Below, in pieces: positions 1-64,000 of a stretch of DNA of 64,000 bases; positions within the stretch are counted from its first letter, which is position 1, and the number at the start of each line of letters is the position of its first letter. Source of the stretch: a virus. The notes under the pieces were generated by a model. The model was not told the DNA's origin and did not search any database. It saw only the letters and a list, made by a program, of their open reading frames with translations. Where the stretch lies: positions 1 to 64,000 of the IMG/VR virus record IMGVR_UViG_3300033153_013547. One strand, given 5' to 3'. Position numbers and translations under genes: made by a program.

Positions 1-522
1 TTTCATTTCGCTGTAGTTATACGTATGACGGCTTTTTTCGGATTTCGCCGCCCAGATTATCTCCTCGCTCGCGTGTGTGAAATAACGGCACGACAGATTC
101 GGTGGCGGATTGGGTTTTACCCAAGTGATGTGATTCAGTATCTTAAAACCGAGCTGTTGCATGGCAAAACCTACCGAGTAGATGACATGATTCGTTCCCG
201 ACACCCAAATCGTGCCGTTTTTCGTAAGGCAGCGCTGACATGCGGCAAGCCATTCCTTATTCCACTCATGCATTTGCTCCACGCCCGCCTTGCATGTGAT
301 GCCGCCGTTCGAGAGGAAGTAGGGCGGGTCGGCGAAGATAAGGTCGATGCTGTTTTCGGGTAGCAACACCATCCCGGCTACGCACTCGGTTTGGTAAATG
401 GCGACGCTCGTTTCACCCGACGAATCCGCAATCGAAATCATGGGCACAGCATCTATCAACTCAGGAAGATTCTTGCCTTTAACCTCGTTGCCCTCCATAT
501 CCTCTAGGAATTGTTTCTGCAT
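1..522 (-). CDS. DpnA-like adenine DNA methyltransferase, 3' part cut by window edge
   Basis: Reading the minus strand from an ATG at 522 gives 174 codons open to the window edge. The visible part holds the catalytic motif DPPYFLSNGG (about residues 60-69), then a segment with HEWNKEWL, NGTIWVSGTNH, ITWVKPNPPPNLSCRYF and HASEEIIWAAK. This order (DPPY before the SAM-binding motif) is that of beta-class N6-adenine/N4-cytosine methylases, and the wording is very close to the DpnA/M.DpnIIB type that methylates GATC. The product probably methylates phage or host DNA, for example to escape restriction; the specificity is inferred. An AAAGGA site lies 7 bases upstream of the ATG; an in-frame ATG at 579 is an alternative start. 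The gene is clearly richer in GC than its neighbours, which suggests recent acquisition. Confidence 0.9.
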   Translation of the reverse strand, partial: MQKQFLEDMEGNEVKGKNLPELIDAVPMISIADSSGETSVAIYQTECVAGMVLLPENSIDLIFADPPYFLSNGGITCKAGVEQMHEWNKEWLAACQRCLTKNGTIWVSGTNHVIYSVGFAMQQLGFKILNHITWVKPNPPPNLSCRYFTHASEEIIWAAKSEKSRHTYNYSEMK

Positions 523-612
523 TTTACTGTCCTTTTGGTCTAGCCTCAGCTCCGGTGACAATCCAGTTGGGATAGCCATCTGCTATTTACAACACATTTG
601 TCAACAATATTG

Positions 613-1011
613 TCACATTTCCTTACCAAATATTGTGATAAACAACTTAGCAAATGCTTCAGACAAACTATCAGCCACTGTCCATGCTATAAACTTGCCA
701 CTATTTTTAGAAGTAGCATTTACCACAATATGTGGCTTCGAACGACTGTTCCGTGGTGATTCATAAACATAATACAAACGGATTCCTCGTTGCTCAAGTG
801 CATCTTTGAGTTCATCAGAACTAGGACAAGGATACCACTCTATCTCGCCCTGACAATAATCAACATCTCCTTCAACGATCTTCTTATACTCTTGTTGATC
901 AAACAGTTCTATAAAGGGACCACTACCTTGAAAAAGATAATAACCTAACTTAGCATCACAAAATCCTGTCTTAGCCAACTGCTTACAAACATCAATTGGT
1001 AAATAACTCAT
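613..1011 (-). CDS. hypothetical protein, 132 aa
   Basis: This is an AT-rich frame of the local coding type whose ATG directly follows the stop of the gene at 1012-1296, so the two are probably cotranslated. I do not recognise a family. The protein is mixed alpha/beta with five scattered cysteines, no signal peptide and no membrane segment. Confidence 0.7.
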   Translation of the reverse strand: MSYLPIDVCKQLAKTGFCDAKLGYYLFQGSGPFIELFDQQEYKKIVEGDVDYCQGEIEWYPCPSSDELKDALEQRGIRLYYVYESPRNSRSKPHIVVNATSKNSGKFIAWTVADSLSEAFAKLFITIFGKEM

Positions 1012-1296
1012 TTATATCACCATTATATCACAAAAAGGGTCATTGACTTTAAAATCAATGACCATTGATAATATTATCTCTCTGACTACATTGTAATCAC
1101 ATGTTTCTAACATCAATTTGGTTACACAATGAGTTGTTTTTTTCTTAGGATCACTTCCCCAAATAGACAACATTATCATATTATCATATATTTGCCAATC
1201 AAAATGATATTGTCCCCAAGATACAAAAACAGTGTGCCCCAAGATGTCTATACCTTCCAAAAGATTACTGTCTTGCATCCAGGAAATGTTGAGCAT
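1012..1296 (-). CDS. hypothetical protein, 94 aa
   Basis: A small soluble protein of unknown function, coupled to the downstream gene (stop and next ATG are adjacent). It has a tryptophan- and tyrosine-rich N-terminal half (GQYHFDWQIYDN) and a helical C-terminal half. No family is recognised. Confidence 0.65.
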   Translation of the reverse strand: MLNISWMQDSNLLEGIDILGHTVFVSWGQYHFDWQIYDNMIMLSIWGSDPKKKTTHCVTKLMLETCDYNVVREIILSMVIDFKVNDPFCDIMVI

Positions 1297-1326
1297 ATTG
1301 TTTGCCTTGCCACAGCTTTAGGCTAC

Positions 1327-1413
1327 TTACTTCTTTTTAGTTGCTCCAGGACAGCCTAGGATCCTACCTCTTCTTCTAATACAGGCAAAGATCTTTGCCT
1401 TTGATACAGGACT
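1327..1413 (-). pseudogene. C-terminal fragment related to the 1785-2183 gene
   Basis: An open stretch without a start codon encodes SPVSKAKIFACIRRRGRILG followed by CPGATKKK and a stop. This closely matches the C-terminus of the product of 1785-2183 (SPSTKAKIAACIRRKAKALG, then CPIGGKKGK). It is best read as the remnant of a duplicated paralogue, or a tail left by recombination. It begins inside the end of the 1422-1742 gene in another frame. Confidence 0.65.
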
Positions 1414-1421
1414 ACCCCTAC

Positions 1422-1742
1422 TTAATCTCTTTCATTTTTGACTTTCGCCTTCATCCAATCCGCACCAGCGAGAACACGCTTCGCGGCCTCAACCATTTCA
1501 ACACGAATAGGTTTATCAGCCGGTATTGCATCATCGCGCTCGAAATCTGATGAGTTCATCCAGTCCACACCGTATAACTCAGCGCAAACAGCCTGCCCAA
1601 CATCCCATGTTTTGCCGCAACGGTGATCAAAAATACTACCGCCGTGTTTATAGACTATCTGATGAATTATCTCAATCAAATCATCCAGGCTTTTATGCCT
1701 AGTCGGAAAGCTTGTAATTGCTTTATCACATATTTCGTTCAT
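1422..1742 (-). CDS. hypothetical protein, 106 aa, higher GC
   Basis: A soluble protein of unknown function with GC content visibly above its neighbours. It contains the stretches YKHGGSIFDHRCGKTWDVGQ and EMVEAAKRVLAGADWMKAK, the latter a likely amphipathic helix. The base composition resembles that of the methylase at 1-522 and the 15-16.3 kb patch, suggesting acquisition from another source. Confidence 0.65.
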   Translation of the reverse strand: MNEICDKAITSFPTRHKSLDDLIEIIHQIVYKHGGSIFDHRCGKTWDVGQAVCAELYGVDWMNSSDFERDDAIPADKPIRVEMVEAAKRVLAGADWMKAKVKNERD

Positions 1743-1784
1743 CCTTGCATCTCCGCTAATCTAAAACACAACCAGATGAGAAAA

Positions 1785-2183
1785 CTATTTCCCTTTCTTG
1801 CCACCTATTGGACACCCAAGAGCCTTGGCTTTCCTACGTATACAGGCAGCTATTTTGGCTTTTGTCGACGGCGATCCTTTGTATCTCCCAAGTAGCCTCA
1901 TCCCTGCGACTGCGTGGGAACAGTCATTTATAGGAAAAGACCGCCCAGGCCCACAGAACACGCTGTCTGGCAAACTCTTTCTCTTCTTGGTTGTTAGCTT
2001 AGCCTCTCCTAACTCCTTAAAAGTTAGTAATCCTTCTTTATACATCCTCTCAAACTCATTATCATAGAAACCATCAAGCATAGCAATTTCTTCATCTGGC
2101 TTCACTGGATCACCATTAGTAAATCCATCAATGATCTTCTGAACTTTCTCATACAATTCAGTAATCTTTTCTAATATAGTCAT
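1785..2183 (-). CDS. small protein with phage LPDS-GR-FPINDxxHA-type C-terminal motif
   Basis: The 132-residue protein has a helical acidic N-terminal half and a C-terminal segment with LPDSVFCGPGRSFPINDCSH, then a basic KAKIAACIRRKAKALGCP tail. The pattern LPDS.F...GR.FPI.D..HA...A...... resembles short motifs that recur in phage proteins, often at the ends of head-maturation or structural polyproteins; its biochemical role is not established. Three cysteines are spaced through this part. A second, decayed copy of the tail lies at 1327-1413. Confidence 0.75.
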   Translation of the reverse strand: MTILEKITELYEKVQKIIDGFTNGDPVKPDEEIAMLDGFYDNEFERMYKEGLLTFKELGEAKLTTKKRKSLPDSVFCGPGRSFPINDCSHAVAGMRLLGRYKGSPSTKAKIAACIRRKAKALGCPIGGKKGK

Positions 2184-2189
2184 ATTCTT

Positions 2190-2495
2190 TTAACCTCCAC
2201 AAGATATACCATGTTCTTCTAAATATCTTTCAGCATCAATCTTAGCCTTATACAAGCAAAACGCAACAACAGGTTGTTTGATCATTTGCCATTTATCATT
2301 CATGATCTCTTTATAAATCTCTTTATAAATTTTCCATCTACATTTTTTTTCACCAGCATAACTTTCTATCACTACCAATCCTCTACAATTGTCAGGCCAA
2401 ACAAAATAAAGATGACAAAATGCTTCGTCTGATTTTTCTATCCATTTACAGGATGTACGTGGCATACTAGAGGATTCCATACTTACGTGTTCCAT
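2190..2495 (-). CDS. PC-KAKLAAE paralogue family member, 101 aa
   Basis: The C-terminus reads CLYKAKIDAERYLEEHG, matching the signature of at least seven other small proteins in this window (35.4-37.3, 55.4, 60 and 63.2 kb). As in the relatives, an N-terminal segment with an internal tryptophan (TSCKWIEKSDEAF) precedes a variable beta-rich centre. The function is unknown. An AGAAG site precedes the first ATG; ATGs at 2480 and 2465 are alternatives. Confidence 0.75.
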   Translation of the reverse strand: MEHVSMESSSMPRTSCKWIEKSDEAFCHLYFVWPDNCRGLVVIESYAGEKKCRWKIYKEIYKEIMNDKWQMIKQPVVAFCLYKAKIDAERYLEEHGISCGG

Positions 2496-2534
2496 CTTCT
2501 TCTACCTACTATTTTCCTTTGTCACAGCACACTA

Positions 2535-3293
2535 TCAATCATTACCTTCAAAAAATGGTATAGAACCAATTTCAGGAGAATACCTATCTCTAAAATATTT
2601 ATCAATAGGCATAGTCCAAGACAAATTACCATCAGAAAGATCTGTTATTTCATCAACATAGGGCAACAATCTATTTCTCAACTGATCCATTATAACAATA
2701 CCTATACCCATATATGGTCTCATTGGGAACCTGATCTTGCCATCATAGCAAGCCCTTTGAGTGGAAGACAAGTCCTTTCTTACCTGACCCAAGGTTCTAT
2801 TTACTTCTAACTTATCAGGCTTGTAAGAATAACATTTACCCTCTTTGATCCCAAAATCAGTGCCACAGGTGTATATGGTTTTATATCCCATTATGTATGC
2901 TGCATACAAAGCAAAGGTTGCCACAGAAGAACTGCCATAAAGATGACCATCATACTTTATAGGAATAGTGCTTGGTCCATCTGCCATTCTATGATTTTTG
3001 TATTTCCACGTATAATGATCAAGCCTATCATGTTTAGAAATCTTTTCTTCTACTAACCTCACAGAAGAGTTATCAACATAGAACCAGTCTCTTTTAGGAC
3101 ACTCAAAATCTAAAAACATTGAAAAAGTAGGTAAATTGATAAGATTTACAGCACCATTCAATACAATGATGTTATCAAATCTTTCTATGTAATCAATGAC
3201 ACCCAATGCACTTGGTCCACTACCTAAGATCAGGATATTTTCTTTTGGTTTGGCTGATCCTACAAGAGAATCAAATGTGTTGTTGGTTATCAT
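2535..3293 (-). CDS. DUF115/MptE-like Rossmann protein, possible glycosyltransferase
   Basis: The 252-residue protein opens with ILILGSGPSALGVID (about residues 20-34), a phosphate-binding type loop, followed by IIVLNGAVN and FLDFECP. A later segment reads YGSSSVATFALYAAYIMGYK, then TIYTCGTDFG. The order GSGPS, NGA, (L)D, GSS.A..A...G, G.DF is that of the DUF115/motility-accessory-factor and GT42-like superfamily, whose members include glycosyltransferases and pterin pyrophosphokinases. A sugar-transfer role in phage or host modification is inference. I chose the ATG at 3293; the frame is open about 11 codons further upstream. Confidence 0.75.
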   Translation of the reverse strand: MITNNTFDSLVGSAKPKENILILGSGPSALGVIDYIERFDNIIVLNGAVNLINLPTFSMFLDFECPKRDWFYVDNSSVRLVEEKISKHDRLDHYTWKYKNHRMADGPSTIPIKYDGHLYGSSSVATFALYAAYIMGYKTIYTCGTDFGIKEGKCYSYKPDKLEVNRTLGQVRKDLSSTQRACYDGKIRFPMRPYMGIGIVIMDQLRNRLLPYVDEITDLSDGNLSWTMPIDKYFRDRYSPEIGSIPFFEGND

Positions 3294-3325
3294 AATTAAT
3301 CCATGCAAGTGATTGCTTCTGCCCA

Positions 3326-3419
3326 CACTAATTTACAATTTGGTACGTAGAACAATTTGGAGAAAAAGAACAACATGCTCACCATCAATAAAATATTCTA
3401 CAGGCCAATATCTTTTGCC
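3326..3419 (-). pseudogene. broken partial copy of the N-terminus of the gene at 3424-3810
   Basis: Directly after the 3424-3810 stop codon the minus strand encodes GKRYWPVEYFIDGEHVV in one frame and then SFSPNCSTYQIVN in another. The complete neighbour begins SKRYWLVTYYPGDYSDTHII and continues FLTNCPTYQVKL. The fragment is therefore a tandem duplicate of about 40 residues interrupted by a frameshift. Confidence 0.7.
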
Positions 3420-3423
3420 CTGT

Positions 3424-3810
3424 CTAATCACCTGCTGGTTCCCACTGCCATATTATTGTTACCTTTTTCACCAAATACTCTGGTAAATCTCTTTCTATAA
3501 CACTGAGATCTACACCACTATCCATTTTAGCCTGTTGCCATGCTTCCAAAGCAATAATATCCTGACGTGTCATGTGCATAATATAATCCAGATCGGTAAA
3601 ATTCCGTGCTACCGCACAGAGACAATCTATGGTTTCCTGACTTACCCCGATCTGTAAAACAGATATAGCTTCTGCATTGTGTCCCAGAATGCCTTCCAAT
3701 TTTACTTGGTACGTGGGACAGTTTGTGAGAAAGATAATGTGCGTGTCACTGTAATCTCCAGGATAATACGTAACAAGCCAATATCTTTTACTCTTCTTGT
3801 TCCCAATCAA
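3424..3810 (-). CDS. hypothetical protein, 128 aa, TTG start
   Basis: An unrecognised soluble protein. The frame starts at a TTG overlapping the end of the MmcB-like gene, and the duplicated fragment at 3326-3419 shows that the KRYW region near the N-terminus is translated. The C-terminal half is helical (ITRQ..IIALEAWQQAK type) and ends in IIWQWEPAGD. No catalytic motif is recognised. Confidence 0.7.
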   Translation of the reverse strand: MIGNKKSKRYWLVTYYPGDYSDTHIIFLTNCPTYQVKLEGILGHNAEAISVLQIGVSQETIDCLCAVARNFTDLDYIMHMTRQDIIALEAWQQAKMDSGVDLSVIERDLPEYLVKKVTIIWQWEPAGD

Positions 3811-4339
3811 TTATGCTACCAACCATAAAATCAGGTTTGCTAGGAAAAGCCTTACCATTGATGATCATTTTGAGCATACGTCTGTTTACATCTCTTTCAT
3901 GACCTGCAGACATTTTGTGAAATTCTGGTCTGACAAGCACTCTCATTCTACCAGAAGGATATGCCCAAACAAGACCTACACCACTTGGCAGATCCCCTAT
4001 TCTGACAACCCCTCTGGGACAAGCAAAAAAGAATAAATTGCAATAAGGCACATATTCTTGCCATTTCTTGTCAGAAAGGAAATCTTGCCTTGATACCTTG
4101 ATTTCTGCAGCAATTACTGGCCTTGAATCAGCCAACGGCAATGCCAAGAAATCCAACCTCCTACCAGAAGGTATAGTAAACTCATGTGCACATAAATAAC
4201 GATATTTTGCAATATCAGAAATATGTGCACACATCAGTGAAACATCAGCAACAGTCATCTTCTGAGCAGGTGCTATCAGTTTTACTTTCTTGATTCTCTT
4301 AGAGAATCCTGTCCTAAAGATCTTTGTTCTGTGTCCCAA
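3788..4339 (-). CDS. MmcB-like PD-(D/E)xK nuclease-fold protein
   Basis: The core reads SGRRLDFLALPLADSRPVIA, AEIKVSRQDFLSDKKWQEY and CNLFFFACPRG (about residues 58-108 from the first codon). An acidic residue in LDFLAL followed by the ExK-type AEIKVSRQDF is the PD-(D/E)xK nuclease fold, and the wording matches MmcB family DNA-repair proteins (DUF6394/PF06319 type). A role in processing DNA in trans is likely; activity is inferred. The first codon used is a TTG at 4339; the ATG of MTVADVSL about 27 codons later is an alternative. Confidence 0.8.
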   Translation of the reverse strand: MGHRTKIFRTGFSKRIKKVKLIAPAQKMTVADVSLMCAHISDIAKYRYLCAHEFTIPSGRRLDFLALPLADSRPVIAAEIKVSRQDFLSDKKWQEYVPYCNLFFFACPRGVVRIGDLPSGVGLVWAYPSGRMRVLVRPEFHKMSAGHERDVNRRMLKMIINGKAFPSKPDFMVGSIIDWEQEE

Positions 4340-4341
4340 CT

Positions 4342-4542
4342 CTATTCATCATCACAACTGTATAAGATCACAATACGTAGAACAGACACGGGTGATGAGC
4401 CTTCTGTTGATATATCTATGTGAGAACAAATAATATTCATAGGATCACCAATAACTTCTGACATTTCTTTCTCTACTGCCTCTATTTCGTCAGAAGTATT
4501 GGATGCTCCTAACACTACCGTGTTTGCAAATATCTTTATCAA
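4342..4542 (-). CDS. hypothetical protein, 66 aa
   Basis: A short acidic protein whose ATG overlaps the stop of the dCMP deaminase gene by four bases, so translation is probably coupled. It shows a beta-alpha-beta-beta pattern (IKIFANTVVLG, then a charged helix, then VSVLRIVILYSC). No family is recognised. Confidence 0.65.
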   Translation of the reverse strand: MIKIFANTVVLGASNTSDEIEAVEKEMSEVIGDPMNIICSHIDISTEGSSPVSVLRIVILYSCDDE

Positions 4543-5306
4543 TTTTCTGCCTCCAAAAGATCAAACTTTATACCAGCCTGATCAAATAACATTCTACTCA
4601 TAGCAAAGTTGTAATCATTACGTATGTAATCCCCATCTACCTTTTGTGCCACAACTCTACATACTCCTGCTTGCACTATTGCAGTAGCACACTCTTTGCA
4701 GGGAGTGCCACAGCTTATGTACATAGTAGTACCAACAGTAGATACCCCAGTTCTTGCAGCATTATAGATAGCATTTCTTTCAGCATGAGCATCTACTATG
4801 TATTTGACACATTCACCACTTGCACAACCAAGCAAACGTCTAGGTTCTTCTGGTCTTTCTGCTAAGGACAAAGTTGCCACAGACTTCATGATTGCATCTT
4901 TTGTTGTTTCTGATATATCCAAATCACGTAGTAAGGAACTGGTATAGTTGGCAAATATGCTTGCTGGATGTAATCCTTTATCTCTAAAACTTTTAAGTAT
5001 TCCCAAAAGCTCTGCATTGTCCAAATGAAGATAGGGCAATAGCCTATCTATATTATGCTGTATACAAAACTGTTTGAGAATTTTCCAATATGTTTCTATA
5101 TCATAGTGACATAGATTATCAACCTCATTGACACCCCTTGGAATACCATTCCATCCTATACTCACAATGGTATCTGATAACTTGTTATCTTGTGTCTGAT
5201 ATCTTACCAACACAGCCCCAATGTGTCTGTTGCTAACTTTTGAATTTGCTGCTACATTAACAGCAAGCTTCATATACATCTTGTCTTTTTTTGTTGGCAC
5301 ATACAT
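4539..5306 (-). CDS. deoxycytidylate deaminase-like protein with internal insert
   Basis: Zinc-dependent deaminase of the dCMP/cytidine deaminase fold, expected to convert dCMP to dUMP for dTTP synthesis. The N-terminus has SNRHIGAVLV and SIGWNGIPRGVNE (about residues 23-57). The catalytic motifs come late: DAHAERNAIYNAA (about 172-184) and CGTPCKECATAI (about 198-209), supplying the His and two Cys zinc ligands and the catalytic Glu. Between them sit about 110 extra residues, mostly helical, making the protein 255 residues against roughly 150-190 for the usual phage enzyme. The insert is analogous in position to the inserts in phage dCMP deaminases, but its role is unknown. Confidence 0.9.
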   Translation of the reverse strand: MYVPTKKDKMYMKLAVNVAANSKVSNRHIGAVLVRYQTQDNKLSDTIVSIGWNGIPRGVNEVDNLCHYDIETYWKILKQFCIQHNIDRLLPYLHLDNAELLGILKSFRDKGLHPASIFANYTSSLLRDLDISETTKDAIMKSVATLSLAERPEEPRRLLGCASGECVKYIVDAHAERNAIYNAARTGVSTVGTTMYISCGTPCKECATAIVQAGVCRVVAQKVDGDYIRNDYNFAMSRMLFDQAGIKFDLLEAEN

Positions 5307-5309
5307 TGA

Positions 5310-5648
5310 CTACTTACCACCAAGATTCTTCTTGATTTTATCTATATCTAGATTGACGTTTTTCCTAACGTTATCTGGATTTTTATAAGCATTAGTTGCT
5401 GAAGTACCACCATAAAAACGGAGACTACATTCTTTGATTACCGATCCATCATCTGTCAACACAACCCTTACAAGATTACCACTCTTGAGTCGTTGCAAAC
5501 GTCCAGCCACAATATTGTTAACTGTTACTCTATTATTTTCAATTAACATAGCAGCTTCTTTCTCTTCCAACCCCATTTGGATCAGAATATCAACCATTTT
5601 GTACTGCTTGTTAGGATCACCCTTAATCTGCAATATATCTGTTGCCAT
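5310..5648 (-). CDS. S4-like RNA-binding domain protein, 112 aa
   Basis: Residues 17-62 read MVDILIQMGLEEKEAAMLIE, NNRVTVNNIVAGRLQRLKSG and NLVRVV, which fits the S4 RNA-binding alpha-L motif (a helix pair, then R-V-x-V-N, then a turn and beta strand). The remaining 50 residues are basic and probably disordered. It lies between the E1-side genes and dCMP deaminase. The S4 call is by pattern only; the RNA target is unknown. Confidence 0.75.
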   Translation of the reverse strand: MATDILQIKGDPNKQYKMVDILIQMGLEEKEAAMLIENNRVTVNNIVAGRLQRLKSGNLVRVVLTDDGSVIKECSLRFYGGTSATNAYKNPDNVRKNVNLDIDKIKKNLGGK

Positions 5649-5657
5649 AATACTCTC

Positions 5658-6725
5658 CTATAATTTATTTGAAACATAAAATAAAAAGTCTTCTGACTCT
5701 GAACAATCATCACATGGAGTAGGTAAAGAAAATGCTGGGAGAAATCTACAGACAACCATCAATACTGTTTTCATGCATGCAGGAATAGACAAACCAAGAA
5801 GTCCCCTCTCTAACATATATGAATATACAAGATGATTCTGAAATATCCTGTCTTTCATCTCAAAATGACTATCAAGTAAGGCTAATAATTGCCCTATTGT
5901 TGCAATTATCTTTTGATCAGTAATCCCAAACATATTTAGATATTTACCTAGATCAAGACTATGCAACACATAAGGACATCTATAGACAGGGGAAATCTGG
6001 ATACTGTTTGGCATGGCTGCAGCTATATGCAATAACAGATTAGACATATCAGTAGGAGCATCTGAAACAATTACAGACATATGTTGTAATATTTGATCAG
6101 CAACTCCTGTAATTTCACTCATAGGGAGCATGCATGACATAAATGCATGATCCGTATATGGTGCAACAGTAGCAGTAAACATAAAACGAGAACGTAATGG
6201 TGGCTCTATCATCAGATCTAAGGAACCATCTGCTCTTTCTCTCAACAACAAGTTATAGCAAGCATGCAATAAATGTGTATCACAATCTGATGATGAACAA
6301 GAATACACATTTCTTCCTTCTTTGTCTAATGATGTGGCAACCAATCTTGCACCACAAACACAATGATCAAGATCTAGAGGGGCTGATTTCTTAGTTTTCT
6401 TGAAGTCATACCTAACAGTATGCATTCTTGATCCAATCAAGTCTGGGAAAATATCTACACTTTTCAGTGCATCTATAGAAAAACCTATTTCGTTAGTCTT
6501 ACGACCGAATACTATTGTCTTACTTTTCAAAAAACACCTAACAGCAATAGAACCTATACTATAATAATAAACAAGTTCCCACGTGGTTCCAGTAAAACAG
6601 CCCCTTTTTTTATCTATCTCTTCAAGACTATCAATGATATCTGAGCTCATAATCCATGACACTTTTTCACCAAATATGTCAGTAAGATTAGGAGTTGTTG
6701 TGGTAGCAGGTAGTTCTTGTGTCAT
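5658..6725 (-). CDS. conserved hypothetical with zinc ribbon, next to E1-like gene
   Basis: The 355-residue protein carries one clear feature: a four-cysteine cluster CVCGARL...YSCSSSDCD near residues 121-150, probably a zinc ribbon. The C-terminal 150 residues are helical and contain a hydrophobic stretch around LLLHIAAAMPNS. The spacing of a beta-rich part, a four-Cys ribbon and a helical tail vaguely resembles the back half of NAD-dependent DNA ligase, but I cannot support that by sequence. It starts six bases after the ThiF-like gene ends, so it belongs to the Ub-like operon by position. Confidence 0.75.
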   Translation of the reverse strand: MTQELPATTTTPNLTDIFGEKVSWIMSSDIIDSLEEIDKKRGCFTGTTWELVYYYSIGSIAVRCFLKSKTIVFGRKTNEIGFSIDALKSVDIFPDLIGSRMHTVRYDFKKTKKSAPLDLDHCVCGARLVATSLDKEGRNVYSCSSSDCDTHLLHACYNLLLRERADGSLDLMIEPPLRSRFMFTATVAPYTDHAFMSCMLPMSEITGVADQILQHMSVIVSDAPTDMSNLLLHIAAAMPNSIQISPVYRCPYVLHSLDLGKYLNMFGITDQKIIATIGQLLALLDSHFEMKDRIFQNHLVYSYMLERGLLGLSIPACMKTVLMVVCRFLPAFSLPTPCDDCSESEDFLFYVSNKL

Positions 6726-6730
6726 TACTT

Positions 6731-7783
6731 CTATTTCTCAACCCCATTTTTACTGAATTTGCTAAAATTACCACGTTTCTTCAGATAATCAATACTTGCA
6801 ACTTCCTTAGAATAATTGTTTGCTACATCAAACCTCACCATCATAGTACTAAGTCCTGATGCCTTAAGATCTGCTTTGATCACAGACATTAGAAAATTCA
6901 TAATAGGTGGCACAGCAGTACTATTTACAAACAAAGACTGAGCTTCCTGGGCAGCCATGTTAGCACATGTTAAATCCTCAGTATCCTCATCTGTCATATC
7001 ACCAAATAAATCAAAAAATGTTGGTGTTCCTATGGAACAGGGAATAATAGTACCCTTTACATCAGTTAGATCAACTTCAGCTATAGGTTTATTTGGTGCA
7101 GTACATTTACCTATTACTTTCTTCAATTCACCATTCTTGGACAAAATAGTCTTGACTTCATCAAGACCATATCCTCCACCACCAACTGTTAGTATAACCT
7201 GTCCGTCAAACCTATTATTGCCAGAATCAATCCATACAGCAAATGGATTGACTTCATCAAGGTAGGATTGAATGATCTTCCTTGCACTGATCTTATCAAC
7301 ACAGCCTATTATAATAGTAGCATACTTGGGAGAGTTATTACACAATGCTTTTATATCATTAGCACTTTCTATGTATCTATCATAACTAGAAATAGAAATC
7401 CCAAGTGCTCTAGAGTATCTTGCAGCCAAAACTTGAGCCTTGTTTTTATCAACATCTGGCATGATGAAATTTTGCCGTCCAACATTCTTGGGTTCTACCA
7501 CATCTCCATCAACTAAAACCAAGTTGATTGATGCTTGATGAACACTGGAAAGAAACCCCCCTCCCTGTATCATAGAAATTAGCCTTGCAATTTCAGGTAC
7601 AAGTTTGCTACCAGTACCACCACAACCAACCACAATGATATTGGCAAAATAAAGATCATTTGTCCTGCATGAAACAGGAACAAATGGCTTTATTTTCATA
7701 GCCAACATTCCGTTATTAATATTGGTGCATAATGCATCTATAACATCATGGTTATTTTTTGGTGCTTCTTTCTTAGCAGACAA
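6731..7783 (-). CDS. ThiF/E1-like adenylyltransferase (PRTRC ThiF type)
   Basis: E1-superfamily enzyme expected to adenylate the C-terminus of the Ub-like protein at 10593-10895. Residues 48-60 give the nucleotide loop IIVVGCGGTGSK, 89-106 give LVLVDGDVVEPKNVGRQN (the Asp and Arg/Gln that position ATP and Mg), and GCVDKISARK follows at 160-169. The length (350) and loose C-terminal half suit the PRTRC-associated ThiF proteins rather than MoeB. The start is a TTG with a strong AAGGAGG six bases upstream. It follows the JAB gene by 18 bases, matching the gene order of known prokaryotic E1-E2-JAB cassettes. Confidence 0.9.
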   Translation of the reverse strand: MSAKKEAPKNNHDVIDALCTNINNGMLAMKIKPFVPVSCRTNDLYFANIIVVGCGGTGSKLVPEIARLISMIQGGGFLSSVHQASINLVLVDGDVVEPKNVGRQNFIMPDVDKNKAQVLAARYSRALGISISSYDRYIESANDIKALCNNSPKYATIIIGCVDKISARKIIQSYLDEVNPFAVWIDSGNNRFDGQVILTVGGGGYGLDEVKTILSKNGELKKVIGKCTAPNKPIAEVDLTDVKGTIIPCSIGTPTFFDLFGDMTDEDTEDLTCANMAAQEAQSLFVNSTAVPPIMNFLMSVIKADLKASGLSTMMVRFDVANNYSKEVASIDYLKKRGNFSKFSKNGVEK

Positions 7784-7801
7784 TTATGGCCTCCTTAGAC
7801 A

Positions 7802-8881
7802 CTATACCCCAGTATCTGTTACATGTAATATTTTAGACAATGCTTCTCTATCCTTTGGACTCATTTTATGCTCTAAAAGGGCAAAAGCCAATTCCATTGC
7901 TTCAGACCTTTCCATAAATTCATTAAGACTATAAGCAAACACCTTGATCTTGTCTAGATCAAGAGAAGCAACATCATGAGCCAGCAAAACAGGAGTACCT
8001 CTATTCTTGTATTTCTCAAAACTATTTTGTTGCTTCCAATATCTATCTAACAAACCAATTGCTTTATTATCTTTTGATAAACTTGTTGCTTGATCATTTG
8101 CCTTACTGTCCATCTGACGATCAAAATATCCATGGTGACCACTGACTACTGTGGCTTCGCCCTTGGTAACCCAAGCCTGAGGATAAGTGTCATCCATAGG
8201 TGGTCTATCGTCAAATATGTCCAAAAGATCCACAGATATTGCCTTACCACCTACCATAACGCGCAATCTTAGTTCGGGTTCTGGCAACATCACTCGACCT
8301 ATGACTCCATAAATTATATCATTTTTCTCGTCACTATCATCTATTCCACTCCAAAAAGCTCCCATTGAAGCAGTATGGCTATGAATTTCCATAACCTTTG
8401 GATACTTTCTGTTTAGCTCAGCCAAAGGTGGATCATCATAAACAATTGATCCACCAGATGCACTATGCTCTGGAACATGCATCATATATGATTCATTATC
8501 CTTATCATAATACACAAAAACAATAGCTTCAATGTGAGGAACAGATCTGAAATATGCTAGAGTTTTAGCTAATATTGTCTGAGGCAACTTGGGTATACAG
8601 AGCTGGAAAAACTTATCTGGCATTTCCACATCAGCAATACGAAGTGACTCACTAGGGACACCAAATATACCAATCAAATTCTTCCTAATCGTGAATATAC
8701 CATTAGCAGCAACAATGTAGCTTATTTGTTTAGTAATTTGGTCCATAGTAGGAACACCAAATATGAGATCAGTCATACCAATCTTGAATTTGGTGTTTTT
8801 GCTAATCTTTCCAAATAAGATATTGGCAAACCCACTATTATTCTGTTTCATGGGCACCTGCTTCTTTACTTTATCAGACAT
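7802..8881 (-). CDS. JAB/MPN metalloprotease (PRTRC protein A type)
   Basis: A zinc isopeptidase-like protein of 359 residues. The JAMM motif is complete: EIHSHTASMGAFWSGIDDSDE at residues 165-185, with His167, His169, Ser178 and Asp181 or Asp182; an upstream acidic residue lies in IEAIVFVYYDKDNE (118-130). JAB peptidases of prokaryotic Ub-like systems trim or remove the modifier. The N-terminal 110 residues resemble the extra domain of PRTRC protein A. GGAGG sits upstream of the ATG at 8881, which overlaps the E2-like gene stop, so translation is coupled. Confidence 0.9.
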   Translation of the reverse strand: MSDKVKKQVPMKQNNSGFANILFGKISKNTKFKIGMTDLIFGVPTMDQITKQISYIVAANGIFTIRKNLIGIFGVPSESLRIADVEMPDKFFQLCIPKLPQTILAKTLAYFRSVPHIEAIVFVYYDKDNESYMMHVPEHSASGGSIVYDDPPLAELNRKYPKVMEIHSHTASMGAFWSGIDDSDEKNDIIYGVIGRVMLPEPELRLRVMVGGKAISVDLLDIFDDRPPMDDTYPQAWVTKGEATVVSGHHGYFDRQMDSKANDQATSLSKDNKAIGLLDRYWKQQNSFEKYKNRGTPVLLAHDVASLDLDKIKVFAYSLNEFMERSEAMELAFALLEHKMSPKDREALSKILHVTDTGV

Positions 8882-9659
8882 TAAAAATTCCTCCAACAGT
8901 ATTTTTTGCAACATAGAGATCATTATAGGGAAATGGCTCATCTGTCACTTTAGCCATATCTTTAAACACATGCTGAATATTAGATGGATCAGTATATGAA
9001 GTAGTGATATCTTTATAATGAAGCGTAAGCCTATTATAGACCAAGTCACAGTTAAAAGCACTTGTTATAAACGATATCAACCTATCACCCACTTCGTATA
9101 GTTCGTAAGTAGTTTTAGGTATCTTAACACTACCCCAACATATACCACCATGATTAAATACATTGCCAAAAGGAAACATATACATCTTAGATTCTGGAGT
9201 AATTGGTTGTTTAGTTACATAGATTGACTCTTTTATGATCGTCTTTGTAGCAATATTATACTCTACTATGTAAAGCAAACTTGGCCACCTAATAACATAA
9301 GATTGAATATTATTGTAGTTCTGAAAAGTAATAGGCATCACTGTCTCTGGTCGGACTATACCAATCTTAGTACTTGATGCCCCTACAGCCACAAACTTGC
9401 AACCAGAGGGCAACAAAGGAAGGCTATAAGTATGAAACTTACCAAAAAATTCTAACAGAGCAGAAGTATAAACTACCTTGGTTGTTGACTTACCTGCCCT
9501 ATCCTTGAGGAGCAAACTGGCAATCCCTGGGTTTTTAGAATTCATTCCAATAATTATATCATAATCAGGGCTAAGTGTTCCTAAATGATCATGGACAGTC
9601 AACTTTCCCATCAAGGACTCTATTTCTTTATCCATTGCTTCATTTGTTTTTCTTGTCAT
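8874..9659 (-). CDS. prokaryotic E2 family D-like protein (PRTRC protein B type)
   Basis: The 261-residue protein carries MFPFGNVFNHGGICWGSVKI (residues 161-180), which fits the conserved P(F)xNV....G.(I/V)CWG core of the PRTRC protein B / prokaryotic E2-D family. The cysteine in this core (Cys174) is a candidate thioester site; that assignment is inference. The family was described in prokaryotic antecedents of ubiquitin signalling, always together with E1 and JAB genes, as here. It overlaps the JAB gene by 8 bases and the upstream gene by 20 bases. Confidence 0.85.
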   Translation of the reverse strand: MTRKTNEAMDKEIESLMGKLTVHDHLGTLSPDYDIIIGMNSKNPGIASLLLKDRAGKSTTKVVYTSALLEFFGKFHTYSLPLLPSGCKFVAVGASSTKIGIVRPETVMPITFQNYNNIQSYVIRWPSLLYIVEYNIATKTIIKESIYVTKQPITPESKMYMFPFGNVFNHGGICWGSVKIPKTTYELYEVGDRLISFITSAFNCDLVYNRLTLHYKDITTSYTDPSNIQHVFKDMAKVTDEPFPYNDLYVAKNTVGGIFNV

Positions 9660-10245
9660 GTTTCCTGTTACCTTTTAACATACGTAATAACGTAGATAAG
9701 ATTGTTACAAACATCATAAACATAGGCCAAATATTATCAGATTTAGACACAGTCAATGTTATAATAACCTTAGGATATGCTGAGCCAATGAAATAATGAC
9801 ATATTTCTCCTCCCTCTCTCCACAACTTTATGGTGGTGCCACTATACACTCTTGTATCTTTACTCAACTTAGAATACCACCATCTTTTTACCAGTTCAGC
9901 ATCCTCAGTAGCATGAAATGCAAAAGACACCACCAATCTCTGTGATCTATTACCAAACACATTTGCTGTAATAGAATCCTCAGGCAAAATACTATCATAT
10001 TTGGAAGATGATACAACACTCTTGACAGACCCAATGAGAATATTTATAACTGAGATTATATTATTTGCAAAATCAGATCCCTCAAAGATTGCATTGCCTC
10101 CACGTACTAATTCATCAGCAATGACAGAATCATCAATATCAAGATCATTTTTCATATAATACAAACAAGTTGATAACAATAATAACGAACGAATTGCATA
10201 AGACCGCTGATCCCTTGAAGTTTCCATGATATTACTAAACGACAT
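9640..10245 (-). CDS. hypothetical membrane-anchored protein in Ub-like operon, 201 aa
   Basis: It has a helical N-terminal half, a central beta part (LVVSFAFHATEDAELVKRWW) and one hydrophobic segment near the C-terminus (NIWPMFMMFVTILSTLLRML, about 170-189) followed by a very basic tail. This suggests a tail-anchored membrane protein. GGAGG lies 9 bases before the ATG. No family is recognised, but its position inside the cassette suggests a system-specific partner. Confidence 0.8.
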   Translation of the reverse strand: MSFSNIMETSRDQRSYAIRSLLLLSTCLYYMKNDLDIDDSVIADELVRGGNAIFEGSDFANNIISVINILIGSVKSVVSSSKYDSILPEDSITANVFGNRSQRLVVSFAFHATEDAELVKRWWYSKLSKDTRVYSGTTIKLWREGGEICHYFIGSAYPKVIITLTVSKSDNIWPMFMMFVTILSTLLRMLKGNRKHDKKNK

Positions 10246-10263
10246 AGATAAACTTCCTCCTAA

Positions 10264-10587
10264 CTAAAAATAATCTGGACATAATATAGGATCAGATGCA
10301 AGAGTAGTAGATAGTCTTTTAAACAAAGACGGATTGTCTAGGGGCTCAGTATCTAAGAACTGATCTATTACTGAATAGTCTGAAGAGGAAGCAACAAATT
10401 TCCACAACCATTCATTATTATCTCTTCCCAACCTTGTTGCAAGATTAATCAAACGATTGATAATATTAGGATTTGCTGGGAAATGCTCAATATAAGGAAT
10501 TAGGGTAATTAGCATTACAATCTCAGGGGCTATTGATGGCATAGCCTCAAGCATAGACAACTTATCTGAGATATCATTGTTATTCAT
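10264..10587 (-). CDS. hypothetical protein in Ub-like operon, 107 aa
   Basis: An all-helical small acidic protein lying five bases downstream of the Ub-like gene. It may be an adaptor or substrate of the conjugation system, but nothing in the sequence identifies it. It reads like a HEAT-type pair of helices (PEIVMLITLIPYIEHFPANP, IINRLINLATRLGRDNNEWL). Confidence 0.75.
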   Translation of the reverse strand: MNNNDISDKLSMLEAMPSIAPEIVMLITLIPYIEHFPANPNIINRLINLATRLGRDNNEWLWKFVASSSDYSVIDQFLDTEPLDNPSLFKRLSTTLASDPILCPDYF

Positions 10588-10592
10588 GACAA

Positions 10593-10895
10593 TTACCCTT
10601 TTGTCCCTGCAGTTTGATCAGCAGCCCATATATTGGCTCCTTCCTCTGTCTTTGTAAGCCTACTGTTACTAACACCAGGGAAATCTTCCTTAAAATAATC
10701 ACGTATTTCCTGCTCTGTTTTCAAATCTGCTGGAAAATAATGTTTCTCTGCATTGATATAGCAAACACCAACATCCATTTTTGGTGCACCTGCCTGAACA
10801 AAGGTATCATCAGCATCAGTACTTGCATCAGTACTTACATTATTACCCAAACTGATGCTGGGTATGTCAGAATCTCTTTCTCTTTTCTCATTCAT
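10593..10895 (-). CDS. ubiquitin-like protein (PRTRC protein C type)
   Basis: After a charged, disordered leader of about 40 residues, residues 41-90 read DVGVCYINAEKHYFPADLKT, EQEIRDYFKEDFPGVSNSRL and TKTEEGANIW. This fits the beta-beta-alpha-beta pattern and the conserved Y(F)xxxxPGL.NA.(v) core of PRTRC protein C, a beta-grasp Ub-like family (Prok_Ub). The protein ends in TAGTKG, so a terminal Gly is available for adenylation, although there is no Gly-Gly. It is the first gene of the cassette that contains E2-D, JAB and E1 homologues. Confidence 0.8.
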   Translation of the reverse strand: MNEKRERDSDIPSISLGNNVSTDASTDADDTFVQAGAPKMDVGVCYINAEKHYFPADLKTEQEIRDYFKEDFPGVSNSRLTKTEEGANIWAADQTAGTKG

Positions 10896-10920
10896 TTTTA
10901 ACCTCCAAGTGAATTATACA

Positions 10921-11607
10921 CTATACAGGCCACTGTCCTGTTTCACTATCACTTAGGCACTTAATACGCAATGCATCTTCTGTACCTGTACCATAAGCAC
11001 AAGGTACAAGCTCATCAAAAGGGTTAGTCTTTTCTGCCACCACTTTTTGCCCTGTCTCTTCATCAAATGATGGATCAGAATGCTGAGATGATTCTTCAGA
11101 TATAGATATTGTATAAAAATCCTCTACATTAGAATAACATATTGTATTACCTGAATTCCAATCATGCAGCACAAGATTATCACCTGGGCATAATTCTTGA
11201 TTATTACACAAGGAAACAAATAAACTAAGTCGTGGGTTACTACTGGTTGTATGATGACGTCTACTATATTCATGACACATATCAAACAAGTGATGAGAGA
11301 ACATGTGCTTAGTCTTCTCATAGAAAACAACTTCCATTACTGATTCTTCTATTTTAGGAACAAGAACATCAAGATCCTTACGAATATCTCGTAATCTAAC
11401 AGTCCTTACTGACTTGGGTTTATAAAAACACCCAGTGTCTATGCTTTCATCTTTTGCAGCAATAGCACAAAATAACATAGTATTTTTGTCTACAAGCTTG
11501 AGTTGATTACCAGGATGCACTTCTACTTCAATTGTAGTATTCATATGCAAAGAAGCATTACCAAAGAAACTGGCAGGAAATGGAACAGAAAAAACTATAT
11601 TCTCCAT
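10921..11607 (-). CDS. hypothetical protein between SbcC and Ub-like genes, 228 aa
   Basis: The N-terminal part is beta-rich (ENIVFSVPFPASFFGNASLH), the middle is helical with a His-rich stretch, and the end is acidic. I do not recognise the family. It could be a divergent extra component of the Ub-like system (known PRTRC cassettes carry proteins E and F of unknown function), but that is only by position. AAAGG lies 8 bases before the ATG. Confidence 0.75.
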   Translation of the reverse strand: MENIVFSVPFPASFFGNASLHMNTTIEVEVHPGNQLKLVDKNTMLFCAIAAKDESIDTGCFYKPKSVRTVRLRDIRKDLDVLVPKIEESVMEVVFYEKTKHMFSHHLFDMCHEYSRRHHTTSSNPRLSLFVSLCNNQELCPGDNLVLHDWNSGNTICYSNVEDFYTISISEESSQHSDPSFDEETGQKVVAEKTNPFDELVPCAYGTGTEDALRIKCLSDSETGQWPV

Positions 11608-11609
11608 GA

Positions 11610-13367
11610 CTAACACCTTTCAAATCTGATAGTGCTAACAGCACCACCATCTTGCCTCAGTTTTATAACACCATCAGCCAAAGCCAAATCTCTCATAGTA
11701 TGAGAAATAAAGATTACTTGATCAAACCCATCTTCTTCTGATATATGCTTAATTAGCTTCATCATCATATCAGACTTTTGATCATCAAGTTTGTCAAATG
11801 TCTCGTCTAAAACTAACATTCCAGCATCAATGCCTAGACTCATCATATATTTACAAAGTCCATATCTTATAGCCAATTGAAATGCACGAGATTCTCCACC
11901 AGAAAGATTTCTATACTCTATGACTTTACCCATATGAGAAGCCATAATAGCAATAGTTTCTTTCTTGCCACCAGTAGACAAAGGTTTTAGTGTCTCTATG
12001 GATACAGACATAGGCATATCTAACATAGACAACACATTGTTGGCATAGCCAGCAACAATAGAAATCATTTCATGTATAATATGAGCCTGGGCTCCATGCT
12101 TGCCCCAAGCCTCAACAAGCATAGTAAATAGTCTTTTAGACTCATTCAATTCTATCAGCTTAGGCTCAATAGCATGTAATTCAGCAGTAGATTTAGAAAC
12201 CTCTTTTATTGTAGCCTCAATGGATGCAATTCTCTTTATGATATCATCTCGTTTAACTGACCTGAACCCTGACAGATCATCAAGTTCTTTCTCAATTAGG
12301 CTGATCTTGTCTTCATAATTCTTGCATTCATTCACCTTACCAAGCCTTTGAGACATGCTAGTAAGAGACTTGAATTCTGCAATAGTTTTCTTATCTACAA
12401 ATTTCTCAAGTCTTTTGATTTCTTTGCTAATTCTCTCTTGCTTTAAATAATCAACAGCCAAGGGACATTGTTTAATTAAATCTTTTGACACTGCCAGACA
12501 AGGAATGGCATCATTATACTTAGTAGATTCTAAAAGATTATACAAATCAGCCAACTGCTTAGCCATTACCATTGGCTTGCTAGATAGTGATTTTTCTATT
12601 TCACTAAACTTAACAAATCTTTCATACTGCTCCTGCAGTTTGGTAAATTTAGACAAATCTGATCTCAACTTCTTCTGTTTGCTCTCTCTAAGTGAATCTA
12701 CTGCATTAGCATCAGACAAGTCTGACTGCAAAAGCAACAATTCTTCATTCAATTGACTGACATTAGCACTGATTATTTTTCTGCTGAGATATTCCTTTAG
12801 TTTTTCTTGTTCTTTAATCTCTTCATCTAACTTGGCTACTCTCACAGCAGCCAAATCAGATGCCATCTGTTGTTTGTCAAGATCTGCTATAGATGCTAGA
12901 AGATCTCTACGAGATTCTGGTCTTTCTTCACAAAGATCAAATTCTGTTCTCTGTGAGCTAAAAACACTGGCAATAAATGTCTTGTATGGCATTAGAATGG
13001 TAGATATTAGATTAGTTGCTTCGGAGGACTTGCTGCTTGTTAGTATTTCACCTGTGTCTATATCAGAGATGGAAACTTCTGATTCTTTGGTCTTTTTTAC
13101 TTTGCTAACTCTACGAGTAATCAATAAATTTCTTCCAGAGATGGTAAAACTTCCCTGGATAACAGATTGATCAGCACTCATAAAGTCATATAAAGAACCA
13201 AATCTTGAGGGAAACTTTCCATACAAGCAAGCTGCTATGCTTTCTGCTAAAAATGTCTTGCCAGAACCATTAGGTCCCAAGATGCAAAGACAATTACTAT
13301 CTGATAAATCAAGGTTTGCTTCCTTGAGCTTACCAAACTCTTTAAGAACAAGTTTATTGATTCTCAA
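11610..13367 (-). CDS. sbcC: SbcC/Rad50-like ATPase (T4 gp46 type)
   Basis: SMC-like ATPase of the SbcCD/Mre11-Rad50 nuclease, acting in double-strand end processing and recombination. Walker A is GPNGSGKT at residues 31-38. The C-terminal half has the ABC signature LSGGE followed by SRAFQLAIRYG, then Walker B MLVLDETFDKLDD about 40 residues later. Between them lies a short coiled coil (rich in E, K, L). At 585 residues it matches phage gp46 (about 560) and not bacterial SbcC (about 1,000). A CxxC hook is present only as a weak candidate. The partner nuclease is two genes upstream at 13602-14729. Confidence 0.92.
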   Translation of the reverse strand: MRINKLVLKEFGKLKEANLDLSDSNCLCILGPNGSGKTFLAESIAACLYGKFPSRFGSLYDFMSADQSVIQGSFTISGRNLLITRRVSKVKKTKESEVSISDIDTGEILTSSKSSEATNLISTILMPYKTFIASVFSSQRTEFDLCEERPESRRDLLASIADLDKQQMASDLAAVRVAKLDEEIKEQEKLKEYLSRKIISANVSQLNEELLLLQSDLSDANAVDSLRESKQKKLRSDLSKFTKLQEQYERFVKFSEIEKSLSSKPMVMAKQLADLYNLLESTKYNDAIPCLAVSKDLIKQCPLAVDYLKQERISKEIKRLEKFVDKKTIAEFKSLTSMSQRLGKVNECKNYEDKISLIEKELDDLSGFRSVKRDDIIKRIASIEATIKEVSKSTAELHAIEPKLIELNESKRLFTMLVEAWGKHGAQAHIIHEMISIVAGYANNVLSMLDMPMSVSIETLKPLSTGGKKETIAIMASHMGKVIEYRNLSGGESRAFQLAIRYGLCKYMMSLGIDAGMLVLDETFDKLDDQKSDMMMKLIKHISEEDGFDQVIFISHTMRDLALADGVIKLRQDGGAVSTIRFERC

Positions 13368-13559
13368 TTATCTACCCTCATAGAACTCATCCAGCTCAAG
13401 ATAATCTTCTAACTCTTTCATAGCCTTGAGATAGGCTTTACGTAACTTGTGAAACCTTGGATCGTCTATGTCATCAAACTCACTCCAACTTACAAAACAT
13501 CCTTCAAGACCTTTGCGTTCTATAATTTCACACACAGCTTGTCTATCTTCTTTTGTCAT
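13368..13559 (-). CDS. hypothetical protein between sbcD and sbcC, 63 aa
   Basis: A small acidic helical protein; its stop codon abuts the SbcC start codon. The sequence has a conserved-looking CFVSWSEFDDIDDPRFHKLR centre. The tight packing between the two nuclease subunit genes suggests a function linked to SbcCD, but no family is recognised. Confidence 0.75.
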   Translation of the reverse strand: MTKEDRQAVCEIIERKGLEGCFVSWSEFDDIDDPRFHKLRKAYLKAMKELEDYLELDEFYEGR

Positions 13560-13601
13560 GCTAATTACCTCTTCTTTCTATCTGTGCCCAGAACTTTTAC
13601 T

Positions 13602-14729
13602 CTATTGCTCCATCTCAGCCACAATTTCAGCAGCCATATTACTTAGCTTCTTCTTCTCAGACTTAGATATTTCATATTTGTCTTCCAAGACAGACAATGC
13701 TTGTTGTTCAAGTGACATAGATGTGAGACTCAATCTCTTCGATACTATAATCGTATCTTTGTTCAGCCTGATCTCAACAGCATCACCATATCTATCAGCC
13801 ACTTTCTTCCACTGCTCATTAGAATCTACATATACAATAAACCTATTATACCCTTCAGGAGGTATGTCAATCTTCTCATCAGATGACAATATTTTGACTT
13901 TACTTGTCTCTACTTCAACAAATCTTCTAACAATATTTTTCTTACTACTCACTCTAATCAGAACAAATCCAGTAGGCTTTCCTGAATCTGCTACAGAGTG
14001 ATGATACATTGCTCCAGAATAATAATCATCAGGAGTATGAATATGATTCATCATAATAATATGAGGATCAAAGGCAGCATTGATTTCATCAACAGACAAA
14101 ACCATTTTGTCTCTACTAACAATTTTACTGCCAACACTTGATCCTTCAAGTGTAAAATGTCCTATAAACATTTTGATGATATTAGATGAAGCATTGATAT
14201 GAACATCATTAGCAGCCAGCCCCATCCATTCTACCAGACTTTGCCTGGATCTTTTGTTCAGTTCTTCTTGTGTAATATCAGGCTCTATCTGGGCTATCCT
14301 ATCTCTAGCCAGGGTATTCCAGGGCATTGCCATAATAGCAATCTTTCTCTTGAAACCAAAATCTACATCATAAATAACAGAAGGTAAAGAAATCTTGAGT
14401 ATTCGAGGATGATTTGGTATAATATCTAACACTGAAAGATTGAAATCAGGATCAACATCATGGTTACCTGGCATCATAACACACCAGGCATCAGGATGAC
14501 TATCTAAGTAAGAAAACAAAGGACCATAAACACCATGGATCACCCTAAACGTAGATGTTTGCTTATCCCCAATATTAGTTGAATCAACAATATCTCCACC
14601 AATAACAATCAGATTACAATCAAACTCAGCAGCCTTCATCAATAGAAGTTCCCATGAATTTCTGCACATGTCTAGTCTCCTAGCAGTAAAATGAAGATCA
14701 GGCATGTGTGCTATTCTTAGAAACTCCAT
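13602..14729 (-). CDS. sbcD: SbcD/Mre11-like metallophosphoesterase nuclease (T4 gp47 type)
   Basis: Nuclease subunit partnering the SbcC-like ATPase. The calcineurin-type metal ligands are in order: PDLHF (Asp11, His13), LIVIGGDIVD (about 41-50), MMPGNHDVD (about 88-96), MFIGHFTLEG, and MMNHIHTPDDYY. The last 120 residues form the helical/beta capping and ATPase-binding region expected for this family. The length of 375 residues is normal. It is the first gene of the run sbcD, 63 aa, sbcC, 228 aa, Ub-like cassette. Confidence 0.93.
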   Translation of the reverse strand: MEFLRIAHMPDLHFTARRLDMCRNSWELLLMKAAEFDCNLIVIGGDIVDSTNIGDKQTSTFRVIHGVYGPLFSYLDSHPDAWCVMMPGNHDVDPDFNLSVLDIIPNHPRILKISLPSVIYDVDFGFKRKIAIMAMPWNTLARDRIAQIEPDITQEELNKRSRQSLVEWMGLAANDVHINASSNIIKMFIGHFTLEGSSVGSKIVSRDKMVLSVDEINAAFDPHIIMMNHIHTPDDYYSGAMYHHSVADSGKPTGFVLIRVSSKKNIVRRFVEVETSKVKILSSDEKIDIPPEGYNRFIVYVDSNEQWKKVADRYGDAVEIRLNKDTIIVSKRLSLTSMSLEQQALSVLEDKYEISKSEKKKLSNMAAEIVAEMEQ

Positions 14730-14763
14730 AAGCCAAGATTACTCCTTGAGCATTTTAGAAATA

Positions 14764-14958
14764 TCATCTAGACAACTTTGTGACATGAGGGTATCGAACT
14801 AAACACTCACTACAATAACCACTTTTACCTATGAGAGTACTCCAACCAACAGGACTACCACAAAGTCTACAACATATTTTAGCACAATCAAGCACATCTT
14901 CTAACTCATCAATGCGTTGCTGCAGTTCCACTAAACGTTGCTCCAGTTCAATACTCAT
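14764..14958 (-). CDS. coiled-coil plus zinc-ribbon small protein, 64 aa
   Basis: An N-terminal coiled coil (LEQRLVELQQRIDELEDVLD) is followed by CRLCGSPVGW...GYCSECLVRY, a classic two-CxxC zinc ribbon. Such proteins often bind nucleic acid or act as adaptors. GGAGGT precedes the ATG at 14958 by 7 bases, which favours it over the ATG at 14964. Confidence 0.8.
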   Translation of the reverse strand: MSIELEQRLVELQQRIDELEDVLDCAKICCRLCGSPVGWSTLIGKSGYCSECLVRYPHVTKLSR

Positions 14959-15009
14959 GACCATACCTCCGATACGTAGATAAAAGACATTACAATATCC
15001 CTAACCCAC

Positions 15010-15339
15010 TCACGCATTACTACTCTCTTTTGTTATATCACGCTTAAATGCCTCAATTTCGCGCACCGCAGTCCGCTTACCGTGTTCCGCATCACGACAG
15101 TATTTCCAATGCGCGTGGCATAGTTTATTGTCATATATCAGAGTGGGCCAAGTAAAATACATCATTACCCCTGGCTCGTCAGCAGAATCAAAATGCCAAG
15201 CGAGCGTCATTCGTAGTTCCCAATTACAAACATCACCTTTTCGTTCATAAACCGTCGCTTCAATGATCGCCCCGCCAACGTGCGTACAATAAGTATAAGT
15301 ACCGCGATCTTCTGTCCACTCATCAAAGACTGTCACCAC
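15010..15339 (-). CDS. tandem paralogue B, 109 aa
   Basis: This is the second copy of a tandem duplication with 15323-15655. Shared blocks include VGGAIIEATVY.RKGD, LRMTLAW.FD, AHWK.CRD..HGK and EIEAFKRDITKE. The function is unknown; the protein is beta-rich in its first half. The start is a GTG with GGAGAA just upstream. Both copies have higher GC than the phage average. Confidence 0.8.
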   Translation of the reverse strand: MVTVFDEWTEDRGTYTYCTHVGGAIIEATVYERKGDVCNWELRMTLAWHFDSADEPGVMMYFTWPTLIYDNKLCHAHWKYCRDAEHGKRTAVREIEAFKRDITKESSNA

Positions 15340-15655
15340 CGTTCTCCTTTGTTATATCACGTTTGAATGCCTCAATTTCATGCATTGCAATCAGCTTGCC
15401 GTGTTTTACATCACGACAACATTTCCAGTGCGCGTAGTACATTTCATTGTCATGTACCGGAGTAGGCCAAATAAAGCTTGTCATTGCTCTTGGTTCACCG
15501 GTAAGATCAAAATACCAGGCAAGCGTCATTCGTAGTTTCCAACCATGGGAATCACCTTTTCGCTTGTAGACTGTTGCTTCAATGATCGCACCACCAACAC
15601 GCGTACGATAGGTGTGGGTGCCACGATTTTCTGCCCACTCATTGAAAACCGTCAT
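15323..15655 (-). CDS. tandem paralogue A, 110 aa
   Basis: Upstream copy of the pair with 15010-15339, roughly 60 percent identical by eye over the full length. GAGGAGGAAGCG precedes the ATG at 15655. Its end overlaps the start of the second copy by 17 bases, indicating a neat tandem gene duplication. No family is recognised. Confidence 0.8.
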   Translation of the reverse strand: MTVFNEWAENRGTHTYRTRVGGAIIEATVYKRKGDSHGWKLRMTLAWYFDLTGEPRAMTSFIWPTPVHDNEMYYAHWKCCRDVKHGKLIAMHEIEAFKRDITKENGGDSL

Positions 15656-15714
15656 CGCTTCCTCCTCTCCAGTCTCACCCAAAAACTAAAAATGTTTTTT
15701 ACTTTCTAAATCGC

Positions 15715-15846
15715 CTAAAATATTTTTTGAAATTTTGCTCTATAAAGGGATTTATTGAAAACTATTAGTTCGTCAAGCTGTCTGTCTAATCTGGTAATAA
15801 TCCAACATCGTGATACCTCTTTGTCCCTTGCTTTATTCTCATTCAT
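15715..15846 (-). CDS. small protein, 43 aa
   Basis: The ATG overlaps the YopX-like stop codon (ATGA arrangement) and has GGAGGTGCGAGG upstream. The product is basic and helical (DRQLDELIVFNKSLYRAKFQ). Its function is unknown. Confidence 0.6.
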   Translation of the reverse strand: MNENKARDKEVSRCWIITRLDRQLDELIVFNKSLYRAKFQKIF

Positions 15847-16277
15847 CCTCGCACCTCCAGCAATTCGGGATTATCGTGGATGTTGCCGATGATTTTCCAC
15901 CAGTTCTGACGCTTTATCATGTCGGTCTCGTCCCAATCGGCAAAAGCCATAGTGTCAAAGTATTTATGGTCATCAACACACTCAAGGGCAAATTGGGCAT
16001 TGCGATACACGACCACCAAGCATGGACGCTTTAGGTCTGTTTCGAGCATATCCCCCTCCCATATTTCGCTGCCGTCTCGGTCGCAGAGTCCGGTGTATTG
16101 GCCGACGGTTTCGGAGTCTACGGGAGTAAAATACCCCTTCATTATGTGCCAGACAACAGGCGGGGATTGAGATGGCCGAGTGCGACATATCAAATGTTCT
16201 CCGCCAAGTTCAACATAAAACCCATAAATCCACTCGCCATTATCAACGCGCTTACCTCTAAACTCACGCCTATCCAT
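15843..16277 (-). CDS. YopX family protein, higher-GC copy
   Basis: The 144-residue protein has the YopX pattern: REFRGKRVDNGEWIYGFYVE at the start, a mid block TVGQYTGLCDRDGSEIWEGD, and IIGNIHDNPELL at the end. YopX proteins are common in phages and prophages of Gram-positive bacteria and other hosts; their role is unknown. This copy is far richer in GC than those at 34292 and 43432, so it was probably acquired separately. Confidence 0.9.
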   Translation of the reverse strand: MDRREFRGKRVDNGEWIYGFYVELGGEHLICRTRPSQSPPVVWHIMKGYFTPVDSETVGQYTGLCDRDGSEIWEGDMLETDLKRPCLVVVYRNAQFALECVDDHKYFDTMAFADWDETDMIKRQNWWKIIGNIHDNPELLEVRG

Positions 16278-18607
16278 TACATACCTCTCTTGCCTAGTGG
16301 CACAGTAGTAAACTTGTTTCCATCCATATAACCACGAGATATAGAGAATTTGTTTCCATTTTTGCTTCTACCCCTGAAATCTACTGTTACTATGTCTCCT
16401 TCCACAATATCGTTAGAAACTATTGCTCCGGCGACAACGTTAGTTATATCTTTCTGGATCGTTCTCCGCAAAGGACGAGCACCGAATGCTGCATCGTATC
16501 CCCTTTCTGCTAACTCCCTGCAAGCATTGTCAGTAACAACAAGCTTAATTTCTTGTTCAGCCAATCTCTCTACAAGTTTATCAACTTGCAAACAAGTAAT
16601 ATCAATAGCATGTTCCCTTGTCAATGGGTGAAAAACAATGACCTCATCAATCCTATTCAGGAACTCAGGTCTTAGTATTGTTTTCAACCTATTTTTGACT
16701 TTGTTCACCATGATAGGATAACCATCAGCCAATTGCCTATCATTTTTGCCCATTGAAAACTCAGCAATTTCACTAGAAGCAATGTTACTGGTCATAACCA
16801 TTACTACATTTCTAAAATTAACTGTTACACCATGAGAATCAGTAAGCCTACCATCATCTAATACCTGTAATAATACATTCCAGACATCAGGGTGTGCTTT
16901 TTCTATTTCATCAAATAACACAATGCTGTATGGCTTCCTTCTAACTGCTTCTGTTAGTTGCCCACCATTATCATATCCAACATAACCTGGGGGTGATCCA
17001 ACAAGCCTTGTTGCAGAAAACCTTTCTCCATACTCACTCATATCTATTCTAACAACAGCGTCCCTGTTGTTGAATAGAAAGCCTGCTAAAACCTTTACAA
17101 GTTCAGTTTTCCCTACACCTGTTGGTCCACAGAACAGAAAACTACCAAGAGGTCTATCAGGATCTGACAATTTTGCTTTTGCCCTACGAATAGTCTCTGA
17201 CACAGCAGAAACTGCTTGAACCTGTCCAATCAGTTCTTTGTGTAACTCATCTTCCATGTGGATATATTTGTCACTTTCCTCAACAGAAAGGTTGGTCAAA
17301 GGAATTCCAGTCCACATGGAAACAACTTCTGCTATATCTTCTATACCAACAATGCTATCTTCTCTTATGTTTTCAGAATGATCAATCTTGACTCTCGAAC
17401 AAGCCTCATCAAGCAGATCAATAGCCTTATCTGGCAAAAATCTGCCCGTTACATAACGAGCTGATAGCTCTGCTGCTGCCTTTATTGCCTGAGAATCTAC
17501 TACTACTCCATGGTGATTTTCATACTTAGACACTATTCCATTTAATATTTCTTCTGTCTGTTCAATGCTTGGTTCATCTACAGAAATAGGTTGAAACCTT
17601 CTCTCCAGAGCAGCATCCTTTTCTATATGCTTTCTATACTCGTCAGCAGTAGTAGCACCAATACATTGTAACTCACCACGAGCAAGCACTGGTTTCAACA
17701 TGCTTGCAGCATCAACACCACCATCGCCAGCACCCATGGAAGCCAGGCTGTGTATTTCATCTATAAATAAAATAATTTGACGATTTTTGGATCTAATTTC
17801 ACTGATAATAACCTTGAGTCTCCTCTCAAGTTCTCCTCTCATAGAACTTCCAGCCATCAATCCCCCAAGATCAAGAGATAGAATCTTCTTGTTAGCCAAC
17901 ATGGGTGCTGTACCTTCAGCTATTCTTATAGCAAGTCCTTCAACTATTGCTGTTTTGCCTGTACCAGGCTTGCCAATCAAAACAGGGTTATTTTTGAATC
18001 TTCTAACCAATATTTGTATAGCCCTGTCCATTTCTTGTGTTCTACCAATGATAGGATCTATCTCTCCTCTTAGAGCCTTATCAGTAAGATCTGTTGTAAA
18101 TATTTCAAGCAGATTATCCTGATCATCATCCTTATTCACATCTTTTGTAACAGCAAACCTGTTTTGCATTTTAGCAAAAGATTTTTCTACCTGTGCTTTG
18201 CTAATTCCCAAGGTATTTCTGAATGATGCTCCATGAGTACGATCCATAAGTAGAGCCAAAAATACGTGATCAACTCGAATATTGTTGCTGTGGTTATTGT
18301 TCATGTATTTTTCTGCACGCTTGAAAATACTTACCACTTTTGGAGAAAAGAACACATCACTTGGGGCAAAAGATTCATCAGTACCCTCATTATCAATAAG
18401 TGTAGATGCAACTTCTATTACATCTTTAGCATTTACACCCATTTCACGAAGCATTGCCATAGCTTCTGAATCTTCCACAGATATGAGTCCATACAATAAG
18501 TCTTTTGGGAACATCTGATTCAAGCCTAACTCAGCAAGTTGAGTCTTGCTGATTCCTATGGCTTTGACAAGTTTGTCAGCAAACAATTGCCAATCAAGTT
18601 TGTACAT
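16277..18607 (-). CDS. ClpA/ClpC-type AAA+ unfoldase
   Basis: Hsp100 protein with an N-terminal Clp repeat domain (residues 1-150), a first AAA+ module (Walker A GKPGTGKT at 212-219, Walker B ILFIDEIHS at 279-287, arginine finger region LERRFQ) and a second (Walker A GPTGVGKT at 494-501, then VLFDEIEKAHPDV, SNIAS, FLNRID). It lacks the 120-residue ClpB middle domain, so it is ClpA/ClpC-like. At the place of the ClpP-docking IGF/LGF loop it has FSMGKNDRQ, so pairing with host ClpP is uncertain. It may unfold targets for the phage peptidases encoded in this window (33726 and 57950); that is inference. Confidence 0.93.
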   Translation of the reverse strand: MYKLDWQLFADKLVKAIGISKTQLAELGLNQMFPKDLLYGLISVEDSEAMAMLREMGVNAKDVIEVASTLIDNEGTDESFAPSDVFFSPKVVSIFKRAEKYMNNNHSNNIRVDHVFLALLMDRTHGASFRNTLGISKAQVEKSFAKMQNRFAVTKDVNKDDDQDNLLEIFTTDLTDKALRGEIDPIIGRTQEMDRAIQILVRRFKNNPVLIGKPGTGKTAIVEGLAIRIAEGTAPMLANKKILSLDLGGLMAGSSMRGELERRLKVIISEIRSKNRQIILFIDEIHSLASMGAGDGGVDAASMLKPVLARGELQCIGATTADEYRKHIEKDAALERRFQPISVDEPSIEQTEEILNGIVSKYENHHGVVVDSQAIKAAAELSARYVTGRFLPDKAIDLLDEACSRVKIDHSENIREDSIVGIEDIAEVVSMWTGIPLTNLSVEESDKYIHMEDELHKELIGQVQAVSAVSETIRRAKAKLSDPDRPLGSFLFCGPTGVGKTELVKVLAGFLFNNRDAVVRIDMSEYGERFSATRLVGSPPGYVGYDNGGQLTEAVRRKPYSIVLFDEIEKAHPDVWNVLLQVLDDGRLTDSHGVTVNFRNVVMVMTSNIASSEIAEFSMGKNDRQLADGYPIMVNKVKNRLKTILRPEFLNRIDEVIVFHPLTREHAIDITCLQVDKLVERLAEQEIKLVVTDNACRELAERGYDAAFGARPLRRTIQKDITNVVAGAIVSNDIVEGDIVTVDFRGRSKNGNKFSISRGYMDGNKFTTVPLGKRGM

Positions 18608-18665
18608 TTCTTACTCCTGTACTTAGTCATTCAACAATAACATTTATCTCGTTACTCATGTCTTA

Positions 18666-19238
18666 CTACTTCTTCCTGCTGTCAATTGCCTTGACATCTT
18701 TTTGAGAATACAAGCTTCTAAAGATTTGTCCATCAATATAGAGAGATATAGTGTATAGACCCTCAGCATCTTGTGTAAGAGTTGCAATAAACTCTGCTTT
18801 TCCTTTTGGCAAAGGAGCATGAACATTTGTCCAGCCCAGGGTAAGATCATAATAGCCTTTTTGTGCCTCACATTCAGCCTCACTGATGCTGAATCTTCTG
18901 TCTGTCATATCAGCTATTTTTCTTTGCCCAGTTTTAGGGTCTTTTACTGCAATCCAAGCCTCCAGCCCTACTATTTTTGCTTTACCAGTATTTGCATCAT
19001 ACTGGTAACATAGCACAGGTTTTGTGTCTTGAGAAAACTCACTCAGAAGACCTATTGCAACTCTACAAACTCTATCACCTCTCTGAGAAAGAGTATATTG
19101 ATCTACAATCTTTAGCAAAACTTCTAGCTCAGGAAATATCTCTAGCCACATTACCATGTATCTATTGTGCTGTCTAAACTCAGTCCCAAACTTAACCCTA
19201 AAGTCAGTAAAATCAGACTTCTTCGTTATTTTCATCAT
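18666..19238 (-). CDS. hypothetical protein upstream of Clp gene, 190 aa
   Basis: A soluble mixed alpha/beta protein without recognised motifs, with beta-rich central part (KPVLCYQYDANTGKAKIVG) and a basic C-terminus. It overlaps the gene at 19213 by 26 bases and lies 58 bases before the Clp start, so it is probably cotranscribed with both. Several phage single-strand binding proteins have this size and acidic/aromatic mix, but I cannot support that call. Confidence 0.75.
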   Translation of the reverse strand: MMKITKKSDFTDFRVKFGTEFRQHNRYMVMWLEIFPELEVLLKIVDQYTLSQRGDRVCRVAIGLLSEFSQDTKPVLCYQYDANTGKAKIVGLEAWIAVKDPKTGQRKIADMTDRRFSISEAECEAQKGYYDLTLGWTNVHAPLPKGKAEFIATLTQDAEGLYTISLYIDGQIFRSLYSQKDVKAIDSRKK

Positions 19239-19509
19239 CTAGATCCACCTGGCTTTCTAAAACTATTTCTGGATCGGCAAACATCCTGGCTAACTCATCG
19301 CCAAAGAATCCATTTTCTATACATTTTTGCTTTTCTTTTGCCTCACAGGACTCACAATCAATACCTTTACACTTAGCAGCCAATATGCTATGAAACTTAG
19401 CATTTTTCCTAAAAATTCTGATTTCTTCTTCTGTTGGTTCTGGTATTTCTACATCTTCATCTATTGAAGCATCAGTCATAACAGCAACCCACTGTTGATC
19501 ATCAGTCAT
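19213..19509 (-). CDS. acidic cysteine-cluster protein, 98 aa
   Basis: An acidic protein with one compact cluster C-x4-C-x2-C-x6-C (CKGIDCESCEAKEKQKC, about residues 47-63) that could bind zinc or an Fe-S centre. The C-terminus is strongly acidic. AAGGAGAAGCC precedes the ATG. The function is unknown. Confidence 0.75.
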   Translation of the reverse strand: MTDDQQWVAVMTDASIDEDVEIPEPTEEEIRIFRKNAKFHSILAAKCKGIDCESCEAKEKQKCIENGFFGDELARMFADPEIVLESQVDLDDENNEEV

Positions 19510-19538
19510 GAGGCTTCTCCTTATTTATTTGTGGATTT

Positions 19539-19554
19539 GTCTATGATCATAGAC
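19539..19554. promoter_or_regulatory. 16-bp perfect palindrome upstream of 19509 gene
   Basis: GTCTATGATCATAGAC is a perfect palindrome 30 bases upstream of a start codon. It could be an operator for a dimeric repressor or the stem of a small hairpin. No downstream U-run is present on the minus strand. Confidence 0.5.
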
Positions 19555-19582
19555 TAAGGTGTAAAAAGATGTGCTTCACTTA

Positions 19583-19622
19583 CAAAACGAAGTTCTATTT
19601 GTCCGCTACTATTATCGTTTTG
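19583..19622 (-). terminator. hairpin after the nuclease gene
   Basis: CAAAACG (19583-19589) and CGTTTTG (19616-19622) form a 7-bp stem around a 26-base loop, starting directly at the end of the 19623 gene. It may terminate or process the transcript, but it lacks a clear U-run. Confidence 0.35.
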
Positions 19623-20384
19623 TTATATGAGCCTACATAGAGGAGCATATTTGCAAGATTGGCAGTGATGACTATGTCTGCAATAAATGATATTTTGAGA
19701 CATACCACGTATAATATTGACAAGCCTTGATCTGGCTCGTTCTAGACAAGCCTTGAATTCCTCAGCTCTTGGCATTGTCATTGTCATTGGTCTAACATTG
19801 CCTGTTTTACTTATAGGAAAATAAGTATAATCTCTTTCAGGTGGTTCACCCTTTGCCATAGACCATATTCTCCTAAACTCTGCCACATCAAATATGGCTT
19901 TCATTTCCATAAAAGGATCATAGAGATTGTTATAGAATCCTACTATATGAAAGTGTTTAGCAGTAGCACCAACACCACCATCTACAAACACAAGGTTTGT
20001 AGCAGAACCAACAGAGATGGTATTACCATCAACTGCTATAGAGATCTTGTAAGGATTATTTACATGTTTAATTTGATTACTATTTAGACGACCAAACTTA
20101 TTGTAAAACCTTTCAAGATCACCTATGGCTCTTTTAGCAAGTTTATCTACCTGATCAGCAGATAAACTTACTTCAGAAATATATCTACTAAAAGCAGCAT
20201 TAAACAAATCTCTCAGATCATTGTGGTTAGGAGACTTATCATGACCTACAAGTAAAAGATATTGAGTATATGAGTTTGACAAACATGTGTTGTAACTCAT
20301 ATGTGATCTTTCTCCTGTGCTGTAATAATAATACATAGGACAGGAGACATACTTTTCAATCTCAAAAAGACTTAGATCTGCCAT
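19623..20384 (-). CDS. Cas4/RecB-like PD-(D/E)xK nuclease with Fe-S cysteines
   Basis: The 253-residue protein begins with SLFEIEKYVSCPMYYYYSTG, the N-terminal helix and single Cys typical of Cas4/AddB-type nucleases, and ends with CRHSHHCQSCKYAPLCRL, three further Cys in the pattern that holds a 4Fe-4S cluster. A central PFMEMKAIFD supplies an ExK-type motif. The enzyme probably trims DNA ends in replication or recombination. The nuclease assignment rests on these motifs only. Confidence 0.8.
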   Translation of the reverse strand: MADLSLFEIEKYVSCPMYYYYSTGERSHMSYNTCLSNSYTQYLLLVGHDKSPNHNDLRDLFNAAFSRYISEVSLSADQVDKLAKRAIGDLERFYNKFGRLNSNQIKHVNNPYKISIAVDGNTISVGSATNLVFVDGGVGATAKHFHIVGFYNNLYDPFMEMKAIFDVAEFRRIWSMAKGEPPERDYTYFPISKTGNVRPMTMTMPRAEEFKACLERARSRLVNIIRGMSQNIIYCRHSHHCQSCKYAPLCRLI

Positions 20385-20429
20385 CTACGCAAATATTAGT
20401 CGACTTAGAAGCAGTTGAAGGAAATTTAC

Positions 20430-20726
20430 CTAATTAGTAACTAGGTAACCCCTTTTCCTAGCATAACTGGGATTTCTTTCAATTATGTCTAAGTAGTGCT
20501 TCAGATGATCAGGATGCATATTTTCATCAGCTTCCCACTTCCTCATGGCATACAACTTATACCTAGATGTTGCAACATTGGTCTTACGTCTGTAAGAAAC
20601 AGTGATCCTGCAACCATCAGGTAACTCATAAGTTGAATGATTCCATTCCCACTTAGACCTAGGGCTTCTCTTAGTGTCAATCAGATTTAACTGGTTCAAT
20701 GGAGTTGAAAATACTCTCTTACTCAT
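20430..20726 (-). CDS. hypothetical basic protein, 98 aa
   Basis: A basic protein with NLIDTKRSPRSKWEWNHSTY and a beta pair RITVSYRRKTNVATSRYKLY, possibly nucleic-acid binding. GGAGGT lies 6 bases before the ATG. No family is recognised. Confidence 0.75.
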   Translation of the reverse strand: MSKRVFSTPLNQLNLIDTKRSPRSKWEWNHSTYELPDGCRITVSYRRKTNVATSRYKLYAMRKWEADENMHPDHLKHYLDIIERNPSYARKRGYLVTN

Positions 20727-20749
20727 TTTAGACCTCCAAAATACAAATA

Positions 20750-21061
20750 CTACTCATTCTCAACACATGTAGGATCCAAACAATCAAACAGATCATTTGC
20801 ATCCATCATAAACAATGATTTTTCACCCATAACAACACAGAATATAGAGTCATTATGCAATGTAGTTATAACTTTTTCTATTCTGAATCTAAATCCAGGG
20901 GGTAGATACACCTTGTTATGCACTTCAAAGGATTCGTCATATGAACTGATCATATAACCACGATCTTGATTGACCATGAGATCACGATCCAATCGAACTC
21001 TTTGCCCACTTCCATTAGTGCCCAGCACTAAATAACCTTCAATTCTATACTTGTTAGTCAT
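20750..21061 (-). CDS. hypothetical protein, 103 aa
   Basis: A small, largely beta-strand protein (YRIEGYLVLGTNGSG, VRLDRDLMVNQDRGYMIS) with an acidic tail containing two Cys. No membrane segment and no known family. Confidence 0.7.
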   Translation of the reverse strand: MTNKYRIEGYLVLGTNGSGQRVRLDRDLMVNQDRGYMISSYDESFEVHNKVYLPPGFRFRIEKVITTLHNDSIFCVVMGEKSLFMMDANDLFDCLDPTCVENE

Positions 21062-21079
21062 GATAATTCCTCAAAATAA

Positions 21080-21403
21080 CTAAGTATCACTTGATATTGA
21101 CAAATAGCTAACACCAAAAATCAATATCAAACTCATGCCAAGAGTTACAAGATAGGTTAGCAAAAACATTGCTATAGTATCACATGAAAACACAGGAAAA
21201 CAAGACACAAACAACATAACAAAGATGCAAATATAGTGTGAAAGACAATATGGACAATTAATAAGCTTATTTGATGTCACATATTGACTGAACATTGGTA
21301 GATCCCTCAACCATTGAAATGCTGTTGATTGTGAAATTAACCATGATAGCTCTGTTGTTATTAAAGCACAAACAAAGCTAAACAATAACATCTGAGACAG
21401 CAT
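21080..21403 (-). CDS. membrane protein resembling DUF1360, 107 aa
   Basis: It has three hydrophobic segments (about 1-22, 50-72 and 78-102) and the motif INCPYCLSHYICIF in front of the second. A CPYC..H element before a membrane helix is the pattern of DUF1360 phage/prophage membrane proteins. The stop/start region overlaps that of the NYN gene by one base. Confidence 0.75.
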   Translation of the reverse strand: MLSQMLLFSFVCALITTELSWLISQSTAFQWLRDLPMFSQYVTSNKLINCPYCLSHYICIFVMLFVSCFPVFSCDTIAMFLLTYLVTLGMSLILIFGVSYLSISSDT

Positions 21404-21942
21404 TATAACCCCTCCATTGGTTTATTCCATAGTATTGCTTGTTCCTTAATCTTCTCATCTAAATAACGAACATTGGACAATTTAGATGAACAATTGTTAG
21501 AAAAGGCATAAAATATTACTTCTTTCCCTAATTGTTTTAGTTTTTTACCTACATAGGCAAAATCACTATCTCCACTAGCTATCATGATTACATCTACATC
21601 ACTGGACATGATCATGGCATCCACAGCTATCTCAACATCAAAATTGCATTTACGTCCTTCTCTTGCTGGTTTAGTTACCGTTTTTACGCCATTATCTCTC
21701 AAAACCTTCAAGAACTTGACATTATCTTTGTGTTTGCCACCATAAGCAATAACATGATTACTGGACACCCACAAACCTTTGATCATAGACTGAATCATAA
21801 GAATGTGATCTATGGCTTTGTATCCCATAGCATTATAGCCACAGTAGAGATTAGAAAGATCAAGTAATAACAAACCTCTCTTTTGTAAGCAATCACCTTT
21901 GTTGTTACAATGATTAACAGATGCTAATTGATGTAAAATCAT
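21403..21942 (-). CDS. NYN/LabA-type (DUF88) ribonuclease-fold protein
   Basis: PIN-like NYN domain, a family of metal-dependent RNases. Conserved acidic positions appear in LLLLDLSNLYCGYNAMGY (N-terminal Asp and Asn), NFDVEIAVDAMIMSSDVDVI and MIASGDSDFAYVGKKLKQLG (the SGDSDF motif). It could cut host or phage RNA, which fits the RNA ligase and tRNA genes nearby; this is inference. The ATG at 21942 has AAGAGG upstream and does not overlap the deformylase gene, so I prefer it to the ATG at 21984. Confidence 0.88.
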   Translation of the reverse strand: MILHQLASVNHCNNKGDCLQKRGLLLLDLSNLYCGYNAMGYKAIDHILMIQSMIKGLWVSSNHVIAYGGKHKDNVKFLKVLRDNGVKTVTKPAREGRKCNFDVEIAVDAMIMSSDVDVIMIASGDSDFAYVGKKLKQLGKEVIFYAFSNNCSSKLSNVRYLDEKIKEQAILWNKPMEGL

Positions 21943-21955
21943 GCAAACCTCTTTT

Positions 21956-22423
21956 TCATTGTGGCAACCTTTTACCATGATCACTAATCATTATGCCACG
22001 AAGATGATCCATTTCATGCTGAACCACAAAGGCATCACCATCATAAAACCATGTATTTATTTCCTGACCCTCAGAGTTATATCCCTTGATCTTAACTTTA
22101 GTATGTCTATTAACTACATAATACCTGTGTGGTAAAGACAAACAACCTTCAGTATTTTCAATCTCTTTGCCACCAAACTCAATGATTTCAGGATTCAAAA
22201 TACCTAAATATTCTCCATCTTCATCACAAACCATAACAAAAAACATTTCTTCTATCCCAACTTGATTGGCTGCTAACCCCTTACCACCTACTCTATACAT
22301 AGTTTGGATCATAGAAGAAATCAGACTGGCATAGTGTCCTTGCTTAATTTCATCAACAACAATTTCCTTGCACTTGTTTTTCAAACAAGATTTAGGATAT
22401 CTAACGATGTCTAATATTGCCAT
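21956..22423 (-). CDS. def: peptide deformylase
   Basis: Removes the formyl group from N-terminal Met of nascent proteins. All three signature motifs are intact: GKGLAANQVG (residues 47-56), EGCLSLP (92-98, metal-binding Cys94) and QHEMDHLRGI (135-144, metal-binding His136 and His140, catalytic Glu137). The 155-residue length is close to short phage deformylases rather than bacterial enzymes of about 170. It would support rapid maturation of phage proteins; the proteasome-like gene at 33726 may be one beneficiary. Confidence 0.95.
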   Translation of the reverse strand: MAILDIVRYPKSCLKNKCKEIVVDEIKQGHYASLISSMIQTMYRVGGKGLAANQVGIEEMFFVMVCDEDGEYLGILNPEIIEFGGKEIENTEGCLSLPHRYYVVNRHTKVKIKGYNSEGQEINTWFYDGDAFVVQHEMDHLRGIMISDHGKRLPQ

Positions 22424-22432
22424 ATTGCTCCT

Positions 22433-24094
22433 CTAATAATCAAGATCAACTACTATATCATCCTTCTCTGACTCTAACATTTTCTTTACATGTCGATCAA
22501 TAAGATCTTCACTAAATTTTTCTTTTTCTTCCAGAACATTATACACATGATGTTCTATGCTTTCCTGACCATCTTGGAGAACTGTTTTCAACATATAATA
22601 ACTAACTCTGTTGAGCTGTCCTGGTCTATGAAATCTTGCCAAAAATTGGGACCAACTTCCCATTCTAAAATTAGCACCATAGATCACAACAGTATTACAA
22701 CAAACAAGATTGATACTCTCACCAGCATCTATTTGCATTACCAGAAACTGATTGCCATTAGGATCTTGAAAATCAGATATAACATTTGTTGCTTCTTGTG
22801 CTGTAAGACCACCATATAATTTGTTGCAGTTTAGTTTATCAGCCAATTCTTCCACTGTTTTTCTAAAGTGAGCTGCCACAACAACTTTGTTGCCAGATTC
22901 TTTAGCAGAATCCACAATATCCAGCAGAAATTCTAACTTGGCAGAATCCTCTATGCTTTGTCCAGCAGCAATACCATCACATATTTGCATAAGATCCATA
23001 TTATTTGATGGTTTGTGTTCAGCAGCAAGCACAGCACACTTAGTTACATAAAGATCATTAAGCCTTTTGCTTGCCATACAATCAATAGGAATAAATAATT
23101 GTTCAGGTAAATCCAAGCACTGATCTTTTGTAAATCTGATACCATAATCAAATAATATAGATCTTAGCTCTGGTATGTTTTTGAACCCTACCAGAACTTT
23201 ATGCCTATGAGGTCTATACCTTTGGACCATAACACAATATTTTTGGGTAAATTGCCAATAACTTTTACCTAATATATTTTTGTCAAGAAATGACAACTGA
23301 CCATACAGATCCATATACTTACTTACAACAGGAGTGCCTGTCATAAGCATTTTATATGGAGCCTTTAGTCTTCTGATAGTTTCAGCATAACTTAGCTTCT
23401 TACCTTTGGTTCTAATTTTGTAATTCTTGATATGATGAGCTTCATCTATTATAATCATATCAAAAGTGTCAAATGCACCAAAACCTATACCATCAGCAGG
23501 AACATAACCTGCTGATTCATAGTTAGTAATATAAAACAATGCATCTTTTTTGAAGGCTGCTTGTTTTTGCTGTGGAGAACCAGATGCTATAGAATAACTA
23601 TGAAACCTTTCAGGCAACCACTTCTCAATTTCTTTTACCCAGGTCTCAATCATTGCTTTTTTGGGTGAGAAGATCAATACTTTATGGACAGCACCTTGCT
23701 CTACCCTATATTTTACAATTTCAAGAACAACCCTTGTTTTTGCAGTGCCTTGTTCAGCAAAAATAGCACTCTTGCTTTTTAGCAAGCAAAACTGATACAT
23801 AATATTCTGATGATCAAAAGCAGGAGGATCACCTTCAATCACTGGCTTATTGTGATCTAAGTGATATGTGATTTCAAAAAGATCTTCATCAAGGTAATTT
23901 GCTAATTTTTCTTTTGCCCATTCACATTTAGCAATAGGAAGATACCAATATTTACCAACAGGCTCATATCTGGCTTTTATGGACTTCATAACTGAAATAT
24001 ACTCATCAGCCCAGGGAAAATACATGACACATCTATCTTCATCTGGAACAATTGTAAGTCCAAACCTGTCCTTAGGCAGGGGAATGCTAATCAT
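22433..24094 (-). CDS. SNF2-family DNA translocase/helicase
   Basis: Superfamily 2 ATPase with an N-terminal HARP-like segment (residues 1-75, with YEPVGKYWYLP). Motif I is EQGTAKTR (114-121), motif II IIIDEAHHIK, motif III MLMTGTPV, and the C-terminal lobe has AAHFRKTVEELADKL, then motif VI QFLARFHRPGQ. It is expected to translocate on double-stranded DNA and remodel forks or protein-DNA complexes. It overlaps the beta-subunit gene by 8 bases, so the polymerase and helicase may act together. Confidence 0.93.
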   Translation of the reverse strand: MISIPLPKDRFGLTIVPDEDRCVMYFPWADEYISVMKSIKARYEPVGKYWYLPIAKCEWAKEKLANYLDEDLFEITYHLDHNKPVIEGDPPAFDHQNIMYQFCLLKSKSAIFAEQGTAKTRVVLEIVKYRVEQGAVHKVLIFSPKKAMIETWVKEIEKWLPERFHSYSIASGSPQQKQAAFKKDALFYITNYESAGYVPADGIGFGAFDTFDMIIIDEAHHIKNYKIRTKGKKLSYAETIRRLKAPYKMLMTGTPVVSKYMDLYGQLSFLDKNILGKSYWQFTQKYCVMVQRYRPHRHKVLVGFKNIPELRSILFDYGIRFTKDQCLDLPEQLFIPIDCMASKRLNDLYVTKCAVLAAEHKPSNNMDLMQICDGIAAGQSIEDSAKLEFLLDIVDSAKESGNKVVVAAHFRKTVEELADKLNCNKLYGGLTAQEATNVISDFQDPNGNQFLVMQIDAGESINLVCCNTVVIYGANFRMGSWSQFLARFHRPGQLNRVSYYMLKTVLQDGQESIEHHVYNVLEEKEKFSEDLIDRHVKKMLESEKDDIVVDLDY

Positions 24095-25739
24095 TGATCT
24101 GATTCCTTGCTATAGCAGCCTCTTTATACTTAGGAGGCAATATTTTTGCATATTCTGATAGTGCTTCTAATCCTGTTACATATTTAGACATATACATCAA
24201 GACATCTGGCACATCATATAACGTTGATAGAATCATTATATCTGCTAATCCTAATCTTACACCACTCATCTCTCTAAGATCAGGAGACATAACTCTAGCA
24301 GGACCTGTGGCTGACAAACTATCAACAGCATGATTGTTTTGCCTAGTCATGAACACAAGACCATTGATACAATCAATTTCTTGCCCTTTATGAAATACCT
24401 TAGGACAATCTATTTCAGCAATCTTGCTTATACTATACTCACCAGTAAATTGCCTCACAAATAACCTTTTACCTGGGGCAATTCTATGAGATAGGACAGC
24501 TTCTATGAGCTGTCCATAATTTCTTCTGCCCTTATCTGGACCCTTGTAGATGGAAAATGGGTTGATGATCATGTCAATTCTCCTGCCCAGATCATCCACA
24601 GGCATCCAGTCATCAGGCATGATCTTCACAGTGCCTTTTTGACCACTTCTGTTAGACAATTTATCTCCATCTTCTAACTTGTAAGCAATAAATAGTTCAA
24701 TAGAAACAACCTTATGAATAGAATTCATATATGGTTTTTCTATTTCACTCACTTTATCAACAAATGCAAATGTATTAGCATCATAAAAATGTGCTTTGCA
24801 TTCGTTTTCACTATATGCACCTGCATAGGTGCATAATTGCTGACCATGTTCTACTATTTCTCCAGGTTTTACTAAGGAACTTGTGTTATGCCACATAAGA
24901 GACTTTCTCTTGAAACAACAAAATTTACCAGCAACTGATCTTGATACAACAATAGTGTCTTCAAATGTTTCTGCTATTGAAAAGAATGCTACTCTAACAT
25001 TCAGTCCAGGTGGATCAGGTATATGTCCTGTATCTGCTGTGGTAATTAAGGGTAACTCACTATGAACCAAATCAGTAGCATGTAACATGTTAGAAACAAT
25101 TATTGGTATTCTTCCTAAATTTGTATGTTCTATAAAGGGAATTTTCCTACTAACCTTAGAAAGCCTTCTACTATTAGATGGATCATTATTGTTATCCACC
25201 AAGAAATTAACTAGTCCTATCTTGTCTCCCATACTTGTAGCCAGAGTGTCTAAAATCTTTATAGATTGTATCCCTACTCTAAAATCATAATCTTGTGAAG
25301 GAGCAAGATTCTTTTCAGAATGAACCAAGACTCTATCCTTCATAACTGCTCTGTACAAAGCATTACCATAACCAAGAGGCTCAGTATTGATAGACATGTC
25401 TAGCATTGATTGAAACATGGATGGCCTTATGTCATATCCAAATTTGAGCCTATTCATGTTAAAATCTCCTACAGCTCTTGCCAATCTCATTTCTGCATAT
25501 TGTACTGGATCTACTAATATTCCTCCTATAAAATGAAACATAGGAATTCTAGACACACCATTATGTACTATATGTCCATCATCATACAATCTTGGTATGA
25601 TCAAAGTAACATTTAGTTCTGCATAATTAAATGATGCTAACGCTTTATCTTCTTCTTCCAGAATCTTGATATCAGATGAGCCAACAAAAATTTTGGGCAG
25701 AGAATATGGATTTACCAGGTATCTATGTTTTATACTCAT
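24087..25739 (-). CDS. RNA polymerase beta subunit, C-terminal catalytic part, divergent
   Basis: The 550-residue protein carries diagnostic beta-subunit blocks: GLNVRVAFFSIAETFEDTIV (residues 245-264, cf. NVLVAFMP...FEDAI), KLEDGDKLSNRSGQKGT (354-370, the GDKxxxRHGNKG block that contacts the catalytic site) and DMIINPFSIYKG... NYGQLIE. The N-terminal lobes of bacterial beta are missing or unrecognisable. It corresponds to the C-terminal beta parts of split jumbo-phage polymerases. GGGGAGGGGC precedes the ATG at 25739. It follows the beta' part, the reverse of the bacterial rpoB-rpoC order. Confidence 0.92.
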   Translation of the reverse strand: MSIKHRYLVNPYSLPKIFVGSSDIKILEEEDKALASFNYAELNVTLIIPRLYDDGHIVHNGVSRIPMFHFIGGILVDPVQYAEMRLARAVGDFNMNRLKFGYDIRPSMFQSMLDMSINTEPLGYGNALYRAVMKDRVLVHSEKNLAPSQDYDFRVGIQSIKILDTLATSMGDKIGLVNFLVDNNNDPSNSRRLSKVSRKIPFIEHTNLGRIPIIVSNMLHATDLVHSELPLITTADTGHIPDPPGLNVRVAFFSIAETFEDTIVVSRSVAGKFCCFKRKSLMWHNTSSLVKPGEIVEHGQQLCTYAGAYSENECKAHFYDANTFAFVDKVSEIEKPYMNSIHKVVSIELFIAYKLEDGDKLSNRSGQKGTVKIMPDDWMPVDDLGRRIDMIINPFSIYKGPDKGRRNYGQLIEAVLSHRIAPGKRLFVRQFTGEYSISKIAEIDCPKVFHKGQEIDCINGLVFMTRQNNHAVDSLSATGPARVMSPDLREMSGVRLGLADIMILSTLYDVPDVLMYMSKYVTGLEALSEYAKILPPKYKEAAIARNQIND

Positions 25740-27342
25740 ATGCCCCTCCCCTGGTTTTGCCATTTTCTGCCAAAAATTCTTCTGTTAGGCATCTGCAGAA
25801 AACATTTTTTCCATTGATTGATACAGGCCATGCATTATAATCACATCCTACACATAGATCAGGCATCCATGCTTTTCCAAAGCATGGTGGGACATCTTCA
25901 GACAATTCAGGGAAAAATGCAAACTCAGGATCAATTACTCTGGCAAATTCAAGTGTTTCTGGACAACATCCTGAGTTATTGATCATAACGAGTGTGAAAA
26001 AGAGACCAAGTGCTGATGCAGGATTAGTTGAAGCATACAAATCATAGATTTCCTCAGGATTTCCTCCTGCCATGCAGAAAGGACGTATAGTTCCCACACC
26101 ATCCTTTACATCTTTCTGTCTAGCTGTTAATATTAAATCACAGAATGTACTAACTTCTTTTCTTGTAAGACTATCAGAAAATGCTTGCATTAGCAAATTT
26201 ATTGTCTCATCTTTGGTGTCTGCACACAATTTACGTACAGCAGAACAAATATTGAATATGTTTATTAATCTGCCATGCTTGCTGTGTAAATTAGTCTGTG
26301 AAATAGTTTCACAGACTTTTGCAACTTGACTTGCTCTTGTATCATTTATTTCAAGCAAATTCATGGTGTCTAGCCACAATTGTCCTGCTGATCCCATACC
26401 TATCTTCAATTGTATATTGGCAGACTGAACTGATGTTCTTTCTGCATAGAATTTTTCAATATTCAAAACCCCATCTTTATACAAAGAATCCTGTATATCT
26501 GATAGTTTTAGTGATCTACCATGAAAACTATCTGCCATTTCTATAAACTGATCCTTCATAGACTTATCTACGGGAGGATTTACCTCAGAAAACTCATTGA
26601 TATACAATACATGGGTATCCAAATAGTTTTCGTATAGCAATTCTTCTTTTGTACGTTTATGAAGGTTCTGTGGTAGACGAATTATACATAATCCATCACC
26701 ATCAAAATCACAAGCCAAGCCATTATTAATTGCAGGATGGATCTTAATACATCTTCCTTCCACTGGAATCATCCTGCAACCTATGATGCTGTCCCTATGC
26801 AAGACTGGATTCCTCAATAGGAGACCTATATCCCCCTCTTTAGCATCAATCTTTTTCATCAGTCCTATAGGAACACCAACTTCAGATTTCTCAGGATCAA
26901 GATCTAATGAAGTGGCAGCTATAGCTCTTCCACTAAATGGCATTCTTAGCCCCATAATATATCTGGCAAATATACCAGATTTTCCTACAATTGCTTCTGT
27001 TAATTTCTTTTGTAATCTAGTAACTGCTCTTTGCATAGAGTCACTGGTAAAATTCTTGTAAACAATAAGTTTTACAATCCCATCATAAGCTGCTGTCACA
27101 CCATTTATTATGTAATACAATCCTGTAATATCCACTGTACTTGGTCTAAGGTGTATAGGTATGACATATATTCTATCTACCACTGATCCAAAAAATCTGC
27201 AGAATATTTGATGATCATCACTATCCTTAGGCAACATAATATAACGACCCTTAGTAAATAAATCCGGGTCCATTACTGTACCAGTCGGATCGTACTCATG
27301 AAATGGAACAATAGATGAATAACCGCCAACTAATTCACGCAT
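25723..27342 (-). CDS. RNA polymerase beta' subunit, N-terminal catalytic part, divergent
   Basis: The 539-residue protein has GLRMPFSGRAIAAT (131-144, cf. GKRVDYSGRSVI), RNPVLHRDSI (177-186, cf. RAPTLHR), VEGRCIKIHPAINNG (194-208) and CDFDGDG (211-217), which keeps the three catalytic Mg-binding aspartates. Zinc-like cysteines lie near the C-terminus (CVGCDYNAW...VFCRC). The bacterial trigger-loop half is absent, so another gene outside the window should supply it. The ATG at 27342 has AGAAGG upstream and overlaps the preceding gene by 8 bases. Confidence 0.93.
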   Translation of the reverse strand: MRELVGGYSSIVPFHEYDPTGTVMDPDLFTKGRYIMLPKDSDDHQIFCRFFGSVVDRIYVIPIHLRPSTVDITGLYYIINGVTAAYDGIVKLIVYKNFTSDSMQRAVTRLQKKLTEAIVGKSGIFARYIMGLRMPFSGRAIAATSLDLDPEKSEVGVPIGLMKKIDAKEGDIGLLLRNPVLHRDSIIGCRMIPVEGRCIKIHPAINNGLACDFDGDGLCIIRLPQNLHKRTKEELLYENYLDTHVLYINEFSEVNPPVDKSMKDQFIEMADSFHGRSLKLSDIQDSLYKDGVLNIEKFYAERTSVQSANIQLKIGMGSAGQLWLDTMNLLEINDTRASQVAKVCETISQTNLHSKHGRLINIFNICSAVRKLCADTKDETINLLMQAFSDSLTRKEVSTFCDLILTARQKDVKDGVGTIRPFCMAGGNPEEIYDLYASTNPASALGLFFTLVMINNSGCCPETLEFARVIDPEFAFFPELSEDVPPCFGKAWMPDLCVGCDYNAWPVSINGKNVFCRCLTEEFLAENGKTRGGAYEYKT

Positions 27343-28060
27343 TATTACCTTCTTTACCAAAAATAACATGAAGATATTCACATGGCACAATAATGTTTGT
27401 ATCTTTCATGTTTCGTCTAGTAATATGTTCACCAGCACCAGACAAATCAATTTGATTATGTGTCTTCACAATATAGGCACTCTTATCACCAAGGTGTGCT
27501 GTAGCCTTGATTTCGGGCGTAACCCCCTCATGAACGATCAATCTCTTCATTTCTTTTCTGATAGACTCGTATATCCTCGTCCAGGAGACAAAGCCCGAAT
27601 ACTCAAATTTATTGTTCACCTCAAATACATAAAACCTCTCCTGTCCTGTGTCTAGCCAATAAGCATCCCTATGTAGCCATGTTAGCCTTTCTCCTGTTAA
27701 ATGCCCCCTAGCATTTATAATAGAACCAGTTGGCCATAATTTGCCACTGTTACTAATTACTTGTTGCACAGACAGACCACGAAAACATCCTTGCTCTACA
27801 CGCACAATGAATGATTCTAACTTGTGATCTTGTAATACTACGGGTTGTGGAATAAATGAGAATTTAGGCTTTAATCCTTCAAAATCTCTGTCTAATATAG
27901 CATACTTAAGATATGATGGTAAATAAGCATGCCTAATATGGTTGGCTAATCCACCAGGACTTACAAAAAAAGATATGAGAATATCTGTTAAATCATCCCT
28001 AACATCTGCTATACATGCTGCCTTACCATAACCTTGGTATGCTTTTACTAAAACTTCCAT
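27335..28060 (-). CDS. hypothetical protein at head of RNA polymerase gene run, 241 aa
   Basis: A soluble protein of unknown family, overlapping the beta' gene by 8 bases. Because it is cotranscribed with beta' and beta it may be an extra, highly divergent polymerase subunit or factor, as in jumbo-phage polymerases that need a fifth subunit; nothing in the sequence proves that. GGAGACAAGT precedes the ATG at 28060. Confidence 0.75.
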   Translation of the reverse strand: MEVLVKAYQGYGKAACIADVRDDLTDILISFFVSPGGLANHIRHAYLPSYLKYAILDRDFEGLKPKFSFIPQPVVLQDHKLESFIVRVEQGCFRGLSVQQVISNSGKLWPTGSIINARGHLTGERLTWLHRDAYWLDTGQERFYVFEVNNKFEYSGFVSWTRIYESIRKEMKRLIVHEGVTPEIKATAHLGDKSAYIVKTHNQIDLSGAGEHITRRNMKDTNIIVPCEYLHVIFGKEGNNA

Positions 28061-28086
28061 ACTTGTCTCCAATGGTTATGCAATAA

Positions 28087-28133
28087 AATAGCTCTGATCA
28101 TACCATTTACACAATGGTACAATCAGAGCTATT
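28087..28133 (-). terminator. long hairpin between gene at 28150 and RNA polymerase run
   Basis: AATAGCTCTGAT (28087-28098) pairs perfectly with ATCAGAGCTATT (28122-28133), and TACCATT/AATGGTA forms an inner stem. On the minus strand the hairpin is followed by TTTATTGC, a weak U-tract. It lies 17 bases after the upstream stop and 27 bases before the next start, so it may act as a terminator or an attenuator. Confidence 0.6.
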
Positions 28134-28149
28134 ATTCAATTTGTGAATT

Positions 28150-28695
28150 CTATTTGATAAAGCTGGACAAGTCAATCTCTTTATCCACAGCAGCAGACCG
28201 ACCAAGCTGTTTTGTAGCAAGCCTAATGGCCTGGAAAAGATTTTCAGTCATTTCAGGATCAACTGACTTATCTTTACTACGATGAACTCGAAGAGAAGGC
28301 AGATGTAACTTGGCACCACTAAGATCAATCACTAATGGCTTTCTCCTTAACGAACCGTCCCTGTGCATTCTTGTATGCACACGGATACCCGCAGATGGCG
28401 TGATATAATAATCATCACCAAGCTTGATCTCAAAAACTGTTACTTCTGGCACAATAGTGCAGTCAAAATTTGATGCGCCAATCTCAGTAACAAATTTACC
28501 TGCTTCAAACTGTGCACGGATCCTATCAAGCTGAGAATCCTCAAGACTAGTTAGTGCCGTAACCATTGTTTGGACAATTCGGTTTGTAAGCTCGCTAACA
28601 GGCCTCATTCCAGTAGATTTCACTGCTTCAGCAGATATCACAGTGGAACCTGGTTTATCGACAAGATCAACATTTTCATCAATTCTTTCACTCAT
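28150..28695 (-). CDS. hypothetical protein, 181 aa
   Basis: A helical N-terminal half (residues 30-65) is followed by a beta-rich part (FDCTIVPEVTVFEIKLGDDY, YITPSAGIRVHTRMHRDG). The GAGGAGG site upstream of the ATG at 28695 sets the start, although the frame is open for 45 more codons. It stands alone between a long untranslated leader and a hairpin, so it is probably well expressed and separately controlled. No family is recognised. Confidence 0.8.
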   Translation of the reverse strand: MSERIDENVDLVDKPGSTVISAEAVKSTGMRPVSELTNRIVQTMVTALTSLEDSQLDRIRAQFEAGKFVTEIGASNFDCTIVPEVTVFEIKLGDDYYITPSAGIRVHTRMHRDGSLRRKPLVIDLSGAKLHLPSLRVHRSKDKSVDPEMTENLFQAIRLATKQLGRSAAVDKEIDLSSFIK

Positions 28696-28882
28696 AATGT
28701 CCTCCTCTAAACAACAAAGTATGTAATCGTCGAGCACTACGATACATCGGTGTAAACGATACTCTAAGCGTTTACATATCATACAATACAATATTACACA
28801 ACACAACACAGCATAAACCCCCCCCCACACTCCCTAACCCCCCTTTGGGGTTTTCGTCTTACGAAAATAGTGAAATTGTTGC
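28696..28882 (-). promoter_or_regulatory. 187-base non-coding leader with inverted repeats and a C9 run
   Basis: This stretch lacks a supported gene. It holds GTAAACG/CGTTTAC (28752-28758 and 28769-28775), ATCGT/ACGAT (28726-28730 and 28739-28743), a run of nine C (28818-28826 region) and an AT-rich TGTATTGTATGATAT stretch on the minus strand that could be a promoter. The paired repeats look like operator or leader structure for the gene at 28150-28695. Confidence 0.5.
28840..28867 (-). terminator. two small hairpins after gene 28883
   Basis: TTTTCGT (28851-28857) and ACGAAAA (28861-28867) form one stem, and CCCC-TTT-GGGG (28840-28850) forms a second immediately next to it. Both lie just past the stop of the 28883 gene on the minus strand and probably end its transcript. 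Confidence 0.5.
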
Positions 28883-29368
28883 TTACACAGGTTTCTCAAA
28901 CACCGTGTGAGTTACGATTTCACCTGTTGCTTCATCAATATAGGAAAAGGAAGAACTAAGAAATTTTAATCCTTTTACTGGGGGTGCTTTTATGCAATAA
29001 GGCATGCACTTAGTTTCCCAAGATTCTAATCCAGATGAATCTAGGAATTTTGGAAGTCGCTTAAGATAGCCATTTTTCTCCATAATAGTATGCTTATAAG
29101 CAGCCTTTTCTGCATACCACCAGTGATCTGCAGGCCCAACCGTGTAAAATGCTTTTTGGCTCTCACCATCATAACCAAGAAACATAGTTTCATTCTCAAA
29201 TTCTAATATCCACACAGGCATTCCTACTGACCAGGGAAATGCTGTTACACTTATGCTTTCTAGTGTTTTAGAACTAATCATGTTAGATTCATAATCATAT
29301 GAATATCGTGGCCCCCTAAGTCGTTGCCTTCTTGTTGTCTTACGAATAGTAGATTTCTTTTTCCTCAT
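28883..29368 (-). CDS. hypothetical protein with basic N-terminus, 161 aa
   Basis: A very basic start (RKKKSTIRKTTRRQRLRGPR) suggests nucleic-acid or ribosome binding. The rest is beta-rich with WSVGMPVWILEFENETMFLG. AAGGGGC precedes the ATG at 29368. No known family. Confidence 0.75.
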   Translation of the reverse strand: MRKKKSTIRKTTRRQRLRGPRYSYDYESNMISSKTLESISVTAFPWSVGMPVWILEFENETMFLGYDGESQKAFYTVGPADHWWYAEKAAYKHTIMEKNGYLKRLPKFLDSSGLESWETKCMPYCIKAPPVKGLKFLSSSFSYIDEATGEIVTHTVFEKPV

Positions 29369-29409
29369 AATAATAGCCCCTTGATTCTTAACCATGAATG
29401 ATAGATGTT

Positions 29410-29712
29410 TTAGTCTACATAGTGATTTTTGTCCTTTTTACGTTTTGCAATCATTTTGTTCAATCTAACTAACTTTAGTGTATCTTCATCTCTAGTTATT
29501 ATGCCATAGAAGGTTCTAAGTCTGTTCCTAACTATGTAAAACCACCTGATCATGGTGCATAATATTCTGTCATACAGATTATTATACATAACAACTGGTG
29601 ACTCTTTAGTTGTCTCTCGTTCTACAAAAAAAGTATCAGAATTTACTGGCAGGATTCTTATTACTTCATCATCATCTATGTTCACATCAATTTGATTTTT
29701 TTCCTCATTCAT
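29410..29712 (-). CDS. hypothetical protein, 100 aa
   Basis: An acidic N-terminus and a strongly basic C-terminal half with aromatic residues (RILCTMIRWFYIVRNRLRTF), possibly an amphipathic or membrane-surface helix. No family is recognised. Confidence 0.65.
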   Translation of the reverse strand: MNEEKNQIDVNIDDDEVIRILPVNSDTFFVERETTKESPVVMYNNLYDRILCTMIRWFYIVRNRLRTFYGIITRDEDTLKLVRLNKMIAKRKKDKNHYVD

Positions 29713-29721
29713 GTTACCACC

Positions 29722-29820
29722 TCAGAGGTAATCTATTTCATCTATTATATCTTCAAAATTATCTTTTAACTCTACTTCCTGATCATCAGAAGAATTGTTA
29801 AAGATCAATATTTGGGACAT
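29722..29820 (-). CDS. small acidic protein, 32 aa
   Basis: An ATG-initiated frame fills the gap between two genes and encodes a very acidic peptide (DDQEVELKDNFEDIIDEIDY). No ribosome binding site is obvious, so support is modest. Confidence 0.4.
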   Translation of the reverse strand: MSQILIFNNSSDDQEVELKDNFEDIIDEIDYL

Positions 29821-29839
29821 AACAGAAAAACTTGTGATA

Positions 29840-30547
29840 CTAATCATTAGTATCAATATCAGTAATATTGTGTTCAACATTATTTATTGACCTCCTAGTC
29901 ATGTTATGCATAAGTCTATCTAAACCAATGGATACTTCAAATAATATACCATGTTTCCAATCATGTCTAATACTACAACTTGCTATTTCTATTCCATCAA
30001 TTTCCCAGTCTATAGTTTTACTACTATAATGAGGAATATTATCCAAAATTACTGAAGAACCACCAAATCTACTACATAGTTGATCAAGAGCAAGGTTGAG
30101 ATAATCTGTCATAGTACCATCAGCAGTAAATAATTGATATTCTTGCTGCCAAAACTCAAGCAAACGTAATTTACTTGCTTTCATGCCTCCATGTGTTTCT
30201 TGTCTAAATGATTTTCCTACTTGCCACACACAGAAAGGTAATACTTTTTTCAACTGAGCTTCCTGAGGAAACATATCATGCAGGACATCTATAGATCCAC
30301 TTGTAGTTTCTGGCCTTAGAGCAAAATCTTTGGTTTTGTGTGGAAACAATCCTGAAGCCATATGACCTGCCCACATGTCTTGAGGAGTAAGAATAGGAGT
30401 TTCTACTCGTAAATATCTGATAGCAGGATTTAGTGACCATGCCTTGATAATTTGTTGATGACAAATTTGAATAAGTGTTTCCCTTTCAACTATCTCATTT
30501 TCTGTCCAATACACTAATGCTTTGTTGTAAATACTTTTCAAGATCAT
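29840..30547 (-). CDS. glycyl-tRNA synthetase-like catalytic core
   Basis: Class II aminoacyl-tRNA synthetase fold of only 235 residues. It has ALRPETTSGS (residues 76-85, cf. LRPETAQG of GlyRS), motif 2 KSFRQETHGGMKASKLRLLE (112-131), EIDGIEIASCSIRHDW (182-197) and motif 3 FEVSIGLDRL (203-212, Arg211). There is no anticodon-binding domain and motif 1 is weak. This suggests either a paralogue that activates glycine or another amino acid without reading an anticodon, or an enzyme that acts on a protein or short RNA; both are inference. The neighbouring genes include an RNA ligase. Confidence 0.85.
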   Translation of the reverse strand: MILKSIYNKALVYWTENEIVERETLIQICHQQIIKAWSLNPAIRYLRVETPILTPQDMWAGHMASGLFPHKTKDFALRPETTSGSIDVLHDMFPQEAQLKKVLPFCVWQVGKSFRQETHGGMKASKLRLLEFWQQEYQLFTADGTMTDYLNLALDQLCSRFGGSSVILDNIPHYSSKTIDWEIDGIEIASCSIRHDWKHGILFEVSIGLDRLMHNMTRRSINNVEHNITDIDTND

Positions 30548-30571
30548 CCTCCAGAAAGATTGCTAAATCAC

Positions 30572-30901
30572 TCAGTCCTTTCTTGCATTTATGAATTGAC
30601 AAAGTGTACGACCTTCTTCCATCCTTTTATGTGCCATATCCCTAATCATATCCAAAATGATTGGTTCAAGATCAGCAAGAGGTAGGTACTGGTCTTCGTA
30701 ACATTTGTTCAAACTCGTGAGATTTACCCAATAGGGATTTTGTTTATTATGACGTTCTAACTTTTGAAGAAGAATATCTATTTCTGTATCATTGCTCTCG
30801 TTGACATCATATCCAACGGAAATAACAAGCCTCATTGCTTCTGCCACACCAACGATACTCTCCCAAAAATATTCATCGCCATCCCAGTCAAAACTCACCA
30901 T
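30572..30901 (-). CDS. tandem paralogue pair member 2, 109 aa
   Basis: Related to the next upstream gene (30911-31240): both begin with a W-x-x-x-GD-EY-type block, share A..M.LVI.V.Y in the first third and end with a helical segment plus an N-rich tail. The first residues are FDWDGDEYFWESIVGVAEAM. The function is unknown. Confidence 0.75.
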   Translation of the reverse strand: MVSFDWDGDEYFWESIVGVAEAMRLVISVGYDVNESNDTEIDILLQKLERHNKQNPYWVNLTSLNKCYEDQYLPLADLEPIILDMIRDMAHKRMEEGRTLCQFINARKD

Positions 30902-30910
30902 ATTTATGCC

Positions 30911-31240
30911 TCAATTTTCGTGCGAATTCAAAACTTGGCAGGCATGTCGCCCAAAGTCCTTTATAATGTTTACTATTTCTCTAGCTTCACTCAAGCAATA
31001 AGAAGTAAGGCTATCTAAGGGTAGGTGTCCTCCATAGAATTTGCCTCTTGTTGCAATATCTTTCCAATAACCTGAATAAGACAGGCATTGGAAAATAATT
31101 TGCACCAAGGTCTCAGGTCCATCATAATCTTGATAGGTAACAACAACAATCAGTGCCATCCTTTCAGCAGCAAAAATTGTAGACTGATATTCATTGTCAC
31201 CTGTTTTTTCCCACTCCAATTGATTAGACTTCTTCACCAT
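30911..31240 (-). CDS. tandem paralogue pair member 1, 109 aa
   Basis: Paralogue of 30572-30901. The ATG at 31240 lies inside the last codons of the RNA ligase gene, so the two are probably coupled. It carries ERMALIVVVTYQDYDGPETL and CLSEAREIVNIIKDFGRHAC. No family is recognised. Confidence 0.75.
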   Translation of the reverse strand: MVKKSNQLEWEKTGDNEYQSTIFAAERMALIVVVTYQDYDGPETLVQIIFQCLSYSGYWKDIATRGKFYGGHLPLDSLTSYCLSEAREIVNIIKDFGRHACQVLNSHEN

Positions 31241-32372
31241 AAAAGACTTTCCTTCTGTCTTTCTCTTCTTGAAACTCAAGAACAATATCTATAAGATCAT
31301 TGGTCTCAATTAGACCTATGACATGTTTAATTTTACATGCTCTTATCCATTCATAAGCAGATGATATTTGTTCCTTACGCAAACAAAACAAAGCACCAGA
31401 ATAGGGGTAATTCATTGCCTCAAAAGCAAATTCCTTATCTTCTTTTATCATTTCAATAGAATGATAAGTTTCTTCTATATCTGCTACTAAATCTGCTATT
31501 CTTTGTCTTACAAGATCAAAGGCTACTGCCAATCCAGGAAAAAACAAGGCAAGATCATCACTATTTCCCTTGATCACTAAATCTATGATATCTTTTAAGG
31601 ACAAATTGTTCTTAATCCTTGTACCTCTTATGTAGCTTAGTGTTTTGAATTTCAGCCTGTTGAAGTTTTTATCTACAGCAACAAATCCTTCTGCCTGAGT
31701 TCCCATGATATTTTCACAGGCTGTTATTACACCTTCAGTAGTTCTAATATTCTTGTGTAATTTGACACATTCCCAACCAAATGTATTGGCAGCAGTATCA
31801 GGTAATTGTTCTAAATAAGGGTAGCCATGAGACATTTTTCTCACCCCATGAAGAACTATACGTGATCCTTTGTGCCTTACAAGCACTATATTAGCTGGAG
31901 TCATCAATTCAAACATGTAAGTAAATCCAGGCACAGGTAGTTTGTAACCAAGAGTTTTCCATGTTTCCCAGAACAATTCTTCAAAAGTTATTTCCCAACC
32001 TAAAACTCTTCCTCGTGCATCAGCCATACCTAAAGTGCTAACATTCCATTGATCATTGTAATACCACAAGCAAACCATTGATCCATCTACTTTTTCATAG
32101 ATGGAAACATTATTCCAGTCTAGTGCAACAGCATTAGGTTCCCCATAATTGAAGAATTTTCTGTAAGGAAAACAAACAGGCAACCAATCATTGTCTGCAT
32201 CTAACACTATACCTCTGGCATCTTGAACTACAGGATTTTCCATTGGGGAGTGAAGCGTATGATATTTAAACAAATACAGATTAGGAAATATAGAGTGTAT
32301 ATTATGCATTATTCCTAACTCATCAAGTTTATCTAAACCATGATGTCTAATAAAATTGACTATTTCTATCAT
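31224..32372 (-). CDS. T4 Rnl1-type RNA ligase
   Basis: The 382-residue enzyme joins or repairs cut RNA ends, for example tRNAs cleaved by host anticodon nucleases. The nucleotidyltransferase motifs are ARGIVLDADNDWLPVCFPYR (52-71), motif I YEKVDGSM (92-99, nucleophile Lys94), FELMTPANIVL, motif IV EGFVAVD and motif V RLKFKT. The order and spacing match the Rnl1 family (RNA_lig_T4_1). Its stop overlaps the following gene by 17 bases. No separate polynucleotide kinase gene is visible in the window. Confidence 0.93.
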   Translation of the reverse strand: MIEIVNFIRHHGLDKLDELGIMHNIHSIFPNLYLFKYHTLHSPMENPVVQDARGIVLDADNDWLPVCFPYRKFFNYGEPNAVALDWNNVSIYEKVDGSMVCLWYYNDQWNVSTLGMADARGRVLGWEITFEELFWETWKTLGYKLPVPGFTYMFELMTPANIVLVRHKGSRIVLHGVRKMSHGYPYLEQLPDTAANTFGWECVKLHKNIRTTEGVITACENIMGTQAEGFVAVDKNFNRLKFKTLSYIRGTRIKNNLSLKDIIDLVIKGNSDDLALFFPGLAVAFDLVRQRIADLVADIEETYHSIEMIKEDKEFAFEAMNYPYSGALFCLRKEQISSAYEWIRACKIKHVIGLIETNDLIDIVLEFQEEKDRRKVFYGEEV

Positions 32373-32905
32373 TTCTTTGTCTTTTTCTCATCATCATTCT
32401 TCTTCTTCTTAGTCCTTTTAGTCTTTTTAGTCTTTTTCTTAGACTTAGGTTTCTCTTCAGATTCTGGTTCGTTAGGCTTAGAAGGAATGATGCCCTTTTT
32501 CGTAAGTTTAGACTTGAAATTCAGCATATCTTCTTCTGCTTGTTTCATACTATATTCAGAATAATCCATTAGATTATTATCAGAATTAGCATTTCTAGAA
32601 ACACCAAATTTTCCTTTGGATCTATCTTGCAAACTTGATTTTTCAAGTGGAACACAAATTAGTGCTAGAAATCCTATGGACAGAGAAAACAAATGATCAC
32701 TAAGTTCTTCAATTACCATATAATAATCTGTCCCATCATGCTGGTCCAGTAATTGCTGTGCTAATTCTCCTGCTAGTTTAAGTCTAACAAGTATATCTTC
32801 TGCTACTTCCATTTTTTTGTGTTTATCAAGCTGCGTGATTTTTGCATACATATCTCGTATGTATTGTTCGACAATGTCTAATAGTCTGTTTTGATTTTCG
32901 TTCAT
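32369..32905 (-). CDS. hypothetical protein with lysine-rich tail, 178 aa
   Basis: A helical domain (residues 1-130) is followed by a highly basic low-complexity tail rich in K, T and R. The tail suggests electrostatic binding to nucleic acid. The gene overlaps the RNA ligase start by four bases (ATGA), so coordinated synthesis is likely. No family is recognised. Confidence 0.75.
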   Translation of the reverse strand: MNENQNRLLDIVEQYIRDMYAKITQLDKHKKMEVAEDILVRLKLAGELAQQLLDQHDGTDYYMVIEELSDHLFSLSIGFLALICVPLEKSSLQDRSKGKFGVSRNANSDNNLMDYSEYSMKQAEEDMLNFKSKLTKKGIIPSKPNEPESEEKPKSKKKTKKTKRTKKKKNDDEKKTKK

Positions 32906-32915
32906 AGTATCCCTC

Positions 32916-33626
32916 TCAAACTACTAATTCTAATATTTTAGACACAGCAAGACTGCCAATATCAAACTGAGCATTAAATATTTGTATTGCATCTATGTCT
33001 ATTGTGTCATTTGTTTTAGTTGTATTGTCAAGTGATACATAGAGATCTGTAACATGTATCTTAGCCAATCTGGCTATCAATAACTTTATGATATGTGGAG
33101 TAATTCTTTCACCTGTCAATTGGCTTACATAGTTAGATATTATCAATAGTTTTGTTTCCTCTAAAACTATTGGCAACACTGCATCAAACAATACCAATGC
33201 CATATCATGTATTTGTCCTGCTAACATCTTGAAGATTGATCTTATCTTCATATGATCAGGCAGCTGTTTCCATGTATGTGAGTCATATTCTATAACAGCT
33301 TTTAGTAGAAGTGTACGTAAAGGCACTCCATTATGTCCAAATATCACTTTGGCTGGCATCCATTCATCCCATTTATCACATGTAGAGATGATAACATTTG
33401 CATCAATCTTTCCACTTTTTGTGCCAAAATCCATTCCAAAAATGTTTGTGGGCACATTTAGATGCATCATATGTGCTTCTATATTATCTTTTGAAAACAA
33501 ATTCTTTTCACTCATCAGTGAAAGCAAATAATATATGTAACTTATTATTTGTTTTGCTGTGAGACTAACTATCATAGTTATGCCAAATGATACTAAGATC
33601 ATTGCTATCCAAATTGTCTCTGTCAT
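32916..33626 (-). CDS. N-terminally membrane-anchored hypothetical protein, 236 aa
   Basis: Residues 1-25 form a hydrophobic segment (MTETIWIAMILVSFGITMIV) and the remainder is a helical soluble domain. It starts in an ATGA overlap with the small gene upstream. No catalytic motif is seen. Confidence 0.75.
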   Translation of the reverse strand: MTETIWIAMILVSFGITMIVSLTAKQIISYIYYLLSLMSEKNLFSKDNIEAHMMHLNVPTNIFGMDFGTKSGKIDANVIISTCDKWDEWMPAKVIFGHNGVPLRTLLLKAVIEYDSHTWKQLPDHMKIRSIFKMLAGQIHDMALVLFDAVLPIVLEETKLLIISNYVSQLTGERITPHIIKLLIARLAKIHVTDLYVSLDNTTKTNDTIDIDAIQIFNAQFDIGSLAVSKILELVV

Positions 33627-33748
33627 TTTACATCCTTGTTTTTAGGTTTGGCAACCAAAATATCAGACAATATGTCTTTTTCTATAGTAGCAGTTATAGA
33701 TTGTGTAACTACAGAATTGTCTAACTCATTGATCAATATTTCTTTCAT
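33623..33748 (-). CDS. small protein coupled to both neighbours, 41 aa
   Basis: The frame overlaps the end of the proteasome-like gene by 23 bases and the start of the 236-residue gene by four bases (ATGA). It encodes a helical peptide (EILINELDNSVVTQSITATI). It probably serves translational coupling or is a small partner. Confidence 0.55.
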   Translation of the reverse strand: MKEILINELDNSVVTQSITATIEKDILSDILVAKPKNKDVK

Positions 33749-34295
33749 TATGTTTTTTACTAACTTTTGTAGCCAAAATCTTGAATGGTGGTTTTACAGA
33801 ACCAGAAAAATGAGTAGCAGCTTTTAGTGCTGTTTTGATTCGAGTTTTAGGTGACTGAGAGAATGTACTATAAAGTGATCCAAGAGCAAAATTCTCCCCA
33901 GAACCACAAGCTGCATAATCTTCACGAAAATGGGCATATTGATAATCATTATCTATACTATAAAGATGATGTGTCCAGGCAATCAAGAATGTTCCACATT
34001 CTTTTATACCATAGCTAGTTTTCCCAAAGTTATACTCTACAAATAGATCTCTAATTTGCTTGATCAATTGAAAAATATGTTCATCAGGAGAACTTTCTTC
34101 CGGTGGTTTTAGCTTGTTGTGCCGGAGGATTTGGATCATACGATAACTACTTGTGCAACCGATCACATAGATTCCATTACGGAATACTTTGGGATCAGTC
34201 CGTGCAATAACCTGATTTCGATTATCATCACAGGCAGCACTATCAGCACCAATATACACTTGGTTTCTATCACGTAATCCCACAATACATGTCAT
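33726..34295 (-). CDS. proteasome beta/HslV-like Ntn hydrolase
   Basis: The 189-residue protein begins MTCIVGLRDRNQVYIGADSA, so cleavage of Met exposes Thr2 as N-terminal nucleophile, and continues with the ADS..D and FRNGIYVIGCTSSYRM blocks typical of the 20S/HslV beta fold. The GSG stretch (AACGSGENFALGS) in the second half is also typical. Related proteins occur in other phages and are usually annotated as proteasome-like. The target is unknown; the Ub-like cassette and Clp unfoldase in the same genome make regulated proteolysis a reasonable inference. Confidence 0.9.
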   Translation of the reverse strand: MTCIVGLRDRNQVYIGADSAACDDNRNQVIARTDPKVFRNGIYVIGCTSSYRMIQILRHNKLKPPEESSPDEHIFQLIKQIRDLFVEYNFGKTSYGIKECGTFLIAWTHHLYSIDNDYQYAHFREDYAACGSGENFALGSLYSTFSQSPKTRIKTALKAATHFSGSVKPPFKILATKVSKKHNERNIDQ

Positions 34296-34747
34296 AATAA
34301 ATCTCCATCATATCCGGTATTTGTTTCATCCAAAAAGTTTATGTCTTGCCAGAAATTGGTTATGCTGAAGGCATCATAAATACTGCCTATGACTTTGAAC
34401 CCATAGAAGTCTGCCAATGAATAAATGGGATATCTATCATAATGGTTAGTTCTTACTCCCCATTGTCCTCGTCTCTCACTCCAAAACACTTCGTTAGGAC
34501 ATGAAAAAATATTTGTAATATCACCTTCATAAATTTTTTGTCCATTAATATCCAAGAATCCAGTAAATTGTCTAATAGTTATAGGAACGATAGGTAGCCA
34601 CCGATAATATGGCTGATTGGTAGCATCATGGATAAAAGTATCTAGTGCGAATATGAAGTGTCCAAGACTCGTAATTGCTAAACTACCCTCAACTAAGTAA
34701 CCATTATCTTTACGATTACCACGGAAGATGACTTCCCTATTGATCAT
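34292..34747 (-). CDS. YopX family protein
   Basis: The 151-residue protein has IFRGNRKDNGYLVEGSLAIT, IRQFTGFLDINGQKIYEGDI and IGSIYDAF, the YopX consensus. It overlaps the proteasome-like gene by four bases. Base composition matches the AT-rich background, unlike the YopX gene at 15843. Confidence 0.88.
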   Translation of the reverse strand: MINREVIFRGNRKDNGYLVEGSLAITSLGHFIFALDTFIHDATNQPYYRWLPIVPITIRQFTGFLDINGQKIYEGDITNIFSCPNEVFWSERRGQWGVRTNHYDRYPIYSLADFYGFKVIGSIYDAFSITNFWQDINFLDETNTGYDGDLL

Positions 34748-34766
34748 TACAAATGTTTCTCCTTAC

Positions 34767-35399
34767 CTAATTTCCTACATCCAAATTTATACGTGTGAAA
34801 TCACAAACCTGTGAGGACACATTATACACCTTTGTGTTCTCATATGCCCTGTTTTGTCCTTTTTGTTCATGAACATGACCACATATGATCAGTTTATAGT
34901 CTTGAACATTCACCCCAGGAATGCCTATGGCAGTTTGCCAATTAACATAATCTACAGTATGTTTAGGTGGGCTATGAGAGAGCAAAATATCAGTAGGCAA
35001 TAATTTATTTGTCATAGACTTTATAGCAGCATCAGTATCCATAAATGCCCATTGATCAATCATAGCAGGAATATCTTCTGCTGATGACCACCAAAATCCC
35101 TGAATGCTTAAATTTCCAATATGAACTACTTCTAAATGTCCAAGCAAATATTTATTTACATATTCATATTTACTTGTAATTTCTTTATGCTTGAAAACAA
35201 GATCATGATTGCCAGGTATGAACAAAAGATGATCAACTTTCTTGGCAACATGCTTAAGAAAATCATTGAACAATGCTAAATCATTTTCTGTATGTAATTC
35301 ATAGTCACCTGCTAACAAAAGCAAATTACAGGCTGGTACAATAATAGGCAAGGGAAGCACCCCATGCCAATCTGATGAAGCAGCAATTGATATAGTCAT
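34767..35399 (-). CDS. calcineurin-like metallophosphoesterase
   Basis: The 210-residue protein has the ordered metal motifs SSDWHG (about 8-13), LLAGDYE (about 29-35), FIPGNHD (about 63-69), LLSHSPP and ICGHVHEQ. The compact form fits small phage phosphodiesterases rather than SbcD. GGACAGATCT precedes the ATG at 35399. The substrate (nucleotide or phosphoprotein) is unknown. Confidence 0.9.
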   Translation of the reverse strand: MTISIAASSDWHGVLPLPIIVPACNLLLLAGDYELHTENDLALFNDFLKHVAKKVDHLLFIPGNHDLVFKHKEITSKYEYVNKYLLGHLEVVHIGNLSIQGFWWSSAEDIPAMIDQWAFMDTDAAIKSMTNKLLPTDILLSHSPPKHTVDYVNWQTAIGIPGVNVQDYKLIICGHVHEQKGQNRAYENTKVYNVSSQVCDFTRINLDVGN

Positions 35400-35713
35400 A
35401 GATCTGTCCATGTTATTACATACTTATTACGTTCTGCATAATCTTTTACTTTCTGTTCAGCAATGAGTTTGGCTCTGTATATGCATGGTTGTGTACCACT
35501 GCCTTGGTACATGTCTTGATATGTACCAGAACCAATAAACACAGACCAGCATACTGAATTCATGTAGGTAGAAGCGTGAATATAACAAGTTCCATTTTCT
35601 TCTCCAACTGCTATAAATGGTGCTGAACATGAGAGTAGGAAGATTGCACGCATTGATTTACCATCTTCAACCCATTTACCTTCAAGTTTATTGCTTGCTA
35701 GCAAAGTTGGCAT
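35396..35713 (-). CDS. PC-KAKLAAE paralogue family member, 105 aa
   Basis: Third gene of a tandem trio (36017, 35719, 35396). It contains SNKLEGKWVEDGKSM at the start, WSVFIGSGTY in the middle and TQPCIYRAKLIAEQKVKDY at the end. It is the family member closest to 35719-36024. The function is unknown. Confidence 0.85.
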   Translation of the reverse strand: MPTLLASNKLEGKWVEDGKSMRAIFLLSCSAPFIAVGEENGTCYIHASTYMNSVCWSVFIGSGTYQDMYQGSGTQPCIYRAKLIAEQKVKDYAERNKYVITWTDL

Positions 35714-35718
35714 ATCAA

Positions 35719-36024
35719 TCAAAGTCCTTTACTACCTATTGCTATAGTACACTGATGAGACTTCGTATAATTTTTCAAATGCTCTTCTACAACTAATTTA
35801 GCTTTATGTACACACGGTTGTGTACCATTTCTTGAATATGCAGATGGACCTATAAATATAAGCCAACATATCTGATCTGAGTAGAGAGATGGAAAAACAT
35901 GACCATATCCTTTACGTCCATTAGATAATTCGAAATACCAAAATATAGAGCCTGATTCATTAGTGGTTTCCCTCCATTCGCCCATGAGCTCGTTATTTAT
36001 CAATTTGTTTGTTGTATTAGTCAT
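35719..36024 (-). CDS. PC-KAKLAAE paralogue family member, 101 aa
   Basis: Second gene of the tandem trio. It contains NNELMGEWRETTNESGSIFW near the start, CWLIFIGPSAYS in the centre and TQPCVHKAKLVVEEHLKNY at the end. Start and stop overlap the neighbouring copies by a few bases, so the array arose by tandem duplication. Confidence 0.85.
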   Translation of the reverse strand: MTNTTNKLINNELMGEWRETTNESGSIFWYFELSNGRKGYGHVFPSLYSDQICWLIFIGPSAYSRNGTQPCVHKAKLVVEEHLKNYTKSHQCTIAIGSKGL

Positions 36025-36337
36025 AGCTTTTTACTGCCCTAAATGCTTTGATCCATACTTCAGCAGCCAACTTTGCTTTATGAAGACATAACTCAGAATC
36101 ATTATGTACAAATGCCCATCTATGATAATGTAAGCCAGGTGGTGACTTGCCAAAAAGGTCATAATAATATTCTCGTGATATGTATACTCTCCATACATAT
36201 GATGATAAAATAACCATAGGTCGAATTACAATCTTTCCTTTTATATTAGGAACCCAAGTAAAACTCATAACACTATCAAAAAAGGAACCCTCGGTCCACT
36301 TACCCATAAATTTGTTATTTGTTAGTTTGCTTGCCAT
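36017..36337 (-). CDS. PC-KAKLAAE paralogue family member, 106 aa
   Basis: First gene of the tandem trio. It contains NNKFMGKWTEG, VWRVYISREYY and the family end ELCLHKAKLAAEVWIKAF. GAGGA precedes the ATG at 36337. A basal role is unknown; the family is discussed in the findings. Confidence 0.85.
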   Translation of the reverse strand: MASKLTNNKFMGKWTEGSFFDSVMSFTWVPNIKGKIVIRPMVILSSYVWRVYISREYYYDLFGKSPPGLHYHRWAFVHNDSELCLHKAKLAAEVWIKAFRAVKSYD

Positions 36338-36338
36338 A

Positions 36339-36719
36339 TCAATCATTCCTCATTTTCTCACCTATTCTTTTGCCTATCTCAAGAGCTTCATCTGCCGTGG
36401 GAAATACTCTGCCGAAAATTGGATGGATAGCACCAAATAACTTCTGCATCTTTATTCTTGTATCATTATCATAATACCCAGCATAATAACCAATATTTAA
36501 CAATTCATTTTTCGTGGCTTCTTCTACGGAAATTGAATGTATTGTCACAGCATAATTGACCAAGAGATCAAAATACTTTTTTGCTTGTTCTTCTGTCTCA
36601 ACAAAAGAACAAGCAGGATCATATACCTGTCCTATAGTCAAAGTGGCTTTTTGTTCTGTTGCAAGTTCAACAAGTTGGCAAGCTTCACTAAAGTTTTTTG
36701 CTTTTTCAGATAATGTCAT
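36339..36719 (-). CDS. hypothetical protein, 126 aa
   Basis: A helical, soluble protein of unknown family. The ATG at 36719 has AAGGAAG upstream. The open frame extends into the tRNA-Thr gene, which shows that the upstream part is not coding. Confidence 0.75.
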   Translation of the reverse strand: MTLSEKAKNFSEACQLVELATEQKATLTIGQVYDPACSFVETEEQAKKYFDLLVNYAVTIHSISVEEATKNELLNIGYYAGYYDNDTRIKMQKLFGAIHPIFGRVFPTADEALEIGKRIGEKMRND

Positions 36720-36755
36720 AGCAACTTCCTTATCATCCAAGTAAAAAATAGGTAA

Positions 36756-36826
36756 GCCTCTAGTCAGAATCAAACTGACGACGGTAGTTTACAAGACTAC
36801 TGCTTTATCAACTAAGCTATAGAGGC
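36756..36826 (-). tRNA. tRNA-Thr (anticodon UGU)
   Basis: The minus strand folds as a full cloverleaf of 71 bases. The acceptor arms GCCTCTA and TAGAGGC pair, the anticodon stem GTAGT/ACTAC encloses CTTGTAA with anticodon TGT, and the T arm is GTCAG-TTTGATT-CTGAC. No CCA is encoded. It reads ACA and other Thr codons that are common in this AT-rich genome. Confidence 0.93.
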
Positions 36827-36880
36827 ATAAAAGCAAAGTTATTATATTCCTATTGGCAAAAAGACATGATCAACTTCTAT

Positions 36881-36901
36881 TTCGGACACCTCATGTCCGA
36901 A
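36881..36901 (-). terminator. 8-bp perfect hairpin
   Basis: TTCGGACA and TGTCCGAA form a perfect stem with a five-base loop between the tRNA-Thr gene and the broken paralogue. It could process or terminate the tRNA transcript. Confidence 0.5.
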
Positions 36902-36917
36902 TTATTCAATTCATCTT

Positions 36918-37000
36918 TTATAGTCCAAGTTGCTTTCTTAGCAAGTTCTGCAGTTCTCTTATACCTTAGCAGCCAGCATGGCTTTATATTTACAAGACAT
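36918..37000 (-). pseudogene. broken end of a PC-KAKLAAE family gene
   Basis: An ATG-initiated 13-codon frame reads SCKYKAMLAAKV and then stops, while the next frame continues RELQNLLRKQLGL. This matches the family signature PC-x-Y-KAKLAAE followed by a short helix, with a frameshift. No N-terminal part is visible, so it is a remnant. Confidence 0.55.
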
Positions 37001-37016
37001 AAGATCATGTACAAGA

Positions 37017-37253
37017 CTATATTTCTTTATTCTCATTTGGCTTCACACCATATTTAGCCAGACACTCCTCTGCTGCTAATTTTGCTCTGTATAAACAGGG
37101 TTCTTCACCAGACCCCTTCTTTTTGCCATCAAAATATATGTTCCAATATGCTGGACTTATTTGGCTAGAACAAGTTTTTTCATTGTAACTATCCCAACAA
37201 GCATAGAAGTTTATGAATATGTATCCACATAATGATAATTCCACTAACAACAA
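37017..37253 (-). CDS. PC-KAKLAAE paralogue family member, 3' part clear
   Basis: The C-terminal half reads SPAYWNIYFDGKKKGSGEEP, then CLYRAKLAAEECLAKYG, a full family signature. The first codon is a TTG inside the overlap with the next gene, and no ATG is available downstream, so the true start is uncertain. The N-terminal GKW-type block is not recognisable; the gene may be truncated. Confidence 0.65.
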   Translation of the reverse strand: MLLVELSLCGYIFINFYACWDSYNEKTCSSQISPAYWNIYFDGKKKGSGEEPCLYRAKLAAEECLAKYGVKPNENKEI

Positions 37254-37431
37254 GCCATATTCCTTCTGTCAAGTGTGGCTTATTTCTCAACATTTTTGGT
37301 TCATTTAGATCTAAAATATAATTGATCAAAAATGACGAGCCACATATTACAATGAAAAGACCAAAGACAATAGGCACCCATACTAAAACAAGGGAGCAAA
37401 TATACCATACAATTTGTAAATTGATTACCAT
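37189..37431 (-). CDS. small membrane protein, 80 aa
   Basis: Two hydrophobic segments (about 6-32 and 55-75) joined by a short polar loop suggest a double-spanning membrane protein. No family is recognised. Confidence 0.65.
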   Translation of the reverse strand: MVINLQIVWYICSLVLVWVPIVFGLFIVICGSSFLINYILDLNEPKMLRNKPHLTEGIWLVVSGIIIMWIHIHKLLCLLG

Positions 37432-37467
37432 GTAAATACTTCCAGATATGTTTATTTAGTTTTTAGC

Positions 37468-37749
37468 TCAAGAAATATTCTTAGACTTTTTTCTCAAGAT
37501 ACAAACCATTTCTTCATCAATTTTATCCTGATACTTCAAAATGGTTTTAGCACCATGGGAAGAAATACAGAACTTGTCATTCCCCATGTCTGTCAATATG
37601 TTTTTATAGCATAACTTTCTCAAAGGAGATGAATCTGCCATTGTCATTCCAGAAGCATCAAGAATAATTTCATTGTTCTTGATCAATGCTGTCCTTCTAT
37701 CATTCAGTAGTAAGATCATAAGTTTAGTTTGTGATTTAGTAAGAGTCAT
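37468..37749 (-). CDS. hypothetical winged-helix-like protein, 93 aa
   Basis: The order helix (TKSQTKLMILLLNDRR), helix, helix, beta-like GNDKFCISSHGAKTILKY could be a winged helix, but I cannot assign it to a family. It overlaps nothing and lies 9 bases after the stop of the next gene. Confidence 0.65.
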   Translation of the reverse strand: MTLTKSQTKLMILLLNDRRTALIKNNEIILDASGMTMADSSPLRKLCYKNILTDMGNDKFCISSHGAKTILKYQDKIDEEMVCILRKKSKNIS

Positions 37750-37758
37750 TTATACCCT

Positions 37759-38307
37759 CTACGATAATTGTCCTGATTTTATGAAAGCAGAAATGGCTTT
37801 CATACTAACTTCTGTCTTTACAACAGGATCAAGAGTGTGCAAAAGCCTGCCAAGAGAATTTCTAACACTATTAGTTTGATCTTTTGAAATACTAAGAGCA
37901 TTGATTGCAGTAATTCTACCAGCAGCATCTAGCATTCTACAATATACTGTTGGTAAAGCATAAGGAGTATTTTCATGTTTTCCAGCATACATTGTATTAG
38001 TTCTGTTGTCATAGATAAAATCTACAAAGTAATCTTCTACTTTTTTAGTGTCCCTATTCCACAAAACTATAATTGCTACCATGGTGCTAAGGCTTACTGG
38101 TAACCCAGAAATATTCCAGTTACCATCAGAACGAAATATATTGACAAATGCCCTGGCTTCTTTTATGACAAGAGGACCATTAGCCATTTTGCTCATTCTT
38201 TTTCTGGCATTTCTAATAGAGGTACCATCAACAATGGTAGTTAGCTTACTAATCCTGGTTGGATCAGTAAGTTTGGAGATGGAAAACTTTATATTGCTAA
38301 AATCCAT
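37759..38307 (-). CDS. hypothetical protein, 182 aa
   Basis: A mixed alpha/beta soluble protein with a probable beta sheet core (NWNISGLPVSLSTMVAIIVL and KKVEDYFVDFIYDNRT). A GAGGC-type site precedes the ATG. No family is recognised. Confidence 0.75.
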   Translation of the reverse strand: MDFSNIKFSISKLTDPTRISKLTTIVDGTSIRNARKRMSKMANGPLVIKEARAFVNIFRSDGNWNISGLPVSLSTMVAIIVLWNRDTKKVEDYFVDFIYDNRTNTMYAGKHENTPYALPTVYCRMLDAAGRITAINALSISKDQTNSVRNSLGRLLHTLDPVVKTEVSMKAISAFIKSGQLS

Positions 38308-38316
38308 GGAAGCCTC

Positions 38317-38676
38317 CTAATAAAAACCAAAATCAGCATCTAGCTTTTCATCTATAAATTGTGCATAATTTCTAAGAAGAGAAACATATCTTATATCAGA
38401 CAAGAATCCTGCCATCATATATTTTATATTATCTATGTTAGTTTCAGACAAGACAGATGTGCGTAATAACATTGTGGCAATTCTCAAGTCTTCCAGTTCT
38501 CGTATTATGTTTACCCAGAAATCTACTTTTTCTTGATCTGAAGGGAGTGTTTCTGCAGCAGCACAAAGGTCTCTTGTCATAGAAATCATTTCTTCTGAGG
38601 GTCGTTCAGCTTCTTTAATACTAGTCATCATTTCAATGAATGTCATAACTAAAGCATCACTTGGCAACTGAACCAT
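38317..38676 (-). CDS. hypothetical helical protein, 119 aa
   Basis: An almost entirely helical, acidic protein. It lies between the SPOUT methyltransferase gene and the 182-residue gene. No family is recognised. Confidence 0.75.
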   Translation of the reverse strand: MVQLPSDALVMTFIEMMTSIKEAERPSEEMISMTRDLCAAAETLPSDQEKVDFWVNIIRELEDLRIATMLLRTSVLSETNIDNIKYMMAGFLSDIRYVSLLRNYAQFIDEKLDADFGFY

Positions 38677-38687
38677 TTATTTACTCC

Positions 38688-39191
38688 TTAGGCATCAAAC
38701 TTTTTCTTTTTCCATACATTTTTTACGTGACGATCATACATAATAGTTGATCCTGCTATTGCTACATTCATACAATATTGGGTATTTATTCTTAACACAT
38801 AATGACACCGATCTAAAACAGAAGGTGGTAATGTCTGATCTTCACCACCTAATATGTATATTGCTCGTTGAGGATGTTGAAATGTTTCAAGGGGCAAAGC
38901 TTGGTCAACTATTTCTACAGCAATAAAGGGACAATTGTATGGACAAAGACTCCAGAATGAATCATCACTTGGTTGCAACAAAGGAATATGTCTGTACATT
39001 TTGCAAGTATCAGTAGGTTGTTGCGTATAACGCCCACCGATCAATGCTATAAATGCGGCATCAAAGTTATATGCAGCTCGCATTAGCATTCCAACATTAG
39101 TAGTAATTTTGCCATGCCAAATAGCAATACCAAGCCAGCCTCTATCATTATAAACATTTCTATTTAACTTACGCACTTTACGACTAGACAT
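38688..39191 (-). CDS. SPOUT-family RNA methyltransferase (TrmH/SpoU)
   Basis: The 167-residue protein is a minimal SPOUT domain: motif 1 ITTNVGMLMRAAYNFDAAFI (about 28-47), motif 2 AIYILGGEDQTLPPSVL and motif 3 CMNVAIAGSTIMYDRH. This knot-forming fold methylates ribose or base positions in tRNA or rRNA. The closest pattern is TrmL/TrmH. It may modify phage tRNAs or protect rRNA. Confidence 0.9.
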   Translation of the reverse strand: MSSRKVRKLNRNVYNDRGWLGIAIWHGKITTNVGMLMRAAYNFDAAFIALIGGRYTQQPTDTCKMYRHIPLLQPSDDSFWSLCPYNCPFIAVEIVDQALPLETFQHPQRAIYILGGEDQTLPPSVLDRCHYVLRINTQYCMNVAIAGSTIMYDRHVKNVWKKKKFDA

Positions 39192-39203
39192 GATATCCCT
39201 TTA

Positions 39204-39773
39204 CTATCTGTTTTTCTCACACAAGGATTCACGATATTTTGCTTCTCTATCAAGCCAAAAATAAGCAGGAACATTTAGTGCTTGTTCTAATGCCACAGCA
39301 ATATGTGTAGTGATTTCTAGTTTTCCATCAAGAAGACTGGTAATACGTTCCATAGACATGTTGGTAAGTTTAGATAGTCTAGTAATAGACATACCCTTTT
39401 CCCTAAGTGTATCTCTAATTGTTTCTCCAGGTGAGGAGACATAGTCTGGTTTATATTCACCTACTTTTTTGCCTGTTTTGTCATCTTCTATAGGCCAAAA
39501 AGCTTCAAGCAGATCAAGTGTTTGCTGTGGATTGTTTATGTCTAAATCCTGACTTTTACTCACATCAGGATTAGATACATCATCCATCATCCAAAGATAG
39601 GAATAACCATCTGGCTTGAGAGCAACATGTGCTTTTACTTCTTTATTATCATCTTCCCAATAGATATCAAGGTAAAAGTCACCAGCCACTAACCTTGGAT
39701 GTGGATGTGGGCATAAAGTATCCCAACGAAAACTAAATATCTGGCATAGCCAATTACACAAATTGTCTGGCAT
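39204..39773 (-). CDS. XRE/HigA-type regulator with extra N-terminal domain
   Basis: The C-terminal 80 residues form an HTH of the HigA type: PGETIRDTLREKGMSITRLS, KLTNMSMERITSLLDGKLEI, then VALEQALNVPAYFWLDREAK. The N-terminal 100 residues are beta-rich (ARLVAGDFYLDIYWEDDN type) and unknown. GGGAGG precedes the ATG at 39773. No HigB toxin gene is adjacent, so it is an orphan antitoxin or a phage repressor. Confidence 0.85.
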   Translation of the reverse strand: MPDNLCNWLCQIFSFRWDTLCPHPHPRLVAGDFYLDIYWEDDNKEVKAHVALKPDGYSYLWMMDDVSNPDVSKSQDLDINNPQQTLDLLEAFWPIEDDKTGKKVGEYKPDYVSSPGETIRDTLREKGMSITRLSKLTNMSMERITSLLDGKLEITTHIAVALEQALNVPAYFWLDREAKYRESLCEKNR

Positions 39774-39867
39774 AATATCCTCCCGTATATTCTTGATCAT
39801 TTTGCTATCAGCATAAAAAACAGGTCATAGCGAATAGGCAAGAGAAAGACATAATACTCTGGCTATT

Positions 39868-40695
39868 CTAAACAAGTTTTTTCATCACTTTTTTTGCTGA
39901 TTTATCTAATGGCACCAGAACATTCTTATACTTCCAGCCTTTTAAAGGCATATCATTGAAAGCCTTGAAGTGGAAGTCAAAAGAAGTGCCATCAGACAAA
40001 ACCCTAACAACAATTAATTTGTCATATTCTGACAAATCAAAAACAAGAATTCTGTAACCATTTTCTCCATATAATTCTGCCAGCACTGATTTTACTGATG
40101 ATTCTGTAGAATATGAGAATGATAGGAAATTTGCAGTAACCTTGAGTTTCATCCATTTATCTACTCTCATTCTCATTTCTTCAACAGAAATCAGGTCAAT
40201 CATAGTATCTTGCTGAACATAGAGAACAACCTCAGTGCCATATGGAATTGTAATTTTCTCGCCTTTTACTCCACCAGCAAGAAATAAGCCACACAAAGCA
40301 TAAGTCGTAATTACTTTCCCAGTTTTGGGCGATGCTGATTCTCCGTATACACCCGTAACGGGAACTGGTCTAGAATATGGTAAGTTCACAGCAACAATTT
40401 CTATTTCTATCTTACCACTTCTTCCCCATCCTTTGGCAGCCTTCTGTCTGGAAACTCGTCCAAGCACTGGAGTCCCTTGAACAAGAACAATTTGATTACC
40501 AACATATACATCATTGGCTAAAACAAACAGGACTTCGTCACCAGGCTTGTTTCTCTGGGAATACAATTCTTCTTGCAAGACAGCAGTCAATTGTAACCCA
40601 GCAGGCAAAACATAGTCTTCAGCAAACACTTCACTAGTTATTGCCAACAAAACGACAACTACAAATACAAACAAAAATTTCCTCAATTTCCTCAA
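39868..40695 (-). CDS. secreted protein with signal peptide, 275 aa
   Basis: A clear signal peptide (RKLRKFLFVFVVVVLLAITS, then EVFAEDY with cleavage after EVFA). The mature part is beta-rich and has two similar PGDEVLFVLANDVYV- and GTPVLGRVSRQKAAK-like stretches. It probably acts in the periplasm or cell wall. No family is recognised; AAGGAGAAAA lies before the ATG. Confidence 0.8.
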   Translation of the reverse strand: MRKLRKFLFVFVVVVLLAITSEVFAEDYVLPAGLQLTAVLQEELYSQRNKPGDEVLFVLANDVYVGNQIVLVQGTPVLGRVSRQKAAKGWGRSGKIEIEIVAVNLPYSRPVPVTGVYGESASPKTGKVITTYALCGLFLAGGVKGEKITIPYGTEVVLYVQQDTMIDLISVEEMRMRVDKWMKLKVTANFLSFSYSTESSVKSVLAELYGENGYRILVFDLSEYDKLIVVRVLSDGTSFDFHFKAFNDMPLKGWKYKNVLVPLDKSAKKVMKKLV

Positions 40696-40749
40696 CTTAT
40701 TTTCTCCTTATTGATATATTTTATGTCCTTACTAAATCCTACTTTTTCC

Positions 40750-42543
40750 TCACAGAACAATATTATATTTATCCTCAAATTCATCATATGTCATGATTGG
40801 AATTCCTGTTTCCATTGCTATAGCCATTTTAGATGATGTAGAATTTTTATCAGCACATATCAATATTTCAACTGGTTTTTTCCAAGTGTCAGAAACTATA
40901 AAGCCACGACTGACTAAAATATCCCTATATTCATATCTATACAGAGTGGGATGTTTGCCAGTACAGCAGACAACAATTGGAGATGCTTCAGTGCTAAGTA
41001 TTTCTGCATCCAGATCAACAAAAAGATCAAGACAATCCCTGACTTTGTCAATACCTTCAGAGATCAGGGCTTTGTGAGTATCATCAAACCCTTTGATATC
41101 ATCAAGACCATTTGCCTGCACTTCTGATATGAAATTCTCAATATTACCATAGTGTTCTATGAGTTTCTTGCCCTGTTTTCTGTCAATATTTGGCAAATCA
41201 GCACATTCAATAATTGCTTCTTCACTAAGTTCCAGATTTCTTAATTGTCTGTGCAGGTATTCTGCTGCCTCATCACTAAAACCATCAATTGCTGATAACT
41301 CATCAACAGAGAGATCATAAATGTCTCTTAGATTTTGATATCCAGCATTGAACAGCATTTCAACTGTTGCATCTGATATGTTATCTATTTCAAGGACAGA
41401 AAAAAGATGTTGAAGCTTAGAGAGCCTTTCTTTTGCACAATCTGTATTATTGCAACAAGCATGATATTTTCTCAATACGCTTGTGGTATTGCACAACGAA
41501 CAAACAGGTAGTTTTAGTCCCGTAGTAGATGATTCGTAAATATCCGAAATATATGGTGGAGAATCATAGACATGGGACTTAGCAACACCTACACGCGCAC
41601 CTATACCAAGCTTCAAGTTCTTAAGAATAGAGTAATTACTTACATTAACACGTTGTATATTAATACCATTAATAATTACTGGATTCTCAAGAACCAGAAC
41701 TGGGGCTAAATGTCCCTGGAACCCCATATTCCATTCAATTGATCCAATAATAGCTTCAGCAGAGTCATCAAACTTGACAGCTACAGTATTACCTGTAGTA
41801 ACTGCTTCTAATACCAACCCATTTGTACGATATGATTTAAGAGAATGATGAACAAATCGTCGTCTTAAATATTCATACAAAGACAAAGGGGTATTTATAT
41901 TATCTGATGCTGGAATATATTGCTCTGCAGGCCCAAGATAGAAATAAGAAAGAATTTGTTTCTTTGTTTCATAACTATCAATACATTCTCCTAAAACATC
42001 AAAGCTAACAATATTGATACTGTTATTCAACTTGGCTAATGAGGAAGGTTCAGCACTTAACAATTTAGAAGTAATACTCTGTGATTTTTCCAGTAATTCC
42101 CAAATAAAAGTAACAACTTCTGCCCTAACAACAATAAGATCATAAGGAAGATTTACATTAGTGTATATGTTCAAATATCTAGCCTTGTCTGTTATATCAT
42201 AACCAACAAGTCCATTGCCTCTTGTAGAAATAGATCTAAGATTCCCTTTATAATAAACAATTTCTAATGAAATACCATCAAGTTTTGGAGAATAAACTAT
42301 AGGACTATTCTGTACTCTTATCCACTCAGCCAGTTCTATTGGATCTTTTATTTTTCTTAGTCCCTTTATAGGAAAAACATGAGTCACTTTCTTTCTAAAC
42401 TTACTGACATCAACATCAAGACTTGCATCTGGATCCATATCTGTTAGCAGATCATATTCAGCATCTGTCAAAATAGGCTTATTTCCATTGTAATAAGCCT
42501 CATTAGCGTTTTTGACCAATGCTTTTTTGTCTGATTTTGTCAT
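40750..42543 (-). CDS. ligA: NAD-dependent DNA ligase
   Basis: The 597-residue enzyme seals nicks with NAD. It has the N-terminal Ia segment (NEAYYNGNKPILTDAEYDLL), motif I SPKLDG (residues 85-90, Lys87 nucleophile), RGNG, the OB fold, a four-Cys zinc finger (CSLCNT...CCNNTDC), the HhH repeats (GYQNLRDIYDLSVDELSAID) and a C-terminal BRCT domain (VVCCTGKHPTLYRYEYRDIL). All domains are present in the standard order. The overlap with the upstream gene and GGGG before the ATG at 42543 set the start. Confidence 0.95.
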   Translation of the reverse strand: MTKSDKKALVKNANEAYYNGNKPILTDAEYDLLTDMDPDASLDVDVSKFRKKVTHVFPIKGLRKIKDPIELAEWIRVQNSPIVYSPKLDGISLEIVYYKGNLRSISTRGNGLVGYDITDKARYLNIYTNVNLPYDLIVVRAEVVTFIWELLEKSQSITSKLLSAEPSSLAKLNNSINIVSFDVLGECIDSYETKKQILSYFYLGPAEQYIPASDNINTPLSLYEYLRRRFVHHSLKSYRTNGLVLEAVTTGNTVAVKFDDSAEAIIGSIEWNMGFQGHLAPVLVLENPVIINGINIQRVNVSNYSILKNLKLGIGARVGVAKSHVYDSPPYISDIYESSTTGLKLPVCSLCNTTSVLRKYHACCNNTDCAKERLSKLQHLFSVLEIDNISDATVEMLFNAGYQNLRDIYDLSVDELSAIDGFSDEAAEYLHRQLRNLELSEEAIIECADLPNIDRKQGKKLIEHYGNIENFISEVQANGLDDIKGFDDTHKALISEGIDKVRDCLDLFVDLDAEILSTEASPIVVCCTGKHPTLYRYEYRDILVSRGFIVSDTWKKPVEILICADKNSTSSKMAIAMETGIPIMTYDEFEDKYNIVL

Positions 42544-43435
42544 GAAACAACCCCTTAAAAACATTTTCCATACCAAATAAAATGTTATCTAACAGTATTC
42601 TACAAAACTCCAAGATCCTGCTAAATTTTGTTATGCTAAGATTTTGTTGGAACTTATTGTGTATAAATGGCTTTTTATAGACATAAAACTTGCCATTTAT
42701 ATCACCATAAAGTCCATATCCTTTTTGCCAAACTTTCCAACGTCTTCTAGCATATCTCAGAATTTTCCTATCTAATTTATCTGATACACAGAAACACTGC
42801 AACAAAAGAAGCAGGTCTTTTGTCATATCCTTACGTATATAGTCAAGCTTTGATTGATGTAATACATCTGGGAACAATTCGTGAACAAATTTAAATACAC
42901 CGTATGTCGTATATGATACTGCCTTGCGCAATGCAACGCTAATTGTCTTCTGCGATATGTCATAGGCAAAGTTATAAGAAAAATCCCTAGAGATTGTTGC
43001 ATTTTTTGCGTCGTCTCGTGTTTCAAACAATAACCATTTTCTATTAGGCAAATTGTCATTTTGCAAGCACAAAGTATTACCAACAGATGCCATTAGCTCA
43101 CGTGTTTTTCGGAACCATTTAGGTACACACAGCGGACGTAATAAACGTGCTTTACGCACGAAAACACGATTACGTTCTTTAGCAATAACTTCTTTATATT
43201 CAGCAACATATATTTGAAAATTTGTGAGAGAACTTGCTACCCAATGAGGCCATGATTGATATGGCTCAGTAATCAGACAAATTCCTTTATAATGTTTATA
43301 AAGGGATTGACTGATTTCATACCATTCACCAGGAATCCATTGACCATATACAAATTTAGGCAATGACCATTTTCCAAAACGATCTTCATAAGATTTGTTA
43401 TTAATCAAGACCTTGTATAATTTATTGTTCATCAC
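42503..43435 (-). CDS. hypothetical phage protein, 310 aa
   Basis: An aromatic- and basic-rich soluble protein with KLYKVLINNKSYEDRFGKWS and GICLITEPYQSWPHWVASS near the start. The YKVL...GKW...W layout recurs in phage proteins of unknown function. It overlaps LigA by 41 bases. Confidence 0.8.
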   Translation of the reverse strand: MMNNKLYKVLINNKSYEDRFGKWSLPKFVYGQWIPGEWYEISQSLYKHYKGICLITEPYQSWPHWVASSLTNFQIYVAEYKEVIAKERNRVFVRKARLLRPLCVPKWFRKTRELMASVGNTLCLQNDNLPNRKWLLFETRDDAKNATISRDFSYNFAYDISQKTISVALRKAVSYTTYGVFKFVHELFPDVLHQSKLDYIRKDMTKDLLLLLQCFCVSDKLDRKILRYARRRWKVWQKGYGLYGDINGKFYVYKKPFIHNKFQQNLSITKFSRILEFCRILLDNILFGMENVFKGLFHDKIRQKSIGQKR

Positions 43436-43998
43436 AAAATAATTCCTTCATGATTATTACCAATGACTTCCAAATTTGAACCATCTATTCCTATAGAAGG
43501 ATGTCCTAAACTAATCAATTGCTCATTAGGCTGAAATCGTTTTTCTGTCTTGTCTAATTCAAAATATTCAAAGATAGCCTCCAAATAAAATCCTATTCCA
43601 GACACATGATCATTATTAAATTTACCTAATTTGACTTGATAATATGTATATCCTACAGGAGTTTTACTTGTTTCCACAAAAGGAAGAGAGATTTTATCTG
43701 CATGAGTAACAATTTTGTGATGAGCAAATTCAACAATATCTCCTTCAAATATCTTAATGTTGTTCATATCATGTAAGTTAGTATATTGCTGCAATTTGAA
43801 TCGACAACTACATTGATCTAAGTGCATTGAATATATAGACTCCTGTCCTCGAATAGAACCTTTACGCGTCATGAATAACAGATTATGAGAATTTGGATCT
43901 AACAATAGATCAGAAGGATTACCTTCATAAACTTCTGAATTCCACCATTGCTCCAAATATTTATCCCAAACACGAAAGTCAGTTATCCAGTTACTCAT
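43432..43998 (-). CDS. YopX family protein, 188 aa
   Basis: It contains TDFRVWDKYLEQWWNSEV, FKLQQYTNLHDMNNIKIFEG, DIVEF and LEVIGNNHEGIIL, the YopX consensus with longer loops than usual (188 against about 140 residues). The ATG overlaps the next gene by four bases. Confidence 0.88.
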   Translation of the reverse strand: MSNWITDFRVWDKYLEQWWNSEVYEGNPSDLLLDPNSHNLLFMTRKGSIRGQESIYSMHLDQCSCRFKLQQYTNLHDMNNIKIFEGDIVEFAHHKIVTHADKISLPFVETSKTPVGYTYYQVKLGKFNNDHVSGIGFYLEAIFEYFELDKTEKRFQPNEQLISLGHPSIGIDGSNLEVIGNNHEGIIL

Positions 43999-44029
43999 AA
44001 ATCTATCTCCTCAAAAATAAACAAGAAAA

Positions 44030-44362
44030 TTACCACCAGGACTCATAATAAACATCAAAACCTTCATCAATTGCTTGTCTGGCTTTTTCTATTGCTTCAA
44101 GATCATGAGCATAATAATGAGCACAAAAATCATCACCAAAGAGAAATCCACTTGTAGGAGAAAGAGTGCCAGATTTCACCACTCTTTCTAATTCATCCAG
44201 ATCTTCTTTACTAAGAAATACTTTTGTAAGGTTAAATTCACCTATGTGATCCTTACTCCATAATTCTTTCATCCAACCCTGCAGGTTTGGATGTTTATGC
44301 CAATAAGCAATTTCTTCTTCAACATCACCCTTTCGTTTCTTCATCCATTGATCAAGTCCCAT
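44030..44362 (-). CDS. conserved phage protein (MGLDQ family), 110 aa
   Basis: It starts MGLDQWMKKRKGD and has EIAYWHKHPNLQGWMKELW, FLSKEDLDELERVVKSG and TSGFLFGDDF. This arrangement is a widespread phage protein family of unknown function (sometimes mis-annotated as phosphoglycerate kinase). GGTGGGG precedes the ATG at 44362. Confidence 0.85.
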   Translation of the reverse strand: MGLDQWMKKRKGDVEEEIAYWHKHPNLQGWMKELWSKDHIGEFNLTKVFLSKEDLDELERVVKSGTLSPTSGFLFGDDFCAHYYAHDLEAIEKARQAIDEGFDVYYESWW

Positions 44363-44388
44363 AATATTCACCCCACCTAACAAAAAAA

Positions 44389-44496
44389 TTACACTTTTTC
44401 TGGTTCATCTCGTTTTCTATACCAATCAGCCAAAGAATAAACATTTACATGATAACATGGTTGTGAATAAATATGTAGAATTGGGAAATTAGTCAT
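44389..44496 (-). CDS. small protein, 35 aa, truncated PC-family-like
   Basis: A clear TAGGAGAT site precedes the ATG by four bases. The middle YSQPCYHVNVYSLADWYRKR resembles the PC-x-Y/H-KAKLAAE signature in spacing, with the KAKLAAE part altered. It may be a shortened or decayed family member. Confidence 0.6.
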   Translation of the reverse strand: MTNFPILHIYSQPCYHVNVYSLADWYRKRDEPEKV

Positions 44497-44529
44497 GGTT
44501 ATCTCCTAAATTATATTACAAAGTAAAAT

Positions 44530-44568
44530 AGATCCAGGTAGAAATCAAACCCACATCAGCGGTTTTGG
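44530..44568 (-). pseudogene. tRNA 3'-half-like sequence (Trp type)
   Basis: On the minus strand CCAAAACCGCTGATGTGGG-TTTGATT-TCTACCTGGATCT looks like the 3' half of a tRNA: anticodon-loop side CCAAAA, variable bases, a T arm (GTGGG/TCTAC with wobbles) and acceptor strand TGGATC. No matching 5' half exists within 100 bases upstream, and the segment overlaps small frames. It may be a tRNA remnant or a coincidence. Confidence 0.35.
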
Positions 44569-44670
44569 ACATTTTTTAGCCTGACGTTGTTGCTCACAAT
44601 GATAGATGAATCTAAGAGCCATGTGCTCAGCACAATATTCGGGTGTCTTACAAATTTCTTCAGCATCCAT
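44545..44670 (-). CDS. small cysteine-rich protein, 41 aa
   Basis: The frame contains ICKTPEYCAEHMALRFIYHC and EQQRQAKKC, four regularly placed cysteines. It has no good ribosome site of its own but begins inside the 44660 frame. Support is modest. Confidence 0.45.
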   Translation of the reverse strand: MDAEEICKTPEYCAEHMALRFIYHCEQQRQAKKCPKPLMWV

Positions 44671-44743
44671 GACTAATTTTCATTATCAATTTATTTTTAC
44701 CTTTCTCTATTTTACATGTCTTGAGTAGATGATTAACTCTCAT
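44660..44743 (-). CDS. tiny basic protein, 27 aa
   Basis: AAAGGA precedes the ATG at a normal distance. The product is basic (KTCKIEKGKNKLIMKISHGC). It overlaps the start of the 41-residue frame and may serve as a leader. Confidence 0.35.
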   Translation of the reverse strand: MRVNHLLKTCKIEKGKNKLIMKISHGC

Positions 44744-44757
44744 GATATTTTCCTTTA

Positions 44758-45045
44758 TCATCCCAACACCTCAACCAGTCGATCAACAAACATATCGCAA
44801 TTCTCTTGTGCTTTCCCTTCTGACGTGAAAGTAAGGGGACTGCTATCATGGTTTATAGCCAAAGTGTCTTCTCCAATGCCGAACATTATCGTTACATAAT
44901 AATACCAAATTGGATTGCCGTCACTATCCGAAGCACGAACGATCTGAGCACTTATGTGATTAATTTTTCCTAACGGAATTGTTTCAGAGTCGTAATATAT
45001 TATGTCACACTTTGTCCATTCTTTACTCAAAGTCTTGTTATCCAT
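44758..45045 (-). CDS. hypothetical protein, 95 aa
   Basis: A small beta-rich soluble protein (KINHISAQIVRASDSDGNPI, WYYYVTIMFGIGEDTLAINH) with a helical end. GGAGAATGCC precedes the ATG. GC is slightly raised. No family is recognised. Confidence 0.7.
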   Translation of the reverse strand: MDNKTLSKEWTKCDIIYYDSETIPLGKINHISAQIVRASDSDGNPIWYYYVTIMFGIGEDTLAINHDSSPLTFTSEGKAQENCDMFVDRLVEVLG

Positions 45046-45070
45046 GGCATTCTCCTTTTATGCTTATGTT

Positions 45071-45865
45071 CTAACTACACAACCCAACAATATATTCTTC
45101 CATTTCCTGATGTGTAACCTCACCAGCAACAATAGCATCATAGCCAAACCTGTCTAACAAAACAAGATTTACCCAAGTTTGCCAATCATATACTGCTTCA
45201 ATTTTCTTTATATGGTTGGCATATCTATTATACGTATAAAAATTGTATTTAGGTCTGCCACTATTGTAAGCAGTCACTCCAAGGAGATAGGTATAAAACA
45301 TGTCCCCTTGTTTAGAGTGGTTATCTCTCTTTAGCCTTTTCACAGCAGCAAGCATTGATCCTCTAAATTCCCATGCTCCAACAGCATAGGCATACCTTGG
45401 ATCACTAACTAAATGCCATTTATCTATTCTATCAATTTCAATAGGATTATATGTTCCAAAGGTAATAGAAGGATCAAGCCTTTTGCCCCACCAACAACGA
45501 TTGATCTGAAGTGGTCCCCAATCATTGCCTGTTTTGTCATACCAATTATGATGAGATTCCACTTGACCCATAACATCAAGCATTATAGGGTAAATCAAAA
45601 ATTGCCCCGTGGTTCCATTTATAAACGCTTGACCTTCATGAGTCAAATAAGCCACATAAATGGCATCTTCAATAGTCAAGTTTTTATTGACAGAAACACA
45701 TCTAATAGACCAATCTCCATCCTTTGGAACACAATATTCATTACTTGGGATCAATCTTACAGCAACTGCTCTTGTAGCTTCTGGATAGTTGTCTCTCCAC
45801 TGAGCATAGGCTGTGTTAGCCAACAAAATAAAGCACACTAATACTAACATAGAAATCTTTTTCAT
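45071..45865 (-). CDS. secreted lytic-transglycosylase-like protein
   Basis: The 264-residue protein has a signal peptide (residues 1-21, ends TAYA). The catalytic region reads VMGQVESHHNWYDKTGNDWG, PLQINRCWW (Glu103, then GPLQI at 117-121), the pattern of SLT-type muramidases that cut peptidoglycan without hydrolysis. The rest is helical with many aromatics. It would act in the envelope, for example in lysis or superinfection control; this is inference. Confidence 0.8.
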   Translation of the reverse strand: MKKISMLVLVCFILLANTAYAQWRDNYPEATRAVAVRLIPSNEYCVPKDGDWSIRCVSVNKNLTIEDAIYVAYLTHEGQAFINGTTGQFLIYPIMLDVMGQVESHHNWYDKTGNDWGPLQINRCWWGKRLDPSITFGTYNPIEIDRIDKWHLVSDPRYAYAVGAWEFRGSMLAAVKRLKRDNHSKQGDMFYTYLLGVTAYNSGRPKYNFYTYNRYANHIKKIEAVYDWQTWVNLVLLDRFGYDAIVAGEVTHQEMEEYIVGLCS

Positions 45866-45925
45866 GTTACCTCACTTTTTACTAACAATATTTATTCCAA
45901 AGAAATATACAAATATATTGATCTT

Positions 45926-46057
45926 TTACTTAGACAATATCCTTCTCAGCCTAAATTGCTTACATATAACACATACATCTGTGTATGAATCCCATTTGAT
46001 CCATATATGCCAGCCAAAGAAGCACAAAATTTTCCACCACATTATCTTCCACTTCAT
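45926..46057 (-). CDS. DUF1660-like small protein, 43 aa
   Basis: The frame reads KWKIMWWKILCFFGWHIWIK, then CVICKQFRLRRIL. The LC..FGWH.W....C..C layout is typical of DUF1660 phage/prophage proteins. It begins within a few bases of an upstream 16-codon frame. A CxxC pair could bind zinc. Confidence 0.65.
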   Translation of the reverse strand: MKWKIMWWKILCFFGWHIWIKWDSYTDVCVICKQFRLRRILSK

Positions 46058-46123
46058 TGATTTTCTTCTTTACTCCATTTTCTTGCCAAATCAAGCCAGT
46101 CCATGTATTATCCTTTTCCTTCA

Positions 46124-48070
46124 TTACTCCCTAGAAAGTAGTAGCTTGACAAAAGTGTCTCTTTCTATGTTCTCAAGTGATAGATCTATATCTGCATCAT
46201 CTGGGCTATCCAGCAAAATTGCACCTGCCTTGACAAACAAATCATTAAATGTTATAGCATTCATGCGAGAATACATCAAATACTGCCTGACATGTTCAAT
46301 TATTGCAGTATGGCGCATAGAAATTCCATTACCAACATGTATTCCACCAAGGTAAATGGCTAGATCATTGCTTCTAGTTGTCAGCAATCCAACCACCTGT
46401 TGTTTTTCTACAACTAGTGGAATGCTTGCTACTACTAAATTTGGATCCACTATGTGATCTAGCAAACATGCTTTGTTTTCTTCATTATTATTTCCAGCAG
46501 TCATTGAATTACTTCTAGCAATAATCAAGTTGAAGGGAACATTAGATATTCTTCTGGTATAATCATTGACATTTACTAGGTAGTCTTTCATAACTCCCAA
46601 ACTTATTCTAATTACTTCTGTTGCACCATCAGGTGGTGGTGCATCTATCACATCTCCTGAAAATAGAATGTCTGAACCTGAGCTTCTGTAATCACCATCC
46701 CATCCTATTTTCTGACCCAATGATGTTATAGATAGATCAAGATCTATTCTTGTATCTGATGAATTCTTCCAATGAATACCAATCAGCATATCCATTGGCA
46801 CAGCAATAGAAGTGCCAAATGGAAATCCATGTAAAAATTGTTTCTCAGATGCTGGAACACCATAACAAACAAAATCAGGTATGTAAATTTTCTTGTTTGC
46901 AACAGCAGGTGCAATACTGGAAGCTATTTCATTTACTACCATATCTAAAACGGATTGTGCTTTTTGCCGTTGTTCGTAACTAAACGGCTTGATCTCTGTA
47001 GCAAATCCTTTTCCATTACGAATACGATATAATATTGAATAACTATTTGACATTCTATATTGCAGTGCATGCATCAATCGTATTTGACGGAAGACATTTA
47101 CTCTCTTCAACTCTGCACGTATCTTATCTTCCTGTAAATCAATGCCCATTGTAATATACTTAGTTATAGAATTGAGATAATCTTCTTGCATAGGCTTGTG
47201 ATGTTTCTTAGCCATTCTCCTGATGTAATTGACCATAGAACGACAATCATCATGAAGTTTTCTTATTGCCAGAAAGATTGGCTTAAATCTATAGAAAATT
47301 TCTCCCAGCCTATGCAAACCATAGGTTTCATCATATTTTTTCAAAAGCCTAGCAATAGACTTTCCTTTTTGTGAGCAACGAATCTCTGTGATCATATCTT
47401 TGCTCTTAATAAGCAAGGTTTTACCTGTAAGTTTATACACAAGAAGTCTAAGAAATTCCACTGGATCATGAGGCAACAACCCAATTTTATCACAGAAAAT
47501 AGCCATAGCCTCTTTATTTCTTATAGACTCTATATCTTCTGAGGTTACATTCACCACATCAGCTATAGTGATTATGTCTTCTAATGTGTTTTCCTTAAGT
47601 GCAATACCTGAAGAAAGAAGAGTAAGAATTTTAGACTTGAGTTCATCAATAGTATATCCATGAATAATTGTTATGCTCAATTTATCAGTTATTTCAGGAA
47701 TATCTAGTGCTTCACTTGGAATGTATATGCAATCTGAGTTGTATGCTTCAGAATGTTCTGATTCATATACAGAAATATAATGAAGGATTTGTTCAACCAC
47801 AAGTCGTTCAGCAGAAGCAGTAACCACTTTGTTCCATGATTTATGAAAAGTGGAGTTTAGTTGCTGTGGAGATACTGCAAGTTCAGTAGCTATGCTTGTT
47901 ATGATTTCTTCTATAGCAGAATCTGTATAATGATCTATAACCTCAGAGGACAAAATAAATCCAAGAGGGATTGTTTTAGACAGAAATTTATCTGAACATT
48001 TACGTTTAGGTTTGTCACCTATAGGTAATCCATGAAATAGGCGCAATGTAGCATTTATTATAGCAATCAT
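46124..48070 (-). CDS. large protein with TerD-like DLDLS segment, 648 aa
   Basis: The N-terminal 390 residues are helical and unknown. From about residue 400 the protein reads KKIYIPDFVCYGVPASEKQF, then MLIGIHWKNSSDTRIDLDLS, GQKIGWDGDY and LFSGDVIDAPPPDGATEVIR. The RxDLDLS, GW..Y, FSGD..DAP..DGA order matches bacterial stress proteins of the MXAN_6230/SCO0854 type and the DLDLS core of TerD. A metal- or nucleotide-linked stress role is inferred. GGAGG five bases upstream fixes the start at 48070; the longer frame would run into the structured RNAs. Confidence 0.75.
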   Translation of the reverse strand: MIAIINATLRLFHGLPIGDKPKRKCSDKFLSKTIPLGFILSSEVIDHYTDSAIEEIITSIATELAVSPQQLNSTFHKSWNKVVTASAERLVVEQILHYISVYESEHSEAYNSDCIYIPSEALDIPEITDKLSITIIHGYTIDELKSKILTLLSSGIALKENTLEDIITIADVVNVTSEDIESIRNKEAMAIFCDKIGLLPHDPVEFLRLLVYKLTGKTLLIKSKDMITEIRCSQKGKSIARLLKKYDETYGLHRLGEIFYRFKPIFLAIRKLHDDCRSMVNYIRRMAKKHHKPMQEDYLNSITKYITMGIDLQEDKIRAELKRVNVFRQIRLMHALQYRMSNSYSILYRIRNGKGFATEIKPFSYEQRQKAQSVLDMVVNEIASSIAPAVANKKIYIPDFVCYGVPASEKQFLHGFPFGTSIAVPMDMLIGIHWKNSSDTRIDLDLSITSLGQKIGWDGDYRSSGSDILFSGDVIDAPPPDGATEVIRISLGVMKDYLVNVNDYTRRISNVPFNLIIARSNSMTAGNNNEENKACLLDHIVDPNLVVASIPLVVEKQQVVGLLTTRSNDLAIYLGGIHVGNGISMRHTAIIEHVRQYLMYSRMNAITFNDLFVKAGAILLDSPDDADIDLSLENIERDTFVKLLLSRE

Positions 48071-48090
48071 TTGTACCTCCATACAAGAAT

Positions 48091-48155
48091 GTTCTGGTGG
48101 CGAGAAGTAAGACTTAATACTACGATTAAATAGGAACTTCTTATGCCACCAGAAC
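48091..48155 (-). ncRNA. structured RNA element 1 (tandem family)
   Basis: Outer 11-bp stem GTTCTGGTGGC/GCCACCAGAAC; conserved internal parts ATA, AGAAGT, TCCTATT on the 5' side and TTACTTCT-C on the 3' side (minus strand); a small apical hairpin TTAAT/ATTAA. It is one of three copies in 220 bases and the last before the 46124 gene. Confidence 0.75.
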
Positions 48156-48175
48156 TGGTTGCATAAGTAAAAATA

Positions 48176-48229
48176 CCTAGCGGCGGAGAGTAAGTTATCC
48201 ATTTTATAGGAACTATCTATGCCGCTAGG
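48176..48229 (-). ncRNA. structured RNA element 2 (tandem family)
   Basis: The outer stem is CCTAGCGGC/GCCGCTAGG (9 bp, different sequence from the other copies). The conserved inner core is again ATA, (G)ATAGT, TCCTAT and TTACTCTC-C. The P2 stem shows compensating A-U to G-C changes against elements 1 and 3, supporting a real RNA helix. Confidence 0.75.
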
Positions 48230-48237
48230 ATCAATAC

Positions 48238-48308
48238 ATGATAGCGAGAAGTAAAGCTAAGCGCCATGTTGCCATGGCAGTATAAATAGGAACTTCTTAT
48301 GCTATCAT
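48238..48308 (-). ncRNA. structured RNA element 3 (tandem family)
   Basis: The outer stem is ATGATAGC/GCTATCAT (8 bp), with the same inner core ATA, AGAAGT, TCCTATT and TTACTTCT-C, and a longer apical hairpin GCCATG/CATGGC. It lies first in transcription order, 34 bases after the stop of the 48342 gene. Confidence 0.75.
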
Positions 48309-48341
48309 TACAATTCACTAATTTACCTTTTTTACACGGCA

Positions 48342-48509
48342 TCAGCCATTTTTCCAGTCTCCAAGTGGTGGTACATATGGTGGCTCGACGGGATATTTCT
48401 CCAACAACTTTTTGACACGTTTGTAATTTGCTAAGGCATCCTTGACCCTATCATAATCTACACTTGCCATTATCAGATCATTAGCAATTCTGCCTAATTT
48501 ATCAGTCAT
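48342..48509 (-). CDS. small helical protein, 55 aa
   Basis: The ATG overlaps the end of the 48502 gene by 8 bases. The product is a helix followed by a proline-rich end (PVEPPYVPPLGDW). No family is recognised, but overlap and coding character support it. Confidence 0.65.
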   Translation of the reverse strand: MTDKLGRIANDLIMASVDYDRVKDALANYKRVKKLLEKYPVEPPYVPPLGDWKNG

Positions 48510-49113
48510 CAAAATAATTAGGTCTGTTCAAGAACTTCTCTGTGCTATCAGCTAGTTGATCTATTGTATTGGCAATAATATCAGCCTTATACATTTGATG
48601 TTTACGCTTGAATCTACGCCAGAATATTAGTAAGATAATACCAACGGGCAATAGTAAAAACCAAAGCACCCAAAGTTTTGGTAGAGTTGGTTGATCAGTA
48701 ATTTCTGTTGTTACAGACTTAGATATTATAGACTCAGTAATCATAGGTTCTGGACCAGGTTCTTTTACTGGATTTGCAACAAGTCTAGTTATTATAGCAC
48801 GTTCTTCACCATTAGAATAATAGACAATCCATTGGTTATCTGATTTTTGCTGCAAAAACATTCCCTTACCTCTCCAACCAGCTCCCATTTGGTGGAGAAT
48901 AGCAGAAAAAGCATCATTCACTGACATTGCACTCACACGATGATCTGAGGCACCTAAATAAAGTCCAGAAGACTTCCAAAGATAATAATCATAACCCATC
49001 GCGAGTTTTGGCAATTTACTTACATCAGTTTCTAGACTAAAACTACAACTCATGTAAGCAACCAAACCTATACAAATACAAATGATGGTAAACAATCTTA
49101 TGCAAACATGCAT
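48502..49113 (-). CDS. envelope protein with signal sequence and C-terminal membrane helix
   Basis: The N-terminus (VCIRLFTIICICIGLVAYMS) is a signal or lipoprotein-like leader with Cys in AYMSC. A second hydrophobic segment lies at about 147-165, followed by a basic segment. The exposed domain (residues 30-140) is unknown. It is likely a membrane-anchored phage protein. Confidence 0.75.
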   Translation of the reverse strand: MHVCIRLFTIICICIGLVAYMSCSFSLETDVSKLPKLAMGYDYYLWKSSGLYLGASDHRVSAMSVNDAFSAILHQMGAGWRGKGMFLQQKSDNQWIVYYSNGEERAIITRLVANPVKEPGPEPMITESIISKSVTTEITDQPTLPKLWVLWFLLLPVGIILLIFWRRFKRKHQMYKADIIANTIDQLADSTEKFLNRPNYFDD

Positions 49114-49140
49114 TGTTACTATCCTTTAGAAAACAAAAAT

Positions 49141-49221
49141 GCCCGAGGTAGGATTCAAACCTACACGCCCGAAAGCCTAGCATTTTAAGTGCTATATGTC
49201 TATCTATTCCATCACTCGGGC
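49141..49221 (-). tRNA. tRNA-Leu (anticodon UAA)
   Basis: The minus strand folds as an 81-base tRNA with acceptor GCCCGAG/CTCGGGC, an anticodon hairpin AGCA-CTTAAAA-TGCT (anticodon TAA), a class II long variable arm (GGCTTTCGGGC type) and T arm GTAGG-TTTGAAT-CCTAC. No CCA is encoded. TTA is the favoured Leu codon in this AT-rich genome. Confidence 0.93.
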
Positions 49222-49258
49222 ATGTTATTATGTCTTTACTAACAGAAGAATATCTCTT

Positions 49259-49588
49259 TTATCTTACTACTTTATTCTTCCTATTATTCCAGAACTCAAT
49301 TAGTTGCTCAACATTATTTACTTCTGTATCAGGATTTCTGTCTTCCAATGTAGCAAGATCAAGCATAAGCCCACATTGTGTGCATGCTATCTCAATATCT
49401 CCATATTTTTCATACACACGTATCTCAGGCAAACCCTTACAAATAGGGCAGGGTTTTATGACTATTCCTTCATATACAATATCAACAGGATGAGCTCTAA
49501 GATCTTCTGGATCACCCAAAGATTCTAGATTTGTCTTCTTCAAGACAGACGACTTATGTTCTAGGTCCAAATTATTTTCACACATCAT
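49259..49588 (-). CDS. Lar-like zinc-ribbon protein
   Basis: It has CPICKGLPEIRVYEK, IACTQCGLMLDL and a final LIEFWNNRK. The CPxC...C..CG...WNxR layout is that of Lar family restriction-alleviation proteins of phages and prophages. AAAGGA sits upstream of the ATG at 49588. It could counter host type I restriction; this is by family resemblance only. Confidence 0.8.
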   Translation of the reverse strand: MMCENNLDLEHKSSVLKKTNLESLGDPEDLRAHPVDIVYEGIVIKPCPICKGLPEIRVYEKYGDIEIACTQCGLMLDLATLEDRNPDTEVNNVEQLIEFWNNRKNKVVR

Positions 49589-49756
49589 TATTGCCATCCT
49601 TTTACTAAATTTTTGGCACATTTTTCAGCCCTATACTTGGCTTGTAACGGACGATTTGCATTGTAAAATTCTCCAGAAAGGACTGGTAGTGTTATGATAA
49701 AATGTCCAACCAACAAAATATTCACCAAGTTGTGAAAAACTAAGATGACTGGTCAT
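49588..49756 (-). pseudogene. frameshifted small gene ending in QAKYRAEKCAKNL
   Basis: A frame starting at the ATG at 49756 (AAGAAG upstream) encodes SFSQLGEYFVGWTFYHNTTS, then a one-base shift gives GEFYNANRPLQAKYRAEKCA and KNLVKGWQ before a stop that abuts the Lar-like start. The tail resembles the KAKLAAE family signature. Either a real frameshift event, programmed shift or sequencing slip separates the two frames. Confidence 0.5.
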
Positions 49757-50228
49757 ATTCTTCTTGATCACCACTATTACTCTGAATCTCCCTGTTTTTG
49801 CTAACCATGTTGTCAAAAGTTGTCAAGACATTGATTACTTCCTGAATAGCATCTGCTGGAATAACAAATGTTCTGGAATCAGTTACTTCATGTAGTTCTA
49901 AGCCATCTATAACAATAGGCATGACCACAACATATTGCTCAACATTTTCATCAGTCCCTAAATTGACCAGAGAGAATTGTATTCTATCTTCTAAACTGGA
50001 AATGAACTGGTTGTCTTCACTAATACGTGCTGGGTATTTAAGTTCAAATATAGGACTAATAAAACCTGCATTGACCAGAACTTCTGCATTACCATAAGGT
50101 TCTTGAACAGCTTCAGTAGGTTTTGTTGCACTATGTGTTCCCCACCACATACCAACAAAAAATATAGCAACAAAAACAAACACAAGAAAGAGTAAAAAGA
50201 ACTGAATTCTTTGTTGTTCCTCATCCAT
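49740..50228 (-). CDS. membrane-anchored protein, 162 aa
   Basis: One hydrophobic segment (residues 11-28, FFLLFLVFVFVAIFFVGM) with a short cytoplasmic N-terminus, then an extracytoplasmic beta-rich domain. GAGGAGATAAC precedes the ATG at 50228. It is the first of three consecutive envelope-associated genes. Confidence 0.8.
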   Translation of the reverse strand: MDEEQQRIQFFLLFLVFVFVAIFFVGMWWGTHSATKPTEAVQEPYGNAEVLVNAGFISPIFELKYPARISEDNQFISSLEDRIQFSLVNLGTDENVEQYVVVMPIVIDGLELHEVTDSRTFVIPADAIQEVINVLTTFDNMVSKNREIQSNSGDQEEYDQSS

Positions 50229-50238
50229 GTTATCTCCT

Positions 50239-50763
50239 CTACCTGACAAATATTTTGATCTTAGTATAGCCTTGATAGGCTAACTTGATCCTTACCTCAT
50301 TGATCCCAATAGATTTGACTATTACTGCAACACCAGATGGTGTTATATGCATATCTCCAGGAGAAAGGTTAGTTGTTGTGTTGTCTATAGTTGCTATCAT
50401 GTAATAGTTATTTCCTACTGCCCACACTTCGTAAATAATAATCACAACAGAGTTGATCTTTATACGTGCTTTATCAGCAAATGTCAATTCTTTAGTGTGA
50501 GGCTCAACAATAGAATTAGATGATACAAATGGATCACGACTACTATTGTCTCCAACAAGATTAGAAACAATACGATATTTTGTATCAACAATACGATCTA
50601 TGTTGAGATCAATATCTATGACATCAGGAACCTGCTGATCTTCTTCAAATGAAGAAGGCAAAGTAGGAACAGGACTTGTGTAATAATTAGAGTAAAGACT
50701 TAGTGAAGCAAATATTGCTATAACTAATATTGCACCTGCAAAAATTTTAGCATCATATTTCAT
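50239..50763 (-). CDS. membrane-anchored hypothetical protein, 174 aa
   Basis: N-terminal membrane segment (FAGAILVIAIFASLSLY), a charged linker, then a beta-rich domain with VWAVGNNYYMIATID and NLSPGDMHITPSGVAVIVKS. The layout resembles secretion or pilus inner-membrane proteins, but I cannot assign a family. Confidence 0.75.
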   Translation of the reverse strand: MKYDAKIFAGAILVIAIFASLSLYSNYYTSPVPTLPSSFEEDQQVPDVIDIDLNIDRIVDTKYRIVSNLVGDNSSRDPFVSSNSIVEPHTKELTFADKARIKINSVVIIIYEVWAVGNNYYMIATIDNTTTNLSPGDMHITPSGVAVIVKSIGINEVRIKLAYQGYTKIKIFVR

Positions 50764-50775
50764 TACAAAATCTCC

Positions 50776-51180
50776 CTATCCTGCTGGTTCCCAAGTATGA
50801 CAAACAAATATGTCTATTCTTTGATGAGGAACAACAAAGAATCCATTTCTTTTTACTCTTTTGCCTTCATCATCAAGAAACAAGTATTCTATGTCAATAG
50901 GAGGTCCTTCATTCTCTAAATAGACATAAGAGAACTTCTTGAAGTTAGCCAATGAAATAACATTGTTATTTCTTGGACCAACAACAAGAAGTCTATAAGA
51001 ACTACCAGCATAATCTTTGCCAACAAGATATATGGTTTGTAGGCTATCATTTTCTATGATAAGTAAGGGTGAAGTATAACTAAACCCATTACTATTTGCT
51101 GGTGACTGGAAATTCCTACTAGCACAACTTGCTAACAAAACAACTACAATGATCATTGTAACAATAATAATTCTTCTCAT
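50776..51180 (-). CDS. putative lipoprotein, 134 aa
   Basis: The start RRIIIVTMIIVVVLLASC carries a lipobox (LLASC) followed by a polar exported domain. GGAGG before the ATG at 51180 sets the start. It probably sits in the outer leaflet of a membrane. Confidence 0.8.
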   Translation of the reverse strand: MRRIIIVTMIIVVVLLASCASRNFQSPANSNGFSYTSPLLIIENDSLQTIYLVGKDYAGSSYRLLVVGPRNNNVISLANFKKFSYVYLENEGPPIDIEYLFLDDEGKRVKRNGFFVVPHQRIDIFVCHTWEPAG

Positions 51181-51195
51181 AGTAAATACCTCCAA

Positions 51196-51294
51196 CTACC
51201 AATATTCATGTTTGTCAGTTTTGTCAGTATTTTTCCAAAATAGAAACATGAATATGCCTGATAAACAGAAACCACACCAAAACAGGAATTTCAT
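51196..51294 (-). CDS. small membrane protein, 32 aa
   Basis: GGAGAAGTT precedes the ATG; the product is a single hydrophobic helix (KFLFWCGFCLSGIFMFLFWK) and a charged tail. A related but broken start (KKFLF and then a stop) occurs near 51920. Confidence 0.65.
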   Translation of the reverse strand: MKFLFWCGFCLSGIFMFLFWKNTDKTDKHEYW

Positions 51295-51341
51295 AACTTC
51301 TCCATTAAGTAACTAAGAATATATCTTGATCATGATGAATC

Positions 51342-51821
51342 CTAAGCAAGAATAGTTATTTGTGATGAAATATGATAATCGCTAGCGTCCCAACCCTCAA
51401 GTCTTACAACCTTGGTTCCCGTTTCTTCATATTGTCTAGCATACCAATAATTTGTCTTTGATATAGATCCAATAGCTGATAACTGCATTTGTCCTATTAC
51501 TACACGATCATATTTCATAAGGCTAAGTTTCCCAAGTCTTATAGAAAACTTTGTAATAGCATCTTTAGCAGCATAATGATCAAGCACATATTTATATGGA
51601 ACAACCATACCTTTACTATCTAATTCCTGTCCTTGTAAAACTACCGAATGTAATGGTTCCTGTGTCTTATTGCACACAAATAGGGATAAGTATAGGTAGT
51701 AACCCCAGCCTTTTTTAGCAGATACTGATTCTACATAAGAACAAAAGTTATGTATTTTCACTGGATACTCAGTACCAGTTGATAGATCATCAATGGAAAT
51801 TAAGGGTACAGTGTCAATCAT
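51342..51821 (-). CDS. hypothetical protein, 159 aa
   Basis: A mostly beta-rich soluble protein with an exposed GWGYYLYLSLFVCNKTQEP stretch and an HYAAKDAITKFSIRLGKLS block. GAGGATAGAAC precedes the ATG at 51821. Unknown function. Confidence 0.75.
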   Translation of the reverse strand: MIDTVPLISIDDLSTGTEYPVKIHNFCSYVESVSAKKGWGYYLYLSLFVCNKTQEPLHSVVLQGQELDSKGMVVPYKYVLDHYAAKDAITKFSIRLGKLSLMKYDRVVIGQMQLSAIGSISKTNYWYARQYEETGTKVVRLEGWDASDYHISSQITILA

Positions 51822-51865
51822 AGTTCTATCCTCAACAGTTGTTGCAAATGTCAATTGATTTCACA

Positions 51866-51905
51866 TCAATTGAAGGAACAAAGTCCTCCAAAATATTAGT
51901 CTCAC
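51866..51905 (-). repeat. duplicated patch of the 52804 gene
   Basis: The minus strand encodes NILEDFVPSIDVK, matching NLEDFVPPIDVG in the 52804-53052 product with the DNA TTGGAGGACTTTGTTCCT shared. It follows the broken MKKFLF start, so the segment is a mosaic of copied fragments. Confidence 0.55.
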
Positions 51906-51926
51906 ACTAAAACAGGAATTTTTTCA

Positions 51927-52094
51927 TCATTTCTCCAGATGCTTGAGAATTGTATCACTCCAAAGAATACTTTTCTTCACCTTCTCTAAGGCTTCCTCAA
52001 GAACATCTCTGGGAAGTGTTGCTTCTTGTTGCTTTTGAAGATCAAAAATATCATCTTCTGGTCTTTCAATTCCTCTAGATAAAACAAATAAATT
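51927..52094 (-). pseudogene. open continuation of the 52095 gene after a TAA codon
   Basis: In the frame of 52095-52343 but beyond its TAA, 55 codons read NLFVLSRGIERPEDDIFDLQ, KQQEATLPRDVLEEALEKVK and KSILWSDTILKHLEK before the next stop. This part lacks ATG, GTG or TTG start codons. It is either the lost end of a longer gene, or reached by stop readthrough. Confidence 0.5.
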
Positions 52095-52343
52095 TTACTC
52101 TCCTTCAAATTCTGAGTCTATATCAGAGTTTTCATCTAAGTGCTCAATACCCATAGCATCATACATATCTTTACCAACAACTTTCCAGTCCTTTTCTAAG
52201 GCTTGTTGATCAATCACATGTCCAGGAAGGTTTCTATATTTCCAGAGAGTATTAGACAAACCAAAGGGATTGAATGCATCACCCATACCTAACAAAAAGG
52301 GCTTGATCCACTTACCAAATTGTTTGAGCCATTTTTTGATCAT
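52095..52343 (-). CDS. hypothetical amphipathic protein, 82 aa
   Basis: Starts IKKWLKQFGKWIKPFLLGMG, an amphipathic helix, then a Pro/Asn-rich part and an acidic end. The promoter-proximal TTAGGATTCATCATGATCAA is also found near 51330. A related 10-codon fragment (KDMHDAMSID) lies at 55308-55337, so copies of this gene were once present. Confidence 0.65.
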   Translation of the reverse strand: MIKKWLKQFGKWIKPFLLGMGDAFNPFGLSNTLWKYRNLPGHVIDQQALEKDWKVVGKDMYDAMGIEHLDENSDIDSEFEGE

Positions 52344-52363
52344 GATGAATCCTAATAACATTG

Positions 52364-52798
52364 TTAATTAATTTCTACACCAACACGTATAGTATTCATT
52401 TTTCGTAATGTTCTACGTGACGTTGAATGTGGCCAAAGAACATAACGTTCTGAGTGACACATCTTACGCAAGTCAGCTCGTATTGATTCTAATACCTTCA
52501 GTCTTGCTCGTAATGCGTCAAGTTCTCGTCGTTTGTTATTAGCCTTGGCTTCAACAATTGCAGCCAATGTTGCTTTAACATCTAATTTCATCAATGATTT
52601 ATAGGCAATTAGATCACGTCGCACCTTGAGCCACTTATTGATTCCACGTGCCAACAAAATATTACGCAGTATATCAATTTGTTGGTCATCAAGACCCAAA
52701 TACTTACGTGCATCAGCAATAACTAATTCTGGATTATTTTGCCGAAAATTCCAGATATTTGCTTTGGTTACTTCTAAACACGTGACTAATTCGTCCAT
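52364..52798 (-). CDS. hypothetical helical protein, 144 aa
   Basis: An almost entirely helical and basic protein with a coiled-coil-like AKANNKRRELDALRARLKVL stretch. It may bind nucleic acid. No family is recognised. Confidence 0.75.
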   Translation of the reverse strand: MDELVTCLEVTKANIWNFRQNNPELVIADARKYLGLDDQQIDILRNILLARGINKWLKVRRDLIAYKSLMKLDVKATLAAIVEAKANNKRRELDALRARLKVLESIRADLRKMCHSERYVLWPHSTSRRTLRKMNTIRVGVEIN

Positions 52799-52803
52799 CT
52801 CAA

Positions 52804-53052
52804 TTAATCTCCCTCTAGTGTCTCACTGATCTCAAGATCTGCCCAAGGAATTAGCATTGTGTCAGGTAAATTAGACCATCGTGGATGATCAAACAATAGA
52901 ATTCCACCCTTACGGGTATAATATCTAAGCCTACCTATTTTACCCTTGAATACACCAGAAGTAACAACAACATTGCTACCTACATCAATTGGAGGAACAA
53001 AGTCCTCCAAATTGTTTTCAAAATAGTCTTTTACAATTTTGTTTTCTACCAT
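52804..53052 (-). CDS. KOW-like small protein, 82 aa
   Basis: The centre VGSNVVVTSGVFKGKIGRLR followed by YYTRKGGILLFDHPRW fits a KOW turn (nucleic-acid or ribosome contact as in NusG and L24). The ATG at 53052 lies inside the previous frame. It was copied in part near 51866. Confidence 0.7.
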   Translation of the reverse strand: MVENKIVKDYFENNLEDFVPPIDVGSNVVVTSGVFKGKIGRLRYYTRKGGILLFDHPRWSNLPDTMLIPWADLEISETLEGD

Positions 53053-53101
53053 TTTTTTTCCAACCTTTTTTAATTGCCCAAGATTATTTTTGCCTAAAAC
53101 T

Positions 53102-53308
53102 TCACAATTGTGCCTTTTTAGGCAAAGGACAACCCTGGGCAATTGCATCAGGATTAGTAATCAACGGATTTGTTTTACGATCAGCGTGTGGATTTTGGCA
53201 ACTATAAATCTCCCCATGTTTGCCATCGAGCTGAAAATACTTACAATCTCGGCATCTACTAATTTCACAATACGTTTTTTGGATGAATATTCTTACATCT
53301 TCACTCAT
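53102..53308 (-). CDS. small cysteine-rich protein, 68 aa
   Basis: Six cysteines, including CRDCKYFQLDG and YSCQNPHADR, suggest zinc binding. The GGAGGAAGA-type site precedes the ATG. No family is recognised. Confidence 0.7.
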   Translation of the reverse strand: MSEDVRIFIQKTYCEISRCRDCKYFQLDGKHGEIYSCQNPHADRKTNPLITNPDAIAQGCPLPKKAQL

Positions 53309-53394
53309 TTCTTCCTCCTCAAACTATACATCATAGTTTCAGAATCTACTAGATCCAAATAAGAAAACGATTCTTCTCTTCTATCTTCTCAGAA

Positions 53395-53526
53395 CTAAGA
53401 TAGCTTGTCATCATGTTTTCCATATTCTTTGATCAATTTTGCAAGATGATTACGCACAATATTGTGATCACGCGCTAACATTGATATACCAAATATCAAA
53501 ACAATTAGAACTATAATATCAATCAT
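53395..53526 (-). CDS. small membrane protein, 43 aa
   Basis: A hydrophobic helix (IDIIVLIVLIFGISMLAR) and a charged tail. AAAGGAGAAAGAGA precedes the ATG at 53526. It resembles small holin- or inhibitor-like proteins only in size and topology. Confidence 0.7.
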   Translation of the reverse strand: MIDIIVLIVLIFGISMLARDHNIVRNHLAKLIKEYGKHDDKLS

Positions 53527-53641
53527 TCTCTTTCTCCTTTTGTTTATCATCGTTCTTTTCTTCGTAAGCAATAACTTTTGGGACACTTTCTTCTTAGTCT
53601 CAAGAGTGACAACGAAGGAAATGCCTCAAACTCATTTTTTA

Positions 53642-55252
53642 TCACTTCTTCCTCCAACCAACAGCAGATTTCAACCTATACATCATAGTCTCAGGTTCTG
53701 TTGAATCCAAACCAGTAGCATAATCTAACAGATCTGACTCATCTTTGCCAAGATTTTTGTCAAGATGTTTAGAAATAATTCTAGGCTTCATAACTGATTT
53801 CTCAGTTTCCTCTTCAAATCCTATTTCTATAATTTTACCTATGTAATGATCAGGATGTAAATAAGCATCTCTTCTTACTTCATCTGTCAATCCAGTTCCT
53901 GCTTTGAATTGTTTTGTGCCATTTTGATTCTGAACAATAAACCCACCAATCATTTTACCTTTTAGTTTGTTTTGTCCAGGGAAGGTGTCTATAATTTCAC
54001 AATCTTCTGTGCTGAGAGCTTTCCATTTGACCATCTGAGAATTGAAATCACCTGTGGTATCCTTTCCCACTACTCCTTCACCATTAGCACTAACCACTTT
54101 TTCAAATAAGGTTTTGCCATCATCTGAGGAAATAGGGACACTAACAAAATTTGACTTCTGAGATCTAACCCAGTTCTCATATATTGCCCTTCTGTCAATA
54201 TATGGCAACTTATCTACTTTTTTACCATCAAATTGATAGACATCAAATATAACAAGTTTAGCCTTACCAGGCAGAATAGCCTGATTTTCTCTACTTTTGA
54301 CAGGCAAAGCATTAGACAATCCTGCAATTATTTGTTCTCTTTCTTGTCCTGATTCAACATAAACCAACTCTGCCTTGAAAATAGTCTTACCATCAGGAAA
54401 TTTCAGTGTTTGCAACTCAGGATAATAATTATAAGTTCTATCAATTGTTTTACCATCCACTGAAATTCTATGGCTGGTAAGGGTAACAGATTTACCTTTA
54501 CTGCCAGAGATATTTACATGTGCTCCCTTGTGTTTTTGTTCCCAAATAATCTTTGGATCACTAAGAGCAGCTGTTACCAAATGTTTTGCAGAAGAATAGA
54601 TTCCTTTGTCTAATCTAACAGCCTTGGAATCTTTCAAGTCACTTTTTGTATAAAGCCATTTACCATTTTTGTTAGTAAGTGTAACCTTTTCATTAGACTC
54701 AGTAATAAACTGAATCTGATCTTCATTACATTTAGTGACTAGAATTTTACCATCATAGACATTTCTAACTTTGCCTTTGCCATAACCTTCTGGTATCTCA
54801 AACCATTTCTTGCTTATTTGATCAGACCAGTTGATTGTATGATCATTAGTCCTAATCATTTGTAATTTCTTGTCAGGTAAAACACCCTTCCTGGTTACAA
54901 ATGACATAGCAAACTTATTACCATACCTATTGACCAAGTGAATTCTATAATCATAGTGCAATCCTGCTTTGTCTGCTACATGTTCTTGAATAACAAGTCT
55001 GGTAAGTTTGCCTTCGTTAGTTTTGCTAGGAACATCAAGTAAGACAGAAGGAAAAATTCTCTTTACAAGGAAATTTGATTTCTCAACACCATATGAATTC
55101 TTGTGTTGAGAAATAGTTTGTTTGATCAATGGATTCACAAGATGATTGAGAAAAGAAATGATGTCTCTTTTGAATTCACAAACAAGATCAGTTAGAGCAT
55201 TAGCAAGACAATTCAAAGCCAAACTCCTTGTAAGATTATTATCTTCTGTCAT
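53642..55252 (-). CDS. LigD-type 3'-phosphoesterase fused to ATP-dependent DNA ligase
   Basis: The 536-residue protein begins with a helical segment, then a phosphoesterase domain: VIQEHVADKAGLHYDYRIHL (residues 87-106, cf. HYDLRLE) and IPEGYGKGKVRNVYDGK (153-169), as in LigD PE. The ligase part has EQKHKGAHVNI (motif I, Lys240 with KHKG in place of KYDG), FKAELVY, VIFDVYQFDG, motif IV EGVVGK, motif V MVKWKAL and an OB fold. The Asp-to-Lys change in motif I is unusual. Together they would clean and join broken DNA ends. The start is ambiguous between 55252, 55273 and a TTG upstream. Confidence 0.9.
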   Translation of the reverse strand: MTEDNNLTRSLALNCLANALTDLVCEFKRDIISFLNHLVNPLIKQTISQHKNSYGVEKSNFLVKRIFPSVLLDVPSKTNEGKLTRLVIQEHVADKAGLHYDYRIHLVNRYGNKFAMSFVTRKGVLPDKKLQMIRTNDHTINWSDQISKKWFEIPEGYGKGKVRNVYDGKILVTKCNEDQIQFITESNEKVTLTNKNGKWLYTKSDLKDSKAVRLDKGIYSSAKHLVTAALSDPKIIWEQKHKGAHVNISGSKGKSVTLTSHRISVDGKTIDRTYNYYPELQTLKFPDGKTIFKAELVYVESGQEREQIIAGLSNALPVKSRENQAILPGKAKLVIFDVYQFDGKKVDKLPYIDRRAIYENWVRSQKSNFVSVPISSDDGKTLFEKVVSANGEGVVGKDTTGDFNSQMVKWKALSTEDCEIIDTFPGQNKLKGKMIGGFIVQNQNGTKQFKAGTGLTDEVRRDAYLHPDHYIGKIIEIGFEEETEKSVMKPRIISKHLDKNLGKDESDLLDYATGLDSTEPETMMYRLKSAVGWRKK

Positions 55253-55307
55253 AATCTCTAGATTGTTATGCATATTGCCAGTGACAACAAGTCTAATATT
55301 TTCATAA

Positions 55308-55337
55308 ATCAATACTCATAGCATCATGCATATCTTT
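55308..55337 (-). pseudogene. 10-codon fragment related to the 52095 gene
   Basis: The minus strand encodes KDMHDAMSID, matching KDMYDAMGIE of the 52095-52343 product with 26 of 29 bases shared. It is a leftover of recombination or duplication close to the start of the ligase gene. Confidence 0.5.
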
Positions 55338-55372
55338 ACAAATGAATCCTCGAAATCAGGATTTGAGACAAA

Positions 55373-55636
55373 TTATAGCAAGTCATGTTCTTCTACATAC
55401 TTTTGAACAGCCAACTTACATTTGTAAATGCATGGCTCAGAACCTTTTGCGAGCAAACCAAATCGAGAGCTAGATACTCTCCACTCTGGAGCCAATATAC
55501 TAATGGGATGACCCACAAATGTGATAATACGACCTATGGGTGACAGAAAATCAGCAAAGAAAAGAGGTGTGCCATTCAAGCCAAGCCTGCTTTCCCACAC
55601 AAGTGTTATCTCCATTTCACTATCTATCTTACTCAT
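55373..55636 (-). CDS. PC-KAKLAAE paralogue family member, 87 aa
   Basis: The C-terminus reads SEPCIYKCKLAVQKYVEEHD, a family signature with Cys for Ala. The N-terminal half is beta-rich (SEMEITLVWESRLGLNG) without the usual GKW block. No ribosome site stands out. Confidence 0.75.
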   Translation of the reverse strand: MSKIDSEMEITLVWESRLGLNGTPLFFADFLSPIGRIITFVGHPISILAPEWRVSSSRFGLLAKGSEPCIYKCKLAVQKYVEEHDLL

Positions 55637-55667
55637 ACTTTGCAGACAAGCAATTCTCCCATCATTA

Positions 55668-55958
55668 CTAACTAAGATTTTTGGCTGAACTATAAAATTT
55701 TAGTCTTCTCATAAAGAAGGTTACATATCTACATAATCTAACAACCACCATGATCAGCACTACTTCAATTGCTAATTCCCACAAGGCTGTTAGAATAGCA
55801 GAAACCAAGACTGCCCAAAGAATATGCCAAACAACATTTTTAGGCTTGATCCACTCAGATATTTCTCCAGAAGCCAGAGAAATGGCTGCTGCTGAAAATA
55901 TTCTGGATAGAGATAGTTTGGATATAACTTGTATAAAAATTCTAAGTATTGTTAGCAC
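55668..55958 (-). CDS. membrane protein, 96 aa
   Basis: A hydrophobic segment at about 46-73 (VVWHILWAVLVSAILTALWE) between two basic or amphipathic helices. Unknown family. Confidence 0.7.
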   Translation of the reverse strand: MLTILRIFIQVISKLSLSRIFSAAAISLASGEISEWIKPKNVVWHILWAVLVSAILTALWELAIEVVLIMVVVRLCRYVTFFMRRLKFYSSAKNLS

Positions 55959-55970
55959 AATTTCTCCTTG

Positions 55971-56231
55971 TTATGCTGCTTTATGGGAATCAAAATAGTC
56001 TGTCTCATCTTCCTTGTTGTTTGACTCAACAAGAGTCAAGTATTCACGATTTAGTTTCACAGCAAAATCCACAGATGCCTGGAATGCTCCAGAAATGGTT
56101 AGCAAAAGACTAAATCCAAAAACTGCAGCACACACAATGCTCAGCCAAAGCAAATCAGTAAAAGCACAGAAAAACAGACTGGTAGAGCAAATAATTGCTG
56201 ACAAAATGGTAGATAAAGAATTCTGATTCAT
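55971..56231 (-). CDS. membrane protein, 86 aa
   Basis: Two hydrophobic helices (about 8-32 and 36-58) and an acidic cytoplasmic tail. GGAGGAATAAC precedes the ATG at 56231. The membrane protein cluster at 55.7-57.3 kb may be one operon. Confidence 0.75.
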   Translation of the reverse strand: MNQNSLSTILSAIICSTSLFFCAFTDLLWLSIVCAAVFGFSLLLTISGAFQASVDFAVKLNREYLTLVESNNKEDETDYFDSHKAA

Positions 56232-56232
56232 G

Positions 56233-56427
56233 TTATTCCTCCTGATCCTCCTCAAACTCATGATCAATTTCAGATTGCATGTCTGAAGCCAGATTATTGA
56301 TGTAAAACAACATTAGCATTACATAGCAAACACAACAAAAAATAGTAAGCCACACATGTATATTGACTACTGCTACAAACAATAAACCAGTGGCAAGTAT
56401 AACGATTATTATATTGATCATGGACAT
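56233..56427 (-). CDS. membrane protein, 64 aa
   Basis: Two hydrophobic helices at about 4-22 and 26-46, then an acidic end (DHEFEEDQEE). It overlaps the next gene upstream by ten bases. Confidence 0.7.
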   Translation of the reverse strand: MSMINIIIVILATGLLFVAVVNIHVWLTIFCCVCYVMLMLFYINNLASDMQSEIDHEFEEDQEE

Positions 56428-56678
56428 AATTTTACCTTTTTGACAGCCCTTTTGGCAAAACCTTTTGCAACAGGATCAGTAGAACAATTGTCAATTTCCC
56501 TAAGAACATCAGACAAGACCACTGGCAAATCATCTACAATACTAAAAACTAAATCTATAGCCTTAGATGATGCTTTTTTGGACAAAGCAATAATGATCAG
56601 AGCTATTTTGATCTTTATCACAGCAAGTTTGATATTGTTCTTGATCTTATGTGGAATCAGGGATAGTTTCTCCTTCAT
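56418..56678 (-). CDS. helical amphipathic/membrane protein, 86 aa
   Basis: One hydrophobic segment (VIKIKIALIIIALS) between basic helices, and a helical C-terminus. It starts inside the preceding gene. Unknown family. Confidence 0.65.
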   Translation of the reverse strand: MKEKLSLIPHKIKNNIKLAVIKIKIALIIIALSKKASSKAIDLVFSIVDDLPVVLSDVLREIDNCSTDPVAKGFAKRAVKKVKLCP

Positions 56679-57318
56679 ACGGAGCATTTTCAACTGGGTC
56701 ATAGTTATTCTCAGGTTCGAAACGAATTCCATGATACATTTCCTCATTGACTTCATCTATCAATTTTGCAGGATCTTTGAGAAAACCCCAGAATCCAGTG
56801 ATGAAATCAACTATTTCACCTATTTCTCCACATTTGTTTAGTGCCTGTTGTTCATACAGAAAATGGTCCAGGAAGAACCATATTCCTATTGTGGATATAG
56901 CAAGCATAATGATCAATCCTACAAGAGTAGGTGTCCATAGGATAAGTGCATGAAGTATTCCATATGTAACAGCAGAGGAAACCACAACACGCAATACCCA
57001 ATGATCAAGCTTTAGAGCCACAAGTGAATCTATAAATAGAAACAATGCATGACCACTAAACAAGAAAAAGGCATTGTTAATTGTTACAAGAGCAAAGAAA
57101 AGAATAAAGGCTAAAATAGGTGCTGATGAGGTAGCAAGCAATGCAGCAATCATACCATATATCATGGTGCAAATACCAAATAGTGTAGTTGCAATTACCA
57201 ACTTAGATACCTTGTGGTTTTTCATCTTACGAGCAAGATGAAACAAACCATAGAGAATTGCTGCACCTGTTGCTATTCCAGAAATTACAGCAGCAATACT
57301 AATAATAGCAGAAGTCAT
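56647..57318 (-). CDS. polytopic membrane protein, 223 aa
   Basis: Five or six hydrophobic helices in the first 155 residues, then a soluble acidic tail of about 70 residues. It could be a phage channel or envelope modifier; no family is recognised. Confidence 0.8.
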   Translation of the reverse strand: MTSAIISIAAVISGIATGAAILYGLFHLARKMKNHKVSKLVIATTLFGICTMIYGMIAALLATSSAPILAFILFFALVTINNAFFLFSGHALFLFIDSLVALKLDHWVLRVVVSSAVTYGILHALILWTPTLVGLIIMLAISTIGIWFFLDHFLYEQQALNKCGEIGEIVDFITGFWGFLKDPAKLIDEVNEEMYHGIRFEPENNYDPVENAPYEGETIPDST

Positions 57319-57344
57319 GATTCCTCCAAGACTTGAAATATTAC

Positions 57345-57944
57345 CTATTTGTTACTCCGTGAGAGCTTTTTGAGAGCTCTGCTGAAACGACGAGGCATGA
57401 TATAACGAAATTCGTATAGAAAGTTCTGAACAATTATAGCAAACTTATTCCATTGCCACTTAGACTTATCAATAGATAGATAGAGCTTACAGCCATCTAT
57501 TTCTATGATCTTGGTAGCAATATCAGGTTTGTTAGAGTCAGAATATACAACAATCTTGCTAGCTAAAACCTCGTTGCATATATGATTTTTGTGTTCCAAG
57601 ATTGCCTGTTGAATTTCTAAGCATGTACTTATGTCAGGATCATTTGGGACAAAACCAATACCAAGCAATATTTTGTCTGCATATTTCAAATTGAGTTCTT
57701 TTCTGTAATGCTGAACATGGCTAACCAATTCACGAGCCTTACCTTCAACGACAAGATCAGATACAAGCGTTGTATCAAGGACAGCCATGAGATTATTGCT
57801 ACTACGAGAAGTATAACCTTCTTTCTCGGCAATGATGACTTCAATCTCATCTCTGAACATTTCAACCCACTTGTCATCAATCTTGACAAAAAACTGACCA
57901 TTGTCTTCAAAACGCCATCTGCCATTTTCAAGGTGTGTTGTCAT
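57345..57944 (-). CDS. free-standing IleRS C-terminal-like (DUF5915) domain
   Basis: Residues 40-105 read IIAEKEGYTSRSSNNLMAVL, DTTLVSDLVVEGKARELVSH and VQHYRKELNLKYADKILLGI. This is the wording of the DUF5915 segment at the end of isoleucyl-tRNA synthetases (VALDT.LT.EL..EGLARE..R.iQ..RK...l...D.I). No catalytic domain is present. It may bind tRNA or an IleRS partner. It starts just after the Lon-like gene. Confidence 0.8.
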   Translation of the reverse strand: MTTHLENGRWRFEDNGQFFVKIDDKWVEMFRDEIEVIIAEKEGYTSRSSNNLMAVLDTTLVSDLVVEGKARELVSHVQHYRKELNLKYADKILLGIGFVPNDPDISTCLEIQQAILEHKNHICNEVLASKIVVYSDSNKPDIATKIIEIDGCKLYLSIDKSKWQWNKFAIIVQNFLYEFRYIMPRRFSRALKKLSRSNK

Positions 57945-57949
57945 AATAC

Positions 57950-58486
57950 TTACCAAGGAAGAACATATTCCAATATGTCTTCTACTTTTTCAGCAGGAAT
58001 AATGTTCAGATCATATTTTAGCAAGTCTTGGGAATAGTTTGAAGCAGGTAAAACCACTGCTTTCAAACCATTTTCTTTTGCTGCAAACAATTTAGCAGGA
58101 AGACTGCCAACAGAGGATATAAAACCATCAGATGATATTTCACCCATTATACCAATATCTGGATCAACAGATTTCATGGTTACCAGGCTTATTATAGCAA
58201 CAGCAATGGCTACTCCTGCACTGGATCCATCAAGAGGAATGGGAGAAGAAAACAAAAAATTGCGTAGAAAAAAAACCTCTGGATCAATATTTATGTCCAT
58301 ACTTTTGACTGCCATAAAGGCTGTCCTACAACTTTTACAAAATGAATTGCACAAACCATTGGCAAACAAAAGTTTTCCTTGACCAGCATCCAATTCAACC
58401 TTTATGGTTATCAATTTCCCTCGTATTGCCAAGCAACCATTCTTGGAACCAAGGGTTATTCCAAGACCAGTAGATACACCTATCAT
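57950..58486 (-). CDS. free-standing Lon-type (S16) protease domain
   Basis: The 178-residue protein has IPLDGSSAGVAIAVAII (residues 83-99, catalytic Ser89 in place of PKDGPSAG) and GIMGEISSDGFISSVGSLPA, KLFAAKENG (Lys132). The Ser-Lys dyad and the rest of the fold are intact. There is no AAA+ or N-terminal domain, so it needs another unfoldase, possibly the phage Clp protein; that link is inference. Related free-standing domains occur in archaeal LonB-like and phage proteins. Confidence 0.88.
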   Translation of the reverse strand: MIGVSTGLGITLGSKNGCLAIRGKLITIKVELDAGQGKLLFANGLCNSFCKSCRTAFMAVKSMDINIDPEVFFLRNFLFSSPIPLDGSSAGVAIAVAIISLVTMKSVDPDIGIMGEISSDGFISSVGSLPAKLFAAKENGLKAVVLPASNYSQDLLKYDLNIIPAEKVEDILEYVLPW

Positions 58487-58683
58487 CAGTTTTCTTCTTC
58501 TAATAGGTCTTCTTTGTGTCTTCTTTTTCTTGTATATTTTGTCTTGTCTCTATGTGGTCCTCTACCAGATCTCAAGAGAAATGGCAGAAGATCCTTTTTT
58601 TCTATTTTGGTTAGTAAATCCTTCTGTTTTTTCTTCTTGTTGCGCCGCCTCCGGCGGCGCCTGGCCTTTGTGTCAGTTTCCAT
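58486..58683 (-). CDS. very basic small protein, 65 aa
   Basis: It reads ARRRRRRRNKKKKQKDLLTK, then KYTRKRRHKEDLL. The seven-arginine run is encoded by the GC-rich palindrome at 58642-58660. It overlaps the Lon-like start by one base. Low complexity weakens the call. Confidence 0.55.
   Translation of the reverse strand: METDTKARRRRRRRNKKKKQKDLLTKIEKKDLLPFLLRSGRGPHRDKTKYTRKRRHKEDLLEEEN
58642..58660. repeat. GC-rich 8-bp palindrome with 3-base loop
   Basis: GCGCCGCC (58642-58649), TCC loop, GGCGGCGC (58653-58660). It is by far the GC-richest stretch in the area and would form a strong hairpin in DNA or RNA. Confidence 0.7.
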
Positions 58684-58685
58684 CG

Positions 58686-58778
58686 TTATTTTTCAGTCCT
58701 TTTTCTGATGAAGCAAGAAATGGCATAATACAAAAAAGGAAGCAAAAGCCAAATTAGATTGAATTCTCCTCCAATCAT
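58686..58778 (-). CDS. small membrane protein, 30 aa
   Basis: A strong AAAAGGAGGGTGTC site precedes the ATG. The peptide is one hydrophobic helix (GGEFNLIWLLLPFLYYAISC) with basic end (RKRTEK). It could be a small holin-like or regulatory peptide. Confidence 0.6.
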   Translation of the reverse strand: MIGGEFNLIWLLLPFLYYAISCFIRKRTEK

Positions 58779-58800
58779 GACACCCTCCTTTTCCCCTGAC

Positions 58801-58830
58801 GTGCCCATTACTTCGACGCGTGATGGGCAC
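58801..58830 (-). promoter_or_regulatory. hairpin before the ribosome site of the 58686 gene
   Basis: GTGCCCAT (58801-58808) and ATGGGCAC (58823-58830) form an 8-bp stem. It lies 14 bases upstream of the AGGAGG of the small membrane gene and 19 bases after the stop of the 58850 gene, so it could end one transcript or control the next. Confidence 0.5.
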
Positions 58831-58849
58831 TGTATGGGTCGTGGTTAGG

Positions 58850-59164
58850 CTATTCCGCTCCAGAACAACAATATGCATATGTTCCTTTGGGCAACCGCGC
58901 AATAGCATCTGCGCCTTCCGGCCAGTGCCCCTGAACAACGTCGAGTTCGTATTGGCACGCGCAACTTGGGTCTTTAATAATAATTGCCTCTCCCTCTGGA
59001 AAGCGGCCTTGAATGACATGTTCAGCGTACCAGTAGCACCAATCCGGCGCGTCTTCGTGTTGAGTAAACTCCTTCCACGTGGCGGGTAATTGCTTTAGTG
59101 TGCCTTTACACGCGCCTGCCTTACGTGCCTTCTCGATACAATGCCTGTAATCTCTAGTTCTCAT
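58850..59164 (-). CDS. phage protein with repeated YA-x-x-V-I-x-G-R-x-PEGE motif, 104 aa, higher GC
   Basis: The protein has two similar units: YWYAEHVIQGRFPEGEAIII and YELDVVQGHWPEGADAIA. Such YA..vi.GR.pEgE repeats are common in phage proteins of unknown role. The gene is markedly GC-rich compared with its neighbours. It overlaps the next gene by 11 bases. Confidence 0.82.
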   Translation of the reverse strand: MRTRDYRHCIEKARKAGACKGTLKQLPATWKEFTQHEDAPDWCYWYAEHVIQGRFPEGEAIIIKDPSCACQYELDVVQGHWPEGADAIARLPKGTYAYCCSGAE

Positions 59165-59381
59165 TTACGTCCTCCTGTTTTATAGCTAATATCTGACCTA
59201 GCTCTTCATCAGACCACATAGACTTGTGAAGAGTTTCCAGAGCATTGGAAGGTTTGGTCTCTATTTTGAAGAAAGATGACAGATGTCTTGAAAAGATTGT
59301 TCCTATGGTAACTCCATAGATAAATACAACAATGAATGAGAGACTAAATGTAATAACTGCCATAGAAACTTCTAATCCCAT
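59154..59381 (-). CDS. membrane protein, 75 aa
   Basis: One hydrophobic helix (VSMAVITFSLSFIVVFIYGV) and a soluble helical tail. The ATG at 59381 overlaps the upstream gene; an in-frame ATG at 59363 is an alternative. Confidence 0.65.
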   Translation of the reverse strand: MGLEVSMAVITFSLSFIVVFIYGVTIGTIFSRHLSSFFKIETKPSNALETLHKSMWSDEELGQILAIKQEDVNEN

Positions 59382-59947
59382 AAAAAGGTATAGTAAGACC
59401 AAAAATCATCAAGATCAGCAATAGCCTGTTCCATTACTTGAGTATAGTCTTTGAGAGGACAATCTTCAATTGTAGCAATAGTAACAAGAGCTGCTTGCCA
59501 TTTTTTCAATTGATCAACAGAAAGTTCAGGAAAACAATCTTTCTCATCCTTGCCTTCTCTTTCTTTGTCAATCATTTCTTGAGTTGGTAAATGAGCATGA
59601 TCAATAAGTTTTTGGAGATTATGATATATGTTCCAACCAAGAAAATCACAATAATTCCAATGATCAGGATCAGCATATCCTCTGGTGGCTCTTTGCCAAG
59701 CCCACAAAAAGGGCATAAATGGATACCAGAGAAAGTCAAATATGTCTGTGGCAGACATCCAACTAAGAGGATGGTTGTCAGCAAATTTTGAACGCAAAAT
59801 TAGTCTAAACCATATAAAGGCAAATACCAGTTGCCAGTTAGCAGAATTGAACCAAGTTCTCCTAAAACTTGTTTCACCCATAGTAAAAACGTTAGCTAAA
59901 TGTGTTTTAGGCATGGCAACTTTCTTAGTATCATTTGATGTCTTCAT
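59372..59947 (-). CDS. hypothetical protein, 191 aa
   Basis: Aromatic-rich, mostly helical: WQLVFAFIWFRLILRSKFAD, then DHWNYCDFLGWNIYHNLQKL. GGAGAACAA precedes the ATG at 59947. No family is recognised. Confidence 0.75.
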   Translation of the reverse strand: MKTSNDTKKVAMPKTHLANVFTMGETSFRRTWFNSANWQLVFAFIWFRLILRSKFADNHPLSWMSATDIFDFLWYPFMPFLWAWQRATRGYADPDHWNYCDFLGWNIYHNLQKLIDHAHLPTQEMIDKEREGKDEKDCFPELSVDQLKKWQAALVTIATIEDCPLKDYTQVMEQAIADLDDFWSYYTFLWD

Positions 59948-60461
59948 TTGTTCTCCATATTTTAGGCCAATTGCTGTATATTCCATCATCAGATAACTTA
60001 GGCAGTGGGCAGTCAGGTAAAATGCCTTGTTCAAGTGCATCCTGATACCTCTGGAAGGAAGCCAAAGTATATGGCTTAGGATAAGCATCATCAACCACAG
60101 GACAAATATTTACTGGACAATCAGCACAGCAAAACACTAATTCTACTTGAACTGAGGGTGAAGGAATAGTTTTTACCCGGATTGCTACACGAATACCTTT
60201 TTTGTCAGTCATGTTGATCCTCAACAAACATATATGAGAAAATTTTTCTACAAGTTGTTCAATAAATAACTTGACTTTATAGGGACAGAGTAAAGAATCA
60301 CCAAGCTCAATGCATTTGCCATTCACATCTATATGCCAATATGTTTTTGTTGCATCAATAAGGATATAGGCATGTCCTGATGATTTATCAGGTAATGTAA
60401 AATCCCAGTAAAAATCTCCAGAACCAGATTGCTTCCAATTACCTTTTAGTTTGGTGTTCAT
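59931..60461 (-). CDS. two-part protein: PC-KAKLAAE-like domain plus cysteine-rich domain
   Basis: The first 80 residues read KGNWKQSGSGDFYWDFTLPD, then LLCPYKVKLFIEQLVEKFS, matching the family. A second part (from MTDKKGIRVAIRVK) has CCADCPVNICP, a zinc-like cluster, and FQRYQDALEQGILPDCPLPK. This looks like a fusion of two originally separate genes. GAGGA precedes the ATG. Confidence 0.75.
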   Translation of the reverse strand: MNTKLKGNWKQSGSGDFYWDFTLPDKSSGHAYILIDATKTYWHIDVNGKCIELGDSLLCPYKVKLFIEQLVEKFSHICLLRINMTDKKGIRVAIRVKTIPSPSVQVELVFCCADCPVNICPVVDDAYPKPYTLASFQRYQDALEQGILPDCPLPKLSDDGIYSNWPKIWRTNEDIK

Positions 60462-60482
60462 CAATAATTCCTCTAAGCAGTT

Positions 60483-60800
60483 CTAATCAAATTCTTCATA
60501 CAACCACTCAGATTCTTTAGCCCTATCAACATGATTAATTATCATATTGTTGTTATTGTAAGATACTTTGAACAACTGCCAAGATTGATTGCTATCTCGT
60601 GGTATGTACCAATAAAGAGGGTTGTAGCCAAATTTTTCAATGAAACGACGAGAATATGCTGCATATCGTGAATTTTTAGATGTATTTTGCTCAAAGACAG
60701 CACCAAATTGATTATGAAATTGTTTGAGTGCTCCCCCAGACATAGGAGCACTCTGAATTGCTTTCCTAACCATATTGATCATCATAGATATAGAAATCAT
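60483..60800 (-). CDS. hypothetical protein, 105 aa
   Basis: A helical protein with FHNQFGAVFEQNTSKNSRYA and a basic middle. GGAGG precedes the ATG, which overlaps the end of the next gene (ATGA). No family. Confidence 0.7.
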   Translation of the reverse strand: MISISMMINMVRKAIQSAPMSGGALKQFHNQFGAVFEQNTSKNSRYAAYSRRFIEKFGYNPLYWYIPRDSNQSWQLFKVSYNNNNMIINHVDRAKESEWLYEEFD

Positions 60801-61297
60801 GATTGTTCCTCCTGTTGCATTCCTCTCATTTCTATAGATCTATTGTTCCTTTCTTGTTCATTCCTATCAGCCAGGTAATCCCTGGCTTCATATGCTTCCT
60901 GAGCCAATTCTGGTATTTCCTGACTAAACTCTGACTGAACAGCACTACCACCTTTTGGTGGATTTGTTGGTTTCTTGTTATCATTTGGTTGATAACCTTG
61001 AAAATTGTTCTGTCGAGGAACAACAACACTACCTGACTCATTAAGTTCAGAAATATACAGATGACCCACCAGAGGTTGTAACGGAGAATTGTTGTTACCT
61101 ATAGACTTATCAGATTCAGGAACATATGAGTGATCTACCAGAGATTGTGATGAGGAATTGTTGTTACCTATAGACACATGAATCTCAAGTCCTGCAAGTT
61201 CTTTGACATCAGAAATCAAATTCCTGATTTCCCTAATGATGACAATAGCATCTTTAGGTTTATCCAACACTTCTTTTACCAATGTAATCCAGTCCAT
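60797..61297 (-). CDS. hypothetical protein with internal tandem repeat, 166 aa
   Basis: The N-terminal helix (residues 1-45) is followed by two copies of a 23-residue unit beginning SIGNNNS (the DNA unit is 69 bp, 61050-61187) and by a low-complexity Q/E/N-rich end. It may be a flexible linker or scaffold protein. Unknown family. Confidence 0.75.
   Translation of the reverse strand: MDWITLVKEVLDKPKDAIVIIREIRNLISDVKELAGLEIHVSIGNNNSSSQSLVDHSYVPESDKSIGNNNSPLQPLVGHLYISELNESGSVVVPRQNNFQGYQPNDNKKPTNPPKGGSAVQSEFSQEIPELAQEAYEARDYLADRNEQERNNRSIEMRGMQQEEQS
61050..61187. repeat. 69-bp tandem repeat, two copies
   Basis: GAATTGTTGTTACCTATAGA occurs at 61086 and at 61155 with the surrounding unit duplicated in frame. 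The copies have diverged slightly. Confidence 0.8.
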
Positions 61298-61306
61298 AAT
61301 AACTCC

Positions 61307-61510
61307 TTATCCATTTTTTCCCACATCAAGTGGAACAAATCCCAACTTTTTCCTAACCAGTTTCTCACTATCTTTCTCGTCATACAACACAAAATCTTTA
61401 TCCTTAGAACAAATGGAACAAATCCTACTAATTTGAAGAGTTTTGCTGTGAATAACCCAGACGAGATCTAAATACTTTCCACACAATTGACATTTACCCT
61501 GTCTAATCAT
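61307..61510 (-). CDS. zinc-ribbon protein, 67 aa
   Basis: CQLCGKYLDLVW...RICSICSKDKDF gives two CxxC pairs, probably a zinc ribbon. AGGAGG lies before the ATG at 61510. Confidence 0.75.
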   Translation of the reverse strand: MIRQGKCQLCGKYLDLVWVIHSKTLQISRICSICSKDKDFVLYDEKDSEKLVRKKLGFVPLDVGKNG

Positions 61511-61772
61511 GATCCTCCTGGGAAAGTAAATCATTCCATTCGTCTATAGTAGCACCTGACATAAGAAATTCCCTCTGATCATTGGTATATTCTGGGAAAA
61601 TCTGCTGAACAGATTTTTCTAAGTCATAGACAAGATCATGATACTGATCAGAAGTCATGATAAACTCTTGGGAGTGTAACTTTCCTGTAAGTAAAGACCT
61701 TACAACAATATTCATTTTCAAGAGTCCAGAGGGAAGTGTTGTCAAATTCTCAATTCTTCTTAGTGCTAACAA
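61503..61772 (-). CDS. hypothetical protein, 89 aa, TTG start
   Basis: A TTG start has GGAG seven bases upstream. The product is helical with TSDQYHDLVYDLEKSVQQIF. It overlaps the zinc-ribbon gene by 8 bases. Confidence 0.6.
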   Translation of the reverse strand: MLALRRIENLTTLPSGLLKMNIVVRSLLTGKLHSQEFIMTSDQYHDLVYDLEKSVQQIFPEYTNDQREFLMSGATIDEWNDLLSQEDHD

Positions 61773-61815
61773 TATTCTACTCCTTTCAACCTTTTTATAA
61801 AGTTCCTAATAGACC

Positions 61816-62064
61816 TTAGACAGAATGGCTGTTGAAATATCGAGTAACATTGTGCTTTGCTTCATGTGCTGTTGCAAATGGGAATACTATCTCGTAATCA
61901 CCATTCTTATGGTCAAATTCCCAGCTCCATACTGATGGTTTGCATATGGAGTCTTCTACAATCACAGCACGTCCTGCTGGGAAAAGACGCTCATACTTTT
62001 CGCGTACATTGGGTGTAAATGGATTACGACCGATGCGATCAATCTTTTTCCATCTTCTGTCCAT
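61816..62064 (-). CDS. hypothetical protein, 82 aa
   Basis: TAGGAGGAAAGCGG precedes the ATG. The middle reads ERLFPAGRAVIVEDSICKPS and the end FPFATAHEAKHNVTRYFNS. No family. Confidence 0.7.
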   Translation of the reverse strand: MDRRWKKIDRIGRNPFTPNVREKYERLFPAGRAVIVEDSICKPSVWSWEFDHKNGDYEIVFPFATAHEAKHNVTRYFNSHSV

Positions 62065-62407
62065 CCGCTTTCCTCCTAAACTTATGGTTTTTGTTTGTTT
62101 GACCAATACAAGAACAAAAACCATAATCAGTCAAGAATGACTGATAGATGTAATTCCCATTTGACAAATATTAGAGTCAAATAGTGACTTACCCTTGTTC
62201 ACCCAGCCATCTTTTTATTCAAAAGGGAGCCCAATGCAAGCATTCAGGCAAAGATGGATCAGTCAAGGTGTCTTAATACTAAAAATAAGCAGCCAAGCAA
62301 ACAGGGCTGTAATCAAAAGCATTTCTATAAATGCTCCTTTTGCAACCCAGCATTTGTGGAATGCTTTGTTTGCTTGACCAATACCTATGGCAGAGCTAAA
62401 ACTTCAG
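62065..62407. promoter_or_regulatory. 343-base gene-poor stretch with inverted repeats
   Basis: No ATG-started gene of normal character is supported. It holds the inverted repeat TTATGGTTTTTGTT/AACAAAAACCATAA (62082-62126), ATCAGTCA/TGACTGAT (62126-62145), ATTTGAC/GTCAAAT (62159-62182) and a GATCAGTCAA box (62257-62266). A membrane-like frame (QANKAFHKCWVAKGAFIEML, ending near 62263) lacks a usual start. TTGACT with a TTGTAT 17 bases on (minus strand) could be a promoter for the 61816 gene. Confidence 0.5.
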
Positions 62408-62587
62408 TCAATAAACCAGCCTACCTTTTGACTGATCTTTGACATGATCAGTCAATGTCATAGTAAGCCAATTCCAGCATCTACAAGCTGCCAAAGATGC
62501 TTTATTGAGATAGAAGCAATCCTTGGGACCCAACTTACCACATATTGGGTAGAGGATTCTTCTACTCTTCAACCAACATATTCCCAT
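62408..62587 (-). CDS. small cysteine-rich protein, 59 aa
   Basis: The ATG overlaps the stop of the 62587 gene (TAATG). Five cysteines, CGKLG and CRCWNWL, suggest zinc binding. The hairpin TTGACTGATC/GATCAGTCAA lies inside its end. Coding support is modest. Confidence 0.45.
   Translation of the reverse strand: MGICWLKSRRILYPICGKLGPKDCFYLNKASLAACRCWNWLTMTLTDHVKDQSKGRLVY
62428..62455. repeat. 10-bp perfect inverted repeat
   Basis: TTGACTGATC (62428-62437) and GATCAGTCAA (62446-62455) pair perfectly with an 8-base loop. The same ATCAGTCA box occurs at 62126, 62257 and 63073. Confidence 0.7.
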
Positions 62588-62982
62588 TAGTTGGTTGTTG
62601 AGGTCTTTTCCCTAATAGACAAAAACTGAATGTCTGGAAGATGTTCTGCTAAGCAACCCACTTCCAAATAAACCTTAGTGTCTTCTGCAGGAATGCCACT
62701 ATTTACTACAGAAATTTCAATAAATAGTGGCACTTGGGGATATTTCTTTATATCATCATGTAACAGAAATATCCCAGTATTCCTGCTATGTTTCCCCATA
62801 TCTATATGCAATTGGTAACCAATATACCTCATAGAAGCATCTGAGCAATGAAGACGCATAGTAAGTAGAAGATAACTGCTTGGAAGATTCATGTCTTCAG
62901 ACAAATTTTCCAACTGCACATGATTATAGATCCAATGAGGTAAGAATTCTAACAGAGTAGCAATCCTTTCTTCAGAAAGCAT
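62587..62982 (-). CDS. hypothetical protein, 131 aa
   Basis: A mixed protein with the stretches SYLLLTMRLHCSDASMRYIG and QVPLFIEISVVNSG. The AGGAGG-type site lies before the ATG. No family. Confidence 0.75.
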   Translation of the reverse strand: MLSEERIATLLEFLPHWIYNHVQLENLSEDMNLPSSYLLLTMRLHCSDASMRYIGYQLHIDMGKHSRNTGIFLLHDDIKKYPQVPLFIEISVVNSGIPAEDTKVYLEVGCLAEHLPDIQFLSIREKTSTTN

Positions 62983-63224
62983 TGTTATCCTCCTGTTTTT
63001 GTATTTTGTGAAGACAACACTTATATTATTCCTAATAATAGAAAATTATAGGAAAATGTGAAATATTTGCTGATCAGTCAGCATCACAAAAAAACAGAGT
63101 TGCAACTATGGTTTGTTGTGGTTTCTGTCTTTCCTACAATTTTTTAGGAATTTGATTGCAAGAAAATTACTGGTCCTTCCAACTCATGCAGTCTTCATGA
63201 AATTGCGTAAGATTATGATAAGCA
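62983..63224 (-). promoter_or_regulatory. 242-base intergenic stretch with promoter-like box
   Basis: The minus strand has a perfect TATAAT (63045-63050), the palindrome TGCTGATCAGTCAGCA (63068-63083) carrying the ATCAGTCA box about 18 bases upstream of it, and a run of eight T. It probably holds the promoter of the 62587 gene. A tiny 22-codon frame at 63167-63235 is not supported. Confidence 0.5.
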
Positions 63225-63545
63225 TCAATAATCATGATTATCCTCTATTTGTTGTTTCCATCTGAGCATGGCTTTTTCTGCAGCCAACTTTGCCTTGTAA
63301 ATACAAGGTTCAAAACCATGGAATGCAGGATCATCTACAGTTCCTAAGGGTATAGACCAAAGAGTTGTCTTAGTTCTACAAAATGATCGTTTGCTGAATA
63401 GTCGCCATGCCCAATTACTATCATGAGATAGGCCTCTCCAAACAATAGCAGCAACTTTTGATCCATCAGGCAAAGAAGTTACCCATTGCCATTCAAGCAA
63501 TACTGGTTTCCAATTACCTACTAATGATTTTGCTTTCTCAATCAT
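63225..63545 (-). CDS. PC-KAKLAAE paralogue family member, 106 aa
   Basis: It contains KSLVGNWKPVLLEWQWVTSL, WAWRLFSKRSF and the end FEPCIYKAKLAAEKAMLRWK, one of the clearest family signatures. GLSHD and SIPLGTVDD are variable parts. The function is unknown. Confidence 0.85.
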   Translation of the reverse strand: MIEKAKSLVGNWKPVLLEWQWVTSLPDGSKVAAIVWRGLSHDSNWAWRLFSKRSFCRTKTTLWSIPLGTVDDPAFHGFEPCIYKAKLAAEKAMLRWKQQIEDNHDY

Positions 63546-63549
63546 CTTG

Positions 63550-63807
63550 TCAGTCAGTGAGCAAACATCTTTGATCTTCTGGTCCTACTACAATGAATGT
63601 CTTCAGTGTTAGTGGTTTAGATTGTTCTTTTACCACAGGGGTTTCCACTTGTTCTAATTTCAGTTGTTGTTCAGATATACCAATAGTAAAGATCAAAGCA
63701 AGTATAATAATTCCAATTACTATATTGCTAACAACAACAATCATAGGAGAGCAGTTTGGATTGTTGATATAACATCCACTGCTACAAGCATCTCTCAATT
63801 CTTTCAT
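63550..63807 (-). CDS. small membrane protein, 85 aa
   Basis: A Cys-rich N-terminus (CSSGCYINNPNCSP) is followed by a membrane helix (MIVVVSNIVIGIIILALIFT) and an acidic tail. Unknown family. Confidence 0.7.
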   Translation of the reverse strand: MKELRDACSSGCYINNPNCSPMIVVVSNIVIGIIILALIFTIGISEQQLKLEQVETPVVKEQSKPLTLKTFIVVGPEDQRCLLTD

Positions 63808-63858
63808 GATTTCTTCCTTTTACACATTTTTCTACTGCAATGAAGACAAAACTATGTT

Positions 63859-64000
63859 CTATGGCATGAAGGAAAGGCTACCCATCACTGGCACAAAACA
63901 ACAAGAAATAGAGAGTAACAAGAGTAACAATAGTCCTGCTGAAATCAAGTAATTTATGAGTAAATCAGTTTGTGAATCAATGGATGAATTCTTGGATAAA
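63859..64000 (-). CDS. C-terminal end of a membrane protein, cut by window edge
   Basis: Only the last 47 codons are in the window: a polar segment, then INYLISAGLLLLLLLLSISC and a short end. The hydrophobic run of leucines suggests a membrane anchor. The start lies outside the window. Confidence 0.45.
   Translation of the reverse strand, partial: LSKNSSIDSQTDLLINYLISAGLLLLLLLSISCCFVPVMGSLSFMP

Follow-up and report, generated by a model that had tools for sequence, protein, structure and literature searches.

Ubiquitin (Ub)-like conjugation in bacteria is now known chiefly as an anti-phage defence. The presence of a full set of adenylating enzyme (E1), conjugating enzyme (E2), JAB peptidase and Ub-like modifier inside phages raises the question of what a virus tags, and why. 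This question is posed by the window analysed here, a 64-kb stretch of a 261-kb viral record that resembles a large bacterial phage. A tightly spaced cassette occupies about 6.7–10.9 kb of the minus strand, which holds almost all genes of the window. The genes named in the original prediction were all found on that strand, at exactly or very nearly the predicted positions, and are given below in order of transcription together with the gene that follows them.

13602..14729, minus strand: neighbouring SbcD/gp47-like Mre11-type nuclease (Metallophos, phrog_100)
13368..13559, minus strand: neighbouring 63-aa protein (phrog_17752)
11610..13367, minus strand: neighbouring SbcC/gp46-like Rad50-type ATPase (phrog_77)
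10921..11607, minus strand: 228-aa orphan between SbcC and Ub (no convincing family match)
10593..10895, minus strand: Ub-like modifier, 100 aa (leave-one-out profile, invariant K99/G100, model)
10264..10587, minus strand: 107-aa protein, "small" slot between Ub and E2 (position only)
9640..10245, minus strand: 201-aa protein, "large" slot between Ub and E2 (position only; C-terminal hydrophobic helix)
8874..9659, minus strand: E2-like conjugating enzyme, Prok-E2_D (PF14460, invariant P163/N166/C174)
7802..8881, minus strand: JAB metallopeptidase, PRTRC_A-like (TIGR03735, JAMM variant HSH-x8-SxxD)
6731..7783, minus strand: E1/ThiF adenylating enzyme (ThiF, TIGR03736, invariant columns)
5658..6725, minus strand: 355-aa protein, zinc-ribbon-like cluster (sequence read directly)

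The cassette genes are all open, and ribosome-binding-site-like sequences precede most of them. For the JAB gene the more likely start is 8881 (359 aa), with GGAGG upstream; residue numbers follow the longer open reading frame, 7802–8941. Co-direction and close packing agree with the proposed single transcription unit, whereas promoter and terminator matches stayed at chance level.

The modifier and its enzymes

Family libraries (Pfam, NCBIfam and PHROG-type models) missed the Ub-like protein. It is the only one of 574 open reading frames in the window to match a leave-one-out profile built without the window sequence (E=1.3e-7). The Ub domain spans about residues 41–100 of the 100-aa modifier, which ends exactly in ...AGTKG and carries no C-terminal extension to be cut off. 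K99 and G100 are invariant in 38–42 sequences, and modifier termini are conserved at GTKG across loci. The E2 matches Prok-E2_D at 1e-8, over the Pfam cut-off; P163, N166 and C174 are invariant in 45–50 sequences, and the N-x7-C spacing equals that of human UBE2D2, while the classical HPN motif is missing its His. Structure prediction, suggested earlier as a check, gave a bb-aa-bb model for the modifier (pLDDT 74) and, for the E2, a beta-meander followed by the P163..N166-x7-C174 loop and helices (pLDDT 81); Foldseek returned no significant PDB match for either model, so that this comparison is weakly informative. PDB profile searches with the modifier, the E2 and the JAB found no convincing solved relative.

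The E1 matches ThiF (PF00899) at 1.3e-14, over the cut-off, and TIGR03736 at 1.4e-31. Its predicted nucleotide loop is indeed present as GCGGTG, accompanied by NxxRQNF and a candidate thioester Cys273. These motifs correspond to conserved alignment columns (GxGGT loop, NxxRQNF, Cys273), and all three occur together in 70 of 75 loci. No close relatives of the window's ThiF were found in IMG/VR; in a tree of E1 and JAB, the window pairs with locus L110 (support 0.87), a placement of little weight given that deeper support is poor.

The JAB matches TIGR03735 at 5.9e-13 and falls under the cut-off of the Pfam JAB/Prok-JAB models (0.022). Its JAMM motif, described as intact in the original prediction, is so with respect to the catalytic residues, since E138, H187, H189, S198 and D201 are all retained, but not with respect to spacing: HSH-x8-SxxD is one residue longer than the canonical x7. 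The x8 form occurs only in the window and in locus L040, as against x7 in 64 other loci. This rarity is what might be expected of a partly degenerate cassette, in which E1 and E2 act and an impaired JAB leaves tagging one-way, or in which the whole set is decaying. Such degeneracy is unlikely, given the five preserved JAB residues, the identical spacing in L040, the open genes with their ribosome-binding-site-like sequences and a Gly-ending modifier that needs no maturation.

As read from sequence, the cassette likely encodes a complete and probably functional Ub-like conjugation cycle of the E2-D type, carried by a large phage. The longer JAMM motif, the missing HPN His, the lack of significant Foldseek matches for modifier and E2 and the failure of sequence comparison to tie the two slot proteins to those of other cassettes count against this reading. 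In the proposed cycle, the E1 would adenylate the C-terminal Gly100 of the modifier and then take it up as a thioester, for which Cys273 is the candidate residue. The modifier would move on to Cys174 of the E2, be joined to an amine of a target protein from phage or host, and be taken off again by the JAB peptidase. With Gly100 already at the end of the modifier, the JAB would serve here as a deconjugase rather than as a precursor-maturing enzyme. Such a cycle would most likely tag proteins of the phage or the host reversibly while infection proceeds.

Related cassettes and accessory genes

The search for the same gene order in other phages was successful. All four core parts are present in 74 of 88 non-redundant loci, that is, in 73 other viral or phage loci besides the window, and the order Ub–E2–JAB–E1 is kept in nearly all of these 74, across dozens of divergent viral contigs. 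Tandem Ub repeats (2–6) occur in 14 loci. Salmonella phage Arash (one Ub domain), Vibrio phage D69 (three), Bacillus phage KLEB27-3 (four) and Acinetobacter phage ME3 (one) share with the window the E2–JAB–E1 order and an upstream Ub-like gene, but differ from it in their flanking genes; in ME3, unlike in the window, the JAB gene is split by a group I intron. Sister phages with tandem repeats would have to process them.

These cassettes also bear on a rival reading, sulfur transfer, in which the E1 would thiocarboxylate the modifier as a ThiS/MoaD-type carrier for modifying a metabolite or tRNA. This would suit an E1 that belongs to the ThiF family and also matches ThiF/MoeB models, as well as the small size and C-terminal Gly of the modifier. 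However, almost every locus also has a JAB and an E2 in which Cys and Asn are invariant, searches of Pfam and NCBIfam gave no match to a rhodanese domain, the modifier ends in KG rather than GG, and the tandem precursors of the sister phages fit a modifier better than a sulfur carrier. Moreover, E2-bearing operons are kept apart from sulfur-transfer ones by Iyer et al. (2006, Genome Biol 7:R60; PMC1779556). Sulfur transfer is thus improbable, and conjugation remains the preferred reading.

For one of the cultured phages, there is evidence at the protein level. The E1 (Gp246), JAB (Gp247), E2 (Gp248) and small slot protein (Gp249) of Arash were detected in its particle proteome (PMC10585845), which shows that proteins are made from a related cassette. 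Since this proteome comprises 116 proteins, nucleotide-metabolism enzymes among them (PMC10585845), the listing is no proof of virion incorporation. The text of a survey of jumbo phages (PMC7824862) contains no match for Ubl, JAB, UBC or ThiF, and names ubiquitin solely in connection with viruses of eukaryotes and in the title of one reference. The cultured carriers Arash, KLEB27-3, D69 and ME3 make the question of tagging directly testable.

Three further proteins had been proposed as partners or targets within the cassette. Two of them, of 107 and 201 aa, occupy a slot between Ub and E2 that is conserved in about 60 loci and usually holds one or two genes, whereas the 228-aa protein has no counterpart. 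The slot proteins evolve fast: hhalign comparisons with the slot proteins of other cassettes revealed no homology, controls scoring about the same. By their position, it is proposed that they are partners or specificity factors. The 201-aa protein, previously called tail-anchored, does have a C-terminal hydrophobic helix, but its role as an anchor is unproven, the hydropathy maximum being 1.71 as compared with 1.68 in a slot protein of another phage. Neither the 228-aa nor the 355-aa protein has a convincing family match or a relative in the fetched cassette loci. The former was compared with the genes found next after SbcC in phages BM15 and ME3, on the idea that it is their equivalent, and shows no similarity to them; it need not be part of the cassette and probably lies outside it. 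The 355-aa gene begins 5 nt after the E1 gene and encodes a CxC...CxxxxC cluster; its product is possibly an adaptor, although cassette membership is unproven. A ClpP gene lies near the cassette in L092, L028 and L019; as a general rule the association fails, with 8 of 33 records positive and none in the window's own record.

The SbcCD neighbourhood

Upstream of the cassette, the SbcD protein matches Metallophos (8.7e-7) and phrog_100 (1.7e-10), SbcC matches phrog_77 (3.1e-48), and the 63-aa protein between them matches the uncharacterised family phrog_17752 (1.1e-15). No close relatives of the window's SbcC were found in IMG/VR. The genes of SbcCD and of the cassette follow one another on the same strand over about 8 kb, an arrangement that led to the proposal that the system may act on DNA ends or defend the replicating genome, the tag regulating the Mre11/Rad50-like nuclease or DNA-end processing. 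In keeping with this proposal, genes for a Rad50-like ATPase and a Rad52-like protein lie next to the E2 in two related gut-type elements, L008 and L051, with about 3 kb between ATPase and E2 in L051; neither ATPase has an identified SbcD partner next to it. However, convincing SbcC matches were obtained in just 4 of the 64 other cassette loci searched (50 and 14), and in three of these four SbcC lies roughly 18 to 70 kb away, the fourth being the Rad50-like ATPase of L051. Among the cultured phages, it is distant in ME3 or undetected (Arash, D69 and KLEB27-3), and in Arash-like phages the cassette adjoins tail and baseplate genes instead. The window is compact and co-directional throughout its length, which also counts against the proposal. 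SbcCD is, moreover, near-universal in jumbo phages (PMC7824862), and its presence is therefore to be expected. SbcCD was rejected as a conserved associate, a functional unit with it is very improbable, and the proposed link is not supported; SbcCD is most likely a mere neighbour in a DNA-metabolism region of the phage. Improbable, too, is the wider reading in which many tailed phages encode a full Ub-like conjugation cycle, some with poly-ubiquitin-like precursors, and apply it in the course of infection to proteins of their own or of the host, with SbcCD as a possible target here. If true, it would mean viral control of a recombination nuclease by tagging.

Comparison with known tagging systems

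The assignment of the cassette to the E2-D operons that Iyer et al. (2006) list as "6d", with the parts of a conjugation/deconjugation cycle, is well supported by its predicted proteins: a Prok-E2_D domain with its Cys, a ThiF-type E1, an extended JAB and a Ub-like protein with C-terminal Gly. Row 6d (PMC1779556) likewise combines a Ub-like protein, a JAB with N-terminal extension, an E1-like protein and a Cys-bearing E2 without the classical His. It also includes a rapidly diverging, alpha-helical extra protein, to which the genes in the slot of the window may correspond by position. In row 6d, the E2 Cys is followed towards the C-terminus by a His conserved without exception; such a His is not evident in the window and forms no invariant column in the viral alignment; the window E2 reads ...AFNCDL where a Burkholderia phage relative has ...RFTHPN. 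The window cassette differs from row 6d in being phage-borne, in having a slot of two separate genes, and in showing no ParB.

The original prediction had placed the cassette in a PRTRC-type/E2-D group, of which the E2-D part stands and a strict PRTRC identity (TIGR03735–03739) does not. The PRTRC_ThiF, PRTRC_A and PRTRC_B models all match the window, but under their curated cut-offs (109.7 vs 144.75, 48.8 vs 101.8 and 32.8 vs 131.45 bits, respectively). The PRTRC_C modifier model had no match in the 261-kb record even at E<=1, and ParB_N had none in this record, which may be a fragment, while positive controls matched. PRTRC_D (TIGR03739) matched neither the window nor the control genomes. 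The GTKG end of the modifier is shared with the PRTRC-like Burkholderia phage BgVeeders33.

In Bil (BilABCD) and CBASS Cap2/Cap3, Ub-like proteins (or cGAS) are conjugated by an E1 and an E2 that are accompanied by a deconjugase, in the setting of phage–bacteria conflict. Both serve bacteria as defences against phages, and their E2 classes and domain layouts are different; by this description they are set apart from the cassette of the window, which is viral.

Enzymes and modifier of the cassette

All genes listed in the original prediction are present on the minus strand of the window, which covers the first 64000 bases of an IMG/VR virus record totalling 261,124 bp. ThiF (1.3e-14) and Prok-E2_D (1e-8) match above the cut-offs of their Pfam profiles. 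In the E1, both the GxGGTG loop and the NxxRQNF motif are intact, and Cys273 is conserved. E2 residues P163, N166, and C174 show no variation across 45-50 sequences, and comparison with PDB sequences reveals the same Asn-x7-Cys spacing as in the HPN...C motif of human UBE2D2. In the E2 model (pLDDT 81), a beta-meander is followed by the loop bearing these three residues and then by helices; a Foldseek search of this model against the PDB gave no significant match.

The JAB peptidase retains E138, H187, H189, S198, and D201 with the spacing HSH-x8-SxxD and thereby differs from the canonical JAMM motif, EXnHS/THX7SXXD (PMC300881). Among 71 loci, x7 spacing occurs in 64 and x8 in two (the window and L040, one of the fetched cassette-bearing relatives, which carry L-numbers), while five show neither pattern, four of them owing to an interrupted JAB gene. 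In these four genes, the break falls at the HSH of the catalytic motif and follows either ...DIH or ...DIHSH. The insert in Acinetobacter phage ME3 includes a group I intron at the Rfam gathering threshold; the other three have no Rfam match.

Interrupted JAB genes in relative loci
L005 (phage ME3), 5736-8846
L032, 7475-9917
L033, 8249-9919
L037, 7475-9917

The Ub-like protein matches nothing in any profile library used. It is the sole match (E=1.3e-7), among 574 stop-to-stop ORFs, to a Ub profile built iteratively, with the window excluded, on three phage sequences plus the fetched loci. Its C-terminus is exactly ...AGTKG, and the final Lys and Gly are invariant in 38-42 sequences. The AlphaFold model (38-sequence alignment, pLDDT 74) comprises two strands, two helices, and two strands, and this predicted succession shows the order expected for a small beta-grasp domain. 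Foldseek returned no significant PDB match, the weak ones including protein G and Ras-binding domains; a beta-grasp fold of the modifier is therefore likely rather than established.

Distribution and variation among relatives

Relatives found by tblastn reside in Bacillus phage KLEB27-3, Vibrio phages D69, D181, and D148, Salmonella phage Arash, ME3, Burkholderia phage BgVeeders33, and a faecal element. An E1-alignment scan of IMG/VR confirmed 145 stretches, of which 80 were kept, and a second scan with a JAB alignment yielded 40. All four parts occur in 74 of 88 non-redundant E1-bearing loci, the window included, and their order is nearly always Ub - E2 - JAB - E1. A large-terminase-like gene was recognized by eye, without a profile, within the fetched flank of about 25 loci; some of the cassette-bearing contigs in IMG/VR may in fact be plasmids that were wrongly classed as viral.

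The slot between Ub and E2 is mostly occupied by a single gene or a pair, often a small gene of ~75-110 aa with a larger one of ~200-560 aa, a pattern that the 107-aa and 201-aa genes of the window fit on position alone. In a group of loci with a single slot gene, the Ub bears a C-terminal extension after GTKG, often of ~80 aa. These loci mostly lack a separate small slot gene, and the extended protein looks like a Ub-partner fusion for JAB cleavage. Tandem Ub domains, up to six, occur in 14 loci; the repeats listed below mostly end in GTKG (GVKG in L002). L024 has no repeat gene and carries two separate similar Ub-like genes (6425-6616 and 6690-6875) in tandem ahead of E2.

Extended and poly-ubiquitin-like genes
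L015, 7121-7699, Ub with C-terminal extension (and similar gut-type loci)
L007, 5776-6165, Ub with C-terminal extension
L048, 4328-5407, six Ub domains
L059, 5619-6725, five Ub domains
L002, 3796-4503, four Ub domains
L103, 5889-6641, four Ub domains
L003, 5412-6203, three Ub domains

The purified-particle proteome of Arash includes Gp246 (E1), Gp247 (JAB), Gp248 (E2), and Gp249 (small slot gene) with 5, 3, 2, and 5 unique peptides, respectively (PMC10585845). Because its 116 proteins include nucleotide-metabolism enzymes (PMC10585845), these data demonstrate that the cassette genes are expressed, not that their products are built into the virion. Detection of the annotated Gp251 is no certain evidence on the modifier, because Gp251 and the Ub ORF overlap in different frames.

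SbcCD and other neighbours

SbcC (3.1e-48) and SbcD (1.7e-10) of the window match PHROGs, and their linkage to the cassette had been read as a sign that the system may act on DNA ends. This reading is disfavored: in records of 50 cassette loci, six SbcC matches reached the reporting threshold and three were convincing, lying ~68 kb from the cassette in ME3, ~35 kb in the record of L024, and ~3 kb from E2 in that of L051. Fourteen further records added one, ~18 kb from the cassette (L125). Since practically all jumbo phages have SbcC/SbcD (Iyer et al. 2021, PMC7824862) and promoter and terminator patterns in the region show no excess over chance, the adjacency is expected to carry little information, though a real link may exist.

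The L051 match is a Rad50-like ATPase adjoining a gene similar to the Rad52-like gene of L008. In both loci (L008, 5882-9844; L051, 13629-19676), the genes after E2 encode a Rad52-like protein and a Rad50-like ATPase of ~630 aa, with a DNA methylase-like gene nearby and, in L008, a beta-clamp gene. The short central region of the window SbcC (11610-13367) is devoid of a CxxC zinc-hook motif and holds only CLAVSKDLIKQC.

About 1.5 kb upstream of SbcD lies a 776-aa ClpA-like ATPase (16277-18607; phrog_4871, 6e-238) with no obvious ClpP-binding IGF/IGL loop; no ClpP turned up in the record. L092 (2823-20552, on a 188-kb viral contig) has a complete cassette with GroEL-like, ClpP-like, and RecA-like genes on its flanks, and L028 has a similar gene set. 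Two adjoining window genes (24087-27390) resemble parts of a phage multisubunit RNA polymerase beta subunit. Between a 355-aa gene and dCMP deaminase, a 112-aa protein (5310-5648), for which PHROGs gave no match, reads by eye like an S4-type RNA-binding domain.

Relation to known systems

Strict PRTRC membership fails because the NCBIfam matches to PRTRC_ThiF (1.4e-31), PRTRC_A (5.9e-13), and PRTRC_B (4.4e-8) are all below curated cut-offs and the 261,124-bp record yielded neither PRTRC_C nor ParB; this weakens the name and leaves the proposed mechanism untouched. The phage distribution of E2-D-type cassettes is interesting and apparently little described so far, since no paper describing phage-encoded ones was found in the open-access literature searched (most subscription journals and bioRxiv lie outside this coverage). 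Judged on gene content, the cassette itself is a known operon type, that of row 6d in Iyer et al. 2006 (PMC1779556).

Follow-up and report, generated by a model that had tools for sequence, protein, structure and literature searches.

Giant phages are known to carry families of paralogous genes, for example families A–C of phage SPN3US, and arrays in which over 30 genes resemble one another (PMC5694885, PMC13282480). A large paralogue family is uncommon in a phage, and it is an obvious place in which to seek host-takeover or counter-defence proteins. Here, we describe a family of small proteins of about 100 amino acids with 11 copies in one viral record, where every copy is on the minus strand and within the first 65.2 kb. 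The source record is a virus of 261,124 bp, and the window, by which we mean the whole stretch of 64,000 nucleotides analysed, sits at its start. Because of the named genes in the window, which code for a tail-fibre-attachment/RNA-ligase protein, an ATP-dependent Clp-type protease, RNA-polymerase beta-like proteins, NAD- and ATP-dependent DNA ligases, an SbcC-like protein, and a helicase, the record is probably that of a tailed jumbo phage. Searches with PF17289 and phrog_2 gave no terminase match in the record itself, and the RNA-polymerase-like protein of the phage had no relative in IMG/VR and one weak match in phage records.

Some features of this gene content are worth recording in their own right. 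DNA ligases of both types, NAD-dependent and ATP-dependent, occur in the same phage (window 40750-42576 and 53642-55312, minus strand). The gene at 33726-34295 (minus strand), two genes away from a metallophosphoesterase gene, has a weak proteasome-subunit-like Pfam match (E 0.006, below cut-off). In the 182-residue protein at record positions 67700-68248, a Trp-containing N-terminal part precedes a stretch that weakly resembles the RNA polymerase alpha C-terminal domain, with a Pfam E of 4e-4 that misses the cut-off; the same phage carries the RNA-polymerase beta-like genes.

A first, sequence-only reading had grouped eight genes of the window into one family, and leave-one-out profiles recovered each of them, so that their relationship holds. 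Named by their first coordinate, they are the following:

2190-2495, minus strand: family copy of 101 amino acids (leave-one-out E 1.7e-8)
35396-35722, minus strand: family copy of 108 amino acids counted from a TTG (leave-one-out E 2.6e-14)
35719-36024, minus strand: family copy of 101 amino acids, modelled (leave-one-out E 8.8e-18)
36017-36346, minus strand: family copy of 109 amino acids, first of an overlapping tandem trio (leave-one-out E 3e-12)
37017-37253, minus strand: truncated family copy (leave-one-out E 5.1e-9)
55373-55636, minus strand: weakest full-length family copy, 87 amino acids, without G-x-W (leave-one-out E 2.5e-6)
59931-60464, minus strand: family domain, then a C-terminal part containing several Cys (leave-one-out E of the N-terminal part 1.2e-8)
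63225-63545, minus strand: family copy of 106 amino acids, first of the second cluster (leave-one-out E 1e-7)

The ATG at 35713 is probably a likelier start for the 35396 copy than the TTG, and the ATG at 60461 is the likely start of the 59931 protein, whose family domain comprises residues 1 to about 77. Three additional copies lie outside the window in the same record, at 64276-64623, 64632-64877, and 64902-65195, and together with 63225 they make up a second near-tandem group. The copies are thus laid out in clusters at 35.4-37.3 kb and 63.2-65.2 kb, with singles at 2190, 55373, and 59931; within the first cluster, 35396, 35719, and 36017 follow one another with overlaps, in direct tandem as had been noticed.

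Since any profile will recover the sequences that went into it, we relied on leave-one-out profiles, each built from the other ten copies and searched against the 1,268 ORFs of 80 kb. All 11 copies were recovered, with E-values from 2.5e-6 (55373) to 8.8e-18 (35719), while the best non-member across the runs reached E 0.054, and because every copy was recovered in this way the family is, on profile evidence, real, its weakest members included. Pairwise phmmer comparisons tied every one of the eight genes to one or more of the others, most weakly for 55373 (E 0.0035-0.007), and a motif matrix derived from the ten other copies scored the left-out 37017 at 33.5 bits, against a randomised maximum of 15.4 bits in a background of 15 Markov-randomised sequences. 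Profile searches of the whole 261-kb record returned exactly 11 matches at E<=1 and again at E<=10, with no family copy beyond 65.2 kb.

The window has other small proteins with shared Trp residues (15010/15323, 30572/30911, and 44758); these were tried as members and rejected, with hhalign probabilities of 2.7, 0.1, and 0.4%, respectively. They include paralogue pairs of their own: 15010-15339 and 15323-15682 (minus strand) form an overlapping tandem pair, 64% identical (dN 0.21, dS 0.94), less diverged than any pair of the family and amenable to a selection test, and 30572-30901 and 30911-31285 (minus strand) are adjacent paralogues, 29% identical and with no PHROG match. A separate dispersed pair is formed by window 60483-60800 (minus strand) and record 79144-79473 (E 4e-17), which have a weak Imm59-like Pfam match, below cut-off. 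Promoter-like sites in 33500-38500, as counted in a promoter and terminator scan, were about as frequent as in shuffled sequence (30 vs. 24.9).

The signature by which the family had been recognised was the right motif, but it was worded more strictly than the family allows. Two residues, the Cys at the start of the helix and the second Lys of K-A-K, are present in 11/11 copies, and the central Trp, the final Glu, a Tyr/His, and a Lys/Arg position are each kept in 10/11; G-x-W, on the other hand, is found in 8/11 copies and GKW or GNW in 5/11, the literal W-x-(I/V)-x-I also in 5/11, and the exact KAKLAAE in two (36017 and 63225). The 2190 copy, for example, has CKW in place of GKW, then W-K-I-Y, and C-L-Y-K-A-K-I-D-A-E. 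No set of catalytic-type polar residues is invariant, the C-terminal motif offering C and K only.

Two broken copies, at 36918 and 49588, and a mini-copy at 44389 had also been proposed, together with ongoing birth and decay of the family. In random sequence, 80 kb give 2.3 motif sites of at least 10 bits and 6.7 of at least 8 bits, so the best site for the first of these (37000, 9.5 bits) is within noise, whereas 49588 and 44389 are absent from the 40 best motif sites and gave no minus-strand profile match. By motif matrix and profile scans all three were rejected as chance, although the site at 37000, just downstream of 37017, is possibly a remnant given its place right behind a true copy. 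Only 37017 itself looks truncated: it keeps the C-terminal half, from about 37175, without the N-terminal block, no N-terminal profile match was found upstream of it, and the start of its ORF overlaps an 80-residue ORF (37189-37431) in another frame. With five tested pairs near or beyond synonymous saturation, and with both broken copies and the mini-copy dissolved, ongoing birth and decay finds no support in the sequences.

Pairwise identity among the ten copies other than 37017 is 13-39%; the closest pair, 64276/64902, is 39% identical and the remaining pairs 13-30%. Nei-Gojobori estimates for five chosen pairs (dS 1.06, 1.43, 2.69, and twice infinite; dN 0.66-0.81) are too saturated to interpret as selection values, so that they speak neither for nor against the arms-race role, for example as host-protein inhibitors, suggested in the first reading. 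Most likely, the copies, which are strongly diverged, go back to old tandem and dispersed duplications. Because ten copies with intact frames keep an aromatic/hydrophobic core and the helix motif despite saturated dS in the tested pairs, the family fold is, as judged from these alignments, under long-lasting purifying selection. Most other positions and the loop lengths diverge between copies, as does the net charge, which ranges from -1.3 to +7.7: 5/11 copies are negative at pH 7 (35396, 37017, 55373, 64276, and 64902), while 36017, 63225, 64632, and the N-terminal part of 59931 are basic.

The AlphaFold2 model of 35719, made with an eight-row alignment (pLDDT 79, pTM 0.72), has a short N-terminal helix (residues 4-9), strands at 17-19, 27-33, 38-45, 52-58, and 63-69, and a helix at 72-89. 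In the model of the 177-residue 59931 protein, placed first in its own alignment, strands at 7-12, 18-23, 29-36, 41-47, and 50-54 are followed by a helix at 61-75, with block means of pLDDT of 65-90 over the family part and values below 60 in the C-terminal half. The two of the 11 copies modelled therefore share a predicted five-strand beta-meander with a C-terminal helix, although both models were built on the same family alignment of window copies and hence are not fully independent. Unrelated folds, the outcome that would speak against a family, were not seen, as the predicted topology agrees between the two modelled members despite an identity of about 21-25%. Strands 1 and 4 carry the conserved Trp residues; the Cys immediately precedes the helix, which contains K-A-K-L-x-x-E. 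The fusion of one copy to a Cys-rich domain is borne out in part: 59931 is one uninterrupted ORF whose C-terminal part contains Cys, but that part is poorly modelled.

At E<=0.001, Foldseek found no match in BFVD for either model and none in the PDB for the 35719 model. VIA-align gave matches that all stay below Z 8, where, by the tool's own note, possibly only a common arrangement is meant. For the 35719 model, they included the MMOD inhibitory subunit (6d7k; Z 7.5, 62 aligned, 2.5 A), T7 Gp1.2 (7u65; Z 6.4, 71 of 83 aligned, 3.0 A), dsRNA-binding domains (Z about 5.0-5.7; 5cff 5.7, 4wyq 5.5, 4x8w 5.5), and the WGR domain 6f1k (Z 5.4). For the 59931 model, they included pieces of Mediator, CapZ, and arm-type integrase (Z 4.9-6.5), with the arm-type integrase domains 3rmp and 3jtz at Z 4.9, and neither MMOD nor T7 Gp1.2 was among the matches listed for it.

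Sequence searches with the 10 full copies gave no significant match in Pfam (best E 0.007, YfmQ, 16.5 bits against a cut-off of 22.9), nor in PHROG, NCBIfam, and PADLOC (best E 0.066, 0.16, and 0.027, respectively), and no homologue was found by sequence in the PDB. In IMG/VR, a single-protein scan with 35719 yielded none that was confirmed and a motif scan gave 0 matches; three matches of a motif scan of GTDB genomes were all chance once their frames were read. In tblastn of two copies against phage records the best E was 5 to 6, and profile searches found the family in 0/50 source records, taken from 50 of the 80 loci that have a Clp ATPase relative, and in neither of the whole records of phage G and Pf-WMP4, whose proteins gp343 and gp15, BFVD structural neighbours, were also rejected as relatives (hhalign 0.1 and 0.3%). 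The letter string KAKLAAE did not occur in the literature searched. By these searches, the family is without recognisable relative in PHROGs, Pfam, NCBIfam, PADLOC, the PDB, phage records, and IMG/VR; the negative profile searches had no positive control outside the own record, and near-identical records were possibly left out of the searched sets. Moreover, the phage has no close kin in these sets, the listed Clp relatives being 38-49% identical, so absence of the family elsewhere is to be expected and is no proof of uniqueness.

Most likely, the copies are diversified protein-binding accessory proteins. The fuller scheme that we tentatively prefer, with somewhat less than even confidence, is that of a lineage-specific one-domain family, multiplied by old duplications, whose copies would be stand-alone protein-binding modules, each modulating a different host or phage protein. 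On this view, duplications of both kinds, tandem and dispersed, would long ago have filled the first 65 kb of the jumbo-phage record with its eleven copies; the conserved Trps, Cys, and K-A-K-L-x-x-E would maintain the common core and pack the helix, whereas the outer surface, the lengths of the loops, and the net charge may vary freely; and in the course of an infection each copy would bind a different partner, presumably a protein, and so modulate a protein of the host or the phage. Binding proteins with different partners would be expected to combine a conserved scaffold with a surface that diverges, and identities of 13-39% with charges from -1.3 to +7.7 fit such a scaffold. Two fold matches, both below Z 8, are protein-binding inhibitors, namely the MMOD inhibitory subunit and T7 Gp1.2, an inhibitor of the host dGTPase; against this, dsRNA-binding and WGR domains score almost as well as the inhibitors, and the invariant Lys and the mostly conserved helix Lys/Arg could equally make ligand or nucleic-acid contacts. 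The main rival, to which we give a rather doubtful standing, is a nucleic-acid-binding domain (dsRNA-binding-like, WGR-like, or arm-type-like) regulating phage or host transcripts or the genome, as the dsRBD and WGR matches of the 35719 model, the arm-type matches of the 59931 model, and the basic copies would suggest; every Z, however, is within the range of common arrangement, five copies are negative, and the modelled order of five strands and then a long helix differs from helix, three strands, helix.

That the family consists of virion proteins, for instance head-interior and ejected ones as in SPN3US or phiKZ, has a precedent in large virion paralogue families of jumbo phages, with up to 20 members in SPN3US (PMC5694885), but we consider it improbable, given that PF12699, which recognises SPN3US family A, matched none of the 10 full copies at E<=1 and that the named window genes are mainly those of replication, transcription, protease, and phosphatase rather than of the head. 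Neutral or selfish duplication remnants with little function are more improbable still: 37017 has indeed lost its N-terminal half, but in 10/11 copies the frame is intact and the core still conserved at identities of 13-39% and with saturated dS in the tested pairs, a state that would need purifying selection on the fold over a long time. A stronger form of the protein-binding proposal, in which the eleven copies are a kit of inhibitors of host proteins or defences on one scaffold, each with its own target, the 59931 fusion adding a second functional part, in a jumbo-phage lineage without close database relatives, is in our opinion unlikely. If the copies truly have different targets, they would offer a natural phage scaffold for making inhibitors, and the family, which is small and clean and whose extent within one record is fully defined, comes with a fair core model, so that its copies can be individually expressed and assayed.

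Compared with known proteins, T7 Gp1.2 is likewise a small phage protein, whose structure aligns over 71 residues with the predicted sheet-plus-helix (Z 6.4, below 8), but without profile-level sequence similarity (hhalign probability 0.06%). The dsRNA-binding and WGR domains resemble the predicted fold in that their antiparallel sheet packs against a C-terminal helix (Z about 5.0-5.7, again below 8), whereas the family has extra strands, no PDB sequence match, and a charge that is not consistently basic. Similar in predicted shape are the small uncharacterised phage proteins A0A6J5NMI0, A0A5P8D3K8, and M4SQ96 of BFVD, with Foldseek probabilities of 0.99-1.00 and TM-scores by target of 0.61-0.82, but with E of 0.05 or worse and 8-16% identity. 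With the paralogue families of giant phages (PMC5694885, PMC13282480), the present family shares many diverged copies and a genome above 200 kb; the SPN3US families, as described there (PMC5694885), are virion proteins, in contrast to the present proteins of about 100 amino acids without Pfam match. In summary, this is a new family within a known kind of expansion, and not a new kind of system.

Follow-up and report, generated by a model that had tools for sequence, protein, structure and literature searches.

Hairpin array and partner gene

The window, i.e., the whole stretch of DNA that was analysed, spans the first 64,000 nucleotides of a viral record of 261,124 bases (IMG/VR IMGVR_UViG_3300033153_013547) and carries on its minus strand (48308-48091) three tandem hairpins located between a 56-aa ORF and a gene coding for a 648-aa protein (46124..48070, minus strand), hereafter the partner protein, which belongs to the same family as the products of genes found after such hairpins in phages, bacteria, and archaeal bins. 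The start of this gene, 48202 in the ORF list, was corrected to 48070 by its Shine-Dalgarno sequence, and 20 nt separate the start codon from the nearest hairpin, copy C. The three copies share one layout, namely an outer stem (P1), an ANA bulge facing a C, a 6-bp inner stem (P2), a UCCUAU strand facing a U, and a variable payload; the common elements read ATA, P2, TCCTAT ... T, P2', C, and this shared core with its stems is referred to as the handle. Specifically, copy A (48238..48308, minus strand) has P1 ATGATAGC/GCTATCAT, the ATA/C bulge, P2 AGAAGT/ACTTCT, and UCCUAU/U, and encloses within these coordinates the tetraloop hairpin GCCATG-GCAA-CATGGC as payload. Copy B (48176..48229, minus strand) has P1 CCTAGCGGC/GCCGCTAGG and P2 GATAGT/ACTCTC with one mismatch, and encloses an AU-rich payload of 13 nt; copy C (48091..48155, minus strand) has P1 GTTCTGGTGGC/GCCACCAGAAC and P2 AGAAGT/ACTTCT, and encloses 20 nt, the payloads of the array being one tetraloop hairpin and two AU-rich loops. 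The P1 stems measure 8, 9, and 11 bp and are unrelated to one another in sequence. A sequence-only reading had described three tandem hairpins with a shared core, different outer stems, and a P2 changed in the second copy with one mismatch, and these claims held in position and detail.

The folding z scores of copies A, B, and C are -3.76, -4.75, and -8.15, and none of the 200 shuffles of each folded as well. The window contains three exact occurrences of the half-motif, up to three mismatches give seven matches versus 1.46 expected, and the rest of the record contains neither a further exact half-motif nor a convincing copy.

A widespread RNA family

Scanning IMG/VR for the exact pattern returned 78 stretches, some of them due to chance, of which only those with both stems were kept, and a looser pattern, GCANANNNNGTTCCTA, occurs 135 times in 37 chosen records versus once for the reversed control. 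When all retrieved sequence was scanned under relaxed criteria and with pairing required, 300 distinct cores were obtained. When five-prime half motifs near the gene were picked without any pairing demand, a full P2 and P1 partner was present for 122/144 viral motifs (5 after shuffling of the remaining sequence) and for 105/127 cellular ones (6 after shuffling), i.e., for 227/271 together versus 11 in the control. All of AU, GC, UA, and CG are used at pair 3 of P2 and at pair 4 of P1, and the most constant letters are the closing C-G of P1, the A.A of the bulge, the GU/AC of P2, and the U and C of the 3' side, with the caveat that some of them were fixed by the search seed. The hairpins are thereby shown, with covariation, to be members of a widespread and apparently unnamed RNA family of phages, bacteria, and archaeal bins. 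The earlier proposal of a functional RNA family, which would have been refuted by the lack of other members together with a lack of RNA expression, or by the loss of core pairing, is supported by the many relatives, by the pairing retained in related phages and in bacteria, and by the covariation of P1 and P2, and neither refuting outcome was met; expression is inferred.

The sequence-only reading had recognised no known class. At the gathering score of Rfam the window contains two tRNAs and no other family, and permissive scans of five and seven other loci gave YrlA and HEARO matches only below threshold, no family exceeding its cut-off in the five. One such HEARO match, at 44.6 bits versus a cut-off of 83, lies at positions 1022-1201 (plus strand) of locus L262. 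A blastn search with 7.8 kb of window DNA matched no annotated phage record, tblastn matched the annotated phages S-CRM01, S-CBWM1, and Phass-1, and no plasmid relatives were found. Neither the core nor the protein in association with RNA is described in the open-licence PMC literature searched, and an earlier mention of the protein in RtcB neighbourhoods is not excluded; RNA-repair systems have reportedly been surveyed by Burroughs and Aravind.

Linkage of the cores to the partner gene

The genes located directly 3' of the hairpins in different phages code for one protein family. A search of viral contigs with the partner-protein alignment identified 80 loci, and among the 78 that have at least 150 nt of upstream sequence, located by protein only, 68 carry same-strand cores within 600 nt upstream, with none of the 78 showing an opposite-strand core and none showing a core after dinucleotide shuffling. 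Excluding the 15/78 already caught by the RNA pattern, as judged by comparison of contig names and, for L206, by record length, leaves cores in 55/63. The ten viral loci lacking a near-upstream core comprise three with cores just 3' of the gene (L212, L241, and L246), three with cores 1.2-1.3 kb upstream (L220, L258, and L259), two with variant cores recognised by eye (L240 and L248), and two in which no core was seen by eye (L252 and L261). A scan of bacterial and archaeal genomes for the partner protein yielded 241 relatives, 80 of which were kept, and same-strand upstream cores are present at 77 of the 78 testable cellular loci, opposite-strand cores at none of the 78. Reciprocally, the partner protein is encoded in 20/25 core-bearing viral records and in 14/14 of those over 75 kb. 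The linkage between RNA family and partner protein is shown by these counts.

Isolate carriers include Chryseobacterium, Flavobacterium, Pedobacter, Ktedonobacter racemifer, and Marinicella. Carriers also occur among bins labelled Lokiarchaeota and Pacearchaeota, where the contigs in question may be of viral origin. The distribution is patchy, e.g., 3/295 genomes in the class of carrier G037. Among isolate phages, Synechococcus phage S-CRM01 has six cores around g174 (five before and one after), Synechococcus phage S-CBWM1 has two, and the gut phage Phass-1 has six clear cores located after the partner gene. In S-CBWM1, two annotated pseudo-tRNAs lie shortly 3' of the partner gene (L284, 11882-12058). 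A protein of Lactobacillus phage LpeD matches the partner family weakly (E 0.4), and upstream of it (L282, 2640-2840) two copies of a different repeated motif, GCTTACTTCTA, stand in hairpin-like flanks; this repeat could be a different RNA of the same kind.

The array had been proposed to be a regulatory leader, a set of processed small RNAs, or a set of protein-binding sites. The last is the best supported of the three through the linkage to the protein family, binding itself being inferred, and a regulatory leader is not excluded for gene-adjacent copies. In its strictest form, the leader explanation states that the protein represses translation by binding the handles of its own 5' UTR and that tRNA payloads are incidental captures. 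Ribosomal proteins repress their own translation through binding to the 5' UTR. This explanation is rather unlikely but remains possible: in many cases 5-35 nt separate a core from the downstream start of the protein match, as 20 nt separate copy C of the window from the start codon, and giant phages keep one gene-adjacent core with the others far off (core at 219682 and gene at 219788 in G005; core at 192362 and gene at 190361-192271, minus strand, in G002). Against it, many cores sit in tRNA arrays far from the gene (gene at 19.6 kb and cores at 414-423 kb in G001), some are only 3' of the gene (the three loci named above and the six of Phass-1), g174 of S-CRM01 is also followed by a core, and the payloads are strongly enriched in tRNA parts.

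An element acting at the DNA level, such as a recombinase site or a mobile repeat, would account for a short common sequence in tandem copies, and GAAGTTCCTATT is taken to resemble an arm of the yeast FRT site. This alternative is all but excluded, given that no opposite-strand core occurs in the 78 viral and 78 cellular regions, that covariation is of the RNA style, and that cores are on the same strand as the tRNA parts; a DNA recombination site is rejected on strand specificity together with covariation.

The partner protein

No family of Pfam, PHROG, or PADLOC fits the partner protein (PADLOC on four members), a sequence search against solved structures gave a chance-level match only, and the NCBIfam model NF041916 matches the TerD region only, with 26-29 bits versus a cut-off of 600. 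A known anti-phage defence model was rejected on the lack of a PADLOC match in the four members scanned. An AlphaFold model of the whole protein, built with 68 sequences, has a mean pLDDT of 90.4. Its C-terminal domain (about residues 396-598; 46277..46885, minus strand), delimited by structure match of the predicted model, aligns in VIA with 3ibz (Z 11.3, rmsd 4.3, 149 aligned) and with 2qng (Z 10.3), 2qz7 (Z 9.6), and 2kxt (Z 9.3) over 141-149 residues, and is predicted to be a TerD-like beta sandwich. The resemblance to the TerD family is thus one of C-terminal fold, whereas the partner protein differs in being fused to a helical domain of roughly 400 residues, in being linked to RNA, and in lacking a Pfam TerD match. 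The N-terminal helical domain, modelled alone with a pLDDT of 87.3, found no clear fold match in structure searches, the HEAT-like ring of Ro60/Rsr included, and none hinting at a mode of RNA binding. Polar and aromatic residues that are fully or almost fully conserved occupy model residues 72-102, 261, 281, 291, and 351-354 of this domain, with the motifs N.TFHKSW, EQ..HY..TYG, RFKP, and IRNGK, and might form an RNA-binding or catalytic surface.

Payloads with tRNA parts

Across the family most payloads are not tRNA, and tRNA parts and look-alikes are frequent and present in excess. Specifically, the 274 distinct inserts contain 27 T-loop hairpins versus 0.3 in shuffled sequence, 22 D-arm motifs versus 0.9, 55 hairpins with 7-nt YUnnnRn loops versus 9.4 (a count that overlaps with that of the T loops), and 45 GNRA/UUCG hairpins versus 4.9. 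Anticodon arms used as payload include Ser UGA, Cys GCA, Tyr GUA, and Asn GUU; a D arm and an anticodon arm without acceptor or T arm occur at L035, L039, L054, L019, and L033, and tRNAs that carry CCA and a GNRA loop in place of the anticodon occur at L033, L046, L030, and L053. Moreover, permuted tRNAs, in which the T arm precedes the D arm, are found at L051 (two), L072, L301, and in S-CRM01. In the permuted tRNAs of S-CRM01 and Ktedonobacter racemifer the acceptor is capped by CUUCGG, and in this form such molecules cannot be charged. A further 46 cores are built into the anticodon arm of tRNA bodies that have both a D and a T arm, P1 being capped by a short loop; the acceptor stem has 7/7 pairs in 43/46 of these, and CCA is encoded in six. 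The tRNA payloads are shown for the family only: permuted tRNAs are in none of the three window copies, the payloads of which are not clearly tRNA-like, and tRNA mimicry is not shown for them.

Single-sequence folding of three complex elements approached the drawn fold only for that of Ktedonobacter; the permuted element of S-CRM01 (z -2.71) gave other pairing than drawn, and the handle was not formed in a tRNA-embedded element of Chryseobacterium (z -1.20). Several anticodon-type loops (AATGGGT, AATAGGT, AATGGAA) carry an A in place of U at position 33, at L017 (3377), L019 (1259), L096/L210, and L046 (1869), which, from sequence alone, should hinder normal decoding.

RNA-repair neighbours

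The array is preceded by an RtcB gene in Chryseobacterium, Flavobacterium, and a Desulfobacterales bin. Its presence near a subset of the family is shown: RtcB lies within the 3-kb flanks of 22/80 cellular loci, 19 of the 22 belonging to the Chryseobacterium/Flavobacterium clade, and among 15 phage records searched, RtcB is found in seven, T4 Rnl1 in six, and either of them in nine, with no RtcB or Rnl1 match in the three isolate phages. The record that contains the window has no RtcB and has instead a T4 Rnl1-type RNA ligase domain (31641..32219, minus strand; PF09511 E 2.2e-16, over the cut-off; TIGR02308 53.9 bits, under the cut-off of 242), which is taken to be a type of tRNA-repair enzyme and is not physically linked to the hairpin array. 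Two other ligase-like ORFs lie on the minus strand of the window: an ATP-dependent DNA ligase (53642-55312; Pfam DNA_ligase_A_M and an OB domain), the N-terminus of which looks by eye like a LigD-type phosphoesterase, and an ORF that by eye resembles an NAD-type ligase (40750-42576).

Ligases and tRNA-embedded cores together raise the alternative of a splice unit, akin to an intron or a permuted tRNA gene, in which a nuclease would excise the core and RtcB or Rnl1 would seal the ends, to give functional tRNAs and, from simple hairpins, small circles. Removal of core and linker leaves an anticodon arm of 5 bp and 7 nt in 32/46 tRNA-embedded cores, at two sites (14 at 29/30 and 18 at 33/34), with U33 and R37 in 27 of them, versus 5.1 arms (maximum 10) and 1.1, respectively, with shuffled flanks; permuted tRNAs with matching halves exist in L051 and L072, and a ligase of either type is encoded in 9/15 phage records. 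Conversely, 14/46 cores leave no normal anticodon arm on excision, no fixed cut site is marked because the linkers between core and splice site vary in length, in related Chryseobacterium elements the anticodon is degenerate or missing (a stub only in L342 and L361), the acceptors of two permuted tRNAs are capped by tetraloops, and the majority of payloads are not tRNA. The family resembles intron-containing and circularly permuted tRNA genes in the core placed in the anticodon arm and in the permuted halves, and is unlike them in its variable linkers, capped acceptors, missing anticodons, and many tRNA-free payloads. Splicing, which is inferred, appears unlikely; the tRNA-embedded core is taken as a handle, and splicing is kept as a rival.

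Comparison with Ro60/Y RNA ribonucleoproteins

Bacterial YrlA mimics tRNA through a part that corresponds to a circularly permuted tRNA (PMC11472068). It is described as a link between Rsr and PNPase, rsr and yrlA occur with rtcBA in repair operons, and it has been proposed that an anticodon nuclease is inhibited by the tRNA-like part (PMC8394870, PMC7790460). The handle family resembles Ro60/Rsr-Y RNA RNPs in that its small RNAs combine a two-stranded basal stem with a tRNA-like and sometimes circularly permuted effector, in the adjoining gene for a large protein, and in the RtcB found near part of its members. In contrast, the basal motif is ANA/C and UCC/U instead of the AUGCu/AaAcUuG of Y RNAs (Rfam consensus), TROVE similarity is not detectable in the partner, which has a TerD-like domain where Ro60/Rsr has a vWA domain, and the RNAs are many, in tandem, and diverse in payload, including non-permuted tRNA bodies. 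A comparable case is that of Listeria phage CKA15, in which the gene for the Rsr-like phage RNA-binding protein CKA15_055 follows tRNA genes and non-coding regions with high transcription; Y RNAs are suspected with it, and an HHpred match to Deinococcus Rsr is reported for the protein (PMC12282133).

It could be argued that the system is a genuine but very divergent Ro60/Y RNA system, with the protein as a TROVE homologue and the handle as a variant Ro-binding stem. In favour of this, the Rfam YrlA model (RF02553) matches three permuted elements over its full or central length (Ktedonobacter 40.5 bits, L051 40.4, S-CRM01 35.9), Rsr (2nvo) appears at rank 18 of the Foldseek list for the whole partner model, and the operon logic is akin to that of rsr-yrlBA-rtcBA (PMC7790460). 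However, all YrlA scores are under the cut-off of 69, and neighbouring tRNAs, ordinary or handle-bearing, reach 28-36 bits with the same model. Moreover, none of 14 partner-family members scanned matches Pfam TROVE, hhalign of A2/A3 against a profile of 14 TROVE proteins gives a probability of 0.1-0.2% (100% for the positive control), the Foldseek match to 2nvo has an E value of 0.25 and a TM of 0.20, and the C-terminal domain is TerD-like and not vWA. A TROVE gene was found in 1/9 carrier genomes or records tested, on another contig. TROVE homology is supported by none of Pfam, hhalign, Foldseek, and VIA, and this explanation is very unlikely; by analogy, the system may work as a Y RNA RNP does, without being classed as one.

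A proposed handle-and-payload ribonucleoprotein

The explanation preferred here, held to be somewhat more likely than not and with binding and function inferred in the absence of binding, expression, or phenotype data, is an RNP of handle and payload that imitates tRNA shapes in the manner of Ro60/Rsr-YrlA. The hairpin would consist of a handle (P1, the ANA/C loop, the 6-bp P2, and the UCC/U loop) and of a payload beyond P2, and the handle would be the binding site of the two-domain protein encoded downstream, helical at the N-terminus and TerD-like at the C-terminus; this binding is inferred with fair confidence, binding data being absent. The payload varies across the family from an AU-rich loop to a tetraloop hairpin, an anticodon arm, a piece of T arm, an anticodon-less tRNA, or a permuted tRNA with capped acceptor, and where the handle is grafted into an anticodon arm the payload is a whole tRNA body. 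Protein and hairpin RNAs would form RNPs that display tRNA shapes, as the Ro60/Rsr-YrlA RNP of bacterial RNA-repair operons does, and their most likely task would be to interact with enzymes of tRNA cleavage, repair, or modification. With less confidence, it is inferred that the RNP lures or recruits such enzymes for phage counter-defence or tRNA repair, phage arrays serving as decoys or adaptors to counter tRNA breakage by the host, and that, where copies are directly 5' of the gene, the protein may feed back on its own mRNA. A bolder reading, possible but less likely than not, is that of an undescribed RNP class shared by phages, bacteria, and archaeal bins, in which a helical-TerD protein and a dedicated handle present a catalogue of grafted tRNA mimics, as phage bait for tRNA-cutting defence nucleases and as a cellular, RtcB-linked sensor or scaffold of tRNA damage.

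If the tRNA-mimic RNP is real, it would solve the task of Ro60 and Y RNA a second time, with molecules unrelated in sequence and a far more varied RNA cargo, and it would tie phage tRNA arrays to RNA repair; its function can be tested in the cultured phage S-CRM01 and in Chryseobacterium. Some tRNA-like genes carry a structured handle that replaces, or stands beside, the anticodon loop, and handle RNAs may account for unassigned gaps in phage tRNA arrays. As to these arrays in giant phages (L017 4225-4405, L021, L041, and L019), tRNAs occur as paired near-duplicates, and unusual isotypes have long variable arms, e.g., tRNA-Asn GTT of 85-89 nt and tRNA-Cys of 88-90 nt, and at L037 (5687-5760, minus strand) ARAGORN calls a tRNA with the stop anticodon TTA.
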